A stretch of 64,000 nt of DNA from Picocystis sp. L7 (Eukaryota; Chlorophyta; Picocystophyceae; Picocystales; Picocystaceae), in the NCBI GenBank assembly GCA_020975725.1, contig QXJR01000005.1, positions 620,001-684,000 on the forward strand, read 5' to 3'. Both the position numbers and the translations under genes were made by a program. This document shows positions 1-64,000 of the stretch, piece by piece. The notes beneath the pieces were generated by a model that searched no databases, had not been told where the DNA came from, and worked only from the letters and a program-made list of their open reading frames with translations. Every line of letters starts with the position of its first letter. Positions within the stretch are counted from its first letter, which is position 1.

Positions 1-796
1 TCCGGTTTGGCGCGGATCAACCCAGCGAGCTCATGGGCCTCCTCGAAACCCCAGCGTTCTTGTAGGCGCGAGGCAACACACAACGGTTCCGTGGCTAGGA
101 GGCCTTCCTCCTCTTGTTGCGTAGGCTTGGGGGACGCGAGAAGGGTGTGCACCATGCGTTTGTGTTCGATCGATCGCCACCTACCCTCTCCGAGATGTAC
201 AACGTCGTCCTACATCACGTGTGCCAACACGCTAGGGTTGCAATGCGACTCGAAATGTGGGAAGAGGCCCTCCTTTTGTTCGCGGACAATTTGCATGGGT
301 GTGGTTGTCCATTGCTCCATCGCTTCGGCTTCATTGACGGGACTATGCTTGATATTTACAAGCCAGTAGTTGGACAAAATGCCATGTACAATGGCTGGAA
401 GAGCAAGCATAAGGTAAAATATCAGTGTGTGGTCTTACCAAATTTCATGATCGGCGATTGGTACGGATTGGCAATTGGCCGTGCCAACAATGCAACGATG
501 CTGGACGATTCTCATCTTGTTCCTCGACTTGAAGGCATGCGCGCTCGGCTTGGACAACAAACTTGCCTTTACAAAGACAAGGCGTATCCGACCTGCGAGG
601 TGCTGCTACGCGCGCCGAAGGTGAACAACGCGAACGTGGAAGAACTTCGGCTAGCAAAAAAAATGTCAAAGTATCGAGAAAGCATGGAATGGATATTTGG
701 AAAGTTGGGTGAGTTGTGGCCTTTTGTCACCGACGTGATGAGGAAAGCAACCGGCTCTCGAGGCACGGGTGAAGAAGATTGCGTGGCGGGGCATTT
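1..796 (+). pseudogene. Harbinger/DDE_Tnp_4-type transposase, broken and partial
   Basis: The reading frame through 114-796 encodes a DDE_Tnp_4-type (HARBI1/ISL2EU-like) endonuclease that would cut and join transposon ends. The first catalytic Asp lies in FIDGTMLDIYKP, the second in LYKDKAYP and the Glu in ESMEWIFGKLGELW. The helical part before it (LLLRRLG, then LSEMYNVVLHHV) is typical of the family. The same frame continues upstream to the window edge (RFGADQPSELMGLLE) but holds in-frame stops at 63-65 and 96-98, so the copy is dead. Similarity to the family ends near 796, where an LTR-like sequence starts with tgttacaaagcg; the apparent C-terminal extension to 1112 is LTR read in frame. 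I am sure of the family and less sure of the subfamily. Confidence 0.75.
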
Positions 797-1115
797 GTTA
801 CAAAGCGTCTGTGGAGGACGTTGGACACACGGTGGGCACTTGGGACCCTCGACTCTCCACGTGGAGGGAAGACACTCTTCCTTTTCGTTGGGTCCTCTCG
901 CAGACAGCCAACGCTTTTCCACTCCCCTTCTTCCGGAGGGAGGGCTTGTTCACGACCTCTTCCACGCCTCTTCCGGCGTGCTGATGGTGCGTGTTCTCTG
1001 CTGGTGGTGCACCGCGGACGTCACCTCGTTGAGCAAGTTGACAAGTGTGTTACAACGCAAAGGGGGACTACTATGTCCCCCTCTCTCTTTCTCCCTCACC
1101 GCCTCTCACTAACGG

Positions 1116-1770
1116 TGTTACGCCGGGTAGGCCTGGCTCTCCTATGAAGCCATGCCCCTAGAGTTCCAGGAGCAGTGGGGGGCAGGACCCCGACAATCGG
1201 CCGGTCAATCGAGTGAGCCCCGGACTAATCCCCAGGTTAGTCGGACGGAATAGTCCGAGCGAACCGGACTCAGACCGACCGACCCCCGGGCCAAATCCCC
1301 TCGAAGATTCGAGAAGGGGGTACGAAGGGTGGAGATGTTGTGTGGAAGATTCGGTCGGCTTAGGAGCTGAATCTTGGCCGTCCGATGGATGAGGTAAGCA
1401 ACACGTGACCATCAGCCGCCGCGATTCAGTTGAGGGGGCTACGTACGAACCCCTCAAGCTTCAAGGGGAGGCTCTTAAGGGGCCTCCCTAGCATGTAGTG
1501 GAGGAGAACTTGCTTGACCCCACGACGTCCACGGCGCCTCTCCCACGGATTTTCGCGAGCCATCAGCACTTTCCGCGCCAGAGAAGCAGCGCTCCAAGTC
1601 TCTCCAAGTGCCGGAGGAGGCACAGCCGAGCCAAAAAGGGGACGGACGCCGCTCTCGCCAACGAGAAATGCGCCACCCCAAAGAAGAAGAAACCGCCTCC
1701 ATTTCGTGAGGGGTCGAAGTTTCCAGGAGCAAACCGTGTGTCCAACGTCCTTCACGGACGCTTTGTAACA
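1116..1770 (+). repeat. Solo LTR, family C, copy 1
   Basis: The 655-bp unit starts tgttacgccggg and ends ctttgtaaca, so it has the TG...CA ends of an LTR. A close copy lies at 38707-39361 in the same orientation. No internal retroelement sequence flanks either copy, so both look like solo LTRs left by LTR-LTR recombination. The flanking 4-mers are acgg and gcgg, possibly a decayed 4-bp target duplication. Confidence 0.7.
1303..1352 (+). promoter_or_regulatory. Heat-shock-element-like motifs in LTR C1
   Basis: GAAgaTTCgaGAA at 1303-1315 is a perfect three-unit nGAAn array, and GAAgaTTC follows at 1345-1352. The first array recurs in LTR C2. A role in stress-induced transcription is inference. 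Confidence 0.4.
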
Positions 1771-2239
1771 GCGGTTGGCAATCGGAGCAAGCGGAGCGTT
1801 GTGGCAACCCACGTGCTCCCTAAGGTTACATCTGGCCGTCCGTCTTTGCTCGCCCCGAGGCGAACGTGAGCTTGCAATCGCATTGTCACCGTTCGTACCC
1901 CCAGCCCTACCATCTCGAAGGATGGATAGGGGTGGGGTCGGGCCATTCGGTCGGTCTGTCCCGGTCGAACTGCCCAGTATCCCTTTCAGGACCTCGTTCT
2001 GACTCGGGACGACCCTCCTTCAATACAATACCCATCGAGCCAGCCGTAGTGGGGTAATGGGGGACACAATTGTCTCTCATCCATCCAGGGTCTCCATCCT
2101 ATAGACCAGGGTCGCATAAGGCCCTCGGTGTTTAACCTGGAGGGCATGGCTTCACAAGAGGTCGAGGCCTCCCTCGCGCAACGCTCTCCCGGCTCCCGGC
2201 ATTTAGCCTTCATAGCTAAAAGTCGTAGACGTACCCCAC

Positions 2240-2462
2240 TGTTAGGAGCAAAGCTCCTTGCTCTTGAACTCCGCCGGTGCGGAGGAAGTTGCCTCGGAGG
2301 TTGAGGAGACGCTTGGGAGACGGCTCTACCTTCGAGGTCAAGATCAACTTGATTACAAGGTGTGTGGGGGGAGGAGTTAAGTACTCCTCCCCATCAAGGG
2401 ATAACCATCCATTGAAGGGGGTCAATGGGTGAGGAATGAAGGGGGAACCCTGATTCCTAACA
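2240..2462 (-). repeat. Element D 3' LTR
   Basis: The sequence is 223 bp, starts tgttagg and ends cctaaca, giving perfect TGTTAGG/CCTAACA inverted ends. It matches 8837-9059 at about 94%. Confidence 0.9.
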
Positions 2463-3974
2463 CTCCCCAGCCCCAACACCGGCGTCCTCGACGGTCCTTG
2501 TATACTGAACAAACAGGTGGTATTTTCTGACAGGATATTTCTGCGCTAGGTTGGTGGGTTGCTGTGGCCTCTGCGCCGGTAACACGGACGGTCCAAGTTG
2601 TTGAGCGAAAGGGAATTTCGTAGGATCTGCTGTCCAAAATTTTACCAGTTTCTCAGCATGCACGATTGGGTGAATGCTGCTGCCTTCCGGTAAGCGGATC
2701 TCATAATTGTCCTTTCCCAGGGAGCGGACAATTTCGGTAACCCGGAAGCGTGGCTGCAGTTTATGCTGATCACTGCGCGTCGCACGTCCTCCCTCCAGTT
2801 TGACGGTCTCTCCCTTTGCAAAGTTTTTGTTGACCCGCGTTCGGTTATTGAAAAATCGCATGCGTTCCTCAGACTTGGCGAGGTTGACTGCCATGAGACG
2901 ATATATCGTCCTCTGGTATTTGCACAATTCAGCAACCTGCTTATCGATTGTACGGTTGCTGGGTCCGGGCAGCAAATAGAAGGGCATGGTGGGATGGCGA
3001 CCCAACTCTGCCAGAAACGGAGTAACCCCTGTAGTGACCCGTACGGTGTTGTTGGTCGCGAATTCTGCAACGTGTAGGCATCTATACCAATCGTCATCTG
3101 CACCTAAAGTATCTATAAGCGCGACCCGCAGTTGGTCCGCTAGCGTCGCAATTTGACGTTCCGTTTGACCATCGGACTTCTGATGGTAAGAAGTTGTAAG
3201 CATGGCCGTGACACCCAAGGCCTCCATGAAATCGCGCCAGTATGCGCTGGTGAATTTCGTGTCTCGGTCCATGATCAAGTTGCTGGGGCATCCGCGTTTA
3301 GCGACCCAGTGACGCACAAACTGAAAGGCTAATTCGGACGCAGTGATGCTGGTGCTGATAGGAATGTAGACGGTGTATTTGGTAAACCGATCTACGACAA
3401 CCAGAACTGCATCGTAACTGCGACTGGGCGGCAATCCCATTGCTATGTCCAGTGTTACCCAGCGGTTTGGGTACGATCCATGGTCTGTAGGATGGAGAAT
3501 GGTCTTGCTGCACTGCCGGCTGATTTTGCCCAGTTGGCAAGCATAACATTGTTTGCAGTATGATTTGACGTCCTCGTGCATTCCAGGCCAGTAATATTGT
3601 CGCTTCAGCAGTTCGGTGGTTTTACGAACCCCCGGTTGACCTGCGTACGGCAAATCATGCGTGGTCATCAGGATGAGGTTCTTGACTACGCGGTCGTTAG
3701 GAACATACAACCGTTTCTGCCCCTGGGTGATCTTATACATCATTCCTTCCTGCTTCCGCAGGGTAGCTGTCTCCTAAAGTTTCTGATTGTCTACGTCCAT
3801 CGGTTCCCCTTTCGCAAGTAGCGTATCCAATCGGCTGATCTTACCAATGTCGACTACTATGAGTATTGATTGCAGGGGATGCAAAGTAGTATTCTCAGCT
3901 TCGTAAAAAGGACTATCCAACGCCCCGGGTGAGGGAAGTGAATAGCATGCCGTTGCTTGCTGAGCATCGTTATC
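2463..3974 (-). pseudogene. Element D integrase and C-terminal pol region
   Basis: The region encodes an integrase that would join the cDNA to host DNA. An HHCC zinc region is visible (TTHDLP, then CKQCYACQLGK). The DDE core has its first Asp in VTLDIAMGLPP, the second in IMDRDTKF and the Glu in KSDGQTERQ. A GPY/F-like region follows (HKLQPRFRVTEIV). The downstream tail is proline- and glutamine-rich and runs towards the LTR. The family assignment is certain. The element is a fossil, so no active product is claimed. Confidence 0.85.
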
Positions 3975-4817
3975 GATGGTATCGATCCAGATACGTATGA
4001 TGGAATTGATCCAGGAGACGGGGAACGCATTGCCAAGCATACGGTTCCTGGTGGATTTGTCCAGTCCCGGTGCTGCTGTGTCCCCCGGCTTCAGTCCAAC
4101 CAGCAATTCCCGCTCTTCAAGAGTCATTTGCCTGGTGGTAGTGCCACCTTCTTGCTGAACTAATGACTGGCCATTTCTGACATTATGTGTGTTGTCCCAG
4201 CTAGCCATCAGCGTGGGCGCTGTCCAACCTGATCGGAGACACGCCTGCCAAGTAAGCGGTTGGACAATTTCCTTTGAGCTGGGCTTCAAATTTTCAATGT
4301 CAAGATTACTCCAAAGCAGCCTCGTGCGCTGCTGTGCTGACCACTGACTCAAGTCATGCTGGGAAGCTTGCCCCAGCCACTGCTGCACTACATCCAGATC
4401 TTTCTGCAAGTGCTGGGCAAACGGCGTGCATTCAATTGCATAAAAGGTAGCTTGGCTGCGCAGAAGTAGTTTGTGCACCGTTTGAAACAACGAGCGGTCA
4501 TCCTATAAGCCTTTTCCAGCAGGATTTGCTCTACTGAAAGGTTGGCATGGTACCCCTGCGATGATGAGATCCAGGGTGGGTAGTTTTCTGTTCACCAGGT
4601 CTGTAACGTCATGACCCAAGCGGAATATGTCCTTGCGTAGGAATAGACCTAGACGGTCGCGCTGGACTAAATTGAAGACTCTCTGAATAACAGTGCGGCA
4701 ATCTGCATTGTTTTCAACTGCAATGTAATTGATGCGAACATGGTTTGGCACAGCATGGGCCAGGCTGCGGATTACGGTCCCTGTCCCTGCACACAAATCC
4801 AGCACTGTGAGGTGCAG
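3975..4817 (-). pseudogene. Element D C5 cytosine methyltransferase domain
   Basis: Directly after RNase H (DALSRRRS) the sequence turns into a C5 DNA methyltransferase. Visible motifs: I, LDLCAGTGTV (AdoMet binding); a following acidic strand, [20 protein letters not shown] with the Pro-Cys catalytic pair; VI, YAIECTPF; VIII-like, QQRTRLLW; IX-like, LEERELLVGL; and X, MLGNAFPVSWI. The order I-IV-VI-VIII-X and the spacing fit one complete catalytic domain of about 280 residues without an obvious target-recognition insert as large as in bacterial Dcm. The same domain is in elements A and B at the same place. The copy is part of a broken element. Confidence 0.88.
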
Positions 4818-7064
4818 CGCAGAACGTCTGCGACTCAGCGCGTCCCGCGGTAAATTGAACTTTCCAGGCTTGTACACTATGGTAAGCTGGAAGTCGGCAA
4901 GCCGGGGTAACCACGATAACTCGCGCTGCTGCAGTTTTGCTGGGTGCTTGTTCAGATAATGCACCAGTGCCTGATGGTCGGTGCGAACAACGATCGGGAT
5001 ACCCAACAAGGAATGTCGCCAAGTCTGCAATGCGAGGACAATGGCTAGCATTTCCAATTCAGTGGTGGTGTAGTTCTTCTGCGCACCCTGGAGAGATTTA
5101 CTCCAATAAGCCACTGGGTGCCAACCACTGCTGTGCTGCTGGAGCAACACAGCTCCAAGGCCAACATTTGATGCATCCGTGTGAAGTATTGTTGGGTACC
5201 CTGGAGTCCAGAGCTTGAGAACAAGCTCAGAAGTTAATGCCAGCTTCAACTCAACGAATGATGATTCTGCTCGCTCATCCCAACGAGCGGTCAAAGGTTC
5301 TGTCGTCCGAGTTAATTCGTAGAGCGGGGCTGCCTTTTCTTGGAACCGTGCTACGAACTTTCTGTAATACCCTGCGAGCCCCAAGAAAGATCGCAATTGC
5401 GTTGGCGTCCTGGGTTGTGGGAATTCCCTTACTGCCCCAATAAGTCGGGGATCAAGTCGTAACTGTCCCTCCCCAATTACATGTCCCAGGTATGTAAGGT
5501 GAGTCTGAAACCAGGTGCTTTTTTGCATATTGAGTCGGTACCGATACCGATCGCAAACCTGAAGCACCTCCTCAAGTGTGTCCAACATGACCTGGGAACT
5601 GTCCGCGTAGATCAGCAGGTCGTCGAGGTAGCAAGCGACTGTGCGCTTGTCATAGATGAGGTGATGAAACCTGGCATCCATCATGCGCTGGAAGGTAGCA
5701 ACTGCGTTGCACATGCCCATAACAAGTACCAACCACTCAAATAAGCCAAAGTGAGTGATGGTGCCAGTTTACCTCACACTGTCAGGATGCATGCGAATGT
5801 TGTAATAGGCTTCTTTTAGGTCCAGGCTTATGAAGAAGCGAGCCTGACTTAATCGATCCAGCAGTTCCTCGATGAGAGGTAGAGGGAAATGATCTTTGAC
5901 TGTGACGTCGTTTAATGCTCTGAAGTCCACGACGTCACGATCAGGCCCGTCCTTGCGCTTAACCATGAAAACTGCGAATTGGCAGGTTTCGCTGTCGCTG
6001 GCAGCCCGTTGCATAATCCCACGCTTGCATCGGTGCGCAAATCGCTTCTGTAACTCAATTGTTTGGTCAGCAGCCAATCGTATCGGTCGGGTTTGGACCC
6101 GCTGTGACCCCCCCTCGGTTAGGACGATACGATGATCAAATTCTGATGGCGGTGGCGGTGGTTCGTCGTCACCTAGTGGCTGCATGAGGTGCAGGTATTT
6201 CAGGAGCAGGTGTTTTAGTTGTTGCTGCTGTGCTGAATCCAGCGACTTGGGCAATTGTAATCCCTCGACTGCCTCCGGAGTGACCGTCGGAGGATTCTCC
6301 TGGATCGCTCCTAGCGTTGTTGTCTCGGCAGCGCTGTTGCGATTGATATGCAGAGCTACCATCTCACAGGCAGGGGCACTATGTCCAGGCGTTTCTGCTT
6401 GTTGCTTATAGGTCTTGTCTGCTGAAGGAATTACCCTACCCTTTTGCAAAAGGGGCTGTAATTCCCTGAACCATGGACTGCTGGGTAGATATGGGGTCAG
6501 GAGTACCAGGTCCACTGGTGCGGAGGCTCGTAACTTCTGCGTAACCTGGGGCAGTAGTCTCAAAGGCGGGGCGCAGAGTATAGGCCCTGGCAATTCTGTC
6601 CAGTCTTGTTTCATTGCCTCAACAGGATCCTCATAATTGAGTGATGCCAGCCCTGCCGTTGTCGAAACAAACAGGGTGGTACTGAATGGCCCAAACTCCT
6701 CTTCCAAAGTGCTGAAAGAAGTTGGGTGCTGAGCACTTAGCTCTGCAGTCGCCACGCTTACTGAAGCCAGGCCGTTGACGGAGGACGTCTCCCCTGTCTT
6801 GTTTTTGTCCATGGCCAGCGTTATTGTCTTTCCGCTATGTCTCAACTGAATTGTGTTGCGATTGACATCCAGCGAAGCCCGGAGTTGCTTCATAACATCA
6901 CAACCAAGGATCATGTCAAAGTTCTTTGGTAGATCCATAGGTATCACCTTAATCTTTACCTTGATGTGTTCTTCCAACGGCAGATCGAACGGACCAAGAG
7001 CAACCGAAATCTGCAAAAGTTCGCTGGACGTATGCGCCTGGCCATTGGCGAACACGCTTCGCAC
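4818..7064 (-). pseudogene. Element D protease, reverse transcriptase and RNase H
   Basis: The part nearest gag has a retropepsin-like region (FDMILGCDVMKQL). Next comes the Ty3/gypsy reverse transcriptase, with FISLDLKEAYYNIRM for the first catalytic Asp region, the YLDDLL box near 5615 and the SFLGLAGYYRKFV thumb. RNase H follows, with TILHTDASNVGLGAVL, TELEMLAIV and VRTDHQAL. These would make cDNA from the element RNA. The order is the standard one for Ty3/gypsy. The region is broken. Confidence 0.88.
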
Positions 7065-7498
7065 AAAGTGTGCCTTGCTGATAATGGTACCCAGAGTGCT
7101 GAATTCTCTGTGAATATAGGAACACCTTGCACCGGTGTCCTATAATCTTTTCAACTCTGTACCTCCAACGTAGGAAGGTCTGATAAAGGCCAACCCTCTA
7201 GACTACGCCAAATTCACAACGATCTAAGGACAAGAGGATGCTGGAGGGTTCTCCCCAGCCCCAATTGTCAAATCATTCAACTCAAATGTAGACAGCTCCC
7301 TGGCATAGTCCACATGGTAATAATCACCATCTGAAACTGTTTCATTGCAAGGTGAATCACACACCGTTGCCGCCACGGGCATATCTCCAGCCCAGTCTTC
7401 ACTTTCCTCGAGGAGGTGATGCCCTATGGGACTCACGTGGATGGTGGGAGCAGGAACAGGATCCCCACCCTCACGCTCGCTCAAAGGGGAATTTGTCT

Positions 7499-8575
7499 CT
7501 ACGCCCGCCGGGGTATCCCGTTGCTGGGCGCCTGGCCGTTTCCCGTTTCCAAACTCTTTACCTTGTTGGGGCAATCATTCGCCACATGATCAGGGCTCAA
7601 GCAACGGAAGATAAGGCATAGTCCCAACTGCTTACATTGCTCAATTGCTTTTGGCGTCGGTTTTTTTCCTTTCCACTCGGCACGGAACCTTTCTTGTTCG
7701 GGCGTAAGAGGGTGCGGCGATGCTAGCACAGCCGCCACTACTGACGGTTGCTCCATTTTCTGTGGAACTGCCTTCGCTTTGCGCCCGTGACGCTGATCAT
7801 CGCGTTCCCGCGCTTCTCTTTCGCGCGCGTGACCCTCCTCGCAATACTCCAAAAGCTCAAGCCAGTCCTCCATGGTCTCCAACGGTCGTTCGTTTCCGTC
7901 GAGTTTGTCTACCTCCAGTTTCGCACGCAGTTGATCACATATTCCAATCCACACGCTACTGCGTAGCTTCAATAGCACCATTTCATCACTCACATGGGGA
8001 ATCAACTTACCATCTCCCAAATTCACCTTCCTTTGCAACTCCTCGAGGTGTAATAGGTAATGGCGGACGGTCATGTCCCGCTTTTGGTACGCCCTCTCAA
8101 ATTCTTTGTATGCCGCCTCGGATGAAGGACGGATACGGTGAAGCTGAATAAGAAGTGCCTTGAATGCTCCCAAGTTTTGTGGGAGTGTCCCCTTCTCATA
8201 AAGAGAATTGAGGACGGCGCACTTGGGTCCTTGGATCATGTCAAGGAGATCCACTACGCTCTCCGATTCTTCCAAATCCGGTTGCCGGGCCTTGCGCCTT
8301 CCATACCATCTTGTTACACTACTCCACCAAGCTTCAAATGCTTCGGATAAAGTGTCATCTCCCACGTTATGAAAGGAAAAGGTCTTGGGTCTCGCAATCG
8401 TCTCCATAGGTCCACGAGAAACGGACGGGATCACAACGGACTGAGTGGATGTGCCATCTTGAACGGTGGAAGATGGGTGACTCCTCAACTTTTCCAACTC
8501 CTCACCTTGTTGGAGAAGTTGAATCTTTAGTGCCTCCAACTCTTCTTTTAATTCCTCCATCCTTGTCATTCTCAA
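7499..8575 (-). CDS. Element D Gag-like protein
   Basis: The 358-residue ORF lies just inside the 5' LTR. It starts with a coiled-coil-like stretch (LKEELEALKIQLLQQGEELEKLR), continues with a retrotransposon gag region (AFEAWWSSVTRWYGRRKA, then AAYKEFERAYQKRDMTVRHYLLHLEELQRKV) and ends with a Cys/His cluster of zinc-knuckle type (CLIFRCLSPDHVANDC). Gag would package element RNA in a cytoplasmic particle. Protease and reverse transcriptase follow on the same strand, which supports the call. It belongs to an inactive element. Confidence 0.8.
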   Translation of the reverse strand: MRMTRMEELKEELEALKIQLLQQGEELEKLRSHPSSTVQDGTSTQSVVIPSVSRGPMETIARPKTFSFHNVGDDTLSEAFEAWWSSVTRWYGRRKARQPDLEESESVVDLLDMIQGPKCAVLNSLYEKGTLPQNLGAFKALLIQLHRIRPSSEAAYKEFERAYQKRDMTVRHYLLHLEELQRKVNLGDGKLIPHVSDEMVLLKLRSSVWIGICDQLRAKLEVDKLDGNERPLETMEDWLELLEYCEEGHAREREARERDDQRHGRKAKAVPQKMEQPSVVAAVLASPHPLTPEQERFRAEWKGKKPTPKAIEQCKQLGLCLIFRCLSPDHVANDCPNKVKSLETGNGQAPSNGIPRRA

Positions 8576-8836
8576 TCGTTTTCCACCACTCGAACTCTAA
8601 CTTTCGATGTAGAGCTCCGCAGCACACGTTTTGTACACCGTTCGATGCGTCTTGTTGTGCTCGTTCAAACGACACGTAGAACGTTTAATTTGAGCCAGTA
8701 ACGGCAAAGTTATGCCCAAACGAAAATTCCACGAAAACCTAGGTGGCCGGACGTGACGCACAATAACCACGGGCGCGTCCACAAAGCTTAATGCGCACGA
8801 GTGGGTTCTCTCACCGTGCGTAGAAGTCCTTTTTAC

Positions 8837-9059
8837 TGTTAGGAGCGAAGGTCCTTGCTCTTGAACACCGTGGGTACGGAGGAAGTTGCCTCGGAGGTTG
8901 AGGAGGCGCTTGGTAGGCGGCTCTACCTTCAAGGTCAAGATCAACTTGATTACAAGGTGTGTGGGGGGAGGAGTTAAGTACTCCTCCCCATCGAGGGATA
9001 ACCATCCATTGAAGGGGTTCAATGGGTGAGGAATGAAGGGGGAACCCTGGTTCCTAACA
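8837..9059 (-). repeat. Element D 5' LTR
   Basis: The sequence is 223 bp with TGTTAGG/CCTAACA ends and pairs with 2240-2462. Transcription of element D on the minus strand would start here. Confidence 0.9.
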
Positions 9060-9613
9060 GAAAGGGATAGAGGAACGGTAAAAGGGAGGACCACGATCAG
9101 TCCAACCAAGGAAGAGCAGCGAATGGGAAACCGAAAGCAAGCAACGGGAAGGTTTCCGCTGTGCAAGACGACGAAACGAGAAACAAGGTCGATGACCAGA
9201 ACGCGTAGGTGGTGTTCCAAGTCGACGGAAAAGATGGAATAGCCGTCCTCGGACGGACGTGGACAAAGGTCAAAGGAATCGAGACGGGGAGGATTTGTGC
9301 GTCCTCGAACGATGTGCTTTGCGAGAACATGGGCTCGCAGAATGGATGCAAAAGATTCGAACAGAGACGACCAGACAATGCATTGCAATCTATCATGCAA
9401 CGACTATACGCAAGGATGGACAAACGAGGCATGTCCCCCAGCGATCACTTGCATCGTCTCATCTAGTGAGAAGGCTTGTCATAGTCGATACCCATCGTGG
9501 AGGTCAAGCATATCAAAGCGCAAAACTAACCTAGGCTTGATAAGCGTACCACCTTGGATGCATCCTCCACACGCAATTGATATCGACGTCTAACCCCAAA
9601 CCGCCGAATTCCA
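9060..9613. other. No recognisable feature
   Basis: Short overlapping ORFs occur on both strands, but none shows a known motif and none is clearly favoured. I see no repeat shared with the rest of the window. Confidence 0.4.
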
Positions 9614-10710
9614 CTATGGTTCAAAGTCCAATGCACGTCTAAGGTGTGCCTCTGATCCATTCCTTTCGGACAAATTGAGTCGGGGGCTCCACGTGCCTCC
9701 AATGCCGATGTTGTTGCCCTCCATGAGTATCGTTCGCTTTCGGTCCACCCCAACCAAGTGCACATTGATCTTGTGCGAGTCCAGCGTAAAGCTGAGTAGT
9801 ACTCCCATGGTGGGAACGGGGTGGAGTTGGTCCATGTAGTAGACCACTTGATCCCTGTTGTGACCTTGCTAGACGGGATCGTCAAGAGCTTCCTCTTTCC
9901 TTGCTTTGACTTTGATCACCACACGCTCTCGAGCATCTGTCCAAGGGTTTCCAATCGTCCACACCAAATCTGCATTCGAACCGATCCTTGTGTGAACTTG
10001 AGATTGTAAAACGAGCAACTTGCGGGACTCATTGCAATCGGTGTGGAGGAGCCAGCGTGATGGATGGAACGAGTGATGGTAATGTGCAACCATGGATTGG
10101 AGTTTCTTTTCAAGCGGGCATTCAATGAGTTGCAAGTTCGGCTGCTCCTTCTTACGGATGATCCATGCGCAATAGTGCAAGAATTGTATGATTCGAGGTG
10201 CATTGACCAAGGCAACGGAACCGTCCTCCTCTAAATCGTCACGGTTATCAGAGGACGGTTCCTCCACTTCGTGACAAGGGGTTTCGTGGTATGGCGAAGA
10301 TGCACCGATGATCCACGTAGCAAGTTCAACAAATCTCTTTTTGGCATCACCGGCTCGCTTGAACAAAGAGTTCATGGTGTGACGGATGCGGCTCCTCCAT
10401 TGTTTTCGGGTGAAGTGGATCGACGGAAGTTGCATGACTAGCGGGGAATCTAGCCTCCTCAAGAATCCATGCAAGCACATGGTGCATGTCGCACTTGGAC
10501 CCTTTTTCTCTAGGAGCGATCCGTTCCAAGACAGCAACCGGGTAAGTATCTGCCCAATCGAATAGGTCTTGAATTCGATGGATGTACTAGGCTCGACAAA
10601 GACAAATCTGCTTCGCTTGGAACATCCAATAGTTGGTCACCAATGCAGTCAAAAGTTTTGTGACCATATTGAAGCGAAAATCCGTGGAAAGCCGTCTTGG
10701 CAACCAATGG
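9614..10710 (-). pseudogene. Unrecognised degraded coding region
   Basis: Three minus-strand segments look protein-like but lie in different frames: 10510-10707, 9869-10537 (222 residues, with FVELATWIIGASSPYHETP and LVWTIGNPWTDARERVVIKVK) and 9614-9847 (MDQLHPVPTMGVLLSFTLDS and INVHLVGVDRKRTILMEGNN). Their composition is more protein-like than the plus-strand ORFs there. I do not recognise the family. It could be a decayed transposon gene, a host pseudogene, or a host gene with introns. No start or splice pattern settles this. Confidence 0.35.
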
Positions 10711-11036
10711 TTTCCTTTGTTTGGATCTTGCGGTGGTTCACCTTTTCAGTGTCATCGACGTTGCGTTTCTTGCAATCTTGGCAGTATTTCCATGATTAGC
10801 ACCCTAATTGATTGCAAGGAGAAAGCATTCGGAAAGCATGATGGAAGGATGTAATCGGCGTTGTTCACGATCCATTAACTCAACATTCCGATGTGTTGCA
10901 TACCTTTGCTATCTCGGGGCACCCATCGAGTCCCGATTTGAACCAAATCAATTAGAAGTATCCAGGTGGGGTCCCTAGAGACCACCCCCCTTCCATTGAC
11001 CTGAAGTGACCGCAAAGAGGCACGGGACTGCCCCTT
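10711..11036. other. No recognisable feature
   Basis: No gene or repeat is visible between the degraded region and element A. The last four bases before element A (11037-11040, atca) are its target duplication. Confidence 0.4.
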
Positions 11037-11040
11037 ATCA

Positions 11041-11562
11041 TGTAGCGTCCGACTGATGTGGCACGTGCTCAGGGTCTCACCAGCACCGAAAAGAGCGTCG
11101 TTTGAAGGTGGCGAAGTGGAGGAGGCGTTGGGAAGGCGGTAGCTCTTCCGAAAGAAAGCAAGTGAACTAAAAAGACAAGGGGAGGGACCTAGGGGTCTAC
11201 CTCTCTCTCAACCGCCCTTGAGCGGTTGAAGACAGCCTGGCGGGGCTCCCCAACTGCCCACGTGGGGGGCGGGCGATGCATTGGATGGTCCCGAAGGGTC
11301 GTTTCCAAGCGACCCTGGCCTGTCCGTCGCATCGCCACCGTTGAGTTGCCCCAGCCCTACCTTCTAGAAGGGATTGAGGGAAGGGATTCCAAACACCACA
11401 ACCCTTCAATCCCGGTCTGTTCCGTTCGAGTCCTCGATAGGGAGGTCCCTTAGTAAGGGGCGAGTCCCCTTACTACAAGGGTTCTGACCGGACCAGGTCT
11501 CGACCCAACTTGGAGAGGGGTTCGAAGGGGCCCTCTCATGGATAGGGCCTCTAGGGCCTACA
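11041..11562 (-). repeat. Element A 3' LTR
   Basis: The 522-bp sequence pairs with 17902-18423, from which I find one difference. It has TG...CA ends. Confidence 0.95.
11362..11369 (-). promoter_or_regulatory. Heat-shock-element-like TTCTAGAA in element A 3' LTR
   Basis: The TTCnnGAA palindrome sits directly beside a CCAGCCCTACC box. The pair recurs at 18223-18230 and, diverged, in the LTRs of elements B and G. Regulation by heat-shock factor is inference. Confidence 0.35.
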
Positions 11563-11593
11563 TTCTCCTGGTTCCTGTCACTAACTGACACAC

Positions 11594-14500
11594 CTAAGCA
11601 TGATTGAAATCATAAATGTAACTGATGGGGTCATAGAGCATAGTCTGAATTTCTGCCACGGTATGTGTTGATTCATATCCATCTGTCCATTGCACACGGC
11701 ATCTATTGTCATGCTTCTGGATCACTGTCCCCTGGTAGAATTCTGATTTGTCATCGGTGACATGGAAGAGGTCTTGTACCACGGCATGCAGCAGGTCAGC
11801 AGGTGGTTTGAACCGCGGTCGTTTACGGACTTGCATGGGCAGGTGGCTTGAGGTCCAGGTGTTGACCATGATGGGTGCAGGACTCTGCAAATATACCTGT
11901 TGTTTGTGCTGCTTAACATGCTGAAAGTTGTTCTGTGTTATATCTGTTTCTGGTATGCAGCCATTTGTTTCTTCCAATGAGAGGAATTCTTCCAAAAGAT
12001 AGCTTGTTTCATCGATCCACATGAACGGGGTCGAGACGGAGTCCGTTTGGACCCAATATCGAACGCTGGCTGCTGGGAACAACGAATAATCTCGCAACAA
12101 GTAACGGATGGTGTGATGAACTGGCTCCACTTGAGTGTCTGGAGGCAGTAATGCATGCTGCGGATGTCCTGAATGTGCAGGAAATACTGTGAGGTCCGAA
12201 TCCACCCATTTTTCCAAGCGGTCTGCATTAATACGATCAGAATATGGGGAGTTGTTGGGTAGCTCCAGGCGATACGCTCCTTTCCCCAACTCCTCTGCAA
12301 TGGTGAATGGACCTACATAGTAGGGATCGAGTTTGTGTTTGTCAGTAGGACTTTTGAGTCCATACTGAACCTTGACCAAATCTCCTGGCTTGAAGCTACG
12401 TGGCGTACGATTGTTTCGCAGTTCACGGAATGAATCTGCCTGTTTCTGCAACTTCTGCAGAATAGCTTTGTATACCTGTTGCTGTTGTTTCAGAAAGGTT
12501 TCAATACGATGATCGGTTGAACAAACAGATGTGTTTGCATAAGCATCCTGCATAGTGGGTAATTGCAGGTGCCAGGGTAATCTAGAGGGGCACCCATAAA
12601 CTGCAACAAACGGCGAAACCTTGGTGACAGCGTGCTCGCTGTCATTATATGCATGGGCAGCAGCCTGCAAGTAGTTGTCCCAGTTGCGGCGATCGTCGCA
12701 AGTTAGTCTCAAGGTCTGTAGCAAGGTTCGGTGTTGTCGTTCGGCTCCGCCCTGTGACTGTGAATGATATGGGCTACCTGTGGTATGTTGAACCCCGAGC
12801 GCAGAACAAAAGGCCCTAAATAATGAGCGGTAAGCTGGTCCATTATCTGTGTGGATCCTCTGTGGGGTGTGAAATTGATATATCAAACTGTCCATGATAC
12901 ACTGTGCTTGGCGGAATGCGCTCCAGGTGGTATGGATAGGAATATAGATCGCAAATTTGGTGAAACGATCAACGATTGTTAGTACTCCATTGTGGCCTTT
13001 GCTGGTAAGCGGGAGGCCTTCCACGACATCTAAGACCACAGTATGAAATGGATATGGGTAGAATGCTGTCTCTGGAAAGTATGGCTGGTGACGCGAGGCT
13101 GTACCTGGCTTTTGTAATTGACAGGTAGGACACCGCGCCACAAAATGCTGAATCTGGTTGTGCATATTCTTCCATCGGAAGTGCCGTTTCGCTGCTGCGT
13201 AAGTGCGAGCGGTTCCAAAGTGGGCGTGGTCATGCACCAGGTGCAAAAGGTCCTGACGGAGAGCGTCATCGGCTGGGACCCATACCACTGCTGGACCATC
13301 ATAGGAAGTAAAGCTATTAGCTGTTGGCTTGTCAAACAGCAGCCCATCTCTAACCTGCAGGTGATGGGGAGGACTGTTTACCATGGCCTTGTATTGAGAA
13401 TCTGATATTGCCGCTCTCTGCAATCTTTGGATGATAGGTGTGGCCTGTGAATCTGTGAGCATGGCTGCAACTTTGGAGGGGCTGCGAAGAACGCACACAG
13501 TCGGTGTATGACTGCGGCTAGCTAGCGGTCGAAGCGTCCCTGTGTGGTTCTGTAAAAAGGCAGTCAGCAAATTTGCAATCCACGCTACAGGAAAGGCATT
13601 GCCGCACATTCGATGGCGAGAGGCCTCTGAAACTTGGGCAGCAGCGGTGTCATTGGCCTCCATTCCAACTAAGCGCTCTTTTTCCTGAATCTGTAGTGGC
13701 CTCAATGTTCCATCAGAGTTTTGGACCCAGGTAGACCGACTTCGGTCGCTGTGCGATTTGTGGGAGGCCATCAAGGTGGGGCACTTTGTAATAGGTTGCC
13801 CCAGTTCGTCGGTAGGCACAGTAGATCCGGGTGTTAAGCAGTCTTGCCATAGAACGGGGAGGTCCTGCAGGGGTAACAATTCTGAAGGGTTAGGCAGGGA
13901 GGTCCAGCAGTAACGGACGCGTCTCTGCGGGCAGCATTGTGCCAAATCATGTAAAAGTGGCTCTCCTAACATGTCACTAATCTGCTTGAAATCAGCCCCC
14001 AAATGCCCCGCAAAGGGGGTACATTCAATGATGTAGCTTGGGTGGCCCAGTCGCTCCAGCAAGCGATGAGCGGAGGTAAACAGTTCTCGATGGTCGCGTA
14101 AGCCATAGCTCGGATGATCCTTTGAATTATTGGCCTTGGAAAAGGGCTGGCATGGAACGCCAGCGATGACCAAGTCTACTGGAGGCAGTTTGCGGCGGTC
14201 CGTTAGTAGGCGGACATCGTTACCATAACGAAAAATGTCGGTCCGCGAGAAAAGGCCAGGTCGGTCAAGACTGACATCTGCAAAGACGCGTTGAATGACT
14301 TGGCGTGCGTCGTGATCGAGTTCTACTGCGATGTAATCAATCTGTAATGTAGCACCAGGGGGAACTAGATGCCACAGGGCCCGTAACACGGTACCCATTC
14401 CTGCACACACATCCAGGATTTTGACAATGGGCTGTTTGTCTTGACTGCTGTGCCTAGAAAGGTAGTCTGCAGTAATGTTTTCGGGACCCGGGCGATAGTG

Positions 14501-16620
14501 AACTTCGAACGGTGCGAAGTACGATAATTTAGCTATCCAGCGCTGATCGCGTGGACTTAATTGTTCTGATGACTTGCTCTGAAGATACATGCTGGCCCGG
14601 TTATCGGTGATAACTGAAAACTGTTGTCCAAATAGTAGGTGACGCCAATGCTGGAGCGCATAAACGATAGCGCAGGTCTCTTTCTCTGCTGGATGATAGT
14701 TTTTCTGGGCAGAATTGAATTTTTGGACCAAAACTCCACAGGTTTCCATTGATTTGTGGAAACATCTTGTAACAGGACGGCCCCCATACCGTGATCTGAT
14801 ACATCTGTCTCGATGCGGATGGGGCGGTCCGCGTGGAAAAGCTGTAGCACTGGCCTGGAAGTGAGTAACTGTACCAGTTGAGTGAAGGCAGCATCATGCT
14901 GTGGTTTCCAGTAATGCTGAAAGTCGTGTTTATACTGTTTACGACTGAGCTCTGTGAGTGGGGCTGCAATGTCTGAATAATTCTGCACGAAGCGCATGTA
15001 AAACTGGCAGAGGCCTAGGAAGGCCAAATTCTGCTTGTGGGTTGTTGGTTTGGGGAATTTCTCGATCCGCGAAACCAAGTGGTCAGCACATGTTAGTTGT
15101 CCTTCGCGAATGCGGAAGCCAACCCACTCCAGGGTGCGATGAAAGAAGAAGCATTTCGATCGCTTAAGTCGGATGTCACTTTGCTGGCAGGTGTCCAAGA
15201 ATTGCTCAAGGTGTGCAAAATGTTCTGGGATGTTGGCAGAATGGACCAAGATGTCATCCATGTATACCTTCAGAAAAGGTAAGGTACCGAAGATTCGGTT
15301 CATCATGCGTTGAAACATGGCTGGAGCATTAGCGAGCCCCATCGGCATAACCCGCCATACGTAACTCCCGAACGGGGTCACAACAGCAGTCTTCTCCACG
15401 TCGGCCGGGTTCATCGGCACCTGGTGGAAACCATCCAGGGCATCCACTGACGAAAAGACATGGGACCCTTGTAAATTCTGCAGGTGGTCATCAATGCGGG
15501 GTAACGGGTAGCGGTCCTTGATTGTTGCCGCGTTAAGCAGCCTATAATCAAAGACAACTCTCCAGCCCCCATCCTTCTTTGGTATAAGCAGCACAGGTGC
15601 CCCCCAACTGGATCCAGCGCAGATGTCCATCTTCCCCGCGTCAACGTACTCCGTAAGCAGTTCACGTAGAGCTTCTTGCTGTTGCGGTGACAAGCGGTAG
15701 TAGTTGCGGTGTACAGGTTGTGTGCCTGGTTCCACATTAATATTGAAAGACTCCCCAGGTGTCCGTTGAGGGGGAATCGAGGTTCGTTTCTCGAAGCAAG
15801 ACTTGTATTGTAATAGAAGTCTGTCCAAGTGCTCCTGATCATCAGGGCTTAGCTTGTAAGCTTCGCTGAGCTGGCTGCGGAAACTGGCCAGATCCTGTTC
15901 CTCGCTCGTCAACTCAAATGTTGAGTCCAGGGGCTGTACCATTAAAAAGAGACACTCAGTTGACTGTAGAGCTTCCTTCACCTCTGATGGGGGTACAATC
16001 AGGTCCAGTTTACGGGCTTTGATGAATGACTCATCGCCCTGGACTCGATGAACAGAACCCGCTGGATCGCGGAGTTCCATATACTGCTGCTGCCAGTTGA
16101 GCTGCAGCAGATACTTATGACAGAAATCGACGCCGAGTACGCAACTGAAGGTTTCGATTGGCGCAACTCCAAAAGTGTGGGTTGCCTGAAAAGTATCGAT
16201 GGTCAGCAGGACTTCGATTACTGGCGCTTGGTATGTCTCTGTTCCTACAGCCAGGCTGAAATTGAAGAAGTGTCCAGTAGGCTTCCAATTCTGCAGGGCA
16301 GGATCTTGATGTTTGAGTTGTTGAAAGGCTTGGGTACTCAAGAAGGAGTTGCTCGCAAGCGTGTCCACATAAGCTTGAGTCTGCAATGTGGGAACCTCGG
16401 TGTTTCCCAGGTAGCATCTCGCCGTGAGAAATTCACAGCGAGGACGGGGATTGGGTGATGCTCTGAGGGATACCACTTGGCCTGGATATAAATTTGTATG
16501 GCTTGCTGTCTCCATGCATGCACCAGGTGGTGGTTCTTCTCCCGGCTCCATCCTGACAGCCCCAACTGTCAGGTGGAGCCCCTTTAGTTTTTTGGAGACA
16601 TGGGGGACGAATGACGGCAT
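11594..16620 (-). CDS. Element A Pol polyprotein region
   Basis: Domains in order on the minus strand: a retropepsin-like protease ([12 protein letters not shown], then [17 protein letters not shown]); reverse transcriptase ([39 protein letters not shown]); RNase H ([34 protein letters not shown]); C5 methyltransferase (separate entry); integrase with HDHAHFG and CPTCQLQ zinc ligands and a DDE core ([29 protein letters not shown]); a GPY/F module ([25 protein letters not shown]); and a C-terminal WTDG-containing module at about 11597-11782. The region looks nearly whole, with at most about one break. Pol would be made by shifting out of the gag frame in a short overlap. Confidence 0.92.
11597..11782 (-). 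other. C-terminal Tudor/SH3-like module of element A Pol
   Basis: The last 62 residues contain QGTVIQK, then CRVQWTDG, then a short helix ending in MLYDP. This is the strand pattern of a Tudor, Agenet or chromo-barrel type reader. Elements B and E have the same module. Many Ty3/gypsy integrases end in a chromodomain that guides insertion, and this module sits in that position. The fold is inferred from pattern only. Confidence 0.45.
13535..14428 (-). CDS. Element A C5 cytosine DNA methyltransferase domain
   Basis: The domain is about 300 residues and would transfer a methyl group from AdoMet to C5 of cytosine in DNA. Motifs seen in order: [63 protein letters not shown] with the catalytic Cys; [60 protein letters not shown]. 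The motif VIII form ([11 protein letters not shown]) and the compact size recall DNMT3-type enzymes more than bacterial Dcm, but only a tree can settle that. It sits between RNase H (DYLSRHSSQ) and the integrase. All catalytic motifs are present and uninterrupted. Methyltransferase-bearing retroelements are known in dinoflagellates and Klebsormidium. Confidence 0.92.
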
Positions 16621-17879
16621 TGTTTTGCATCATGTCCATAACGGCGGCATCGCAAACATAGGGAATTGGCAGTACACTGTTTTTGCTGATCTGGAGAGAG
16701 AGTGGCTCCCAAAGGGAGGTCCTTCAAGTCTGTTTGGACCCTGACGATGCGTTCTTGAAGTTCCTTGGAGAGGTCAGCAAACCTTTTGGCGATGCGGCCA
16801 GCAGGGGTAGTTGCTGCCCTCTTTGATGTAGGATCAGAATGGGGCATCGCACGGATGGTGGCGGTCGATGTTGTGCGGACCGTATTGGCTCCTGTAAGCT
16901 TGTTGCTGCGGGCTGCAGCTTTGGCCCGTTCTCGTTCTTCAGCCTCTACCTTCAAGGCGGCGGCACAGACCCCCCAGGGGGACATGTCCGGAGCGCGTCC
17001 AAGTTCCACTAGCAACTGAAAGTGTTGTTCTATTTTGTTGCTCATCGAGTAAGGTAGGCCGACACGCAGTTTCGTGGCGATGTCGCATTCGCTGATTTTC
17101 ATGCACGTAGGGTCTGTGCTCATGTTTACCACAAAACTCAGCAAGAGTAGCCGATTCAAGAATTTCACCACGTCTTCCTTGATCGGGTGCATGCGGGCGC
17201 GCTGAAATTCCTTCCACGCATCCGGCCCAGGATCGCGTCGCTGAAATGTTTCTTTCAACAAATCATAGAGAGCCGGAAGATGCGATACGCGATTCTTGTC
17301 ACCCATTATGATGTTGTCCATCATGATTCTTGCGGTTCCGCTCAATGTTTGGAGGGCAAGCACAACTTGTTGGGTATCGTTCAAGGCGTAACCTTGTACC
17401 CAGCAGGACACTTCACGATACCAATGAGTAAGTGAATATGGGTCATGGGTGAGTTCGGCACCTGAGAATGACTTGGGCTTCGTGAGCGTCACACCTTGCA
17501 AGCGTTGCGAGGCTCCCATGGCTTGGTACATATTAGTGAGGGAATGCAACCCTTTCTCGGAGAGGGGATGCACCGCAAGAGGAACGTGCTCTGCTGGTTT
17601 TAAGTCTTGGTCTGATGGTTCTTGCGGAGGAGCCTCATGTGGAAGCTCCTCTTCTTCCTCTTGCGCTTCATTTTCCACGGGGTCTCCGCCAACGGGCGGT
17701 GCATCAACAACTCCATGTCCGGTAAGGGAAAGCGTACGAAGTTGTTCGAGCTCACTTTCTAGCAACGAATTCCTCGCTTCGAGGTCTTTCCGACCTTCTT
17801 TCTCTCTTTCGAGCTCCTCTCTCATTCGTTGAAAACGGGTGAGGGTCCCCAAAGGGACATCTTCTTCAACATCACTCAT
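16584..17879 (-). CDS. Element A Gag protein with zinc knuckle
   Basis: The intact 431-residue ORF starts just inside the 5' LTR. It opens with a coiled coil (FQRMREELEREKEGRKDLEARN), continues through an acidic linker and a gag capsid-like core (DPYSLTHWYREVSCWVQGYA, then WKEFQRARMHPIKEDVVKFLNRLLLL), and ends with a CCHC zinc knuckle ([16 protein letters not shown]). It would assemble particles around the element RNA. It overlaps the start of pol by 37 bases (16584-16620), pol being in the -1 frame, which suggests the usual gag-pol frameshift. Elements B and G have clearly related Gags. Confidence 0.9.
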   Translation of the reverse strand: MSDVEEDVPLGTLTRFQRMREELEREKEGRKDLEARNSLLESELEQLRTLSLTGHGVVDAPPVGGDPVENEAQEEEEELPHEAPPQEPSDQDLKPAEHVPLAVHPLSEKGLHSLTNMYQAMGASQRLQGVTLTKPKSFSGAELTHDPYSLTHWYREVSCWVQGYALNDTQQVVLALQTLSGTARIMMDNIIMGDKNRVSHLPALYDLLKETFQRRDPGPDAWKEFQRARMHPIKEDVVKFLNRLLLLSFVVNMSTDPTCMKISECDIATKLRVGLPYSMSNKIEQHFQLLVELGRAPDMSPWGVCAAALKVEAEERERAKAAARSNKLTGANTVRTTSTATIRAMPHSDPTSKRAATTPAGRIAKRFADLSKELQERIVRVQTDLKDLPLGATLSPDQQKQCTANSLCLRCRRYGHDAKQCRHSSPMSPKN

Positions 17880-17901
17880 CGGTGGGTGATGGCTTCGACA
17901 A

Positions 17902-18423
17902 TGTAGCGTCCGACTGATGTGGCACGTGCTCAGGGTCTCACCAGCACCGAAAAGAGCGTCGTTTGAAGGTGGCGAAGTGGAGGAGGCGTTGGGAAGGCGG
18001 TAGCTCTTCCGAAAGAAAGCAAGTGAACTAAAGAGACAAGGGGAGGGACCTAGGGGTCTACCTCTCTCTCAACCGCCCTTGAGCGGTTGAAGACAGCCTG
18101 GCGGGGCTCCCCAACTGCCCACGTGGGGGGCGGGCGATGCATTGGATGGTCCCGAAGGGTCGTTTCCAAGCGACCCTGGCCTGTCCGTCGCATCGCCACC
18201 GTTGAGTTGCCCCAGCCCTACCTTCTAGAAGGGATTGAGGGAAGGGATTCCAAACACCACAACCCTTCAATCCCGGTCTGTTCCGTTCGAGTCCTCGATA
18301 GGGAGGTCCCTTAGTAAGGGGCGAGTCCCCTTACTACAAGGGTTCTGACCGGACCAGGTCTCGACCCAACTTGGAGAGGGGTTCGAAGGGGCCCTCTCAT
18401 GGATAGGGCCTCTAGGGCCTACA
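17902..18423 (-). repeat. Element A 5' LTR
   Basis: The 522-bp sequence pairs with 11041-11562 and is followed by the atca target duplication. The TTCTAGAA palindrome is at 18223-18230. The internal region starts with TTGTCGAAGCC; a closely similar TGTCGAAGCC follows the element B 5' LTR and may be the tRNA primer site. Confidence 0.95.
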
Positions 18424-18427
18424 ATCA

Positions 18428-18839
18428 TTGTAGGGCGAGGAAGGGTCTGAGATCATTCCGGGGCGAAGAAGAGATTCTGCCCCGGAATCACGCTCCTCGG
18501 CACGGGGCTATGACGGGTAATCCCATGGAAACAGGTTCGCCATCGTTGCAATTCCGGTGTGGGAGGAGTTTTCACATGGCGGCCCTTAGCGTTACCATGA
18601 TGCATGCGAGTGGGGTGCCAGGTTGTCTTGGCCATCAAAGGGGCAGTACTTATGCCATCATTGCTTCGTAATACATCAGAATCACTTTGCTTTGAGAGTC
18701 AGAGGCGTTCACTTGCCGTTCACTCGAGAGAAAAGGAGTGTAGCAACACCGTGTGGGATTGCTCTATGGACGTGAGCCTCTGCTTTGCTCACTCCACGGA
18801 CGCTTGCGCCAGAGTGGTAGAGGAGGGACAATGCGTCGT
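18428..18839. other. No recognisable feature
   Basis: Unique-looking sequence lies between element A and the 66-bp minisatellite. ORFs here are short or are extensions of the repeat. Confidence 0.4.
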
Positions 18840-19235
18840 CTCGTTCTCTCGAGTCCAGTCCATTCCATGGGCTTTTGTGGGAGAGAAGGGACAAGAGAAC
18901 ATGTTGTGCTTCTCACGAGTCCAGTCCATTCCATGGGCTTTTGTGGGAGAGAAGGGACAAGAAAAGATGTTGTGCTTCTCACGAGTCAAGTCCATTCCAT
19001 GGGCTTTTGTGGGAGAGAAGGGACAAGAAAACGTGTTGTGCTTCTCACGAGTCCAGTCCATTCCATGGGCTTCTGTGGGAGAGAAGGGACAAGAAAAGAT
19101 GTTGTGCTTCTCACGAGTCCACTCCATTCCATGGGCCTTTGTGGTAAAGAAGGGACAAGAATTGATATTGTCGTTATCTCGAGCCGAGTCCATTCCGTGG
19201 GTCTTTGTATGAGAGAAGGGACAAGGACTGCATAA
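18840..19235 (+). repeat. 66-bp minisatellite, about six units
   Basis: Six tandem units of 66 bp share the core CGAGTCCAGTCCATTCCATG followed by a GGGAGAGAAGGGACAAGA-like stretch. The last two units are more diverged. Because 66 is a multiple of three, ORFs run through the array in several frames on both strands; I treat these as artefacts. The array lies beside an E-type LTR remnant, as does the 62-bp array at 39832. Confidence 0.85.
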
Positions 19236-19454
19236 GTGGCTTTGTCGCGTTGAGTTTCCTCCATGGTTAGCGCAAAAGTTGTACTTGCTTTCCTGCAAGG
19301 ACTTTGACGCGTAGGCTTTCTTAGTTTTAAGTTTTTTCTTGGCATGATTCTTGTTATTATCGTTGGGTTGGCACGCAAGTTCTTTTTCTCTTTTATTTCA
19401 ATTTCTTGCGTCCATTTTAGCCTCGAATGGAGCGTGTAGGGATATTATTGTCTC

Positions 19455-20065
19455 ATTGTTCTTAGTTTCACAATTCAAAGTACATAGATACACCGTATGG
19501 TCATCCGCCTGTGGTTGAGCCACGTATTTATCCGGTTCATCGGCCACAGAGCCCTCATTAGAAACGGGGACAAACCGGTCCCTATTCGGGTTAGTCCTGG
19601 CCCTCCATCCGCCTAGGGACATGGCTAAGGAGGACGTCCCAGTGAGGAGCAGGCGTAGGCATGTCTCCTGAGTCCATGTAGAGCCCCCAATGCCTCTCTA
19701 GTACCTCCTGATAGGTAGCGAGATGCCGCAACCGAAAGAACCAAGGAGACTTTGGCCAATGTTGAGCAATCATGGTCACAAGGGCTCTTGGTTCGGCCTC
19801 GAGCTTGCCCACCACGGAATCTATGAGGCAACAAGGTAGGTGTGCCCACAAGTTGCCGAGACTAGCCCATTCTTGGGCGAGAGCATTTGTCTCCCGTGTG
19901 AAAGAAGGCCTACCATTGGACGTTGTGTGCGGATGCAAACAAGTCCCAAGTAAATTGCCCGAACATAACTGAGAACCTCTCAAAAGCCTTGCGATTGAGG
20001 GAGTATTCCTCATTGTCAAAGGATTATTTCGGCAAGGCATGTGTCTCGAGACGGCTGGGTGCAAC
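19455..20065 (-). repeat. Diverged E-family LTR remnant with conserved ORF
   Basis: The stretch matches the element E LTR from the AGCCACGTATTTATCC block to the ...GGGTGCAACA end. No partner LTR is in the window. On the minus strand 19591-20067 is open and encodes FTRETNALAQEWASLGNLW, CLIDSVVGKLEAEPRALVT and HWDVLLSHVPRRMEGQD, almost the same protein as the E LTR although the DNA is clearly diverged. See the Dam/DIRS-like domain entry at 42549. Confidence 0.7.
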
Positions 20066-20406
20066 ACGGAGAAGAAGCGTCTACGTGATTTCGGAAGGAA
20101 AGGGAAGACTCAAAGCGCACCCATGCCACTCTCTCAGACAGGCGATAAAGTGGTGCACTGTACGCGCTCATAGCTTCCAAGGACGTTTGAATCCTCGTTC
20201 GTGCGTTCGAAGGATATCGTTCACCACGTCACGTTCCACCATGTTGACTAAAAATAGTTTTCCTACACTTCTTTTATTTGCCCATCAAGTGGTGATGTTG
20301 TCCGCATGATCGCTTGTATCCATTGTGGTCCCCTTGTTGCTGATGAGGTACATGAGCTTCGAACCTTCATGTATCTGCACTTTGTGATGAAGTGGAAATA
20401 AAGTAC
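20066..20406. other. No recognisable feature
   Basis: I see no gene, repeat or retroelement motif between the E-type remnant and the possible copia LTR. Confidence 0.4.
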
Positions 20407-20963
20407 TGTTAGAGGAATTCGTATTTTGCAACATATTCTTTTCCCTTCCGATTTCACCCGCTTTCCGAAAAAAAAGGACAAGGCCAAAGAGGAATTCGGA
20501 TTTCTCTCCCGAAAGAAACTGCGCTACCCGGCGACCCCTTCCTTTGGGACGATTGTAAGGACGTACGCGAACAGTTCTGAACGTAAGGATGGTCTAGTTA
20601 TGGCGCGAACGACCGGGATACTGGGTTCCACGGGGACATGCCTTTTAATTAAAAGGGAACAATTCATTGAAAGGTACGTGCAGGACCAGTTCTATGGAGT
20701 TTTTTCTTAGAGGGACAAGTCGTGCAGGTCGTCCCTTCCGACCAGGACAGCCGCACGTTCGACCGCGGCTGTGGATAGGATACCCTATCCACAATGCCAC
20801 GTAGGCATTGTGGCGGCTGTGAGGGCCCAAGGGGCCACGCCTTGAATGCATGCCACACACTCTTTCCAACCTCGCTCCTTTGTGCACCTCCGTGCTCCGA
20901 ACTCCCAAGGACCTTCACGAACCCATGTCCTCCAACGCTGCCTGTTAACCTTGCGGTTTAACA
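20407..20963 (+). repeat. Possible 5' LTR of a truncated copia element
   Basis: The 557-bp stretch begins tgttagagg and ends ggtttaaca, an inverted TGTTA pair, and ends about 57 bp before a copia gag start. There is no second copy in the window, so the ends are a guess. Confidence 0.35.
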
Positions 20964-21020
20964 GCAGATCCTTTCAACAGGTTAAGAGCCTCGAAGCCTC
21001 ACCGAGAGAGATCAGAAGCC

Positions 21021-22390
21021 ATGTCAAACTCAATGGTGGACAACTTCGGAGTCCCAGAATTGGACTCTCACAATTGGACCACATGGTCCGTCCGCATGCA
21101 ATCAAGTTTGGTCATTTCTGACCTTTGGGATGTTACTCAAAGTGAACCGGTGTACTCCACAAATGACACCACTCAATTCACGGACCAAGATAAATGGTAA
21201 TTCAGCTCGGTTTCCAAAGCAAAAGGAAAAATTTTGCTTCGAGTGTCAAACAAGCTCCTCCCACATGTGATCGATTGCGAAACATCACATCAAGTGTGGG
21301 CGAAGCTTCAGCATCCTTATAGACAAAAGTCTATTCAGCAAACCATCTCTCTTCAAAAGCAATTTCACAATCTTCGAAAACTCGACGTGGAGGACATCGA
21401 GTCCTACGTGAACCGGGCCATGGAGTTGGCCAACATGTTGCGGGAGACCGGCAATCCCGTTACGGACTCCGTTGTGGCCATTGCCATTCTTTCTGGACTT
21501 CCACCAAGCTACAATATTGTGTGCACTGTCCTGGAGAATAACGGCATCGAACCTACCGTGGACCTCGTGCGAAACGCACTCATTCGGCATGAGTTGCATA
21601 ATTCCAGGTCAAAGAGCCTCTATAGTGGCTCACAAACCTCCTCACCACTGGAGAGGGTGATTTTCTGCAAGTACTGCAAGAGGCAAGGTCACACAGTTGA
21701 CAACTGCCACAAACTTCAAGAGAAACGGGCAAGGGAGAAGGCAGCAAGTTTGTTGACCACCACAGCCAATGACCGTCTCAACGACACACCGCCCCTCGAT
21801 ACCAACAGCCCTTGCGATGGAATGGCCTTTTCTATGGTCAATCAGGTCAGCCATATGCTCAAGACCACCAGCAAAATTGAAGGAGGTCCGTCTCAGCCCT
21901 GGATCGTTGATTCAGGAGCCTCTTATCACATGACAGGAGATTTGGGTCTCCTTGAACAAGGGAACACGGACCTTCATATCTCAGACATCATGACCGCGGA
22001 CGGGACTGTGCTGTCGAGTCGATTCAAGGGGACAGTTCATATTACAACTCCAGATGGAACAAACATTCGACTGCTGAATGTCTTGTTCATCCCTGGCTTG
22101 GCGCACAACCTCATCTCGGTCAAGGCAGCCATGGAAGCCGGTGCCGATTTCCAGTTTTCGAAGGGTCACTGTCGAATCTCCTTGGCAAGAAGGGTCCTGG
22201 ACGCCCCCTTGTGCCCCGGAAACGTTTTCGCCCTTTCTGCCCCAGCGCAACTCTGGCACGAACGACTGGGGCATGCCAGCGAGGAAAAACTACGGCTCTT
22301 GGGTCTACCCCACAAATTGGATCGCCCCTATACCCCTTGTATACAGGCCAAACAGTGCAGTAAACTATACAAACCGAGTGTGTACGAATC
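21021..22390 (+). pseudogene. Truncated Ty1/copia retrotransposon: gag, protease, start of integrase
   Basis: A copia Gag starts at 21021 (VPELDSHNWTTWSVRMQSS). It continues with the UBN2-type gag helices (SHQVWAKLQHPYRQKSIQQT, VEDIESYVNRAMELANML), a CCHC knuckle (CKYCKRQGHTVDNCHK), the copia protease (PWIVDSGASYHMTG) and the integrase zinc region (WHERLGHASEEKLRLLGLPH). Similarity stops near 22390, where a piggyBac-like element begins. Reverse transcriptase and RNase H are absent. The fragment is related to copia element F but distinct. It is broken and truncated. Confidence 0.85.
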
Positions 22391-22397
22391 CCGATGT

Positions 22398-25300
22398 GTC
22401 CTATACATAGGACAATCAGGGTGTAATTGTCCTATACATGGGACAATCTTACAATAGGAACGTTTTTCTGCAAATTGCCCAATTTAGATGGGAGAATTGA
22501 TGCCTAGGTACCCAAGACATGTTCCAATCATGGGACGGAATTCTGATGGGCAAGTTTAGTATTGAATCTCAAGTTGTCGGTTGAGGAAGGAAGCCCTACG
22601 GATTTTCGGACGTGATCGCGCATGGCGCCGCGGCGGAAGCAACGGCGGCAACGGCCGCCCAATCCGCTGATTGGAGCGCCCCTTCGGATTCCATCAACAG
22701 AGTTTGGCTTTGAATGGGCCCGTGAAGCGCATGGGGAGGCGTGGAGCAACACGTGGTATGACGGCGTGGTGCTCCGCCTCATACGTTTACGTACAGGAGA
22801 GCAAGAGGCCATCGTTCGCTGCCACACGGCGAGCACCTCGACGGACGAATGGCCGGTGACCGAGCAAACGGTGAACCGTCTCAGGGTTGTGGAGCAACCA
22901 CCGGAAGAAGAACCGCAGCGCGCGGCCATGGAGGAAGAAAGACCCACCGGAATGGATGCCGGTGAGGATGACGACTTGGTACCTCCACCCACGGAGGTAC
23001 CACCGGAGGAGGCCTTCCTCGACGTCCAGGAGTGCGCGACGCTCCACGAGGAAGGCTTGGACCCGCTTGGAGATGGCGTGGACGCCAACGAAGTTGCTAG
23101 GAATGGTTTTGGAGTGGTGTGGGAGGAGGAGGAGGCGCACGTGATGGTCGCCTCGCGTGCAACCAGTGGCATCATGGACAGGCAGCAAGGCTATGGCTCG
23201 CCTTCTTCTTACATACCAGAGCCTTTTCGTGAGACGGAAGCATTGCAGTATTTCCTGCGTGTCTTCCCGTACGAAATGTTGCCTGATTGGATTGCTCAGA
23301 TCACCAGGCGTGGTCGAAGCAAGTACAACGGACCAGGTGACACTTTCTTGTCTTACGAGAGAGAGTGTACACCTAGTATGTTGTTGAGGGTGCTTGGGTG
23401 CTTTGTGTACATGTTGCTGCACCGTGGGCACAGCAAGAAGACCTTATCGCAGGTGGTTGATGGGGAGAAGGACCCACTTGCGGTCCACTTCAACCTGAAC
23501 CAGTTCCTCTAAAGGAGGGACTTCGACCGCATCTTGGAATTCTTGGCAGCGAGTGAGCCAAAATATAAAGCGAAACGAGAAGCAAGGGAGAACAAGCCTC
23601 AGCAAGCAGGAGCTTGCAAGGGACCTAGAGGCACCTTGCATACACTGCAGGGTCATCCTCATTGGGAACTGCGCACGTTCTAGGATGCATGGAATGCACA
23701 TGCATCCCGGCATTACACTCCAAGTTGGCTGGTGGTTGTGGACGAATCCATGTTGGAATGGATGGGCAGGTACATGCCGTCCAGGATGTTTCTGCGTAGG
23801 AAACCTGACCCCCTAGGCATAGAGATCAAAATTGTGTGTGATGGGCTGACTCGAGTGTGTTTCCGCATGGAACCAGTGGAGAATGCAAGCTTGATGAAGG
23901 AGAAAAAGTTTTATACAAAACATGGGACAACCACAGCAACCACCCTTAGGTTCACGAAGCCCCTCTTAGGCAGTGGGCGTGTCTGCTTTGGCGACAGCTG
24001 CTTTGGATCCGTCAAGTCGTGGTGTGCGCTGATGGAGCGCGGTGTGTACTCCGTGTTGAATGTGAAAACAGCATACAGGGGGTTTCCGAAGGCTGCACTT
24101 CAACGTCTCTTTTCGAGTGAGCCCAACCAACCTGGACTGACTGTTTGCATTCCAGGAGAAGTCTCTATGCGCAGGACCCGCACCTTGATCAAGGCAACTG
24201 CCCATCGTGGGCCTGCTGGTGTACCACTCTGCTTCGTGTCTTCCTTCTTCACCACACAGCCAGCAGGCACCGTGAAGTACATGATCAAGCATCCAACGGA
24301 CACCACTCATCTGCTAGCAAAGCAAATCCCAGTAGATGAGACAACGCAGATGTACAGATCCAAGTACGGCATTGTGGACCAACACAACCGGTTGTGAGCA
24401 GGTAGCCTTGCGTTCTAGGACGTGTGGAAAACGCACGACTTTCGAATTCGCGAGTTGAGTGAGTTGACCGGGTTGGCGGAGGTGAACACCTTCCTGCTCA
24501 TGCGTGCGAAGGAAACAAGGCAGGTGCGACAAAAGCATTACAAGATGCTCCTCGCACAGGAGTTGCTAGAGAATCCGTGGATAATGGCAGAGTTGGAGAC
24601 GGAGAGGCAGCAAGCTCTCCGTTTACGTCCGTTGATCGCCGCGATGGGTGATTTGGGTGAAGGAAGTGCACACCGTTTGGTAGCATTGGAAGAAGTAACG
24701 AGGACGAGTGGAGAAGACACGCAAGTGAGGAAGGTGATGCAGCGTCGGTGTGTCATGTGCGTTAGGAAAGCCTTGGTAGGATGCCAGGCATGTCACAAGC
24801 CAAGCGAAGGCATCGTTGCCTACTTGTGTAGGCCATACACGGGCCGTGATTGCGCTACACTTATTGCACAGCGTCCGTGGAGACACTGCCAATTCACACA
24901 CGTTTTGGTGCTCAAGGCGGCCAAGATGCCAAGGGAAGAGGATGGAACAGCCTTGAAGGGCGCGTTTGTGGAGCGTCAGCCGTGTGGGACGGCTCTTGCT
25001 GACTTGTGCGAGTCTTGGCGGTGTTGAGAAGCCGCAACAAGCTCGTGGTTGGTGGAGGCACGCGCTCGAGAAGTAGTCAAGGCAAAAGTCTACTTTCAAG
25101 TCAGGTGAGGGGGGCCTCTAGTGGGCCCTCAACCCGGCAGCGGTTCAGGGTGGTACCCTATCTCCATGGGGCGCCTGAAGGTCACGTCTCCCTGTCGCCC
25201 TCATCGGACGGTTGCACGACAGGCAAGCACGTGACCCAGATCCCCACGGTGCTTCTCCACCCTTCGATCGAGCACGGGAGATTCGGGGGGATCCGATCCC

Positions 25301-26030
25301 CCCTTCTGCCCGAGTCTCCTAGGATTCCCCCTAACTGAGCTGGGGCTTCGTCGGGCTCGCCGTGGGTCTATCAAGACGGCTGGTATTGGGGAAATCCCTC
25401 ATACCCTCGGACCGGGCTACCAAGGGCTTCCCATCACCCGCCTTCCCACGTCGTGGGTCGCACTCGTCCAGTTTGGGAGGGGTTGCCCGTCCTTTACCTT
25501 ACTTCATATCCAGCGCTTCATAGCAAGCCCCAAGCTTGCTTCTCTAAGCTATTGCTTGACAACGATCGTTGTCAAGCAGAGGGTCCCATCATAGGGGGGA
25601 TCCTGCCCTGTGCAACATAATGCACAAGGCAAGAGTCCCCTCTAGGCGACGTTGGAAGGCGTGGGGGGGTGGACGTGCACACACGTGCACCGGCCCACGT
25701 GACGCGACATCACAGGCGTAGCTCCACAGAGTAATAGATCGAAACGTCGATCTCCTAAGCTTTTGAATTAGCCGTGCCACGCGACGTAGGATTGCACAAT
25801 AGGTGTACACGGACCGTGGTAAGTTGGGCCCTATTGTCCTATGGGTCGACGAAGGGCTGGACGTACAGGGCGTTGTACGACGACAGGGGGGACTTCTCCA
25901 CACATGCACATTGAATAAGAACCTTCAGAGAGTTCTCTACACGTCCTAGAACACGCATGTTTATGGTGGCGAACGCGTGCCTAACGTCATTGTCCTCGAT
26001 CGTCTTATATATAGGACAACGAGCGGGGCA
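22398..26030 (+). mobile_element. piggyBac-like DNA transposon, copy 1
   Basis: A piggyBac transposase (22622-25027) is flanked by palindromic motifs: TGTCCTATACATAGGACA at 22398, a second tgtcctatacatgggaca soon after, and TATATAGGACAA near 26015. A second copy at 62990-64000 has the same kind of palindrome at its end. It appears to have landed in a copia integrase region. Exact ends are not resolved, I see no TTAA duplication, and the right end is approximate. Confidence 0.6.
22622..25027 (+). pseudogene. piggyBac (DDE_Tnp_1_7) transposase, inactivated by stops
   Basis: A single frame of 801 codons from the ATG at 22622 encodes a piggyBac transposase. Residues about 20-95 look like a Tudor/Agenet-type module (WYDGVVLRLIRLRTGEQEAIV), followed by an acidic linker. 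The catalytic Asp residues are D374 (VVVDESMLEWMG), D458 (CFGDSCFGSVKSW) and D586 (YGIVDQHNRL). The C-terminal cysteine-rich zinc domain is CVMC, then CQACHKPSEGIVAYLC and GRDC. The frame is never shifted but holds four in-frame stops at 23510, 23681, 24395 and 24416. At 24395 this copy reads TGA where the copy at the window end reads CGA, a C-to-T change at a CpG. So it died recently by point changes. Confidence 0.88.
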
Positions 26031-26273
26031 CTTAGGCACTGATCCCAGTGCAACAGTTCTACTTCGCCCAAAAAACATCTTCGAACCTCCCCCGCCCCAC
26101 AACGTTAAGGGGAGATGGACGTGCTTGTTTGGGGTCAATTCAACTCAGTACAAAAGGGGCTTGGTCTCTACTGACCGTAGTTTGGCACCCATTGATGCCC
26201 ACACCAAGATGTACGGTCCTACCCCTTTCCCAGATACTCCTCGTGGCTGAAGTTCAGATGAGGGACTCGATGA
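25028..26273. other. 3' part of piggyBac copy 1 and intergenic sequence
   Basis: No gene is convincing here. The GC-rich block 25090-25560 contains a CGGACGGTTGCACGACAGG segment loosely like the dispersed repeat at 34745. The TATATAGGACAA motif near 26015 probably marks the piggyBac right end. The last bases before 26274 (actcgatga) flank element B. Confidence 0.4.
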
Positions 26274-26984
26274 TGTAACGGCTAGCGAGGCCTCCGAGGG
26301 TCCCTACGAGACCCTGGCCTACGGGACCAGACCCCCGGGACCCCATATGGATGAGGGGCAATGGTGTCCCCTCTCAAACAACGGCTGTACCGTTCCGGAA
26401 CTGGATTCAGTCCCCTTGGGGGTTCGTATTGAAGGAAGGTCGCCCCCGTTCAGAACGGGTTTCCTGTAAGGGACATCGGGGATTTAGACCGAAACCGACC
26501 GATTGAAGGGGTCCGACCCCATCTCTACCTTTGCTTCTGGAAGGTAGGGCTGGCGTGCTGGACGGTGTCGATGCGAACGCCTGCTCACGTTCGCCCTGGG
26601 GCGGACGCAACGGACGGTCACATGTGACTCTAGGGAGCACGTGGGCTGCCATGACGCCCCACTTGCCCCAATTCCAACCGCCAATGAGAGACGGTGAGAG
26701 AGGTAGACCCTTGGTCCCTCTTTGCTTTGTGATACACTTCTTCTACTTGCCAAGCAAAGTGCGCAACACGCCACCTCCTCCGACGCTCACCAACGCGACA
26801 GGAGACACCACCTGGACGCTCCACCACCTCCGTTCTAGCCTACCACGCCGGCCGAGGCTCCTTCAACGCAAGGGAGAAGAGAGAGAGAAGAAGACCCCGG
26901 GACGAGGGGTGCGAATCCCGTCCTCCACGAGACCCTCATCACCAAGAGTACGTGTGTTGGGTCATTCAACCACGGACGCACGTC
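26274..26984 (+). repeat. Element B 5' LTR
   Basis: The 711-bp sequence starts tgtaacgg and pairs with 33305-34015. An HSE-like TTCTGGAA lies at 26535-26542 beside GGTAGGGCTGG. Open frames inside the LTR have no recognisable domain. Confidence 0.92.
26535..26542 (+). promoter_or_regulatory. Heat-shock-element-like TTCTGGAA in element B LTR
   Basis: A TTCnnGAA motif followed by GGTAGGGCTGG. The same arrangement is at 33566-33573 in the 3' LTR and at 59838-59845 in the element G LTR. Function is inferred. Confidence 0.35.
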
Positions 26985-27035
26985 AAATACTGTCGAAGCC
27001 TACTCTTGGGAGAAGACGGCGTTTCGTTTGCAAGA

Positions 27036-28292
27036 ATGGACGCTACGGACCACGCCACAAGAATGAGTACTCTCCGAAGAGAGCTTGAACAAGAACGAAG
27101 CGAAGGGCACACCCTTCGTGGAAGAGTTGCTGATCTCGAAGCCCAAGTCAAGGCTCTTCAAGCGATACCACTTGATGATCATCAATTGGAAGCCATGAAA
27201 GACCTCCTCGAAGGAGATGAGTCTCCAAGTACCGATCAAGGCGCTCCCGCCGAACCCATCAGTTTGTCCGAAGAAAAGGGGCTCCCACGCCTCACAAGTT
27301 TGTATGGGACAGCATTGCAAGACTCCAAGAACATACAAAAGGTCTCCCTTGAAAAACCTACCAAGTTCAATGGGGTGGAGCTTGAGGAAGACCCCTGCAC
27401 CCTCAACTATTGGTATAGGGATATGTTGTGTTGGTACCAAGCCTACGCCTTCGATCGACCGAAGGAACAATTGGTCCTAGCCATCAGTCAAGCACTTGGT
27501 GGAACAGCCAAGTCCATGGTCCAAAACCTCATCATGAAAGACCCTGATGCTTTGCAATCGGTGGAAGACCTACACTCATATTTGAAAAAGACATTTCAAA
27601 ACCAAGACCCAGGCCCCGAAGCGTGGCGCGAGTTCCACACCACCAGAATGAGAAGGTCAGAAAATGTTTTGCACTTTTTGAACAGGTTGGTGCAGCTCAG
27701 CTTTGTGGTGAATGCCAGCAGCTCTCCTGTTTGCCGTACTCTGTCCGAGCATGACATATCAGCCAGGCTACGACATGGTCTGTCAACATACCTCCAAAAG
27801 GCTTTGTATAAACACCTCGAGCATCCAATTGATGTTGATAAGGTTCCAGACATGAAACTAGGCAACCTGGCAGTCACCACATTCAAACTTGAACGCGAGG
27901 CGGCTGAACCAACAAGGAAGGATATCAAGCAGCATGATGACAAGTAGAGAGGACGATCGCCCGCGAATCGCGAGTATCGACCGACACCGCAACGAGCGGT
28001 GTACCGCTCTGCAGCTTTAGCAGCTGCCATGCCAACTCAGCAGCAGCAAACAGCAAGAAGCGATGGATACCGCAAGCGTCAGCACAAGCGGTTCGATGAT
28101 TTGGAAGAGGAACCGAAAAATGCGATCATCAAAGTCCAAACACAGCTGGCCAGCAAGCCACTTGGGGGTAAGCTTACCCCAGAAGAAAAGAAACTTTGCC
28201 TTGCACATGCTCTGTGCCAGCGATGCCGTCGATATGGTCATGATCAATCAGTCTGCAAGATGGCATCAGTGATGGGCGCGCCAAAAAACTGA
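27036..28292 (+). pseudogene. Element B Gag region
   Basis: It starts at MDATDHATRMSTLRRELEQ with a coiled coil (RGRVADLEAQVKALQ). A capsid-like core related to element A Gag follows (DPCTLNYWYRDMLCWYQAYA, then AWREFHTTRMRRSENVLHFLNRLVQLSFVV). The region ends with a CCHC knuckle (CQRCRRYGHDQSVCKM). The order and wording match A Gag closely enough to show common descent. The region is broken. Confidence 0.85.
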
Positions 28293-30427
28293 TGGCTCTC
28301 CGTCCGGTAACGCAGGTTACCGCGACGGAGCCGGGAGCGAAAGCTGCAGCAGCCCCAATGATCAACAGTAGCGATCCAGTCTGCTTACACTCATTGACTA
28401 ATGTAAAACCAAAACAGGAATTTCTTGCTGCAGAAACATTTTTTGGAAACAGGAAACAGAGAATTAGAACCCAGGCCTACCTGGATACTTTATCAAGTCA
28501 CTGCTTTATCAGTGAAAAGCTTTTCAAGAAACTGCAGGATGCTGACCCGTGCCGTTCATCTTGGCAGTATACGACAGACAGCGTCGATTTCACAGTGGCT
28601 GTGGGCCAAGATGTTCACACTGCACCTGTGATTGAAGCTACGTTTACGATCGATGGATTCCGCACTCGCATGAGCTTTGGAATAGCACCTTTGGAAACGT
28701 TCGACTGTATCCTGGGAGCCACCTTCTGCCATCAACATTTGGAAGTACTGGACTGGCAGCAACACAGAATGATCCTGCGCGGACGCAATGGAACCAAGTT
28801 TACAGTGTATGGGGATCATCGGTTCCTGCCTTCAAGGAAACTGGACCTCATCGTGCCCGGGAGCGAAGCTCGCGCAGCAGTCAAGGACCCAGGTTGCCTG
28901 TTACTCGTGATACAGCCTATGGACCCCACTCCAGAAATGATAAGTGAGGAAGAAGACTTCAGGAGAGTGCGCAGCCAACTCAGCAATGCATGGGACCTGG
29001 ATGACCAAGACCAGGCCCGGCTAGATGACCTGATAGAAAAGAAATATAAGCACCTGCTTTAGCCTCGTACCGAGTTACCGCCCGAAGGAGTACCGGGAGA
29101 GATGTTCAAGGTTCAATTGATGGAGGGCGCTACGCCCCAATATCGTAATTACTACCGGCTGTCCCCGCAGCAGCAGACTGCACTGAAGGAACTGATCGCC
29201 AAGTATGTAAACGCAGGTAAGATGGACCTGTTTGCTGGATCCAGCTGGGGAGCCCCAGTCATACTGGTTCCCAAGAAGGACGGCGGATGGCGAGTCGTTT
29301 TTGACTACCGCCTTCTCAACAACGTTACGGTCAAGGATCGCTATCCTCTGCCGAGGATCGATGATTCTCTGCAGAACTTGAGGGGAGCCAAGTACTTTTC
29401 ATCGCTTGATGCGATGGATGGCTTCCATTAGATCAGAATGGACCCAGATGATGTGGACAAGACTGCTGTGGTGACCCCCTTTGGGTCATTTGTATGGAAG
29501 GTCATGCCGATGGGGTCTGCGAACGCGCCATCGATGTTCCAGCGCATGATGAATAGAGTGTTTGGGCACCTGCTGTATTTAAAAGTGTACATGGATGACA
29601 TCTTATTACACTTAGAGACAAAACTCCAGCATTTTCAGCATCTGGAGGAGTTCTTCCCCGTGTGCGAACAAGCCGATATTCGGCTCAAGCGATCAAAGTG
29701 TCACTTTTTCATGAGCACCCTGGAATGGGTAGGCTTTGGCATTCGAGACGCGCAGTTGGCCGGCACAGGCCGTCTCCTCGAAAAGATCCAGTGGTTCCCG
29801 CGCCCTACATCGCAGCGCGAAAATAAGGCTTTTCTGGGGTTATGTCCGTTCTACATGTGGTTTGTTCCTCACTTTGCGGAATTGGCTTCCCCACTTACAG
29901 AGTTGAACCAAGCATCAGAGAAATACAGCTTTGCTGCATACTGGAAAGAGCTAGAGGAGAGAGCCTTCCAAAAACTGGTGACAGTTTTAAATAGCCCACC
30001 CGTACTGGCTCTCTTTGATGAGGACAAACCCATCAGGGTGGAGACAGATGCCTCAGAAATCGGTATGGGTGCGTCGCTTATGCAACAGGATGAGCAAGGC
30101 ACATGGCGTCCCGTCGAGTACTGGTCGAAGAAGTTCAACAGTGCGCAACAGAACTACCGCCCTGCAGAAAAGGAAACCTGCGCGATACTTTATGCATTGC
30201 AACACTGGAGACATCTTTTATTTGGGCAGAACTTTACGGTCATCACCGATAACAAGGCCAGTCATTTTCTCAATACCAAGGCCACTGAACAACTGTCCCC
30301 CAAACAAATGAGATGGGTGGAGAAGCTGGCTTACTTTGCTCCATTCACGGTGGAGTACAGACCTGGCTTCGAAAATATTGAACCGGACTATCTCTCTCGC
30401 CATTCAGTCCAGGTTAGGAAAGGAACA
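28292..30427 (+). pseudogene. Element B protease, reverse transcriptase and RNase H
   Basis: The protease region carries AYLDTLSSHCFIS and CILGATFCHQHLEVLDW, matching element A in form. Reverse transcriptase shows [36 protein letters not shown] and FLGLCPFYMWFV. RNase H shows RVETDASEIGMGASL, EKETCAILYALQHW and ITDNKAS, ending with DYLSRHSVQ just before the methyltransferase. The region is broken. Confidence 0.88.
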
Positions 30428-31315
30428 GTATATTGCATACTTGAGTTGTGTGCTGGGATGGGCACTACGCTCCGTGCACTGGAGATGGTCTTACCAGAAA
30501 CTGCAGAATTCACCTTGGACTACATTGTAGTTGAGAAAGACGCGGACTGCAGAAGCGTCATCCAGCGCGTGTTCAATCAAGTGCGCCTGGCTCGGCCTGG
30601 CTTGTTCTCTCGCAAGGACATCTTCCGATATGGCGACGATGTTGCTGCTCTGGCGCATCGTCGAAAGCTTTCCCCCGTTCACCTCCTCATCGCAGGTGTG
30701 CCTTGCGAGCCGTTCTCACGCGCAAACACAGATGCAAGTAAACCTCCGTTGGGCCTTTACGATGATCGAGAACTCTTTACAGCTGTGGGAAAACTTCACA
30801 GACGAGTACGATCGCCAAACTATGCGATAGAGTGTACCCCGCTCGCACCCCACATGGATTCTCACCTAGACACGATCTCCCAATGGTTTTGGGGAACCCA
30901 ATATTGAAGACCTTTCTCAGTATGGAGCGCAAGCACGGACCAGGCTCTGTTGGACCTCGCTGCCACCAGCCCCGGTATCAATGGGCACCACGAAACATAC
31001 TTCCCTCACATGGCAGGAATGTTTGGATCCAGGGGCACACGCCCCAAAAGACGCTTTCGACAGGCCTTGTCTTAAATGCCCCACCCTCATGGCCAGCGCA
31101 CGGTCCCATAGTGACAGCTCGTGATCCACCTGGGTACACGACACTGACGGGGAGCTCTGTCCGCTGACCACCAGCGAGCGTGAGCGACTGGTAAGAGTAC
31201 AAGTAGGTGACAATGCTGCAGTTGATGTCAGTGAAGCCGGTCGACATCGCATGTGCGGCAACGCCTTTCCAGTAGGATGGATGGCCCACATGTTACTTCG
31301 CTGGATATACCACAC
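30428..31315 (+). pseudogene. Element B C5 cytosine methyltransferase domain
   Basis: After RNase H the sequence gives motif I LELCAGMGTTLRALE, motif II YIVVEKDADCRSVI, motif III SRKDIFRYGDDV, the motif IV region LIAGVPCEPFSRAN with the Pro-Cys pair, motif VI YAIECTPLAPH and, further on, motif [15 protein letters not shown]. It is plainly homologous to the domains in A and D and lies at the same point of pol. The domain is part of a broken element. Confidence 0.85.
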
Positions 31316-33275
31316 ACGGACGCTTCGACCACTAGCCGGCCGCAGTCCTGATCGGACTGTGTGTGGCTCGATTGCGTCTCTAATACCTTCAGCCCGATAC
31401 CATCCGCTTCAGAAGCTGGTGGTCAAGAGATACCTCCTATACTCGATCGCATACGCATCGCAGCAAAAAGAGACCAGAGTTATGAGGACATGCTCAGCGC
31501 ACCACCGCAAGACTGCACTGTCCAAGACAATCTCCTGTTCACATCAGGACCACACTCACAGCCAGTACTTGTGGTACCTGCTGATAATGGTATAAGGCAA
31601 GAATTACTCCACCTGGTACATGACCCCAGGCATTTTGGAAAAGATCGAACCTTTACGGAAGCTACGAGACACTTCACCTGGAAGGACATGCGCCACCACG
31701 TACGACACTTCGTGGCAAGATGCCCAGTATGTCAATTGCAGAAACCAGGTAACCGTACTCGGCACGCGTTGTTGTTTCCAGAACTAAGGTTCCACCCGTA
31801 CCCGTTCCACACAGTAGTGATGGATGTGGTGGAAAACCTGGCACTTACTGCCCAAGGTCATAATGCTGTGCTTACAGTCGTGGACAGGTTTACAAAGTTT
31901 GCGATATACGTACCAATCCATTCCACTTGGAGCGCGTACCGGCAGGCCCAGTGCCTGATGGACCATCTGGTGTACAGGTATCACACCCCAGTGCACATTC
32001 ACACTGATAATGGACCGGCGTACCGGACCCTGTTCAAGGCGTTCTGCGCAGCGTTGGGCGTGCGACATGTGACAGGCACCCCATACCATTCACAATCGCA
32101 AGGTGGGGTAGAGAGGCAATACAGAACCTTACTGTAGACGCTACGCTCTGCCTGTTCAAACAAGCGTCAATGGGATATCTATTTACAAGCAGCCGCTCAT
32201 GCCTACAATGACTCTGTGCATGCTGCTACTGGTCACTCACCATTTGAAATATTGTATGGCTGCCCATCCAGGTTACCTTGGCATCTACAACTGCCCAACA
32301 GTGGACCGCACCAACACATGGATCGGGTCACCACTTATGATCAAAGGGTGTCAAACCTCCTGGAGCAGCACCGTGCAGTTTACGAAGCGGTCCTGAAGAA
32401 TCTGAAAAGGGCTGCAGAAAGCATGGGTAATTTGAAATCCAAACGGCGCCCCAAAAGCTTAGCAGTTGGCGACAAAGTAAAAGTCCAGTACGGACTGAAG
32501 GGCCCGACCGACAAACATAAGCTGGATCCATACTATGTGGGCCCCTATGTGATCAAGCAAGTGCTACAGAATGGTGCTTACCAATTAGATCTACCCCAAG
32601 GATCGGCCTTCTCCGATCGTATACACGTAGACAGACTGGAACCATGGATTGATTCAGTCTTACGCTCTTTCCGATGGATGAGCATCTACAGCCAGCAGCA
32701 GCACCGCTTTCGGACACTCGGGCCATGCAGGATGAGACTACAGCGTACCGCATACGCCGATATCTACTCCGGGACTATTCAGCCTTCCCTGCGCAGCCCG
32801 TACGATACTGGGTTGAGGGAAACATGGCTAATCCGTCGCAACGCTACTTCTGGGTAGATGAGACAGCAGCCTTATTGGAGGAATTCCTCCCCTTGGAGGA
32901 ACAAAATGGATGCATACCAGAGCAAGGGATTTTGCCAGCGAACTTCGATGTCGTGCAGACTCATAAGAAGACAACTTGTTTGCAATCTCCGAACTCGATC
33001 ATGGCGAACACCTGGCCATATCATAAGCTACCGTACAAGACACGCCGGCGCCCGCCCTCTCCACCAAGGACAACTCTACTAAACAGTGTGGTATAGGAGC
33101 TGTTTTATTTGGAGGGACAGGACCAAACAGCATACTTTCAGGGGATGGTACATGCATATCAAGACAACCAGTATGAAGTACTATGGACAGATGGAAAAAA
33201 GATTTACTATCAGGAAGAACTAATCAAGGCTATGCTGTATGATCCAGTTTCGTACATATATGACTTCCAACTCTA
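31316..33275 (+). pseudogene. Element B integrase, GPY/F-like and Tudor-like regions
   Basis: The integrase zinc region is VHDPRHFGKDRTF and CPVCQLQKPG. The DDE core shows [27 protein letters not shown] and SQGGVERQYRTL. A GPY/F-like module follows ([26 protein letters not shown]). The tail contains YEVLWTDGKKIYYQEEL and AMLYDPVSYIYDF, matching the Tudor-like end of element A. The region is broken. Confidence 0.85.
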
Positions 33276-33304
33276 ATTCAGATCGTCGCAGTGAGCCGGG
33301 AGAG

Positions 33305-34015
33305 TGTAACGGCCAGCGAGGCCTCCCAGGGTCCCTACGAGACCCTGGCCTACGGGACCAGACCCCCGGGACCCCATATGGATGAGGGGCAATGGTGTCC
33401 CCTCTCAAACAACGGCTGTACCGTTCCGGAACTGGATTCAGTCCCCTTGGGGGTTCGTATTGAAGGAAGGTCGCCCCCGTTCAGAACGGGTTTCCTGTAA
33501 GGGACATCGGGGATTTAGACCGAAACCGACCGATTGAAGGGGTCCGACCCCATCTCTACCTTTGCTTCTGGAAGGTAGGGCTGGCGTGCTGGACGGTGTC
33601 GATGCGAACGCCTGCTCACGTTCGCCCTGGGGCGGACGCAACGGACGGTCACATGTGACTCTAGGGAGCACGTGGGCTGCCATGACGCCCCACTTGCCCC
33701 AATTCCAACCGCCAATGAGAGACGGTGAGAGAGGTAGACCCTTGGTCCCTCTTTGCTTTGTGATACACTTCTTCTACTTGCCAAGCAAAGTGCGCAACAC
33801 GCCACCTCCTCCGACGCTCACCAACGCGACAGGAGACACCACCTTGACGCTCCACCACCTCCGTTCTAGCCTACCACGCCGGCCGAGGCTCCTTCAACGC
33901 AAGGGAGAAGAGAGAGAGAAGAAGACCCTGGGACGAGGGGTGCGAATCCCGTCCTCCACGAGACCCTCATCACCAAGAGTACGTGTGTTGGGTCATTCAA
34001 CCACGGACGCACGTC
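33305..34015 (+). repeat. Element B 3' LTR
   Basis: The 711-bp sequence pairs with 26274-26984 with about four differences by eye. Confidence 0.92.
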
Positions 34016-34744
34016 TGATAATGGGTGCCCCGAGGTAGTACAGGTATGCAACATTGCTCCATAAGCGTTCACAAAACATCCCCCATGTTGTTTCTCACTA
34101 TTACCTTGTTTCTCGAGGAAGCAGCATTCTTTGGCCGGGACGATTGTTAGGAAGGCCTTGTCATGAGCCATCGTTCGAGATCCTCCTTTGCTAAGCATGG
34201 ACCAATTTTGCTAACCTCGCCTCCATGAATGGTCTAAGCCTTGTTGACTCGTTGCTGCCTCCACAATAAAATTTCACGAGCATAAGTTCGCTAGCCGGTG
34301 TAGCACTACCGTGCCATTGACGGAGGTCCCTACGAGCCCTTGCCCCCCTAGCTATTGCCTTGAATGTGAGAAGACGCCTCGACAGCGAATCTCGTTAGGT
34401 TCCACACCGGTTTGACTAAAGCTCCCCGGTTTAGCCTCGATCCTCTATTAGAGATCCATAGACCGATAACCGGGATATTATCGCCCGGTACCTACTACTT
34501 AAGTTATTTTGGGGGGGTTTTATTCTTTCGGAACCCCTTTGCAAGTGGTTGAGGGGCTTGGGAGCATCCGACAGCCTTTGGGTACGCATGTGGGTCCACG
34601 GGCGTTCCCTAAGACATCCTTACTAGATGCTAGAAGCCTTGGCGACCGTTGTTACGTTCTGTTGTGTGACTCCCGATTCACGAAGAGGAGCCGGTCTTCG
34701 AAATGAGGGTTGATGACGTCAAGAAGAGAGACGTCCTCGTGGAA
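34016..34744. other. No recognisable feature
   Basis: No convincing ORF or repeat is seen. A poly-G run lies near 34510. Confidence 0.4.
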
Positions 34745-35050
34745 GGCGCAAGTAGAAAAGTGATTTTACAGGATGGGGTCTCACGTAGGAGTACCTCCTT
34801 CGGCCTTTAGCCCTAGGGCTTGGAAAGACGGATGACAGCCTGTCACGCCCCGCCCGCGACAGGTAAACGCGCTCAAGGGCACGCACGTGGGTCTCACGTG
34901 TGGATCTGACGGTTGTACGAGCCAGTTGAGCCGTCCAGGCAGTCTCGAGGGTCCCTTCTCGAGACCTCGCCCCAGGACGGTCGTTATGGTGAGGATCCGA
35001 TACCGAAAGTCCTGGGTTCTCAATCGGGCAGCCCCGAGTTCCCGGTCCGA
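34745..35050 (+). repeat. Dispersed repeat, inverted relative to 59225-59515
   Basis: The run from AAGTGATTTTACA through GGGGTCTCAC, the GTCACGCCCCGCC block, ACGTGTGGATC and GGTCCCTTCTCGAGACCTCG matches the reverse complement of 59225-59515 in order, with considerable divergence. No protein is encoded. It may be an LTR or non-autonomous element; its ends are not defined. Confidence 0.55.
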
Positions 35051-36809
35051 TAGCCCCTTAGTTAGGTATTAGGCTGTACGAGCGCGTTTGCATATGATAG
35101 GACCCGGTTCAAGGACGGCTATGTTACCTCCCTCAAGTCTATTCAAGAGGAGTTCCTCGCAAGGTCTCGGAGGGATCCTGCGCTGGGCACTGGGATACCA
35201 CACCGTCCATTCCCCACGTGGGCCTTCCTCGCTCCTAAGGGCTGGACGCTATCCCCACCGGATACTCATCGTGTAACTAACTCTTTCCTTTTCTCACCTA
35301 TGTGGTTGGTTCCTACTTACGGATGAACTATCCTATGACTTCCACCTTCTAAGATCATCCGTTCTTCGCCGTGTACCTTGAAGCGCGGACAACACTGGAC
35401 GAAATTTGGATGGGAGAGGAGCTCTTCGGTGAAGCCACTTCTTCCATTTCTTCCTATGACTTAGCCCGTCTTCGTATGAAAAATGCGAGTGTAGGAGCAC
35501 ATATCAGTGATGGACGCCGCATCTAGCCACATCCTTCGCGACTCACCCGATTTGTCACACCTCTTCCTCACTTGGGGTTGAGCAAGACGATCACCACGTT
35601 GGTTGCTACAACCAATATCGCGACAAACACATTGGCCTTCCCACAAGAATAAAAATATTGGAAATAACAAATGTTGCATAGGATACATCCCTCACAATTG
35701 TTGTTGTCATCCAAGAATCAAAGCTCCCTCGATGTGGAAACAATGGTAACCCTTTGGATAGAGAATCTCACCATACTTATCGTGTTTGTTGCATAAGGAG
35801 AACTTCTCTCTTTGCTGTGGGGGTTCGCTTGGAGTTCCCCTTCGATCTTACGCGTGGGACAAGGGTGTGAACTTCCGAAATCGTGGTGCATCTGTATTGA
35901 GAAGAGGGGTGCAGGATCCCTCTGTAGGAGTTTATTCTCTACCGTAAACGAGGCTGTCTTTCTCGAGAACCAAGCCGTGTACGTGCTCGCCTCATCACGC
36001 GCGTGATTTAACTTTGACGAAATACCACCCACTATATGCACTGGGTGGGTTAATCCCCGGGTCCACTCTCTGATATCCACGTCGAGCATCCCCTCGAGCC
36101 GCTACGCCATCGTCCCCTCCATCATCCGAAACCGCAACGCTCGGTTCGGCCATGGGATTTCAGACCCCCTTTTCAAGCAGGACAAACGAGTCTCACAATA
36201 ACCTGGGCGGGTCGACATTCAGACGAGGGGGTCGACATGCAGCTACAACCGTTGGGCCCCTTGCACCTCTACCCTGGTCCTCCATAGCCAGATCATACGG
36301 ACTTTACCGATAGCTTAATGATCCAGTGCTTCTGGAATGAAGAAGAAGCAGTATGTACTTTGCTTGGCAGCAACTTTGCATTGGATGAATGAAAAGTCCC
36401 CAACTTATGCTAGGTTGTGCCGCAAAGCATTCACAAGTTCCTTAACAAAAATCCAGATCAATACTCCTTTGTTGTGAAAGGTCAATCAACACTACAAGCT
36501 GCCAAGCATACACGGAATCTAGTGGATCAAGTGCGTGGATGAGTTGATGTTTCCAATCCAACGGAGTATGAGTGACACGTATTCAAACAAGTTGACTACA
36601 TCACACAGTTGGAAGCCTAGTTTTGTGAAATGCCCATGACGAAAGTAGTAGAATTCAGATCCTGTAAGAGTTTTTCCACTAAACAAGCTACAATCCAAAG
36701 CCTTCTATTCCTCTTTCATGCTACATTCCTGGTATATTTCAACTGGTTTCTCGCTACAGGCTGTCAAGGCGGATATGAACAACCTTACAGTAGGTATATC
36801 CAAAAGAAC
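35051..36809. other. No recognisable feature
   Basis: About 1.8 kb without a convincing gene. If the glycosyltransferase-like gene is spliced (donor at about 36811-36806 on the minus strand), later exons could lie here, but I could not identify one. Confidence 0.4.
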
Positions 36810-37796
36810 TTACGTGTCACGATGATATGTGGCAGGTGCAAAATTTTGTAAAGCAGATGTTTCGTGATCCCACGGTGTGCACCCTTCAAGTGGTAACCTA
36901 CACTCCTTTCGCCAGAGGTGCACAAACTTTTCCGAATACTTATACCAAGGGAGACCAGCCTTCGTGAACACTTTTGCTCGCTCTTGCAATGCCTGGACGA
37001 CGTCTCCATGCCACTTGAAGTGATGCAGAAAGGCGATACCGTTAGGGAATGTGCAGCTAGATTTCAATATTTTCTTTGCAGGGTGTTTTGCATGCCGAAC
37101 GCTTTTGCAAGCCAATCGCTCCTCCGCTCTAGACCGAAAGAGCCGTCTCCGACACAAATGATTCATGAAATAATGGTCTGCAGCACGAAGAGTGGCTGGA
37201 AACAGTATCATTTTGATCGTGCGAAGTCCCAACGAGTGACTGATAGGACAAACCAAAGGGAATGCAGACTCCAAAGCTGGCATAGAGTTGGGGACTACCT
37301 GTGGGATTGTCCCCTTGGCTCCAACTCGGTCCACGAAACAAGCGGAAAGACCAGAATGGCCATCGCGTTGTACTCTTGCAACCATGTCTAGCAATGTCAG
37401 ATTGCTGGAAAGAAACTCATCAGAGTCTACCTGCACCACCCACTGCCCATTTTTGACGACTCCAGATGTTGCGTGTAGAAGGAAATATTCTGCGCGCTTG
37501 CGAAGACTGTTGAATGCTCCCACCCAAGGCCTTATGTGCCGTACGCCTAAGTGTTGTACCTCTGCAGTTTTTTTTCTTACATCTTGCTTGCACTTGCCCT
37601 GAATGACGAGGAGAAAGTTGTCAACAGGAATTCCAAGCGCTACATAGTGTTCCACAAAGAGTTTAAGTAAATTGCTACTGTTTCTTGAGCTCGCAGGAAT
37701 AGTAGATATGAGGTAAAGTTCAGGATTCTGTAGGGTAGGCCCATAGCTGAGAATGCATGAAACGAGGAAGAGAAGGGAAGCCCCTGTTCTCGCCAT
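36810..37796 (-). CDS. Glycosyltransferase-like protein (GT92/GT2-type), probable host gene
   Basis: The 328-residue ORF starts with MARTGASLLFLVSCILSYG, a good signal peptide or membrane anchor; I prefer this start to the upstream Met codon at 37889, which would bury it. The body resembles the GT92/DUF23 or Glyco_tranf_2_4 families: LYLISTIPASSR, KLFVEHYVALGIPVDNFLLV, a DxD-like metal site in VQVDSDEFLSSN, and FLHHFKWHGDVVQALQERA near the end. It would act in the secretory pathway on glycans; the donor sugar is unknown. The ORF ends in ACACGTAAGT on the coding strand, a perfect splice donor, so it may be the first exon of a longer gene. It is the only uninterrupted, non-transposon gene in the window. 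Confidence 0.65.
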   Translation of the reverse strand: MARTGASLLFLVSCILSYGPTLQNPELYLISTIPASSRNSSNLLKLFVEHYVALGIPVDNFLLVIQGKCKQDVRKKTAEVQHLGVRHIRPWVGAFNSLRKRAEYFLLHATSGVVKNGQWVVQVDSDEFLSSNLTLLDMVARVQRDGHSGLSACFVDRVGAKGTIPQVVPNSMPALESAFPLVCPISHSLGLRTIKMILFPATLRAADHYFMNHLCRRRLFRSRAEERLACKSVRHAKHPAKKILKSSCTFPNGIAFLHHFKWHGDVVQALQERAKVFTKAGLPWYKYSEKFVHLWRKECRLPLEGCTPWDHETSALQNFAPATYHRDT

Positions 37797-38706
37797 CTGC
37801 TCTGAACGACATCTGAAAGTTCCTCGATGTTCTACCGTCCAGCTCCCGTACGCCCTTACGTCGAAATGCACGGGCGTGTCTCTCATCAAGAATATATTGT
37901 TGTGTTGTAGCTACAAATCCAGCCTTATGGACGCATGTTATGGTAACTGTAGGGATTACGCGAGTTGGGTCGATCTTGTTAGAAGTACTTGATCAGGGTC
38001 CTTCTTTCGGAGGCAGCGGGTCTAATCGATGGGACCTGTGTTGAGAAGATCGGCGGTTTAATCGGGAGGTTAAGAGGCTGAGTTACAGGACCTGGGTCAT
38101 TGGCATTTCGTCACCCCGGATCCAGGCCGGTTCGAGGTCGGTCACGCTTGGAGGGTGACGAAAGTGATAGAGGCAGTCGGCAAGCGCCCAAAAAAAAACT
38201 TCCGGTCCGTTTCGCCCCGGTGTTGGCGGTCGTATTTTTTCGGGTCAAAATCGAGATTCGGTTTTTCTTCCCCAAAATCGTCACGAAAGATGGGGGTCCC
38301 GTCTTGTGCGTGGAATGTAAGATATCGATCATTTAATACCGAAAACAAGTTTCCTGCGATTTGATACCAAAGGGAACCTTGTTGGCTTCTGACCTGGAAA
38401 ATGATCCAACGAAGAGCGGCGAGTTCCGAAAATTATGCAAAATTCTGTAATTTGCATCGTTGGACAAGGAAGCAGGACATCTTCGTCAAGCTATGGCGTT
38501 TGAATTGAGTGCGCAATGGGCAGCATCCAGGCGTACAAGCCATTGGCTATGGGTGACGACAATGTCGAAACCACGGAGACGCCAAACATCGCGCATGAAG
38601 GATTGAAGGCGAAGCGGAACAGGTGGAACGAAGCGCAGCAGATTGCGCTCGTCAATCACATGTAGATGGACGAGTGGCAAGGGCTATCATGGAGCGATCG
38701 ACGCGC
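37797..38706. other. Upstream region of the glycosyltransferase-like gene
   Basis: This probably holds its promoter, but no core motif stands out. ORFs at 38100-38360 overlap on both strands and are not convincing. Confidence 0.35.
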
Positions 38707-39361
38707 TGTTACGCCGGGTAGGCTTGGCTCTCCTATGAAGCCATGCCCCTAGAGTTCCAGGAGCAGTGAGCGGCAGGACCCCGACAATCGGCCGGTCAAT
38801 CGAGTGAGTCCCGGACTAATCCCCGGGTTAGTCGGATGGAATAGTCCGGGCGAACCGGACTCAAACCGACCGACCCCCGGGCCGAATCCCCTCGAAGATT
38901 CGAGAAGGGGTACGAAGGGTGGAGATGTTGTGTGGAAGATTCGGTCGACTTAGGAGCTGAATCTTGGCCGTCCGATGGATGACGTAAGCAACACGTGACC
39001 ATTAGCCGCCGCAATTCAGTTGAGGGGGCTACGTACAAACCCCTCAAACTTCAAGGGGAGGCTCTTAAGGGGACCTCCCTAGCATGTAGTAGATGAGAAC
39101 TTGCTTGACCCCACGACGTCCACGGCGCCTCTCCCACGGATTTTCGCGAGCCATCAGCTTTTTCCGCGCCTCAGAAGCAGCGCTCCAAGTCTCTCCAAGT
39201 GCCGAAGGAGGCACCACCGAGCCAAGAAGGGGACGGACGCCGCTCTCGCCAACGAGAAGTGCGCCACCCCAAAGAAGAAGAAACCGCCTCCATTTCGTGA
39301 GGGGTCGAAGTTTCCAGGAGCAAACCGTGTGTCCAACGTCCTTCACGGACGCTTTGCAACA
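38707..39361 (+). repeat. Solo LTR, family C, copy 2
   Basis: A 655-bp close copy of 1116-1770 with the same TGTTAC start and an AACA end. No internal retroelement sequence follows. No target duplication is visible. It abuts a Harbinger transposase fragment, so it probably inserted in or next to that transposon. Confidence 0.7.
38894..38906 (+). promoter_or_regulatory. Heat-shock-element-like triple motif in LTR C2
   Basis: GAAgaTTCgaGAA, identical to that at 1303-1315 in the other family C LTR. Confidence 0.4.
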
Positions 39362-39362
39362 C

Positions 39363-39592
39363 TTCGAAGGATCCCCGGGGGATTCCTATTCCTCCACACC
39401 TTCTGTCTAATCATCTAGGAAGTCATCGTTCTCCATACCTAGGTAGTTGTGTAATACCATTGCAACCATGACAGAATGTGACCCTTGCTTCCAAGATGTC
39501 TTGTGTGTCCGTAAAAGCAACTTGAATAGTCCCTTTAGCCTACCAAACGCATGTTCAACCACTACCCGTGCACCGCTGTGATACCAATTGAT
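39363..39592 (-). pseudogene. Harbinger transposase C-terminal fragment
   Basis: Minus-strand translation gives ARVVVEHAFGRLKGLFKLLL, then SVMVAMVLHNYLGMENDDFLDD, which matches the end of the transposase at 57430-57640. It includes the catalytic Glu region (VVEHAFGRLKG). The rest of the gene is absent and a stop follows FLDD. It is cut at one end by solo LTR C2. Confidence 0.75.
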
Positions 39593-39831
39593 GCGCCGCT
39601 ACCTGTTGTAAGGCCTTATTCGAAAACCACCTCTAGCCAGGTCTCCTTCGAAGACCTGGTCGTGCGGTAACCTTGATATCGGGGCTCCTCATTAGGGAGC
39701 CCCGACCTTGTTAGACCTGGATCTCCCCTAAATAGGCTCCGGGCTCGGATAGACATGCTTTGTTCAAGTGCTTCGCCACAAGGGTTAGTAGGGAGGGGCA
39801 GTCCCCCCCTTTCCCAATCAATCACAAGGGG
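39593..39831. other. Sequence before the 62-bp minisatellite
   Basis: It begins near tgttgtaagg and contains inverted copies of GGGGCTCC; it could be the edge of a longer E-related LTR. Nothing more can be said. Confidence 0.3.
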
Positions 39832-40180
39832 TCCTTTCCTCCTCGTTGGGGAACCGAGGCACACGTGACTCAAGTCGAGTCCACTCGCATGGATCCTTTC
39901 TTCCTCGTGAAGAAAACAAGGCACACGTGACTCGAGTCGAGTCCACTAGCATGGATCCTTTCCTCCTCGTTGTGGAACCGAGGCACACGTGACTCGAGTC
40001 GAGTCCACTCGCATGGATCCTTTCTTCCTCGTGAAGAAAACAAGGCACACGTGACTCGAGTCGAGTCCACTCGCATGGATCCTTTCCTCCTCGTTGTGGA
40101 ACCGAGGCACACGTGACTCGAGTCGAGTCCACTCGCATGGATCCTTTCCTCCTCGTTGTGGAACCAAGGCACAGGTGATT
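39832..40180 (+). repeat. 62-bp minisatellite with alternating unit types
   Basis: Units start at 39832, 39894, 39956, 40018, 40080 and 40142 (partial). Each has CACGTGACTCGAGTCGAGTC and CATGGATCCTTTC. Two types alternate: one with CCTCGTTGTGGAACCGAGG, one with CCTCGTGAAGAAAACAAGG, in the order 1-2-1-2-1-1. So there is a 124-bp higher-order period. Long minus-strand ORFs across it are artefacts of the repeat. Confidence 0.85.
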
Positions 40181-40405
40181 GTGGCGCTTGTGTGCTTACC
40201 TCCTTCTCCAATGGCGTGAAGACGACGATGGTGGTGGCGTCGACGTGCGTTTGGTGGCGTTGCCGCGGCAGGAGAGACGGTTGGGCGGAGCGGCAAGGAA
40301 CGTTTGTTGTGTTCTTGTTCCCCTCCGCCGCAATTGGTATTACATACATACACCATTGGGTCATCTACCCGTGGCTGAGCCACGTAGTTATCCGGTTTGT
40401 TGGTC
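40180..40405 (-). repeat. E-family LTR fragment
   Basis: It matches the first 240 bp (in window order) of the element E LTR, from TGTGGCGCTTG to TATCCGGTTTG, with divergence. It ends about 11 bp before the copia F LTR and starts exactly where the 62-bp minisatellite ends. Confidence 0.65.
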
Positions 40406-40416
40406 ATAAAGTGTCG

Positions 40417-40717
40417 TGAGAGTTGTCCTTTCTCCAGAAGGGGGTCTAAATCCCCTGCGCCTGGTCGACTGGTCGGTGACGACCGACGGATGGGAGAATG
40501 GCGTGGCAACTCGAAGCGCGTCTGGGCGTCAATAGCAAAGAGTGTAATACATGCATTAACTCACTTCATACATACAGTGGGCGGTAGTTCATCAAAGTGA
40601 ACAAGCACGCGTTAGGCGGCGCGTGCATACACAGCTCGGATCTCGGGCACGGACTCGTCGTCGACGGTAGAGAATAACCTGCCACAGGGGGATCCTCCAC
40701 CCCTTTTCTCAATACTC
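40417..40717 (-). repeat. Element F 3' LTR
   Basis: The 301-bp sequence pairs with 53877-54177 at about 96%. Confidence 0.88.
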
Positions 40718-40727
40718 CCACTCAGGA

Positions 40728-42260
40728 TCAGTTTGTGCTATCTCTTGCGTTCATTTGGACTACACCAAGCCTTGTAATGCATCTCCAGAATGTTTCTTGA
40801 TTTGAGTTTTTAGTTACGTAATCTGCCAGCATCTCCGCACTTTCGCAATAACGGAACATGAAATCGCCAGACATGACCCGTTCACGGACAAAGTGATGGG
40901 CCACGTCAATATGTTTTGTCTTCTGCATCCTATGATTGTTCTCCAATATCTTGATGCATTCTTGATTGTCACAGTAAGTGACAACCTGTTTGCTCAAGTT
41001 GCCACCTGTTAAGTCAGAAAGCAGGTTGTTTAACCAGAGTGCTTCTTCGACGGCACTTGATGCCGATTGGTACTTAGGCATAGTTGTGGAGGTTGACACA
41101 GTGGATTGCAGCTTGCTTTGCCATGAAAGGAGGTTTCCATTGAATAGGAGGATATACCATGTCCTTGATTTTCTGGTTTGTTTGTCCGGGACAAATCTGC
41201 ATCACAATATCCAATAAGGCTGAAGGTATCGATAGGGAACTCGATATCATCTGGTAAGATATCGAGACGACTTCCCAGGCACAGACCATAGTTTACTATT
41301 GCTTTCAGGTACTTGAGCACCCCTTGTGCTTCCTTGAGGTGAGTCCTGGTTGGATTGGCCATGAACCTGGACAGTTGGGAAGCTGCCTGGCATAAGTCCG
41401 GTCTTGTTGTGGTTGAAAGGTAAAGCAGACTTCCAACAAGGACTTGATATTCTGTGGTGTCACACAATTCTCCATCATTTTTTGCACTTAACACTACATC
41501 CAAGGGAATGTTCTTGGCTTTGCAGTCCTGCGTGTTAAATTGGCTGATTAATTTCTGGATTTTGTTAGGCTCACTGAGGTAAATTAATCTTTTGTTTCTG
41601 TCCCTGCTGATTTTCATCCCACAAAAGAAGGAGGCTGTACCCAGGTCTCTGGCATCATAATGACTACAAATAGTATCGATATCTTGGGCAGCAACTAGCA
41701 AGTCATCCACATAAATCAGGATGAAGCATTCTTTCCCAGTCTTGTGATGCTTGTATTTCAATATTGTATCGTCTACAGGGTTGCATTGGAAACCTTGCTC
41801 CCTTTTTAGTGTCTTGCTAAGGTGTTGGTAACACATTCTTGGTGCCTGTTTCAACCCATAGAGGGATTTTTCCAGTTTCAGAACCAGGTTAGGCTGTTTG
41901 TTAAGTTCCTGCTCATCTCTCAATCCCTCAGGAATCCGAATGTAAATATCCTCGTTAAGCTCTGCATTCAAAAAGGCTGTCTTGATGTCCACCTGTTGAA
42001 CCTCGTAGTCCATTAGGGCTGCATAGGTGAGAAAGGCCCTTTGGGCCACTTTCCTCGAGGTAGGGGCAAACACCTCGTGGAAATCCACTCCTTCACGTTG
42101 CTCGAAGCCACGCACGCACAAGCGGGCTTTGTAGCGCTCTACCCGACTGTCGCCATCGGTCTTTACCTTGAACACCCACGTGGTGGTCAAGGGGGTGCGA
42201 GTAGGAGGAAGGGAGACCAGGTGCCAGGGGGCGTTCTTGGCCAACGAGGTGAGTTCGTCG
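40728..42260 (-). pseudogene. Element F reverse transcriptase and RNase H
   Basis: Copia-type reverse transcriptase shows WHLVSLPPTRTPLTTTWVFK, KARLCVRGFEQREGVDF, VQQVDIKTAFLNAELNEDIY and FILIYVDDLLVAAQD. RNase H shows DADLS and VTYCDNQECIKILENN, and ends with MLADYVTKNSNQE. It would copy element RNA into cDNA. It belongs to a broken element. Confidence 0.88.
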
Positions 42261-43023
42261 TGTGGCGCTTGCGCGCCCACCTCCTTTTCCCGTGGCCCGA
42301 AGACGACGAGGGTGGTGGCGTCGGCGTGCGTTCGCGCTCGTTCGCTCGTGCGTTCGTGTCGCCGCGGTGCTCGAGACCGTTGGGCGGAACGTTGAGGAAC
42401 GTTGTTGTGTTCTCGTTCCCCTCCGCCGCAATTAATATTACATCTTAACTCCATTGGGGAATCCGCCCGTGGCTAAGCCACGTATTTATCCGGTTCATCG
42501 GCCACAGAGCCCTTATTAGAAAGGGGGACAAACCGGTCCCTATTCGGGTTAGTCCTGGCCCTGCATCCGCCTAGGGACATGGCTAAGGAGGACGTCCCAG
42601 TGAGGGGAAGGCAAGGGCCTTCCTTGGGCATCCGAGAATATTCCCTCATGCCTCCCTAATACCTCCTGGTAGGTAGCGAGATGCTGCAAGCGAGGGAACC
42701 AGGGAGCCGCTGGCCAATGCGGAGTGATCATGGTCACAAGGGCTCTAGGTTCGGCCTCCGGCTTGCCTATCACGGAGTCAATGAGGCAACAGGGTGGGTG
42801 TGCCCATAGGTTGCCAAGACTAGCCCATTCTTGGGCGAGAGCATGGGTCTCCCGTGTAAAGAAGGCCGGACATTGGGCATTATTTGGCGAGGCAAACAAG
42901 TCCCAAGTGAATGGCCCGAATATAATTGAGAACCTCTCAAAAGCCTCACGATTGAGTGCATATTCCTCGTCGTCGAAGGACAACCTCGGCAAGACAGGTG
43001 TCGCGAGAGGGCTGGGCGCAACA
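42261..43023 (-). repeat. Element E 3' LTR, protein-coding
   Basis: The 763-bp sequence pairs with 50379-51142. More than half of it is open in frame with the last internal ORF (see 42549-43433). Confidence 0.93.
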
Positions 43024-43433
43024 CCCTCCCGGACCACCATTAAGCGCAACTCAGCCCGATCGTCGAGTGGCTCGGGCGAGACGAGGGAAGCTTGGCCGTA
43101 CACGGCCGCCACAAGATCAAATAGGATCGTGTGTGCGTCATCGGGACGGTAGGAGGAAGTAGTACCGTCCGTCCACCGGATTACGTAAGCAGCGGGAGAA
43201 GATTTCGCCGCTTTTCGAAAGCGTTCCACAAGGCCAGTCCAAAACTCTAGGCGAGTTGAGCCGTCCATGAGCTCGAGCAAGAACCTTGCTTGCACGACTT
43301 GCCCAACCAAGTTCGTACTTGGCGGTTTCGCAAAGCGCGGTTTTCTTAGGCTAGTGTATGGCAGAGCGTACGGCCACGTCTCCTTTAGGATGGGCCTCTT
43401 CAGGTGATAAAATTTGGACTTGTAGCGAGACAC
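42549..43433 (-). CDS. Element E 3' ORF: Tudor-like plus Dam/DIRS-type methyltransferase-like domain
   Basis: The 294-residue ORF starts in the internal region and crosses into the 3' LTR at about residue 137. Residues 45-108 hold VVQARFLLELMDGS and AAYVIRWTDGTTSSYRPDDA, the same WTDG module as in A and B. Residues 165-252 hold TWDLFASPNNAQCPAFFTRE, ALAQEWASLGNLWAHPPCCL and ITPHWPAAPWFPRLQHLA. The pattern DLFAS-N-A-W-(N/H)PP-P-WP-PWF is what I know from the Dam-like region of DIRS elements and phage Dam N6-adenine methyltransferases, with HPPC where NPPY/NPPF is usual. The other LTR and a diverged LTR (19455) encode the same protein part. Activity is unproven, and a structural role is possible. 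Confidence 0.6.
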   Translation of the reverse strand: MSRYKSKFYHLKRPILKETWPYALPYTSLRKPRFAKPPSTNLVGQVVQARFLLELMDGSTRLEFWTGLVERFRKAAKSSPAAYVIRWTDGTTSSYRPDDAHTILFDLVAAVYGQASLVSPEPLDDRAELRLMVVREGVAPSPLATPVLPRLSFDDEEYALNREAFERFSIIFGPFTWDLFASPNNAQCPAFFTRETHALAQEWASLGNLWAHPPCCLIDSVIGKPEAEPRALVTMITPHWPAAPWFPRLQHLATYQEVLGRHEGIFSDAQGRPLPSPHWDVLLSHVPRRMQGQD

Positions 43434-43459
43434 GCGACTCTTGTTGCGTGCGGTGATGA

Positions 43460-43921
43460 TTGCTCGGGGAAATGCCCGAGGAGTTCCTCGATCTCACAAA
43501 CGTGGTCCATGAGATCCGACGTTTCCTCTACGAACCCGCGATGTTCGTGAAGAGGGGCATCGGCGCTACAAGCAAATTGGACATAGTACCTAGGTGGAAA
43601 AGTGGTCCAATCACGTATGTAGAAGCGCTCTACCTGGAAACGAGTTTCCTCTGATCCATTTGGGATAGGAACCGTTTGAGGTTCAGGAGTAAGTTCGCGA
43701 TGGGGGAACTTTGAATGGTCGCTCTCATGCCAGGGATGCAGTCGTTCGATATTGACGGTGGCGGAATGTCGAGTGCCGTCGGGTAGGACCAAGCGGTAAG
43801 CTCCCTTTGGTAACACCTCCCCAATGGTGTACGGCCCTACAAAGTAGCTCTCGAGCTTTCCTTTGTCCCTGGAGGACTTCAGACCGCGTTGCAGTTTGAC
43901 TTTATCCCCGACGCGAAAGCG
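43460..43921 (-). pseudogene. Element E GPY/F-like and linker region
   Basis: It follows the integrase on the minus strand. Visible are a GPY/F-like end (LPKGAYRLVLPDGTRHSATVNIERLHPWHES) and a region (FYIRDWTTFPPRYYVQF, then FVEETSDLMDH) that parallels A and B downstream of integrase (YWVQ, then [11 protein letters not shown]). It belongs to element E pol. Confidence 0.7.
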
Positions 43922-45763
43922 TCAAACCTGCCTTTGGCGGTTCAATCTATCTTCAACTTGTTTTTGATAGAGGGCGTGTCGTTTTTGCACTTGAGCATAA
44001 AGCTCTCGGCGAGCGTCAAACAGCGAATGGAGTCGCTTGCACGCAGGGTCTGCATTCTCTCTTAGGAGGGAATATGTCCACGGCAAACCGGCGTTTGTAC
44101 CGAAGAGGACGTAATGAGGAGAGTAGCCTGTGACTCTATGCACCGATGTATTGTAGGAGAAGGACGCTGTTTGAAGCAGCTCGTCCCACTCTACATCTGG
44201 CCGTGATGTTGCCAATGCCCGAAGGGTGGATAAAAGGGTGCGGTGCTGCACCTCCACTCCTCCTTGTGTCTGGCTATGGTAAGGCGCGCCGCTTTTATGC
44301 TTGGCCCCGAGCTCGATCAGGAATGGATCAAAGAGCTCGCGAAATCGGGGCCCGTTGTCGGTGAGGACAACTCGCGGACTTCCGAACTGATGGATTACTC
44401 GGTCCATGAGCACCTTGGCAACGTCGTGCGTTGTCCAATCACTGTGCATCGGGAAGTAGAGAGCGTACTTGGAAAACCGGCAGGTGACGGTTAGTACCGC
44501 GTTGTGACCTCTCGAAGTGGCGGGAAGCCCGACAACTTCGTCTACCGCAATCGTGTGGAAAGGGTAGGGGAAGATCTCTTGCATGTGGACGAGATGCTTC
44601 GCGGGTCGATTGCTCGGCTTGAGGAGCTGGCAACGAGGACAAGTACGGACAAAGTCGATAATGTACGACTTCATACCTTGCCAAACAAAATGTTGTCGGC
44701 ATTGCTCATAGGTGCGTTGAGCGCCAAAGTGGGCATCCGCGTGGACACGGTCCACAAGTCGTTGTCGCACGGCAACATCATTCGGCACCACCAGGCAAAC
44801 ACGATCCGTCTCGGGATCGATGCGCCACACGAGGTTGTCACGAACTTCGTGCTTCGTCGGTGGTGAAGCTACAAGAGCCGGGTAAGCTTTGTCTTTCTCA
44901 CCTGCTCGTTGCACCAATGTATACAAATCTTCCTCCTGGGGGTCAACCGATGGAATCTCAAGGGAACCACCCATAGCTCGAAGAGCTGGCCCGGGAGTCG
45001 GCTGAACGAGTGCTGGGATGGTGAGCAAAGGCATCGACCGCCGGAGGAGGTCTGCTAAGGTGATCAGCGTGAGATCAGTACCTGGGTTGACTTGCAACGT
45101 GGTGCGCACGGGGAGACCGGACGCAAGCCTATAGGACTTGGTAGCACGGGCGCACGTTCCATTATACGCGGCCGAATGAATCACATGGGTAGAGGCAGGC
45201 AACCTACTAAGGAGTCGGTCGCAAGCGGGAAGGTCAAGGTGCTTGTGATCGGCGCGGAGCACTACGTGAGCCTGCGGGAGCCGCTTGCGGTTGGCTACCT
45301 CCACGAGGGATGTTGTCTCAAAGCGGAGGGGACGGCTTGTACGCCATCGAACGGGGGCCTTAAGGCGTGCCCGATCATATTGCAGCATCCAACGTTCGCG
45401 AGCAGCTTTCGATCGAAAGGTACCAATGACCGCTAGATCGAGGGAGAGCATAGGCTCGATCAACAAGATCTCTTCCAAGGAGGGAATCAAGTCTTCCGCG
45501 GGTGGCCCAACATGGAGGACACGAAAGACTTGGCCCCTGTCCCAATCGGTGCGACTGAGAGCGTCCGCTCCAGCGTTGGCAATGCCTTGACGGTACTGGA
45601 CCTCGAAAGGGGTAAACTCAGCCAAGGCGTCTAGCCAGCGGATCTCCCGAGAGGAGAGTTGATCCGCATTCTTCGTTTGCAAGTATTTGGACGCAGTGTT
45701 GTCGGTTAAGACAGTGAAAGAGCGTCCTTGCAGAAGATGCTTCCACTTGACGAGACTTTGCAA
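43922..45763 (-). CDS. Element E RNase H end, unknown domain and integrase
   Basis: 613 residues. RNase H is at about 1-75 (SFTVLTDNTASKYLQ, DALSRTDWDRG). An unrecognised domain follows (77-268, own entry). The integrase zinc region is VHADAHFGAQRTYEQC and CPRCQLLKPS. The DDE core shows AVDEVVGLPATSRGHN, VLTDNGPRFRELFD and SQTQGGVEVQHRTL. The integrase is close in style to those of A and B (the SGAPYHSQTQGG and PYPFHT stretches). Part of element E pol. Confidence 0.88.
   Translation of the reverse strand: MQSLVKWKHLLQGRSFTVLTDNTASKYLQTKNADQLSSREIRWLDALAEFTPFEVQYRQGIANAGADALSRTDWDRGQVFRVLHVGPPAEDLIPSLEEILLIEPMLSLDLAVIGTFRSKAARERWMLQYDRARLKAPVRWRTSRPLRFETTSLVEVANRKRLPQAHVVLRADHKHLDLPACDRLLSRLPASTHVIHSAAYNGTCARATKSYRLASGLPVRTTLQVNPGTDLTLITLADLLRRSMPLLTIPALVQPTPGPALRAMGGSLEIPSVDPQEEDLYTLVQRAGEKDKAYPALVASPPTKHEVRDNLVWRIDPETDRVCLVVPNDVAVRQRLVDRVHADAHFGAQRTYEQCRQHFVWQGMKSYIIDFVRTCPRCQLLKPSNRPAKHLVHMQEIFPYPFHTIAVDEVVGLPATSRGHNAVLTVTCRFSKYALYFPMHSDWTTHDVAKVLMDRVIHQFGSPRVVLTDNGPRFRELFDPFLIELGAKHKSGAPYHSQTQGGVEVQHRTLLSTLRALATSRPDVEWDELLQTASFSYNTSVHRVTGYSPHYVLFGTNAGLPWTYSLLRENADPACKRLHSLFDARRELYAQVQKRHALYQKQVEDRLNRQRQV
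44960..45535 (-). other. Unrecognised domain between RNase H and integrase in element E
   Basis: About 190 residues, from VFRVLHVGPPAEDLIPSLEE through LDLAVIGTFRSKAARERWML, FETTSLVEVANRKRLPQAHV and LDLPACDRLLSRLPASTHVI. It occupies exactly the slot that holds the methyltransferase in A, B and D. It lacks the C5 methyltransferase motifs (no CAG.G.T, PC, ECTP or GNAFPV). Alternating strands (HVVLR, THVIHSA, LAVIG) suggest an alpha/beta fold. It may be a replaced, a highly eroded, or an unrelated domain. Confidence 0.55.
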
Positions 45764-46006
45764 AATAGCAAGAGTCTCTTGCTCAGCTGTGGAGTAGTTG
45801 CGTTGGGCATCATTGAATTTTCGCCCATAGTAAGCAACCGGATGCCACTTGCCATCCTCATGTAGTTGAGAAAGGATTGCGCCGGTAGCGATCTTACTAG
45901 CATCCGTCTCTACGCGCGTCTCTCTGTTCGGATCGTATTGGACGAGGACGGGCTCTTGAACTAGAGCAGCCTTGAGGCGCTGGAACGCGTCCTCTTAAAG
46001 CTCAGT

Positions 46007-49000
46007 CTAGGAGCCAACGAAGTCTCCTTTAAACGCCTTTCTATTGATGTCCGAAAGAGGAGCAGCGAGAGTGGGGAAGTCCCTGATGAAGGAGGAGGAG
46101 TAATTGCACAAGCCTAAGAAGCTTTGATTCTCCTTGATGCTAGTTGGCCGGGGAAAGTTCTCAATTTTCTCCACGAGACGCTTTTGCATCATCACTCGGC
46201 CATCGCCAATATGGAATCCGGCGTAGTGGAGGGCTTTCTTAAAGAGCGCCGTCTTCTCCTTAGCGAGCACGATATGCTCAGCCTTGCAGCGTTGGAAGAA
46301 AGCCTCGAGGTGATCCAAGTGATCAGCCTCTGACCCAGAGTGGATGAGGATATCATCCATGTACGCCTTGGTGTTCGTTAAGGGCGACACGATGCGGTTC
46401 ATCATGCGCTGGAAGATAGAGGGGGCGTTTGCCAGGCCCATCGGCATGACACGCCAAACGAATTGACCAAACGGCGTCACGCATGCTGTTTTGTATTGAT
46501 CCTCGGGGGCCACAAGCATATTGTAAAACCCGTCTTTCACGTCAAAGGACGAGAAGAACTTCGAGGTGCTCAAGTCTAGGAGCAAGTCATCGATCAAAGG
46601 AAGAGGATATTTGTCCTTGATCGTGAGGTTGTTCAGCATGCGGTAATCAAAGACAATACGGTATCGCCCATCCTTCTTCGGTATGAGGAGTACCGGGGCT
46701 CCAAATGGCGATCCGGGCGAATGCGCCATCTTGCCGTCTTTGAGTAACTGGTCGATGAGCTCTCGACATGCCTTGGTCTTCTCCGGGGAGAGACGGATAG
46801 GTGGCCGACTTTTGGGACCGTCTTTTGCGACGTCCAAGGGTATGCGACACACCTCTCCCGACACTCGTTCGGGAGGCAAGGCAAAGCTTTCCTCTTTGCC
46901 TCGGAAGATCGATGCATATTTATGGAGGAGCTTGTCGAGCCGTTTCTTGCCTTGGGAGGTGAGAGAGTGATCTTCGGAGAGAGTAAGGCTAGCTATCCTT
47001 TTTCCGAGATCGTCCTCCTCATGTTCCAAGTCGGGTAGACGTTGGATGAGCACGAAAAGGCTACCTTCACGAGCCTTGCGGCTGGAACGTAGGATTTGGG
47101 CGGTTTCTTGCATAGAGCAGAATGCATCCATCCCATGCTTCGAGGCGAAGTTCGAATCGCCGCGAAGCTCATGCTTTCTCCCTTGATGGCGAAACGTCAG
47201 AACGTTCCTTGGGAACTCTAAGCTCGCGTGGAACGAGACCAGGAAGTCCATCCCCAACACCACGTCATAAGTATTGAGGGGACACACCGCAAAAGGCCTC
47301 TCGACCTTCTCCTTATCGATGGTGAAGGTCAAGTTCACGACCGGTGCCTTGTGCAACGTCTCACCAACGCCTAAGCGGTACGTCAGATTTTCTCGCTTGG
47401 GGGTGGATGTACGACCACTTGGGTCGGCTTGGCACACACGATCGTGGAAGCGACAGCTTATGAAGTTGTGGGTAGCACCCGTATCGACAAAGGCTTTGGC
47501 CGATAACCCTGCTATGGAAAGCATCACGACCATGCTTGTGCATAGTCCCGAGCTAAACTCACATAGCGTACCGATGGTAGACGGGAGGTTCGCGCTCAAC
47601 GGAGTCGGGTGAAGGAGAGAGTGAAACTCTCCCGGACTTAGTGGGAACTCTGGGGGTGCGTCCACCTTGGGAGTTTCCACCGGGACCGAAGTGTGCAATG
47701 GAGGAGGGCAAGGATAGCGGTTTTCACAAGCACAATTATCCAAAGTCCTATTACATAGTGCACACTTGGGTGCTTCACGATATGTCGCACGGCAAGGGGG
47801 ACATACATGCGTCCTTTTCCTTTGCCTTGGCACGGACATAGTGAGCAACTCACCGTCAGTCATCAGGTTCGAGTCGTCGAGGGCCTCGTGGGTCTCCTCG
47901 GAAACTTCGCTGCTCCACAACCTACCTTTTTGTGCGGAGGTGCCTCGGCGGGTTTTCTTCTTGCCGCCGGGCTTGAAAGCTCGCTGATGCGGCGCCAGCG
48001 GAGCTCGAGGAGGCGCTCCTTGGGGCCTTGTCCAACCTTGGGCGGCTTGGAGCTGCCCGAAGGTCAATGGCGAGGCTGGGATTTGCACCATGGCCTCCTG
48101 TGGCAACCCTTGGGGAGCCGGGGACGGAGCGTAACGAGGTTGGCCGCTTCCAGACCCTGCCATTCGCGCATAGGTGGGACCCTTTGTGAGGGGTGGCATG
48201 AGAGGAGATTTTCCTTTGCCTTTACCACCTCCCTGATGCCCTTGGGGCTCGGAGGGGAGTTGCCCTTCGAAATGTTTCACCTCTCGGAGAAGTTGTTCCC
48301 CATTGACAATCTCCTGTCCCACTCTCTGAGCGTGACGGATATGATTGTCGAGGAGCCCCCCCAACTGTGGTCGGAGTTTGGCTCGAAACATAATCAAGAA
48401 GAATTGCTCCCAGAACCTCCTTTGGCCATCCGGGGTGCGCAAGGCACGGAGGAATGGATCGGTGGATTCCATGGCCCCTTCAACTTCCTTGCGCATGCGC
48501 AAGTAGAAGTCCTCCGCACTCTCGCCTTGGCGTTGGTAGCCGCGGGCGAGCTCAAGGACACACTCCCATCCGACATCGTTAGGGTAGTAGTGTCGTCGCA
48601 ACACACTTGAAAATTGTTTCCAAGTGGTTGGCGGATGGGCTTGAGTGGCCAATTTATAGAACCTTTGTGCGCTCCCTATGAGGTAGCGTGCGGCAAGCGC
48701 AACTTGGGCTTCTTCCTTGTCCGAATGACCGGAGGTGAAGTCTCGGACCGATTGAAGCCAATCCCTCAAGGAATGGCGGTCGAGTTTCGTACCGTCGAAG
48801 GTCGGAGGCAAGGGGAGTGTGGCGCGCGTGATCCTTTCGGGATCAAGGGCGGTCGCCGTAAGGGGGCGCATCTCGTGCGGCTCCTCCACCACTCCAGCAC
48901 GAACCAAGGCACGTTCAATGAACTTGTCGCGTGGTCCTTGGCTCTCCTCATGGAGAGGATCTACCAAAAGATCGAGCGCGGATTCTTGGAATGCCGATCG

Positions 49001-50341
49001 AGCCAGCTGAGTCAAGGACCCTTTCGGTTGCGACTCTCGTAGGAAGTCGAACAAGTCCATCGCACTGTTGAATAGCTTATGAGCCTCGGCTGGAGAGAGC
49101 GCGGCCATGCTACGCAAGCTCTCGCTGCGGTCTCTTACAAAGCCCGCAATCTCACGTTGCCGCTCAAGCTCAATGCGTTCCCGCTCTTTCTCGATGGCCA
49201 CCTCACGGTAGGCGAGCTCGTGTTCACAAAGCTTTTCGAGTCGGGCGAGGTCTTGCATCATGTGGGTGCGAGACCTCTGGATGGAGTGTTTCTTCTCTTC
49301 GGAGGTAGTAGTAGCTGCTCTCCGGGCGAGCAAACGGCACTCGCGGGAGTAGGAGTTTTTCAACTCCTTGACGGCTTGAAGCTCGTCGTCGGTGAGTCGA
49401 CGTGGGTCGGCTCCCCACTCCATGATCCAAACGGGTAGAGGCCAATTCACGTAGCGGAGTGTCTCCTCCACGTGTGGATCCTGCAAGTCCTTCAGAGGAC
49501 CTTGCTTGGCTCGGGCCTCCCCTTCGTCGGAGAGAAGATTCTCGAGGTAGATGGGCCTTAGGCTCTCATCCTCACTCTCATCCATGGACTTGGTCCCTGA
49601 TCCCTCGGCCGGGGGCAAAGCCTCTCTCGCTCGATTTGCCCTGGCTCGGGGCTTGCGGGGATCGGTAGCCAATGGGGCTGCCCCAACAGGGGATCCAGCC
49701 AACGGCGAGCCCCCAACAGGGGCGTCTGCCTGGAGCGAGCTCCCAGATCCTGCTTCGGCCAATGGCGAGCCAGGATGAGGGGCATCAGCCAATCGGATCG
49801 TTAGATCAACGTCGCCGCGCGCGCGCGCGATGGAGCGCGCATGATCGGCACGATCGGTGCGACCGACGGGCCGATCGGCGCGTGCGACGGGTCGAACAGT
49901 AGCCTCGGAGGCACGGCGCAGTTTCCGTGCGTCCGAGGAGGCCAGATCGGCTTTCGCAGCCGATCTTTTGGCCTTCTTCCCACGGTGCTCGAGGGTTTCG
50001 AAACCCTCGAGCGCACCGTCGTCCGGAGACGCCATGGCCAAGGCCGTGGGGGTGCGAACGGGTTCGTTAGCCTCTCGACCACCTCCAGAAGCACGAGGCT
50101 TCTTCTGCTGGGAGGTAGGAGCGGCGAGCGCGGCTTTTGAAGCCATTTCTCGCTCTTTTTCGTTCGCCTCCTCCACGAAACCCTGGCGAGCGGTTCGTGG
50201 AGGCACGGCGCCTCTCTCCGGGCGCGCGCGTTGTCGCTTGGCGTCGGCATTGCCGACAGCCACCCCCGCAGGAGCGGCGAGGGGACGTTCGCCGTCGGCG
50301 ATGCCGACGCGTCCCTCGCTCGCTAGCTTTTTCTTCGCCAT
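46007..50341 (-). CDS. Element E Gag-protease-reverse transcriptase polyprotein
   Basis: About 1,444 residues in one frame from MAKKKLASEGRVG, so gag and pol are fused without a frameshift, unlike element A. The first 300 residues are low-complexity, basic and alanine/arginine-rich. A charged coiled coil follows (AIEKERERIELERQREIAGF). The gag core includes LRDWLQSVRDFTSGHSD and FSSVLRRHYYPNDVGWE. A Cys-rich cluster (CPPCRATYREAPKCALCNRTLDNCAC when read in two halves: CPPC...CALC and LDNCAC) precedes the protease (AFVDTGATHNFIS, near 47483). Reverse transcriptase shows LIPKKDGRYRIVFDYRMLNN, AYMDDILIHS (near 46350) and FLGLCNYSSSFI. The chosen start is the first Met inside the 5' LTR boundary. 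Confidence 0.88.
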   Translation of the reverse strand: MAKKKLASEGRVGIADGERPLAAPAGVAVGNADAKRQRARPERGAVPPRTARQGFVEEANEKEREMASKAALAAPTSQQKKPRASGGGREANEPVRTPTALAMASPDDGALEGFETLEHRGKKAKRSAAKADLASSDARKLRRASEATVRPVARADRPVGRTDRADHARSIARARGDVDLTIRLADAPHPGSPLAEAGSGSSLQADAPVGGSPLAGSPVGAAPLATDPRKPRARANRAREALPPAEGSGTKSMDESEDESLRPIYLENLLSDEGEARAKQGPLKDLQDPHVEETLRYVNWPLPVWIMEWGADPRRLTDDELQAVKELKNSYSRECRLLARRAATTTSEEKKHSIQRSRTHMMQDLARLEKLCEHELAYREVAIEKERERIELERQREIAGFVRDRSESLRSMAALSPAEAHKLFNSAMDLFDFLRESQPKGSLTQLARSAFQESALDLLVDPLHEESQGPRDKFIERALVRAGVVEEPHEMRPLTATALDPERITRATLPLPPTFDGTKLDRHSLRDWLQSVRDFTSGHSDKEEAQVALAARYLIGSAQRFYKLATQAHPPTTWKQFSSVLRRHYYPNDVGWECVLELARGYQRQGESAEDFYLRMRKEVEGAMESTDPFLRALRTPDGQRRFWEQFFLIMFRAKLRPQLGGLLDNHIRHAQRVGQEIVNGEQLLREVKHFEGQLPSEPQGHQGGGKGKGKSPLMPPLTKGPTYARMAGSGSGQPRYAPSPAPQGLPQEAMVQIPASPLTFGQLQAAQGWTRPQGAPPRAPLAPHQRAFKPGGKKKTRRGTSAQKGRLWSSEVSEETHEALDDSNLMTDGELLTMSVPRQRKRTHVCPPCRATYREAPKCALCNRTLDNCACENRYPCPPPLHTSVPVETPKVDAPPEFPLSPGEFHSLLHPTPLSANLPSTIGTLCEFSSGLCTSMVVMLSIAGLSAKAFVDTGATHNFISCRFHDRVCQADPSGRTSTPKRENLTYRLGVGETLHKAPVVNLTFTIDKEKVERPFAVCPLNTYDVVLGMDFLVSFHASLEFPRNVLTFRHQGRKHELRGDSNFASKHGMDAFCSMQETAQILRSSRKAREGSLFVLIQRLPDLEHEEDDLGKRIASLTLSEDHSLTSQGKKRLDKLLHKYASIFRGKEESFALPPERVSGEVCRIPLDVAKDGPKSRPPIRLSPEKTKACRELIDQLLKDGKMAHSPGSPFGAPVLLIPKKDGRYRIVFDYRMLNNLTIKDKYPLPLIDDLLLDLSTSKFFSSFDVKDGFYNMLVAPEDQYKTACVTPFGQFVWRVMPMGLANAPSIFQRMMNRIVSPLTNTKAYMDDILIHSGSEADHLDHLEAFFQRCKAEHIVLAKEKTALFKKALHYAGFHIGDGRVMMQKRLVEKIENFPRPTSIKENQSFLGLCNYSSSFIRDFPTLAAPLSDINRKAFKGDFVGS

Positions 50342-50378
50342 CGTCTCGCCACTCGCGGGCGGAAGGTTCGTTGAACGG

Positions 50379-51142
50379 TGTGGCGCTTGCGCGCCCACCT
50401 CCTTTTCCTGTGGCGCGAAGACGACGAGGGTGGTGGCGTCGGCGTGCGTTCGCGCTCGTTCGCTCGTGCGTTCGTGTCGCCGCGGTGCTCGAGACCGTTG
50501 GGCGGAACGTTGAGGAACGTTGTTCTCGTTCTCGTTCCCCACCGCCGCAATTAATATTACATCTTCACTCCATTGGGGAATCCGCCCGTGGCTAAGCCTG
50601 GTATTTATCCGGTTCATCGGCCACAGAGCCCTTATTAGAAAGGGGGACAAACCGGTCCCTATTCGGGTTAGTCCTGGCCCTGCATCCGCCTAGGGACATG
50701 GCTAAGGAGGACGTCCCAGTGAGGGGAAGGCAAGGGCCTTCCTTGGGCATCCGAGAATATTCCCTCATGCCTCCCTGGTACCTCCTGGTAGGTAGCGAGA
50801 TGCTGCAAGCGAGGGAACCAGGGAGCCGCTGGCCAATGCGGAGTGATCATGGTCACAAGGGCTCTAGGTTCGGCCTCCAGCTTGCCTATCACGGAGTCAA
50901 TGAGGCAACAGGGTGGGTGTGCCCATAGGTTGCCAAGACTAGCCCATTCTTGGGCGAGAGCATGGGTCTCCCGTGTAAAGAAGGCCGGACATTTGGCATT
51001 GTTTGGCGAGGCAAACAAGTCCCAAGTGAATGGCCCGAATAGAATTGAGAACCTCTCAAAAGCCTCACGATTGAGTGCATATTCCTCATCGTCGAAGGAC
51101 AACCTCGGCAAGACAGGTGTCGCGAGAGGGCTGGGCGCAACA
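50379..51142 (-). repeat. Element E 5' LTR, protein-coding
   Basis: The 764-bp sequence pairs with 42261-43023 at about 98%. The minus-strand frame (50668-51142) encodes the same Dam/DIRS-like part as the 3' LTR. It is followed by the gtcg duplication (51143-51146). Confidence 0.93.
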
Positions 51143-51146
51143 GTCG

Positions 51147-52494
51147 TTGAAGGCGTGCTGCTAGAGCTCGGCGTTTGAACGAGCCATGGCGCGAGCATAA
51201 CCGGAAAAGCCGTCGTCGAGCTCCCACCGACGCGTTGCTTTCGCTCTCATGGAGCTGCCTTTTTTTGGACGCAGTTTGTATGGATGCGTTGGAGCTGGTT
51301 CTGCTGCTGCTAGATGATCATTGGTTTCTTGTTGGGCAGTTTCTTTTGGGTCCAGGGTTACACCTGCAAGAAGTGGGGAGGCAGCTTCTCTAGGCACTGG
51401 AGTGGCTTCCTCAGCACTTCCATCTGCTTCAGCAGGTGGTTGATAGGCAATTGGAGGAGCAGCTGGACTCGGAGCACTTGGCCAGGTTGTGCCGTGCTTG
51501 GAACCAATGGCGGAGTCTTCAGAATTTGCGCCATCCTGGTGGATGGTTCTTCTCGATCCAGCAGTCGTACCTCCACTATCCTGAGGTACTGGAACGATGT
51601 CCAGACTGCCGATGGACGCTCGACTGAAGTGCGGAGGTTTAGGAAGCAGATCTCATACGATTTGAGGGCTGTCCAGAGATTGTTTTTCATTGACTGATTG
51701 ACCGCTGAATTTGTCTTCAACAAAGGTGACATTCCTGCAGAGAATGACTTTGTTGTCAACCAGGATACGGTAGGTTGAATTGTTTTGATAGCCGATGAAT
51801 GTACCTACGACTGACCGTGCACTGAATTTGTTCTTCCTTTTCTCAGGTGGTATGAGGACCCACGCATCACAACCAAAGGTGCGCAAGCGATGCAGATTTG
51901 GGGTAGAACCGGTGAGGATTTCCAGCGGTGTTCTGTCATCTGCAAGAAAGGAGACTGGAGTGCGATTTCGCACATACTTTGCACAGCGCATAGCTTCTCC
52001 CCACAAACTCTCCGGTAACTTTGCACGGATGAGCATTGCACGGGCACTGTCGTGTAGTGTCCTATGGAGCCTTTTTGCCGCATTCTGCTGCGGTGTGTAC
52101 CTAGCAGTGGTTTCGTGAGTGATTCCACGATCTTTCATGAAATTTTGTAATTGACTGGACTGAAATTCACCGCCCAAATCTGAACGTATTGCTTTCACCG
52201 TATACCCTTGTTTTGCGATCTTCTCAAATGTGTTGATTCCTTCCATCAATGCTCCTGTTGCAGTGGACTTGTTTGAAAGGAGGAATACTTGGCTTGCTTT
52301 AGAGGCCTAGTCATACATGGAGAGGTAGTAAGTCTCTCCTTCTGGTGTTCCAGGAACAGGACCAACAAGGTCTGTGTAAATGAGATTGAGGGGTTCGTGA
52401 ATGTAGTTGCTGGGGAGAAACGGTTGGGCAGTCTGCTTGGCTTGAATACAGGGTTCAAAAGGACCTTCCAGCTTATGTGGTAAGCCAAGGAGCT
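51147..52494 (-). pseudogene. Element F integrase region
   Basis: The copia integrase zinc region ends in LLGLPHKLEGPFEPCIQAKQ. The core shows IYTDLVGPVPGTPEGETYY, IRSDLGGEFQSSQLQNFMKD and YTPQQNAAKRLHRTLHDSAR for the three acidic residues, then LPESLWGEAMRCAKYVRNRT. The C-terminal extension (PTHPYKLRPKKGS) leads towards reverse transcriptase and is cut by the element E insertion. Broken. Confidence 0.85.
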
Positions 52495-53817
52495 TCAGCC
52501 TCGGTGCACTTGCATGTCCCACCTATCATGCCACTTCTGAGCTGTGACTGAAAGGGCAAAAACCTGGTCTTCAGTTGGGACTGTTTCGATTATCCTATCG
52601 GGACAAATAATTCTGCAGGCCCCTTTTGCAAAGTGAAATTTTGCACCTATACTCATGGCAGCTTGAAATGAAAGTAAGTTGTGTGTGAAACCAGGGACAA
52701 AGTACACATTGGTGAGCTTCACACGTGTGCTTGAGGTTGTAATGAGTATGCTATTTCCTTTGAATTCACTTGTCAACTGAGTGCCGTTCGCACAAGTAAC
52801 CGTAACGTATGCCGGTGTGCGCGATGCGGGATCAATCAAGGTGGGATCATGAGTCATGTGATATGAGACACCAGAATCAACGATGTAAGCATCATTTGTG
52901 CTTGAATTGGAACCAAGGAAGGCAGAAGTTGCTGATGATTGGTTGGCTTGATCCCTCAACCCACTTGTAGGGGGCTGTTTTCCTATGGGTTTTGCGATTG
53001 CCGTGAGGCAATGACCGATGGGCATGTCATCCGTTTTTGTGCGTTCTTGAGGTTGTGAAGCACCATGTTGGTCAAAGTTTTGACTTGTGTTGCCCTTGTG
53101 GGCTTTGTTCTTCAGCCGGCGACAATCGGAACGGTGGTGGCCAGGCCTCTTGCAATATGCACCGTATGGTCTTGATTTCTTGGACTTGTTTTCGGAAGGG
53201 GCCACCATGGCCGCACCATTGGACTCCGTTGACTCAAAGCGTAACAATGACTTCCGCATGTTCTCGATGCTGAGCACTTGATTGTAATTCTTTATCACAT
53301 GAATGATGGTGGAGTACTGAGAGGGTAAGCCGTTGAGAATGGCAATACAAATTGCCGTTTGATCCACTTGTCGGCCGTTGTCCCCGAGCTCACTGGCAAG
53401 GCTTGAGACACGGGTGATGTAATCATCCGTGGATTCCTTGTCTTCCATGCGGACATTGTGAAATGCCTTGAGTAAGTGAGTGGTCCGGGAGAGTGCCTTT
53501 TGTTTGTAAAGGGACTCGAGCTTGTCCCATATTTGTTTTGCCGTTTGGCAACCCTTGATGACACCCACATCGTTGTGTGGGACCTTCATGAGGATGCAAG
53601 CTTTCGCCTTTGCCGCCATCTTCAGTTTTTCTCGATCGTCAACTGTGTATTCGTTGGTATTTTTTGTTGAGACTGACACTCCCATATCCACGTACTCCCA
53701 AAGGTCATACAAGATGAGGGTTTGCATCATCTTGTATGACCATTCGGGCCCATTCGTGTTGCGTAACTCAGGGATTCCATCCCTATCCACCACTTCTAGG
53801 GTTTGACGTGATGCCAT
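52495..53817 (-). pseudogene. Element F Gag and protease
   Basis: 440 residues starting MASRQTLEVVDRDGIPELRN. UBN2-type gag helices (AKQIWDKLESLYKQKALSRT, STDDYITRVSSLASELGDNG) lead to a CCHC-like knuckle (CKRPGHHRSDCRRLKNK) and the copia protease (AYIVDSGVSYHMTHDPTLID), then the start of the integrase (WHDRWDMQ). Gag forms the particle and the protease cleaves it. This part is the best preserved of element F. Confidence 0.85.
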
Positions 53818-53876
53818 TAACGTGTTTGACGTGTTGCTTCAAGAAATCGCGAGCTTGCAAGGCTCTTGACCTTTCG

Positions 53877-54177
53877 TGAGAGTTGTCCTTTCTCCAGAAG
53901 GGGGTCTAAATCCCCTACGCATGGTTGACTGGTCGGTGACGACCGACGGATGGGAGAATGGCGTGGCAGCTTGAAGCGCGTCTGGGCGTGGATAGCAAAG
54001 AGTGTAATACATGCATTAACTCACTTCAAACATACAGTGGGTGGTAGTTCATCAAAGTGAACAAGCACGCGTTAGGCGGCGCGTGCATACACAACTTGGA
54101 TCTCGGGCACGGACTCGTCGTCGACGGTAGAGAATAACCCGCCACAGGGGGATCCTCCACCCCTTTTCTCAATACTC
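53877..54177 (-). repeat. Element F 5' LTR
   Basis: The 301-bp sequence pairs with 40417-40717. Confidence 0.88.
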
Positions 54178-54179
54178 AC

Positions 54180-54540
54180 GACCGCCCCTCTATATAGCAT
54201 TGCCCTTGGTATGATAGAGAGATCCATTTTGATTTTACTAGCCGCGCATCACTTCGTCGCCGTTGCGAGTTCGAAGTTTGGATCACCACGCACTCAAACA
54301 TTCACACTGTCCTACGCAAGCTTCAACAAGTGCATACATTCCCGGAAGCCAAGACTATTCAAGATCCAAGTAGGTCCATTGCCCAAACTTGTGTGAAGCC
54401 CATTTTACCCTCATTCCTAAGTGAAAATAGTGGGCAGCACCACAGGGCCCCATACTCCACGAAGGTACTCGACCGCAACTCGGTCGTGGTCCCGAACGGA
54501 TTCGACCTCCGAGGGACGAGGGCCATAGCATCCTTAACAC
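54180..54540 (-). repeat. Probable partial 3' LTR of another copia element
   Basis: On the minus strand a purine tract (GAGGAAGGGAGAG) is followed by TGTTAAGG, the expected start of an LTR downstream of the copia pol fragment at 54609-55334. The LTR runs to the edge of element F, near a TATA-like GCTATATAGAGG. It is cut there, so element F may have inserted into it. There is no partner LTR in the window. Confidence 0.45.
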
Positions 54541-54599
54541 TCTCCCTTCCTCATGGCCTGGTATTCCAACAAGCCCGATGTCTTCAATGCAGCTTGTAG

Positions 54600-55340
54600 C
54601 TTGCTAGGTCAAAGAGGTTTGGTTTGGAAATCCACCAGCTGATCAATTGTGTTGATGTACTCGAGTGTCAGCTCTCCCCAACTTACGCGGTTCCGCACAA
54701 AATGATGTGCGATGTTGACGTGCTTTGTACGGGACACGGTTAGAGCGTTCTTTGTCAAGTTCAATGAACCTTCATTGTCACAATGAATTGTGATACATTG
54801 TACCCCAAATCCTGTATCTTTCAACACCTTCCTCAGGTACAATGGTTCATTTGCTGCATCAGTAGCACCAGCCATGTACTCGGCCTCCGTTGTCGATACG
54901 GCGACTGTTTTCTGCAACTTCGTCCGCTAGGAAACCAAATTCCCATGCAAAGTGAAGACGTAGGCAGTTGTGCTACGTCCCGTTTCTACAAGGCCTCTAT
55001 AATTGGCATGATAATTGCCTTCCAAGAAACTTGGGGACTTGTCACCCGGCAAGATACCAACTGCCTTTGTGCCATGAACTTATTTTAGGATCCTCTTGGC
55101 CACAGCCACGTACGTGCTTCTTGTTGCAAAGACATAGCGAGCCAAGCAATTGGTCACATAAGCAATGTCTGGTCTTGTGGACACTGCCAAGTACATCAGA
55201 CACCCAACCAATTCATGGTATGGAAAATTGGATTTTGTCATTGCTGCCTCTGAAGCCCATTGTGTTCCAGGTTCTGTTGTGGTTGGCGTTCTTGGGACGT
55301 GTTGTGAAGCGACAGTAAGGCGTACACAATTCATTTCTCT
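54600..55340 (-). pseudogene. Copia reverse transcriptase end and RNase H fragment
   Basis: Minus-strand translation shows YHELVGCLMYLAVSTRPDIA (copia RT end), then VAVSTTEAEYMAGATDAANE, ITIHCDNEGSLNLTKNALTV and VNIAHHFVRNRV of RNase H. Upstream domains are missing. A broken, truncated copia element distinct from F. Confidence 0.8.
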
Positions 55341-56488
55341 GGTGCACTATGCTTGGAGAAGGCTCCACGTCTAGGCCGGGAGGTGCGAAGAACCGAGGCA
55401 CACCTGCAGCGGAGATCAGGAAGATTCTTGTTCAATTACGAAGTCCCGCGAGAGGTCTGAAAGAGGCCTCGCAGGGAGGATGGTCTTGCTTGACCTTATC
55501 CGCTCAAGATGACCACGGGCCAAGATCTTCTCGCGGCTGCGGTGCTGCACCATCCAATGGAGCACCGGCGGCCTAGTCGGTGAGTACGGGTGAGTCGGTC
55601 CTGGCCGTCCGATCCCCGGGTAGGATCGATGACCAAGATTCGCCCCCCTGGAATCGAGCACCGGATCGTGTGGGGGAGTGACGACCTAGAGCCGTGTACA
55701 CACCTTCTATTTTGGGGGAGTCCCGGGAATCGGGGGAGGATTTGCGTATTCACACCCTCGACCTCGGGGAATGTCTGAACCGGATTTGCGACGCGAATAG
55801 TCGGTTTAAATTCTATGTTGGACGTACGGTGGGAAGGGCGATGTGGCCATCATAGTGCAGTGTAGGTGGAGCTCGGGGTTAGCATTGGGGGGAAAGTGTG
55901 AGCAAGCTAGCTTTCAAAGACGCGCTAAACTTCACCGTGTTTGAAAATAGACGGACTCGACACTTCATGGCCATCGGGAGCGGCAACTATGAACAAATTG
56001 TACGTGGCTTGGTTGCAGATGCACGAGGCTTTGGAAAAGGACGAGGAAGACAAAGAATGCGAACGGAGGCAAAGTATGGTTGAAATGTTGCACACTCAGA
56101 TAAGGGCGTTGGTCAGGTGCCTCGTTCCACTCTAGACCTTTGGAGGACGAGAAAAGCGGTCGTTTACACTTGGACCCACGAAGGAGAAGTGGGACAAACT
56201 CGGATGCTTGGCGAAGAAATGGCTCCTTGAGTGCCCCGACGATACCGGATGCGGACGGCGTGAGGATGGCGCGTGGCTCGGAGTCCTCGAGTAGGACTTG
56301 TTCATTAAAAAGACCGGTGGCTCCTCTCTATGGTGCATCAAGGTCATCCTTTGCGGTAATTGTCCAAGAAGGTACATTTAGTACTCTTTCTTAACTAACA
56401 AATGTCTGACCTTTAACATATACCGTCGAGGAGGAAGAAAACACTCCTTCATGGGGAGGGTGACCTAGGAAGGCGTAACAACCTTGAA
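55341..56488. other. 5' flank of a Harbinger-like transposon
   Basis: 55341-55897 shows nothing recognisable. 55941-56135 is open on the plus strand with LYVAWLQMHEALEKDEEDKE, perhaps an N-terminal piece of the transposon gene. No terminal inverted repeat could be fixed. Confidence 0.35.
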
Positions 56489-57800
56489 GTGGTGTCAAGC
56501 GCAGCCGCCAATACTGCGTTGCCTAATATCCTAGAAGGTCAGGAGCGATGTTGTTGGAAGTTTGACAGGCGACAGAACAACTTCGAGGAACTGTTTGGAA
56601 AACGAAGGAACAAGGAGACGTTCAAGGGTCACATGCGTATGACAAAAAGCTGCTTCGAGAAACTTTTGAACTTGGTTCGGAATAGGTTGCAGCCGTCGCG
56701 TTTCTCGCGACTCAACTACATGTCCCCAAGGAGAATACGGACCCTCACTGTGTTGCGTCTCGCTCATGGATACACGTATCATAATTTAGGCCACTTGTTT
56801 GCCATTGGGGTATCCTATGCGCAAAAGTGCTATGCCATAGGTATGGAGGCGCTTTGTGGTTTGCGTGTGTAGTTCATTAGGATGCCGTCAACTGAAGCAG
56901 ACATTGCTTCTTGCATAGCCAGCTTCGGTCTACGTGGGTTTCCTAATGCATGCCTGGCTGTGGATGGATGCCATGTCAAGGTAGAGTTAGCAGATGAGTT
57001 TGACAGCCTGCAGGATTTCATATGCTGCAAGGGGTTCTACTCCTTGATCAACGTGGCGTATGTGGTGTGGAATGGGATGTTTAGGACACTGCTATGTGGA
57101 TGAGCTAGATCCTCTCCGAATAGTGATGTCATCAAGGAGACATTATTCGCCAAAATGCCGCAGGTGGGTAAGAGGGTGCATGGTTGGATAGACTTAGGTT
57201 GTGCAAGTGTACTTACCAATTTGTTGCTCACACCACTGGCACCGCACGCACGATGGTTTGCTCACCAATATGCACAGGCTTTACAAGCCTATTTCCTTCC
57301 ACGATACTTCACGGTACACTATCACTTTGCAGTTGCCCCCTATGGTATTGGCTGACTCGGCATTTGGACTAGAGGCTTGGCAGATGACACCGTTCAAAAG
57401 TGACAACGGTGCAGTTTCCAAAAAACAGCGGAGATTCAACTGGATTCACAGTAGTGCACGGGTGGTGGTGGAGCATGCCTTTGGGAGGCTCAAGGGTAGG
57501 TTCAGGTTGCTTCTTGGCACACACAGAACGTCTTGGCAACTGGGAGCACATGCAGTCATGGCTGCTATGGTACTCCACAATTTTCTAGGTTTGCAGAATG
57601 ATGACTTCCTTGCTGACTGGGCAGAGGGTGTAGAGGAATTGGAGAGCAGTGGGGAGGGTACCAAACGTCCAATTGGTAGTGTTGTGACGGAGCAGCTGCA
57701 AGGAGCGATGATGTTTAAAGATGGAGTGACTTCTTCATGTGACACGGACGGCCGGTGTGCAAGAACGGGAACAGGTGAAGACACTGCTTTAAGTAAGTAA
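56489..57800 (+). pseudogene. PIF/Harbinger transposase, broken
   Basis: The N-terminal helical part is HMRMTKSCFEKLLNLVRNRL and RRIRTLTVLRLAHGYTYHNL. The DDE core has its first Asp in NACLAVDGCHVKVE, the second in MVLADSAFGLEAWQMTPF and the Glu in ARVVVEHAFGRLKGRFRLLL. The tail is SVVTEQLQGAMMF. The frame from 56489 contains stops at 56870 (TAG) and 57101 (TGA) and shifts near 57340 into the frame that carries the last two catalytic residues, so the gene is dead. Both stops can be explained by one C-to-T change. A sister fragment is at 39363-39592. It converges with the ORF at 57841. Confidence 0.85.
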
Positions 57801-57840
57801 TGCACTGAGTATATTATATGGTTGAGTGGAGCAGAGGACG

Positions 57841-58938
57841 CTAAGAGTTTTTCCTCAGTGCCTCTCGCAAACTCATCACTCGCTGAATTGCCTCATCTGC
57901 AGTTGGTTTAGGCCCGATGTAGCTCGTGATGACCTCAATCGGGATGCTGTGTGCAGCCAAAAACGCAAAACGTTCATCCCAACTTCTCTGGATCTTCATA
58001 GCTCTATCAAGAATGAGAGCCTCTCGATCATTGGTCTGAAGCTTGGCCTGCAAGTCTGTAATAGATTTTGTAACATGCGTTACAGTTTCTTGCCCCGTAC
58101 CTGACTGTTCCATCATGTTTGAGACCACCTGTTCGTGCCTTCGGTTTGCGTTGCTAGGACGCTTGCCCTTCGGCAGTAGCGGTGCAGCCTTACAAACGGG
58201 CGATGATGCTTCGTTTGGGCGAGTGGACTTCTTCTTGTTGTAATCATTACTATCTGTTGTAGCAGTAGGAGAATTCTCGTACACCTTGCACGGCGAATCT
58301 TGCGATTTGCCGTCCATGCACACTTGCGAAGGTTTGTCGGTGCATGAGACATACTTGGTTGAAGGCCTGCAAGTCTCCGGTATGATTTGCGGAGATGGAC
58401 ATACTAATGCCCTATGCGGCATTGCTTGCTGCATAGTGTAGAAGAACTGCCACTGAACTTTGTCGAGTTGAGTCTCTCCTTTGCATTTCGCTTCTTTCTT
58501 CACAACCTTCCCACTATCGTCGACGACTGTGATTGTCCCTCCCTTCTTTTCCTTGAAGACATCCTGGAGGTATTTCCACTTCTCCGTGGCCTTTCCTTTT
58601 AAGACCTCCTCGAGGTACGCATCGGCATCGATGTTGTGCCCGTCGCAAAACTTTTTGAAGTCATCACCTCCCGTGACGAACCACGGTGCAAGCACGCCCA
58701 CCTTGTCACACATTGCACGCCGCACCATCTGCCATCCACTTTCCATGTGCTTGCCTTGCGCAACATCGAACTCTCCGCGTAGGTCGATACCACGTAATTT
58801 GATGAACGTGGTTGTGCATTCTGCCTCCGCAATTGCACGATACGGAAAGTCGACGCCCTTTGGTGATCGCGCAAGTTTCGTTGCTTCAGGTTTCATGGAA
58901 GCAAAGTTCACCCTATCGGCACGCACAATGCTTGGCAA
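57841..58938 (-). CDS. Conserved-looking 365-residue ORF, possible Harbinger accessory protein
   Basis: An uninterrupted ORF ends only about 40 bp from the end of the transposase, on the opposite strand. PIF/Harbinger elements usually carry a second gene for a Myb/SANT-like DNA-binding partner, often in this arrangement. The N-terminal half (FIKLRGIDLRGEFDVAQGKH, MVRRAMCDKVGVLAPWFVTG, FKKFCDGHNIDADAYLEEVL) is well ordered; the middle is polar and Lys/Ser-rich with a basic patch (PKGKRPSNANRRHEQ); the C-terminal part is helical (DREALILDRAMKIQRSWDER). I do not see a clear Myb tryptophan pattern. It could also be a host gene. Confidence 0.55.
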   Translation of the reverse strand: MPSIVRADRVNFASMKPEATKLARSPKGVDFPYRAIAEAECTTTFIKLRGIDLRGEFDVAQGKHMESGWQMVRRAMCDKVGVLAPWFVTGGDDFKKFCDGHNIDADAYLEEVLKGKATEKWKYLQDVFKEKKGGTITVVDDSGKVVKKEAKCKGETQLDKVQWQFFYTMQQAMPHRALVCPSPQIIPETCRPSTKYVSCTDKPSQVCMDGKSQDSPCKVYENSPTATTDSNDYNKKKSTRPNEASSPVCKAAPLLPKGKRPSNANRRHEQVVSNMMEQSGTGQETVTHVTKSITDLQAKLQTNDREALILDRAMKIQRSWDERFAFLAAHSIPIEVITSYIGPKPTADEAIQRVMSLREALRKNS

Positions 58939-59224
58939 GCAAAAAAGTCAGTTGGTACATGTGTTTGGGCCACTTTTGACACTGTACACGATTCGACACC
59001 TACACCAACAAGTCGCTTGCTTCGCAAATCCAGCACAGAGCCGATCGATCGACGTCGTTTGGTATTGTAGCACAGCCGTGCTAGAAGAGGGCCCCTTCGA
59101 GCCCCGGACCCTGCCTCAGTAGGGTCGCGACCTTCCAGCATACATGCCCAAAGGGAATGGAAAAAGACCCGCTTTCAACGGGAGACGCCCCAACACATCC
59201 TGACATCACAGTAAGGGACTACTC
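58939..59224. other. Probable end of the Harbinger-like transposon
   Basis: No gene is seen. A TATTGTAGCACAGCCGTGCT palindrome-like stretch near 59070 and the inverted GGGGCC/GGCCCC motifs nearby could belong to the transposon end, but no matching left end was found. Confidence 0.3.
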
Positions 59225-59515
59225 GGCGTGGTATCCAAAGCTATCCGACTGGGGACCCTGAACTTTCGAGAGCTGACCTTCACCATATCTACCATCCCGG
59301 GGCGAGGTCTCGAGAAGGGACCATCGAGACTGCCTGGACAACCGAACGGGCCCGTACAACCGTCGGATCCGCACATGGGACCCACGTGTGCGCTCTTGAG
59401 CATGTCTACCCGTCGAGGGCGGGGCGTGACAGGCGGTCCGCCGCCTTTCCAAATCCGAGGGCTAGGGAGCAAAAGGGGTACCCCTAAGTGAGACCCCAAC
59501 ATGTAAAATCACTTT
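59225..59515 (-). repeat. Dispersed repeat, inverted relative to 34745-35050
   Basis: It shares GAGGTCTCGAGAAGGGACC, a GATCCGCACATGGGACCCAC block, GGGCGGGGCGTGAC and GTAAAATCACTT with the other copy on the opposite strand. Confidence 0.55.
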
Positions 59516-59588
59516 CCATTTGCACCGACTTGGTGTGTGCCACCATCTTCGACGCATCCCAACCCTCTCCTCGAAGTTGCCTCCGTCT

Positions 59589-60170
59589 TGTCGCCTAGCA
59601 AAGACCCTATGAGACCCTGCGTGAAGACCCCGAGACTTTGGGGAGTAAAAGGGCAGTCATTGCCTTACTGCCCCCTACTACCGTTATACCATAGATCCGG
59701 GTCTGGATTGAATGTGGGTCAACAGAGCCCGGGAATAGATGCAGAACGCCCCGGGTCAATGGACATGTTTCAGTGAGGGATGAAGGGAACCCTTGACCGG
59801 TAGAGTTGAGTCGAAAGGATTCCCTTTCCCCGTGTACTTCTAGAAGGTAGGGCTGGGGAGGCTGGACGGTGTCGATGACTCGGACAGCTGGCGGACGCCC
59901 CACGGCTGGCTGCACGGACGGTCAGATTTGACCGTTAGCAGCACGTGGACCCTCCTTGTGCCCCACTTGCCCTCATCTCAACCGCCATTGAGTGGTTTTG
60001 AGAGACGGACCACCAGTCTCTCTCTTTGCCTTGCAATTCGCTTTTCTAGTTGTCCTTTGAGACGACCTCCTCGCCTCATTAGCCTCTTCCAGGACCTCCA
60101 CGACTGCTGAGAGCCGCGACTTGCTCGTTGCACAAGTGTCTCGTGTCCGCGACCCTTTTTGGACGCTACA
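59589..60170 (+). repeat. Probable element G 5' LTR
   Basis: It starts tgtcgcct and ends ggacgctaca, the latter shared with element A. The block order matches the element B LTR. HSE-like TTCTAGAA is at 59838-59845 beside GGTAGGGCTGGG. The partner LTR is outside the window. Confidence 0.6.
59838..59845 (+). promoter_or_regulatory. Heat-shock-element-like TTCTAGAA in element G LTR
   Basis: Same motif and same neighbour box as in the element A and B LTRs. Function is inferred. Confidence 0.35.
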
Positions 60171-60273
60171 GTCTTCTCATAAGTCCTGAGAATCGCGTAA
60201 CGCAACAGTGTCTAAGCTTTACGAAAGCATGTGTGACGGCGAAGAAGAGAACCCGTTGTGAACTGCCACTTGC

Positions 60274-61470
60274 ATGCAACGATTGCGAGAAGAGCTCAAA
60301 CGAGAGCAACAGGCCCGTGTCACGCTTACAGAGCAAGTGCACCTCCTGGAATGTCACCACAACGTCAACAAACTCAAACTACCCCTTTGGAGGACGTGCC
60401 TCAAGATACCAAGGAGGACGGGACGGAAGACGCCCGTTCCTCCAAAGAAAATCAGCCTCTCCTAGAAGAAGAAAATGCTCTCCCGCTGGTCGTCGTTCAA
60501 CTGTTGAATGAGGAAGGTCTTCAAAGCCTTACAAAGCCCTACAAGTCCATGGGCGAATCGCAACGCTTGAGAGGCGTCTCATTGGCGAGACCTTCCAACT
60601 TCTCTGGTTTGGAAGTTGTTGAAGACCCGTACGCCCTCACTCGTTGGTACCGTGAGGTATCTTACTAGGTACAGGGCTACGCAGAAGACCCCATTCAGCA
60701 GGTGGTTCTAGCGTTGCGGACTTTGAAAGGCACAGCCAGAATCATGGTTGACAACATCATTATGTTTGACCCCAAGAGAGTGAGTGATTTGATATCACTC
60801 TTCAAGATCCTCAAGGAAACCTTCCAGCGCCGAGAGCCACGTCCTAACGCGTGGAAAGAGTTACAAAGAGCGCGACTCCGCACAAACAGAGAGAATGGTA
60901 TTGGCTTCTTGAATCGCTTGTTGTTGTTGAGTGTCGTAATCAACATGAGCGAGGATCCTACATACGCGACGATTAGTGAAAGCGACATTGCGACTTAACT
61001 GCGGATGGGACTGCCTAACAACATCAGCAACCAGCTAGAACAGTACATGCAATTGATGGTTAATGTAGGTAGCTTGCCGGACATCTCTCCATGGAGCGTC
61101 GCTGCCACCGCCCTCAAGTCTGAGGTAAAGGAACGTGAAAAGTCACGGATGCCCAACCGTCAACCTCGGCTCACTAAATCAAGGTCAACAGGACCTTAAC
61201 TACAGCTGCCGTCCATGCCTTACCACAGCGCTCGCCTATGGAGGACCGTCCAAAGTGGAGCGCCAACGGCCGCGCAACAAAATGGTTCCAAGACCTACCA
61301 GAATCTCTCCAAAAAGGATCGTGGAGCTCCAAGACTTGCCCTTGGGAGCTAAACTGACGCCGGACTACGAGCACCGATACGCCAGCAATGCCTTGTGCAT
61401 CAGGTGCCAACGTTACGGTCACGATGCACGGAACTGCCGGCAAACCAAGCCTATCATACCAAAAAACTGA
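60274..61470 (+). pseudogene. Element G Gag region
   Basis: A coiled-coil start (MQRLREELKREQQARVTLTE), a capsid-like core (DPYALTRWYREVSY, then FQRREPRPNAWKELQRARLR) and a CCHC knuckle (CIRCQRYGHDARNCRQ) parallel element A Gag in order and wording. Broken. Confidence 0.8.
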
Positions 61471-62985
61471 ATTGGCTCCTCCTCACCGAAGAGGCTATCA
61501 GGATGGAGTCACGAGAGGCATCATCAATAGACGCATGGTCAGACCTTTCTTGCCTCAGCAACCCTCATCCTGACCAGGTGGTGCCTCTACGAGCGTCGCC
61601 GAATCCTCGACCCCATTGTGAGTTTCTTACTACGGATGGCTACATAGGACCTGCAGGGTCCAATGAACTTACAACCCAGGCGTCCGTAGATACCCTGGCC
61701 AGTAACTCCTTTCTCAGCAGAGAATACTTTGAGGAATTACAACGCAGTGATCCCCTACGCGTCACATGGAGACCTAGAAGACAATACTTCAATTTGAGCT
61801 TGGCCGTGGGAATGGCAGTGCATCGAGCCCATGTCATTGAAGCCCAGTTAACCATTAGAACCTTCCAGGTGCAACACCAATTCGGGGTAGCGCCCATTGA
61901 ATCCTTTGATTGCATTCTTGGTGTAGACTTTTGCCACAAGTTCTTAGTGCAGCTGAATTGGCAGGAATAGATCATGGAGTTGAGGGACTAGGAAGGAAAA
62001 ACTCACCACGTTTAGGGCGGCACTGCCTTTATCAAGTCTCGAAAACTTGATTTAATTGTCCCTGCTTCAGAGGTCCCTGATGCGGTTACGTCAGAAGGAT
62101 GCCTCTTACTAATGGTCCAACCGTTGGACACCACATATGAGCTCACCGCTGAAGAACTGGATACTCCTGCGTTCCGCAATCGCCTCAGCAACGCTTGCGA
62201 CCTCACTTCTAATGAGGAACAACGCTTACAAAAATTACATTAGAAACACCAAAGGTGTTTCTAGAAACGCATGAATATACCGGCAGAACGAACTCCGGGT
62301 GAATCTTTGAAAATCCACGTGGAACCTAATACACAGCCGGTGCATCGCAATTACTATCGGCTCTTACCCCAACAGCAGGATGCTCTGCGAAAACTACTTA
62401 CATAATAGGTGGATGCGGGGAAGATGGATATATGCGCCGGGTCAAGTTGGGGCGCCCTGGTACTACTCATCCCCAAGAAGGATGGGAGCTGGAGAGTCAT
62501 TTTCGACCACCCCATCCTTAATGCAGCAACCATTAAGGACCGCTATCCTCTCAACATAATTGACGATCATCTACACGATGTAGGAGAGTTCTGCATATTC
62601 TCCTCCGTAGATGCGCTCCATGGATTTCACCAAATTCCTATCGGCCACAACGACATAGACAAGACAGCAGTGGTGACGCCTTTTGGGAGCTACGTTTGGA
62701 AGGTCATGCCTATGGGACTAGCCAACGCACCGGCCATGTTCCAGTGAATGATGAATCCCATCTTTGGTAACTTGCCCTTCCTTAAAGTGAATATGGATGA
62801 CATATTGATCCATTTTGCTGATAAACAAGAGCACTTCATCATTTGGAACAGTTCCTATAGGTTTGCCAGGATAACGATATACGACTGAAGGAGTCCAAAT
62901 GCCACTTTTTCGAGCAGACCTTGGAATGGGTCGGATTGAGGATCCAAAGCGGACAGCTCAGCTGTGCTGACCATCTTCTACGAAG
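61471..62985 (+). pseudogene. Element G protease and partial reverse transcriptase
   Basis: The protease region has [12 protein letters not shown] and [12 protein letters not shown]. Reverse transcriptase shows [33 protein letters not shown] and [20 protein letters not shown]. It ends soon after the region matching [15 protein letters not shown] of element A. Broken and truncated. Confidence 0.8.
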
Positions 62986-62989
62986 GACC

Positions 62990-64000
62990 AACTCATTGTC
63001 CTTTATAGGACAATCTAGGACAATCCCATTCTGCACTACCGTTTTGCGCACATTGCGCGCACGCACTTGCGCTACCATATACGCCGAGTAAACTCCAAGA
63101 TCCTACTTTCCATCAGCGCTCGTGTCAAATAACGCCCTACCTTGCCGTCGAGCTCCGCCGACGTGCGGACCTTCGGTCACCCATGGGACAATAGCGACAT
63201 TTTTGCGCGCTTCGTACGTAGGCTTCGCGCGAGCGCATGACGCGTGAGCGGGTTCAAAAGAAAGCTTAAGAGCCAAATACAAAACTCTATTATTATTCGA
63301 GGCTATGCCTCGATCTTCGACACGTGCGCGCCCTTGGCAGCATCTGCACGTCCTCGCCCAACACCCGACGTCGAGGTCGGGAGGGTATCCCCGCCATGTG
63401 GTGCGCCGCGCATTCGTGGCCAGTGTACGGCCCGCAAAGGTAGGCAACTGTGCCTTTGCTTGGTTTTTGGCAGAGCAGGCATGCTTATGCTTTCTTGCCA
63501 CACATCACACACCGGCCTTGCAAAATCTTCTTCGCGCCGGTGCCTTCGCCGCTCGACTTCATCACCTCGTCCAGCGAAACCAAATGGTGACCAATTCCTC
63601 CCTCCTCGCCCGCCATCGCAGCAAGTAACGGTCGGAGACAAAGGGCCTGCTGCCTCTCCATCTCCAAATCTGCCATGATCCACGCGTTCTCTAGCAGCTC
63701 CTTCGCCAAAACTTTCCTGCAATACTTGTGACGAACTTGCCCTAGCCCTTTTGCACGCATGAGCAAAAACGTGTTGACCTCGGCCAACCCAATCAATTCG
63801 CTGAACTCGCGGATTCGAAAGTCGTGCGTTTTCCAGACGTCGTGGAACGCAACACTACCTGTTCGTAACCTGTTGTGTTGATCAACGATGCCGTCTCTTG
63901 ATGTGTACTCTTGGGACGTTTCATCTACTAGGATTTCTTTAGCCAGTAGATGTGTGGTGTCCGTGGGGTGCTTCACCATATATTTTAATGTCCTTGCCGG
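62990..64000 (-). mobile_element. piggyBac-like DNA transposon, copy 2 (runs off the window)
   Basis: Its terminus holds ATTGTCCTTTATAGGACAAT followed by CTAGGACAATCCC, like the termini of copy 1. The transposase C-terminal half lies at 63355-64000. It sits in element G. Confidence 0.65.
63355..64000 (-). pseudogene. piggyBac transposase, C-terminal part, copy 2
   Basis: The frame is open from the window edge (PARTLKYMVKHPTDTTHLLA) through the third catalytic Asp (DGIVDQHNRLRTGSVAF) and the helical region (KTHDFRIREFSELIGLAEVN) to the zinc domain (GRCVMCGKK). An in-frame TAA at 63485-63487 interrupts the cysteine-rich domain, which then continues as CLLCQKPSKGTVAYLCGPY and GHEC. So this copy is also inactive, though less decayed where it can be compared with copy 1 (22622-25027). 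Confidence 0.82.

What the first reader, a model, noticed from the sequence alone, without database searches (positions are those of the whole stretch)
13535..14428. A nearly whole, very young retrotransposon carries a complete cytosine methyltransferase
Element A has LTRs with one difference in 522 bp and a methyltransferase domain with motifs I to X uninterrupted. A recently mobile element that brings its own DNA methyltransferase raises the question of whether it methylates its own copies, rivals or the host. Such elements are known from Klebsormidium and dinoflagellates, so the idea is not new, but this family may be.
Basis: partly seen in the sequence, partly recalled or inferred. Interest (0 to 1): 0.88.

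Follow-up and report, generated by a model that had tools for sequence, protein, structure and literature searches.

The report
Algal retrotransposons carrying a DNA methyltransferase
A small green-algal genome is full of LTR retrotransposons, many of them young, that carry their own DNMT3-type DNA-methylating enzyme, kept intact by selection and probably packaged with the enzymes that copy and insert the element, which makes 'why does a jumping gene methylate DNA?' testable.

Summary
Confirmed and extended. Element A (window 11037-18427, minus strand) is a complete Ty3/gypsy insertion: 522-bp LTRs with one difference, ATCA target duplication, Gag, protease-RT-RNase H, a 298-codon cytosine-5 methyltransferase (13535-14428), integrase, conserved tail. 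This copy is defective: Pol is frameshifted inside RNase H. Sister copies with open Pol exist.

The methyltransferase is DNMT3-type: AlphaFold model pLDDT 86; the 39 best PDB entries are all DNMT3A/B/C. Motif VI reads ECTPF, not ENV. The genome (20.5 Mb, green alga, species unnamed) holds at least 160 matching loci in seven groups; 118 of 150 scored Gypsy RNase H sites have the enzyme just downstream, 57 of those 118 in frames of 1600 aa or more. dN/dS in the domain is 0.055-0.13 between diverged copies, though its dN is 1.6-3.2 times that of RT. Five groups share a -1 frameshift signal (A AAA AAC, stop, covarying stem), so the enzyme is probably made only as Gag-Pol and packaged. One family, also in this window, nests among them without the enzyme.

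The kind is known (KnitGypsy-Dnmt3, SymbioDIRS; de Mendoza 2018). New here: host, abundance, diversity, frameshift control, Tudor-like tails in some, and the loss. Activity, substrate and shared descent with KnitGypsy are untested.

The parts
11037..11040 (.). target-site duplication ATCA, left copy
18424..18427 (.). target-site duplication ATCA, right copy
17902..18423 (-). 5' LTR of element A (522 bp)
   Evidence: one mismatch to the 3' LTR
11041..11562 (-). 3' LTR of element A (522 bp)
16584..17879 (-). gag, from an ATG 22 nt after the 5' LTR to the stop; C-terminal CX2CX4HX4C knuckle
   Evidence: ORF; leader; gag C-terminus
16587..16593 (-). slippery heptamer A AAA AAC immediately before the gag stop
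   Evidence: present in the copies examined of groups A, B, C, C2, D; absent in the one E copy examined
16544..16580 (-). RNA stem-loop 6 nt downstream of the heptamer, covarying between five groups
14557..16629 (-). Pol part 1: protease (DTL variant), reverse transcriptase (15109-15585), start of RNase H; -1 frame relative to gag
11594..14893 (-). Pol part 2 (frame changed inside RNase H): end of RNase H, DNMT, integrase, tail
13535..14428 (-). cytosine-5 DNA methyltransferase domain, DNMT3-type fold
13106..13270 (-). integrase H2C2 zinc-binding domain
   Evidence: Pfam PF17921
12761..13051 (-). integrase catalytic core (rve)
   Evidence: Pfam PF00665
12245..12379 (-). integrase C-terminal SH3 (Tf2-1-like)
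   Evidence: Pfam PF24626; 8 of 8 relatives
11597..12244 (-). conserved Pol tail; a Tudor domain is recognised by Pfam in 3 of 8 relatives' tails, not in the element-A family copy scanned
26274..34023 (+). second, decayed DNMT element (719-bp LTRs, 7 mismatches); DNMT remnant 30437-31322
2238..9059 (-). third, older DNMT element (inferred from a 225-bp direct repeat, 94%); DNMT 3984-4811 with a stop, F-like sequence
42260..51142 (-). G-family element without a recognisable DNMT (765-bp LTRs, 14 mismatches, one gap); about 200 aa of other sequence (44945-45547) where the DNMT sits in its relatives

Best explanation
Element A is one defective but very young copy of an abundant Ty3/gypsy lineage in a green-algal genome whose Pol polyprotein carries a DNMT3-type methyltransferase between RNase H and integrase. 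SHOWN by sequence: the insertion is complete; the domain is present and intact at the same place in seven diverged groups, under purifying selection; its predicted fold is DNMT3-like; five groups carry a -1 frameshift signal before the gag stop. INFERRED: the enzyme is therefore made only as the minority Gag-Pol product, packaged with RT and integrase, and methylates cytosines (probably CpG) of the element's newly made double-stranded cDNA before or at integration; the host's DNMT1 and CMT then keep the mark. New copies are born quiet, which lowers the cost to the host and lets many copies persist in a small genome.
Against: No activity, expression or methylation data here; the KnitGypsy domain gave an inconclusive negative in yeast. 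Motif VI Asn is replaced by Cys in all nine copies aligned. The DNMT changes faster than RT: dN 1.6-3.2 times RT's in six comparisons, and near-identical pairs give dN/dS 0.32-0.63 from 3 to 22 changes. No CpG-decay signature among three young A copies: 59 SNP columns, 40 of them C/T or A/G, 10 of these at CpG against about 7.5 expected. CpG o/e of 0.68-0.78 in DNMT elements is lower than in the one G element measured (1.03) but within the host range 0.61-0.98. G-family elements with long open frames spread without the enzyme, so it is not essential. The one E copy examined lacks the heptamer.
Confidence: 0.5

Rival explanations
1. The enzyme works in trans: it methylates host chromatin or rival elements, damaging silencing or competing copies, rather than its own cDNA.
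For: Elements are numerous and clustered (70 of 160 DNMT loci on contigs C3 and C4); some tails end in a Tudor-like putative chromatin reader; SymbioDIRS-Dnmt3 domains fused to a nuclear signal gave de novo CG methylation in yeast (PMC5890265).
Against: Fusion inside Gag-Pol downstream of a frameshift signal points to low amounts and packaging. No methylation data.
Confidence: 0.2
2. The domain is kept for DNA binding or as a spacer or chaperone within the integrase precursor, not for catalysis.
For: Motif VI is ECT or ECV instead of ENV; the DNMT evolves faster than RT; the G family lost the recognisable DNMT but keeps about 200 aa at the same place in about 30 loci.
Against: Pro-Cys-Gln, the core of motif I, QxRxR and GN are invariant in groups that share only about 31% identity over Pol, which a spacer would not need.
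Confidence: 0.2
3. These are simply the KnitGypsy-Dnmt3 lineage in another alga: same capture, ordinary descent or horizontal spread. (About origin, so it does not exclude the mechanisms above.)
For: Both are Gypsy with a DNMT3-type domain in Pol and Ka/Ks below 0.2 (PMC5890265; diverged pairs here).
Against: KnitGypsy is said to have a DIRS-like repeat structure; here the LTRs are ordinary direct repeats.
Confidence: 0.4

Closest known systems
KnitGypsy-Dnmt3 (Klebsormidium nitens; de Mendoza et al. 2018, PMC5890265; sections 9 and 10 read)
   Same: Ty3/gypsy Pol with a DNMT3-type domain, intronless, several copies, purifying selection
   Different: Described there with a DIRS-like repeat structure; here simple direct LTRs. 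Host there is a charophyte. Domain position inside Pol and any frameshift signal were not stated in the passages I read. Sequence not available for a tree.
SymbioDIRS-Dnmt3 and SymbioLINE-Dnmt (Symbiodinium; PMC5890265, parts 1 and 2 of 7 and section 10 read)
   Same: Retroelement-encoded cytosine DNMT; the SymbioDIRS enzyme is also DNMT3-type and active on CG in yeast
   Different: DIRS with tyrosine recombinase, or LINE; here an rve integrase and LTRs
DNMT3 family (DNMT3A/B; plant DRM)
   Same: Best sequence and fold match in the PDB; unrearranged motif order as in DNMT3; alignable block from motif VIII to X
   Different: Motif IV PCQPFS instead of PCNDLS; motif VI ECT instead of ENV; 19-27% identity in the structural alignments; no ADD or PWWP found by Pfam in Pol
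Gypsy-10_Ec32 (Ectocarpus; PMC12477816, passages read)
   Same: Gypsy Pol ending in a Tudor domain; the authors call it, to their knowledge, the first reported TE with one
   Different: Brown-algal; no DNMT mentioned in the passages read; here a Tudor-like end and a DNMT occur in one Pol (family E)
DAM/DCM-encoding Ty3 and DIRS elements listed for green algae among others by Morozov et al. 2019 (PMC6338049, passages read)
   Same: States that such elements were found in green algae
   Different: Lumps adenine and cytosine enzymes; no green-algal family described in the passages read

Membership tests
Ty3/gypsy LTR retrotransposon | PR-RT-RNase H-integrase order in Pol, rve integrase | tested here: met
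   (protease recognised by eye, no Pfam match in family A)
Ty3/gypsy LTR retrotransposon | direct LTRs TG..CA with 4-5 bp target duplication | tested here: met
   522-bp LTRs, ATCA; also L033, L034, L035, L038 (flanks)
Ty3/gypsy LTR retrotransposon | Gag with CCHC knuckle | tested here: met
   visible in the gag C-termini of A, B, C, C2, D; not in the last 50 residues of E
DNMT3 family | DNMT3-type catalytic fold, unrearranged motif order | tested here: met
   (predicted model)
DNMT3 family | branches with DNMT3/DRM to the exclusion of DNMT1, CMT, DNMT2 and bacterial enzymes | tested here: inconclusive
   78/75 support, one DNMT3A fragment and one long-branched DRM-like protein only
DNMT3 family | motif VI ENV | tested here: not met
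   ECTPF, or ECVPF in family E
KnitGypsy-Dnmt3 | DNMT3-type domain within a Gypsy Pol | tested here: met
KnitGypsy-Dnmt3 | Ka/Ks below 0.2 in the DNMT | tested here: met
   0.055, 0.070, 0.120, 0.133 in four diverged pairs; five near-identical pairs give 0.32-0.63 from 3-22 changes; the other pairs have saturated dS
KnitGypsy-Dnmt3 | DIRS-like repeat arrangement | tested here: not met
   simple direct LTRs
KnitGypsy-Dnmt3 | same ancestral capture | not testable with these tools
   no Klebsormidium sequence obtained
SymbioDIRS-Dnmt3 | tyrosine recombinase | tested here: not met
   rve integrase instead
Chromovirus (chromodomain Gypsy) | C-terminal chromodomain PF00385 | tested here: inconclusive
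   none in 8 tails at E 0.1; a low-confidence model shows strand-strand-strand-helix at 162-211

The most novel reading that the evidence does not exclude
A Ty3/gypsy clade captured a DNMT3-type enzyme once, anciently, between RNase H and integrase, and kept it as a virion enzyme rationed by -1 frameshifting, in some families paired with a Tudor-like reader at the other end of Pol: a packaged writer-reader module that marks its own cDNA and aims it at chromatin. The clade became the dominant Gypsy of a 20-Mb genome, and one offshoot (G) discarded the catalytic part, giving a natural loss-of-function control in the same nucleus.
Probability: 0.35. Interest if true: 0.82.

Novelty: new variant of a known kind. 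Interest (0 to 1): 0.62.

Why it matters
Why a transposon should carry an enzyme that normally silences transposons is open. Here one compact genome holds young DNMT-bearing families and a DNMT-less sister family with long open frames, and a Gag-Pol anatomy that predicts where the enzyme works. Long-read methylation calls on such a strain would test self-methylation directly, with the G family as internal control.

Tried and rejected
Artefact of misreading: rejected, 115 of 132 genomic matches have no stop inside. Bacterial or viral origin: the best non-retroelement hits are bacterial-type enzymes at 41-47 bits and below (few are named) and 19 viral-contig loci match at 25-45% over parts, so by raw score these are as near as DNMT3A (44 bits); but within the PDB DNMT3A/B lead by sequence (44 vs 31 bits for HhaI) and by fold, and viral models reach TM 0.65 at best. 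Capture from a host DNMT3 gene: a DNMT3A fragment gave 73 rows, none on the five host genes, so no unrearranged host DNMT3 was seen; a DRM would be missed by that search. CpG decay as proof of methylation: not supported. G-family inter-domain segment as a DNMT relic: weak only (hhalign probability 5.8%; 4 of 1000 shuffles as good with the near-family profile, 17 of 1000 with all, z 4.0 and 3.2 for two of six comparisons and -0.2 to 1.7 for the other four; no PDB sequence match). Chromodomain: no Pfam match in 8 tails; the tail model is poor overall (pTM 0.29), its Foldseek matches are all above E 0.001 and Z stays at 6.7 or below. Primer: the leader starts TTGTCGAAGCC, not TGG, and no match of 7 nt or more to the LTR was found for self-priming. 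Host species: the 18S search did not complete; the 60 PDB rows shown for one ORF are light-harvesting proteins, most named chlorophyll a-b binding.

Literature: ten searches showed me no description of this family; I read passages or sections of six of the papers; the library lacks most subscription papers and all preprints.

Full report
OBSERVATION. Element A occupies 11041-18423 on the minus strand. Its two LTRs are 522 bp with one difference, begin TG and end CA, and are flanked by ATCA on both sides. Inside lie gag, then Pol in two ORFs: Pfam finds RT and the start of RNase H in 14557-16629, and the end of RNase H, DNA_methylase, integrase H2C2, rve and an SH3 in 11594-14893. So the methyltransferase at 13535-14428 is real and uninterrupted, but this copy's Pol is frameshifted within RNase H. 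Three sister copies have open Pols of 1678, 1678 and 1710 aa; two of them have LTR pairs differing at 1 and 0 of 522 bp, and in the third (L032) no LTR pair was found in the stretch fetched and the end of Pol diverges. Of 14 stretches examined a far-apart LTR pair was found in 7: three A copies (1 of 522 in the window, 1 and 0 of 522), B (0 of 582), C2 (1 of 457), D (0 of 356) and E (1 of 482); none was found in the other 7. The copies were picked mostly for open frames, so this is not a random sample.

GENOME SETTING. The window is part of a 20.5-Mb assembly of 30 contigs. I take the host for a green alga: one ORF matches light-harvesting chlorophyll a/b proteins, and the genome encodes DNMT1 (RFD and BAH), a chromodomain-bearing CMT-like protein, a PWWP-DNMT and a DNMT2-like protein (Pfam domains, class names partly my reading), plus a protein whose order of motifs (IX-X before I-IV) is that of a DRM (my reading). 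No call named the species. EukProt entries labelled Pavlova lutheri (a haptophyte) are among the nearest proteins (88% for P0001), which I take as contamination or mislabelling but did not test.

ABUNDANCE. A search with the domain gave 132 matches, a lower bound; 115 of 132 have no stop inside (counted by hand). Merging the matches (host genes left out) and 55 plus one window locus gives 160 distinct loci; not each was checked for a surrounding element. 70 of the 160 lie on contigs C3 and C4, which are 2.39 of 20.5 Mb. Of the 150 Gypsy RNase H sites scored (201 candidates), 118 have the DNMT within 900 nt downstream, and 57 of those 118 sit in open frames of at least 1600 aa. Of the other 32, 26 lie beside the G-family segment found (matched by hand) and 6 are unassigned.

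GROUPS AND AGE. Seven groups (A, B, C, C2, D, E, F) carry the domain at the same place; Pol identity falls to about 31%. Eleven domains form one clade (100/99). In the RT tree all 13 DNMT-bearing rows plus the G row form one group (96/99) apart from eight DNMT-less database elements; in the RNase H plus integrase tree A-D, G and P0023 group (100/99), but E and F share an unresolved fork with four DNMT-less elements. One capture is likely, not proved. Between diverged copies dN/dS in the DNMT is 0.055 (A vs L008), 0.070 (E pair), 0.120 (L024/L028) and 0.133 (L025/L027); RT in the same pairs is 0.057, saturated, 0.133 and 0.040. Against that, dN of the DNMT is 1.6 to 3.2 times dN of RT in six comparisons (A-L008, A-B, A-C, C-C2, C-D, L024-L023; ratios worked out by hand), and five near-identical pairs give dN/dS 0.32-0.63 from 3 to 22 changes. 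So the domain is under purifying selection, but less tightly than RT.

EXPRESSION. Gag and Pol overlap by 28-46 nt with Pol in the -1 frame in the copies examined of A, B, C, C2, D and E; F and G were not examined. In A to D the overlap ends in A AAA AAC directly before the gag stop; E lacks it. A stem-loop follows 6 nt after the heptamer. Over five distinct sequences 85% of 80 cells pair (0 of 500 shuffles as high), 7 of 16 pairs change on both sides (11 of 500 shuffles as high), and slid controls pair 26-41%; the structure was taken from one of the sequences, which favours it. Single folds have z from -1.5 (C) to -4.1. This is a textbook -1 frameshift signal (knowledge recalled). The DNMT should therefore be a minority Gag-Pol product packaged with RT and integrase. 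That is the main reason for preferring cDNA or integration-site methylation over a free nuclear enzyme.

THE G FAMILY. The neighbouring element 42260-51142 has no recognisable DNMT, yet nests among DNMT-bearing ones (95/95 in RT, 97/97 with A-D in RNase H plus integrase), so loss is the simplest reading. About 30 loci (33 match rows) keep roughly 200 aa of unknown sequence there; whether it is a worn-down DNMT is undecided.

METHYLATION TRACES. CpG o/e is 0.68-0.78 in seven DNMT-element stretches (two of them family A), 1.03 in one G element and 0.61-0.98 in seven host stretches. Among three young A copies, 10 of 40 transition columns are at CpG against about 7.5 expected. Neither shows self-methylation.

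JUDGEMENT. What it works like: a Ty3/gypsy element with an accessory DNMT3. Membership in Ty3/gypsy is met. A DNMT3-type fold is met; DNMT3 ancestry is likely but weakly supported. Membership in the KnitGypsy lineage is untestable here and one described feature differs. Novelty: a new variant of a known kind.

Noticed in passing
window 42260-51142; segment 44945-45547: A DNMT-less Gypsy family nested within the DNMT clade, with an unidentified 200-aa segment between RNase H and integrase, about 30 loci in the genome.
   Followed up: partly
L026:1937-3142 (minus): Host protein with motifs IX-X before I-IV, i.e. a DRM-like arrangement, in a green alga that also has CMT-like, DNMT1 and PWWP-DNMT proteins; PMC12344493 says DRM was found restricted to streptophytes.
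   Followed up: partly
contigs C3 and C4 of G000: 70 of 160 DNMT-element loci lie on two contigs making up 2.39 of 20.5 Mb, as if one or two chromosomes collect retrotransposons.
   Followed up: no
protein hits P0001, P0013, P0057 and others: EukProt entries labelled Pavlova lutheri are close to these elements although the window's host looks like a green alga; possible contamination or mislabelling.
   Followed up: no
window 14557-16629: The protease active site reads DTL in families A and B instead of DTG or DSG.
   Followed up: no
window 17880-17901: The leader after the 5' LTR is only 22 nt and does not begin with TGG; the primer for reverse transcription is unassigned.
   Followed up: partly
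window 18778-19291 and 39829-40178: Tandem repeats with 66-bp and about 62-bp periods beside the elements.
   Followed up: no
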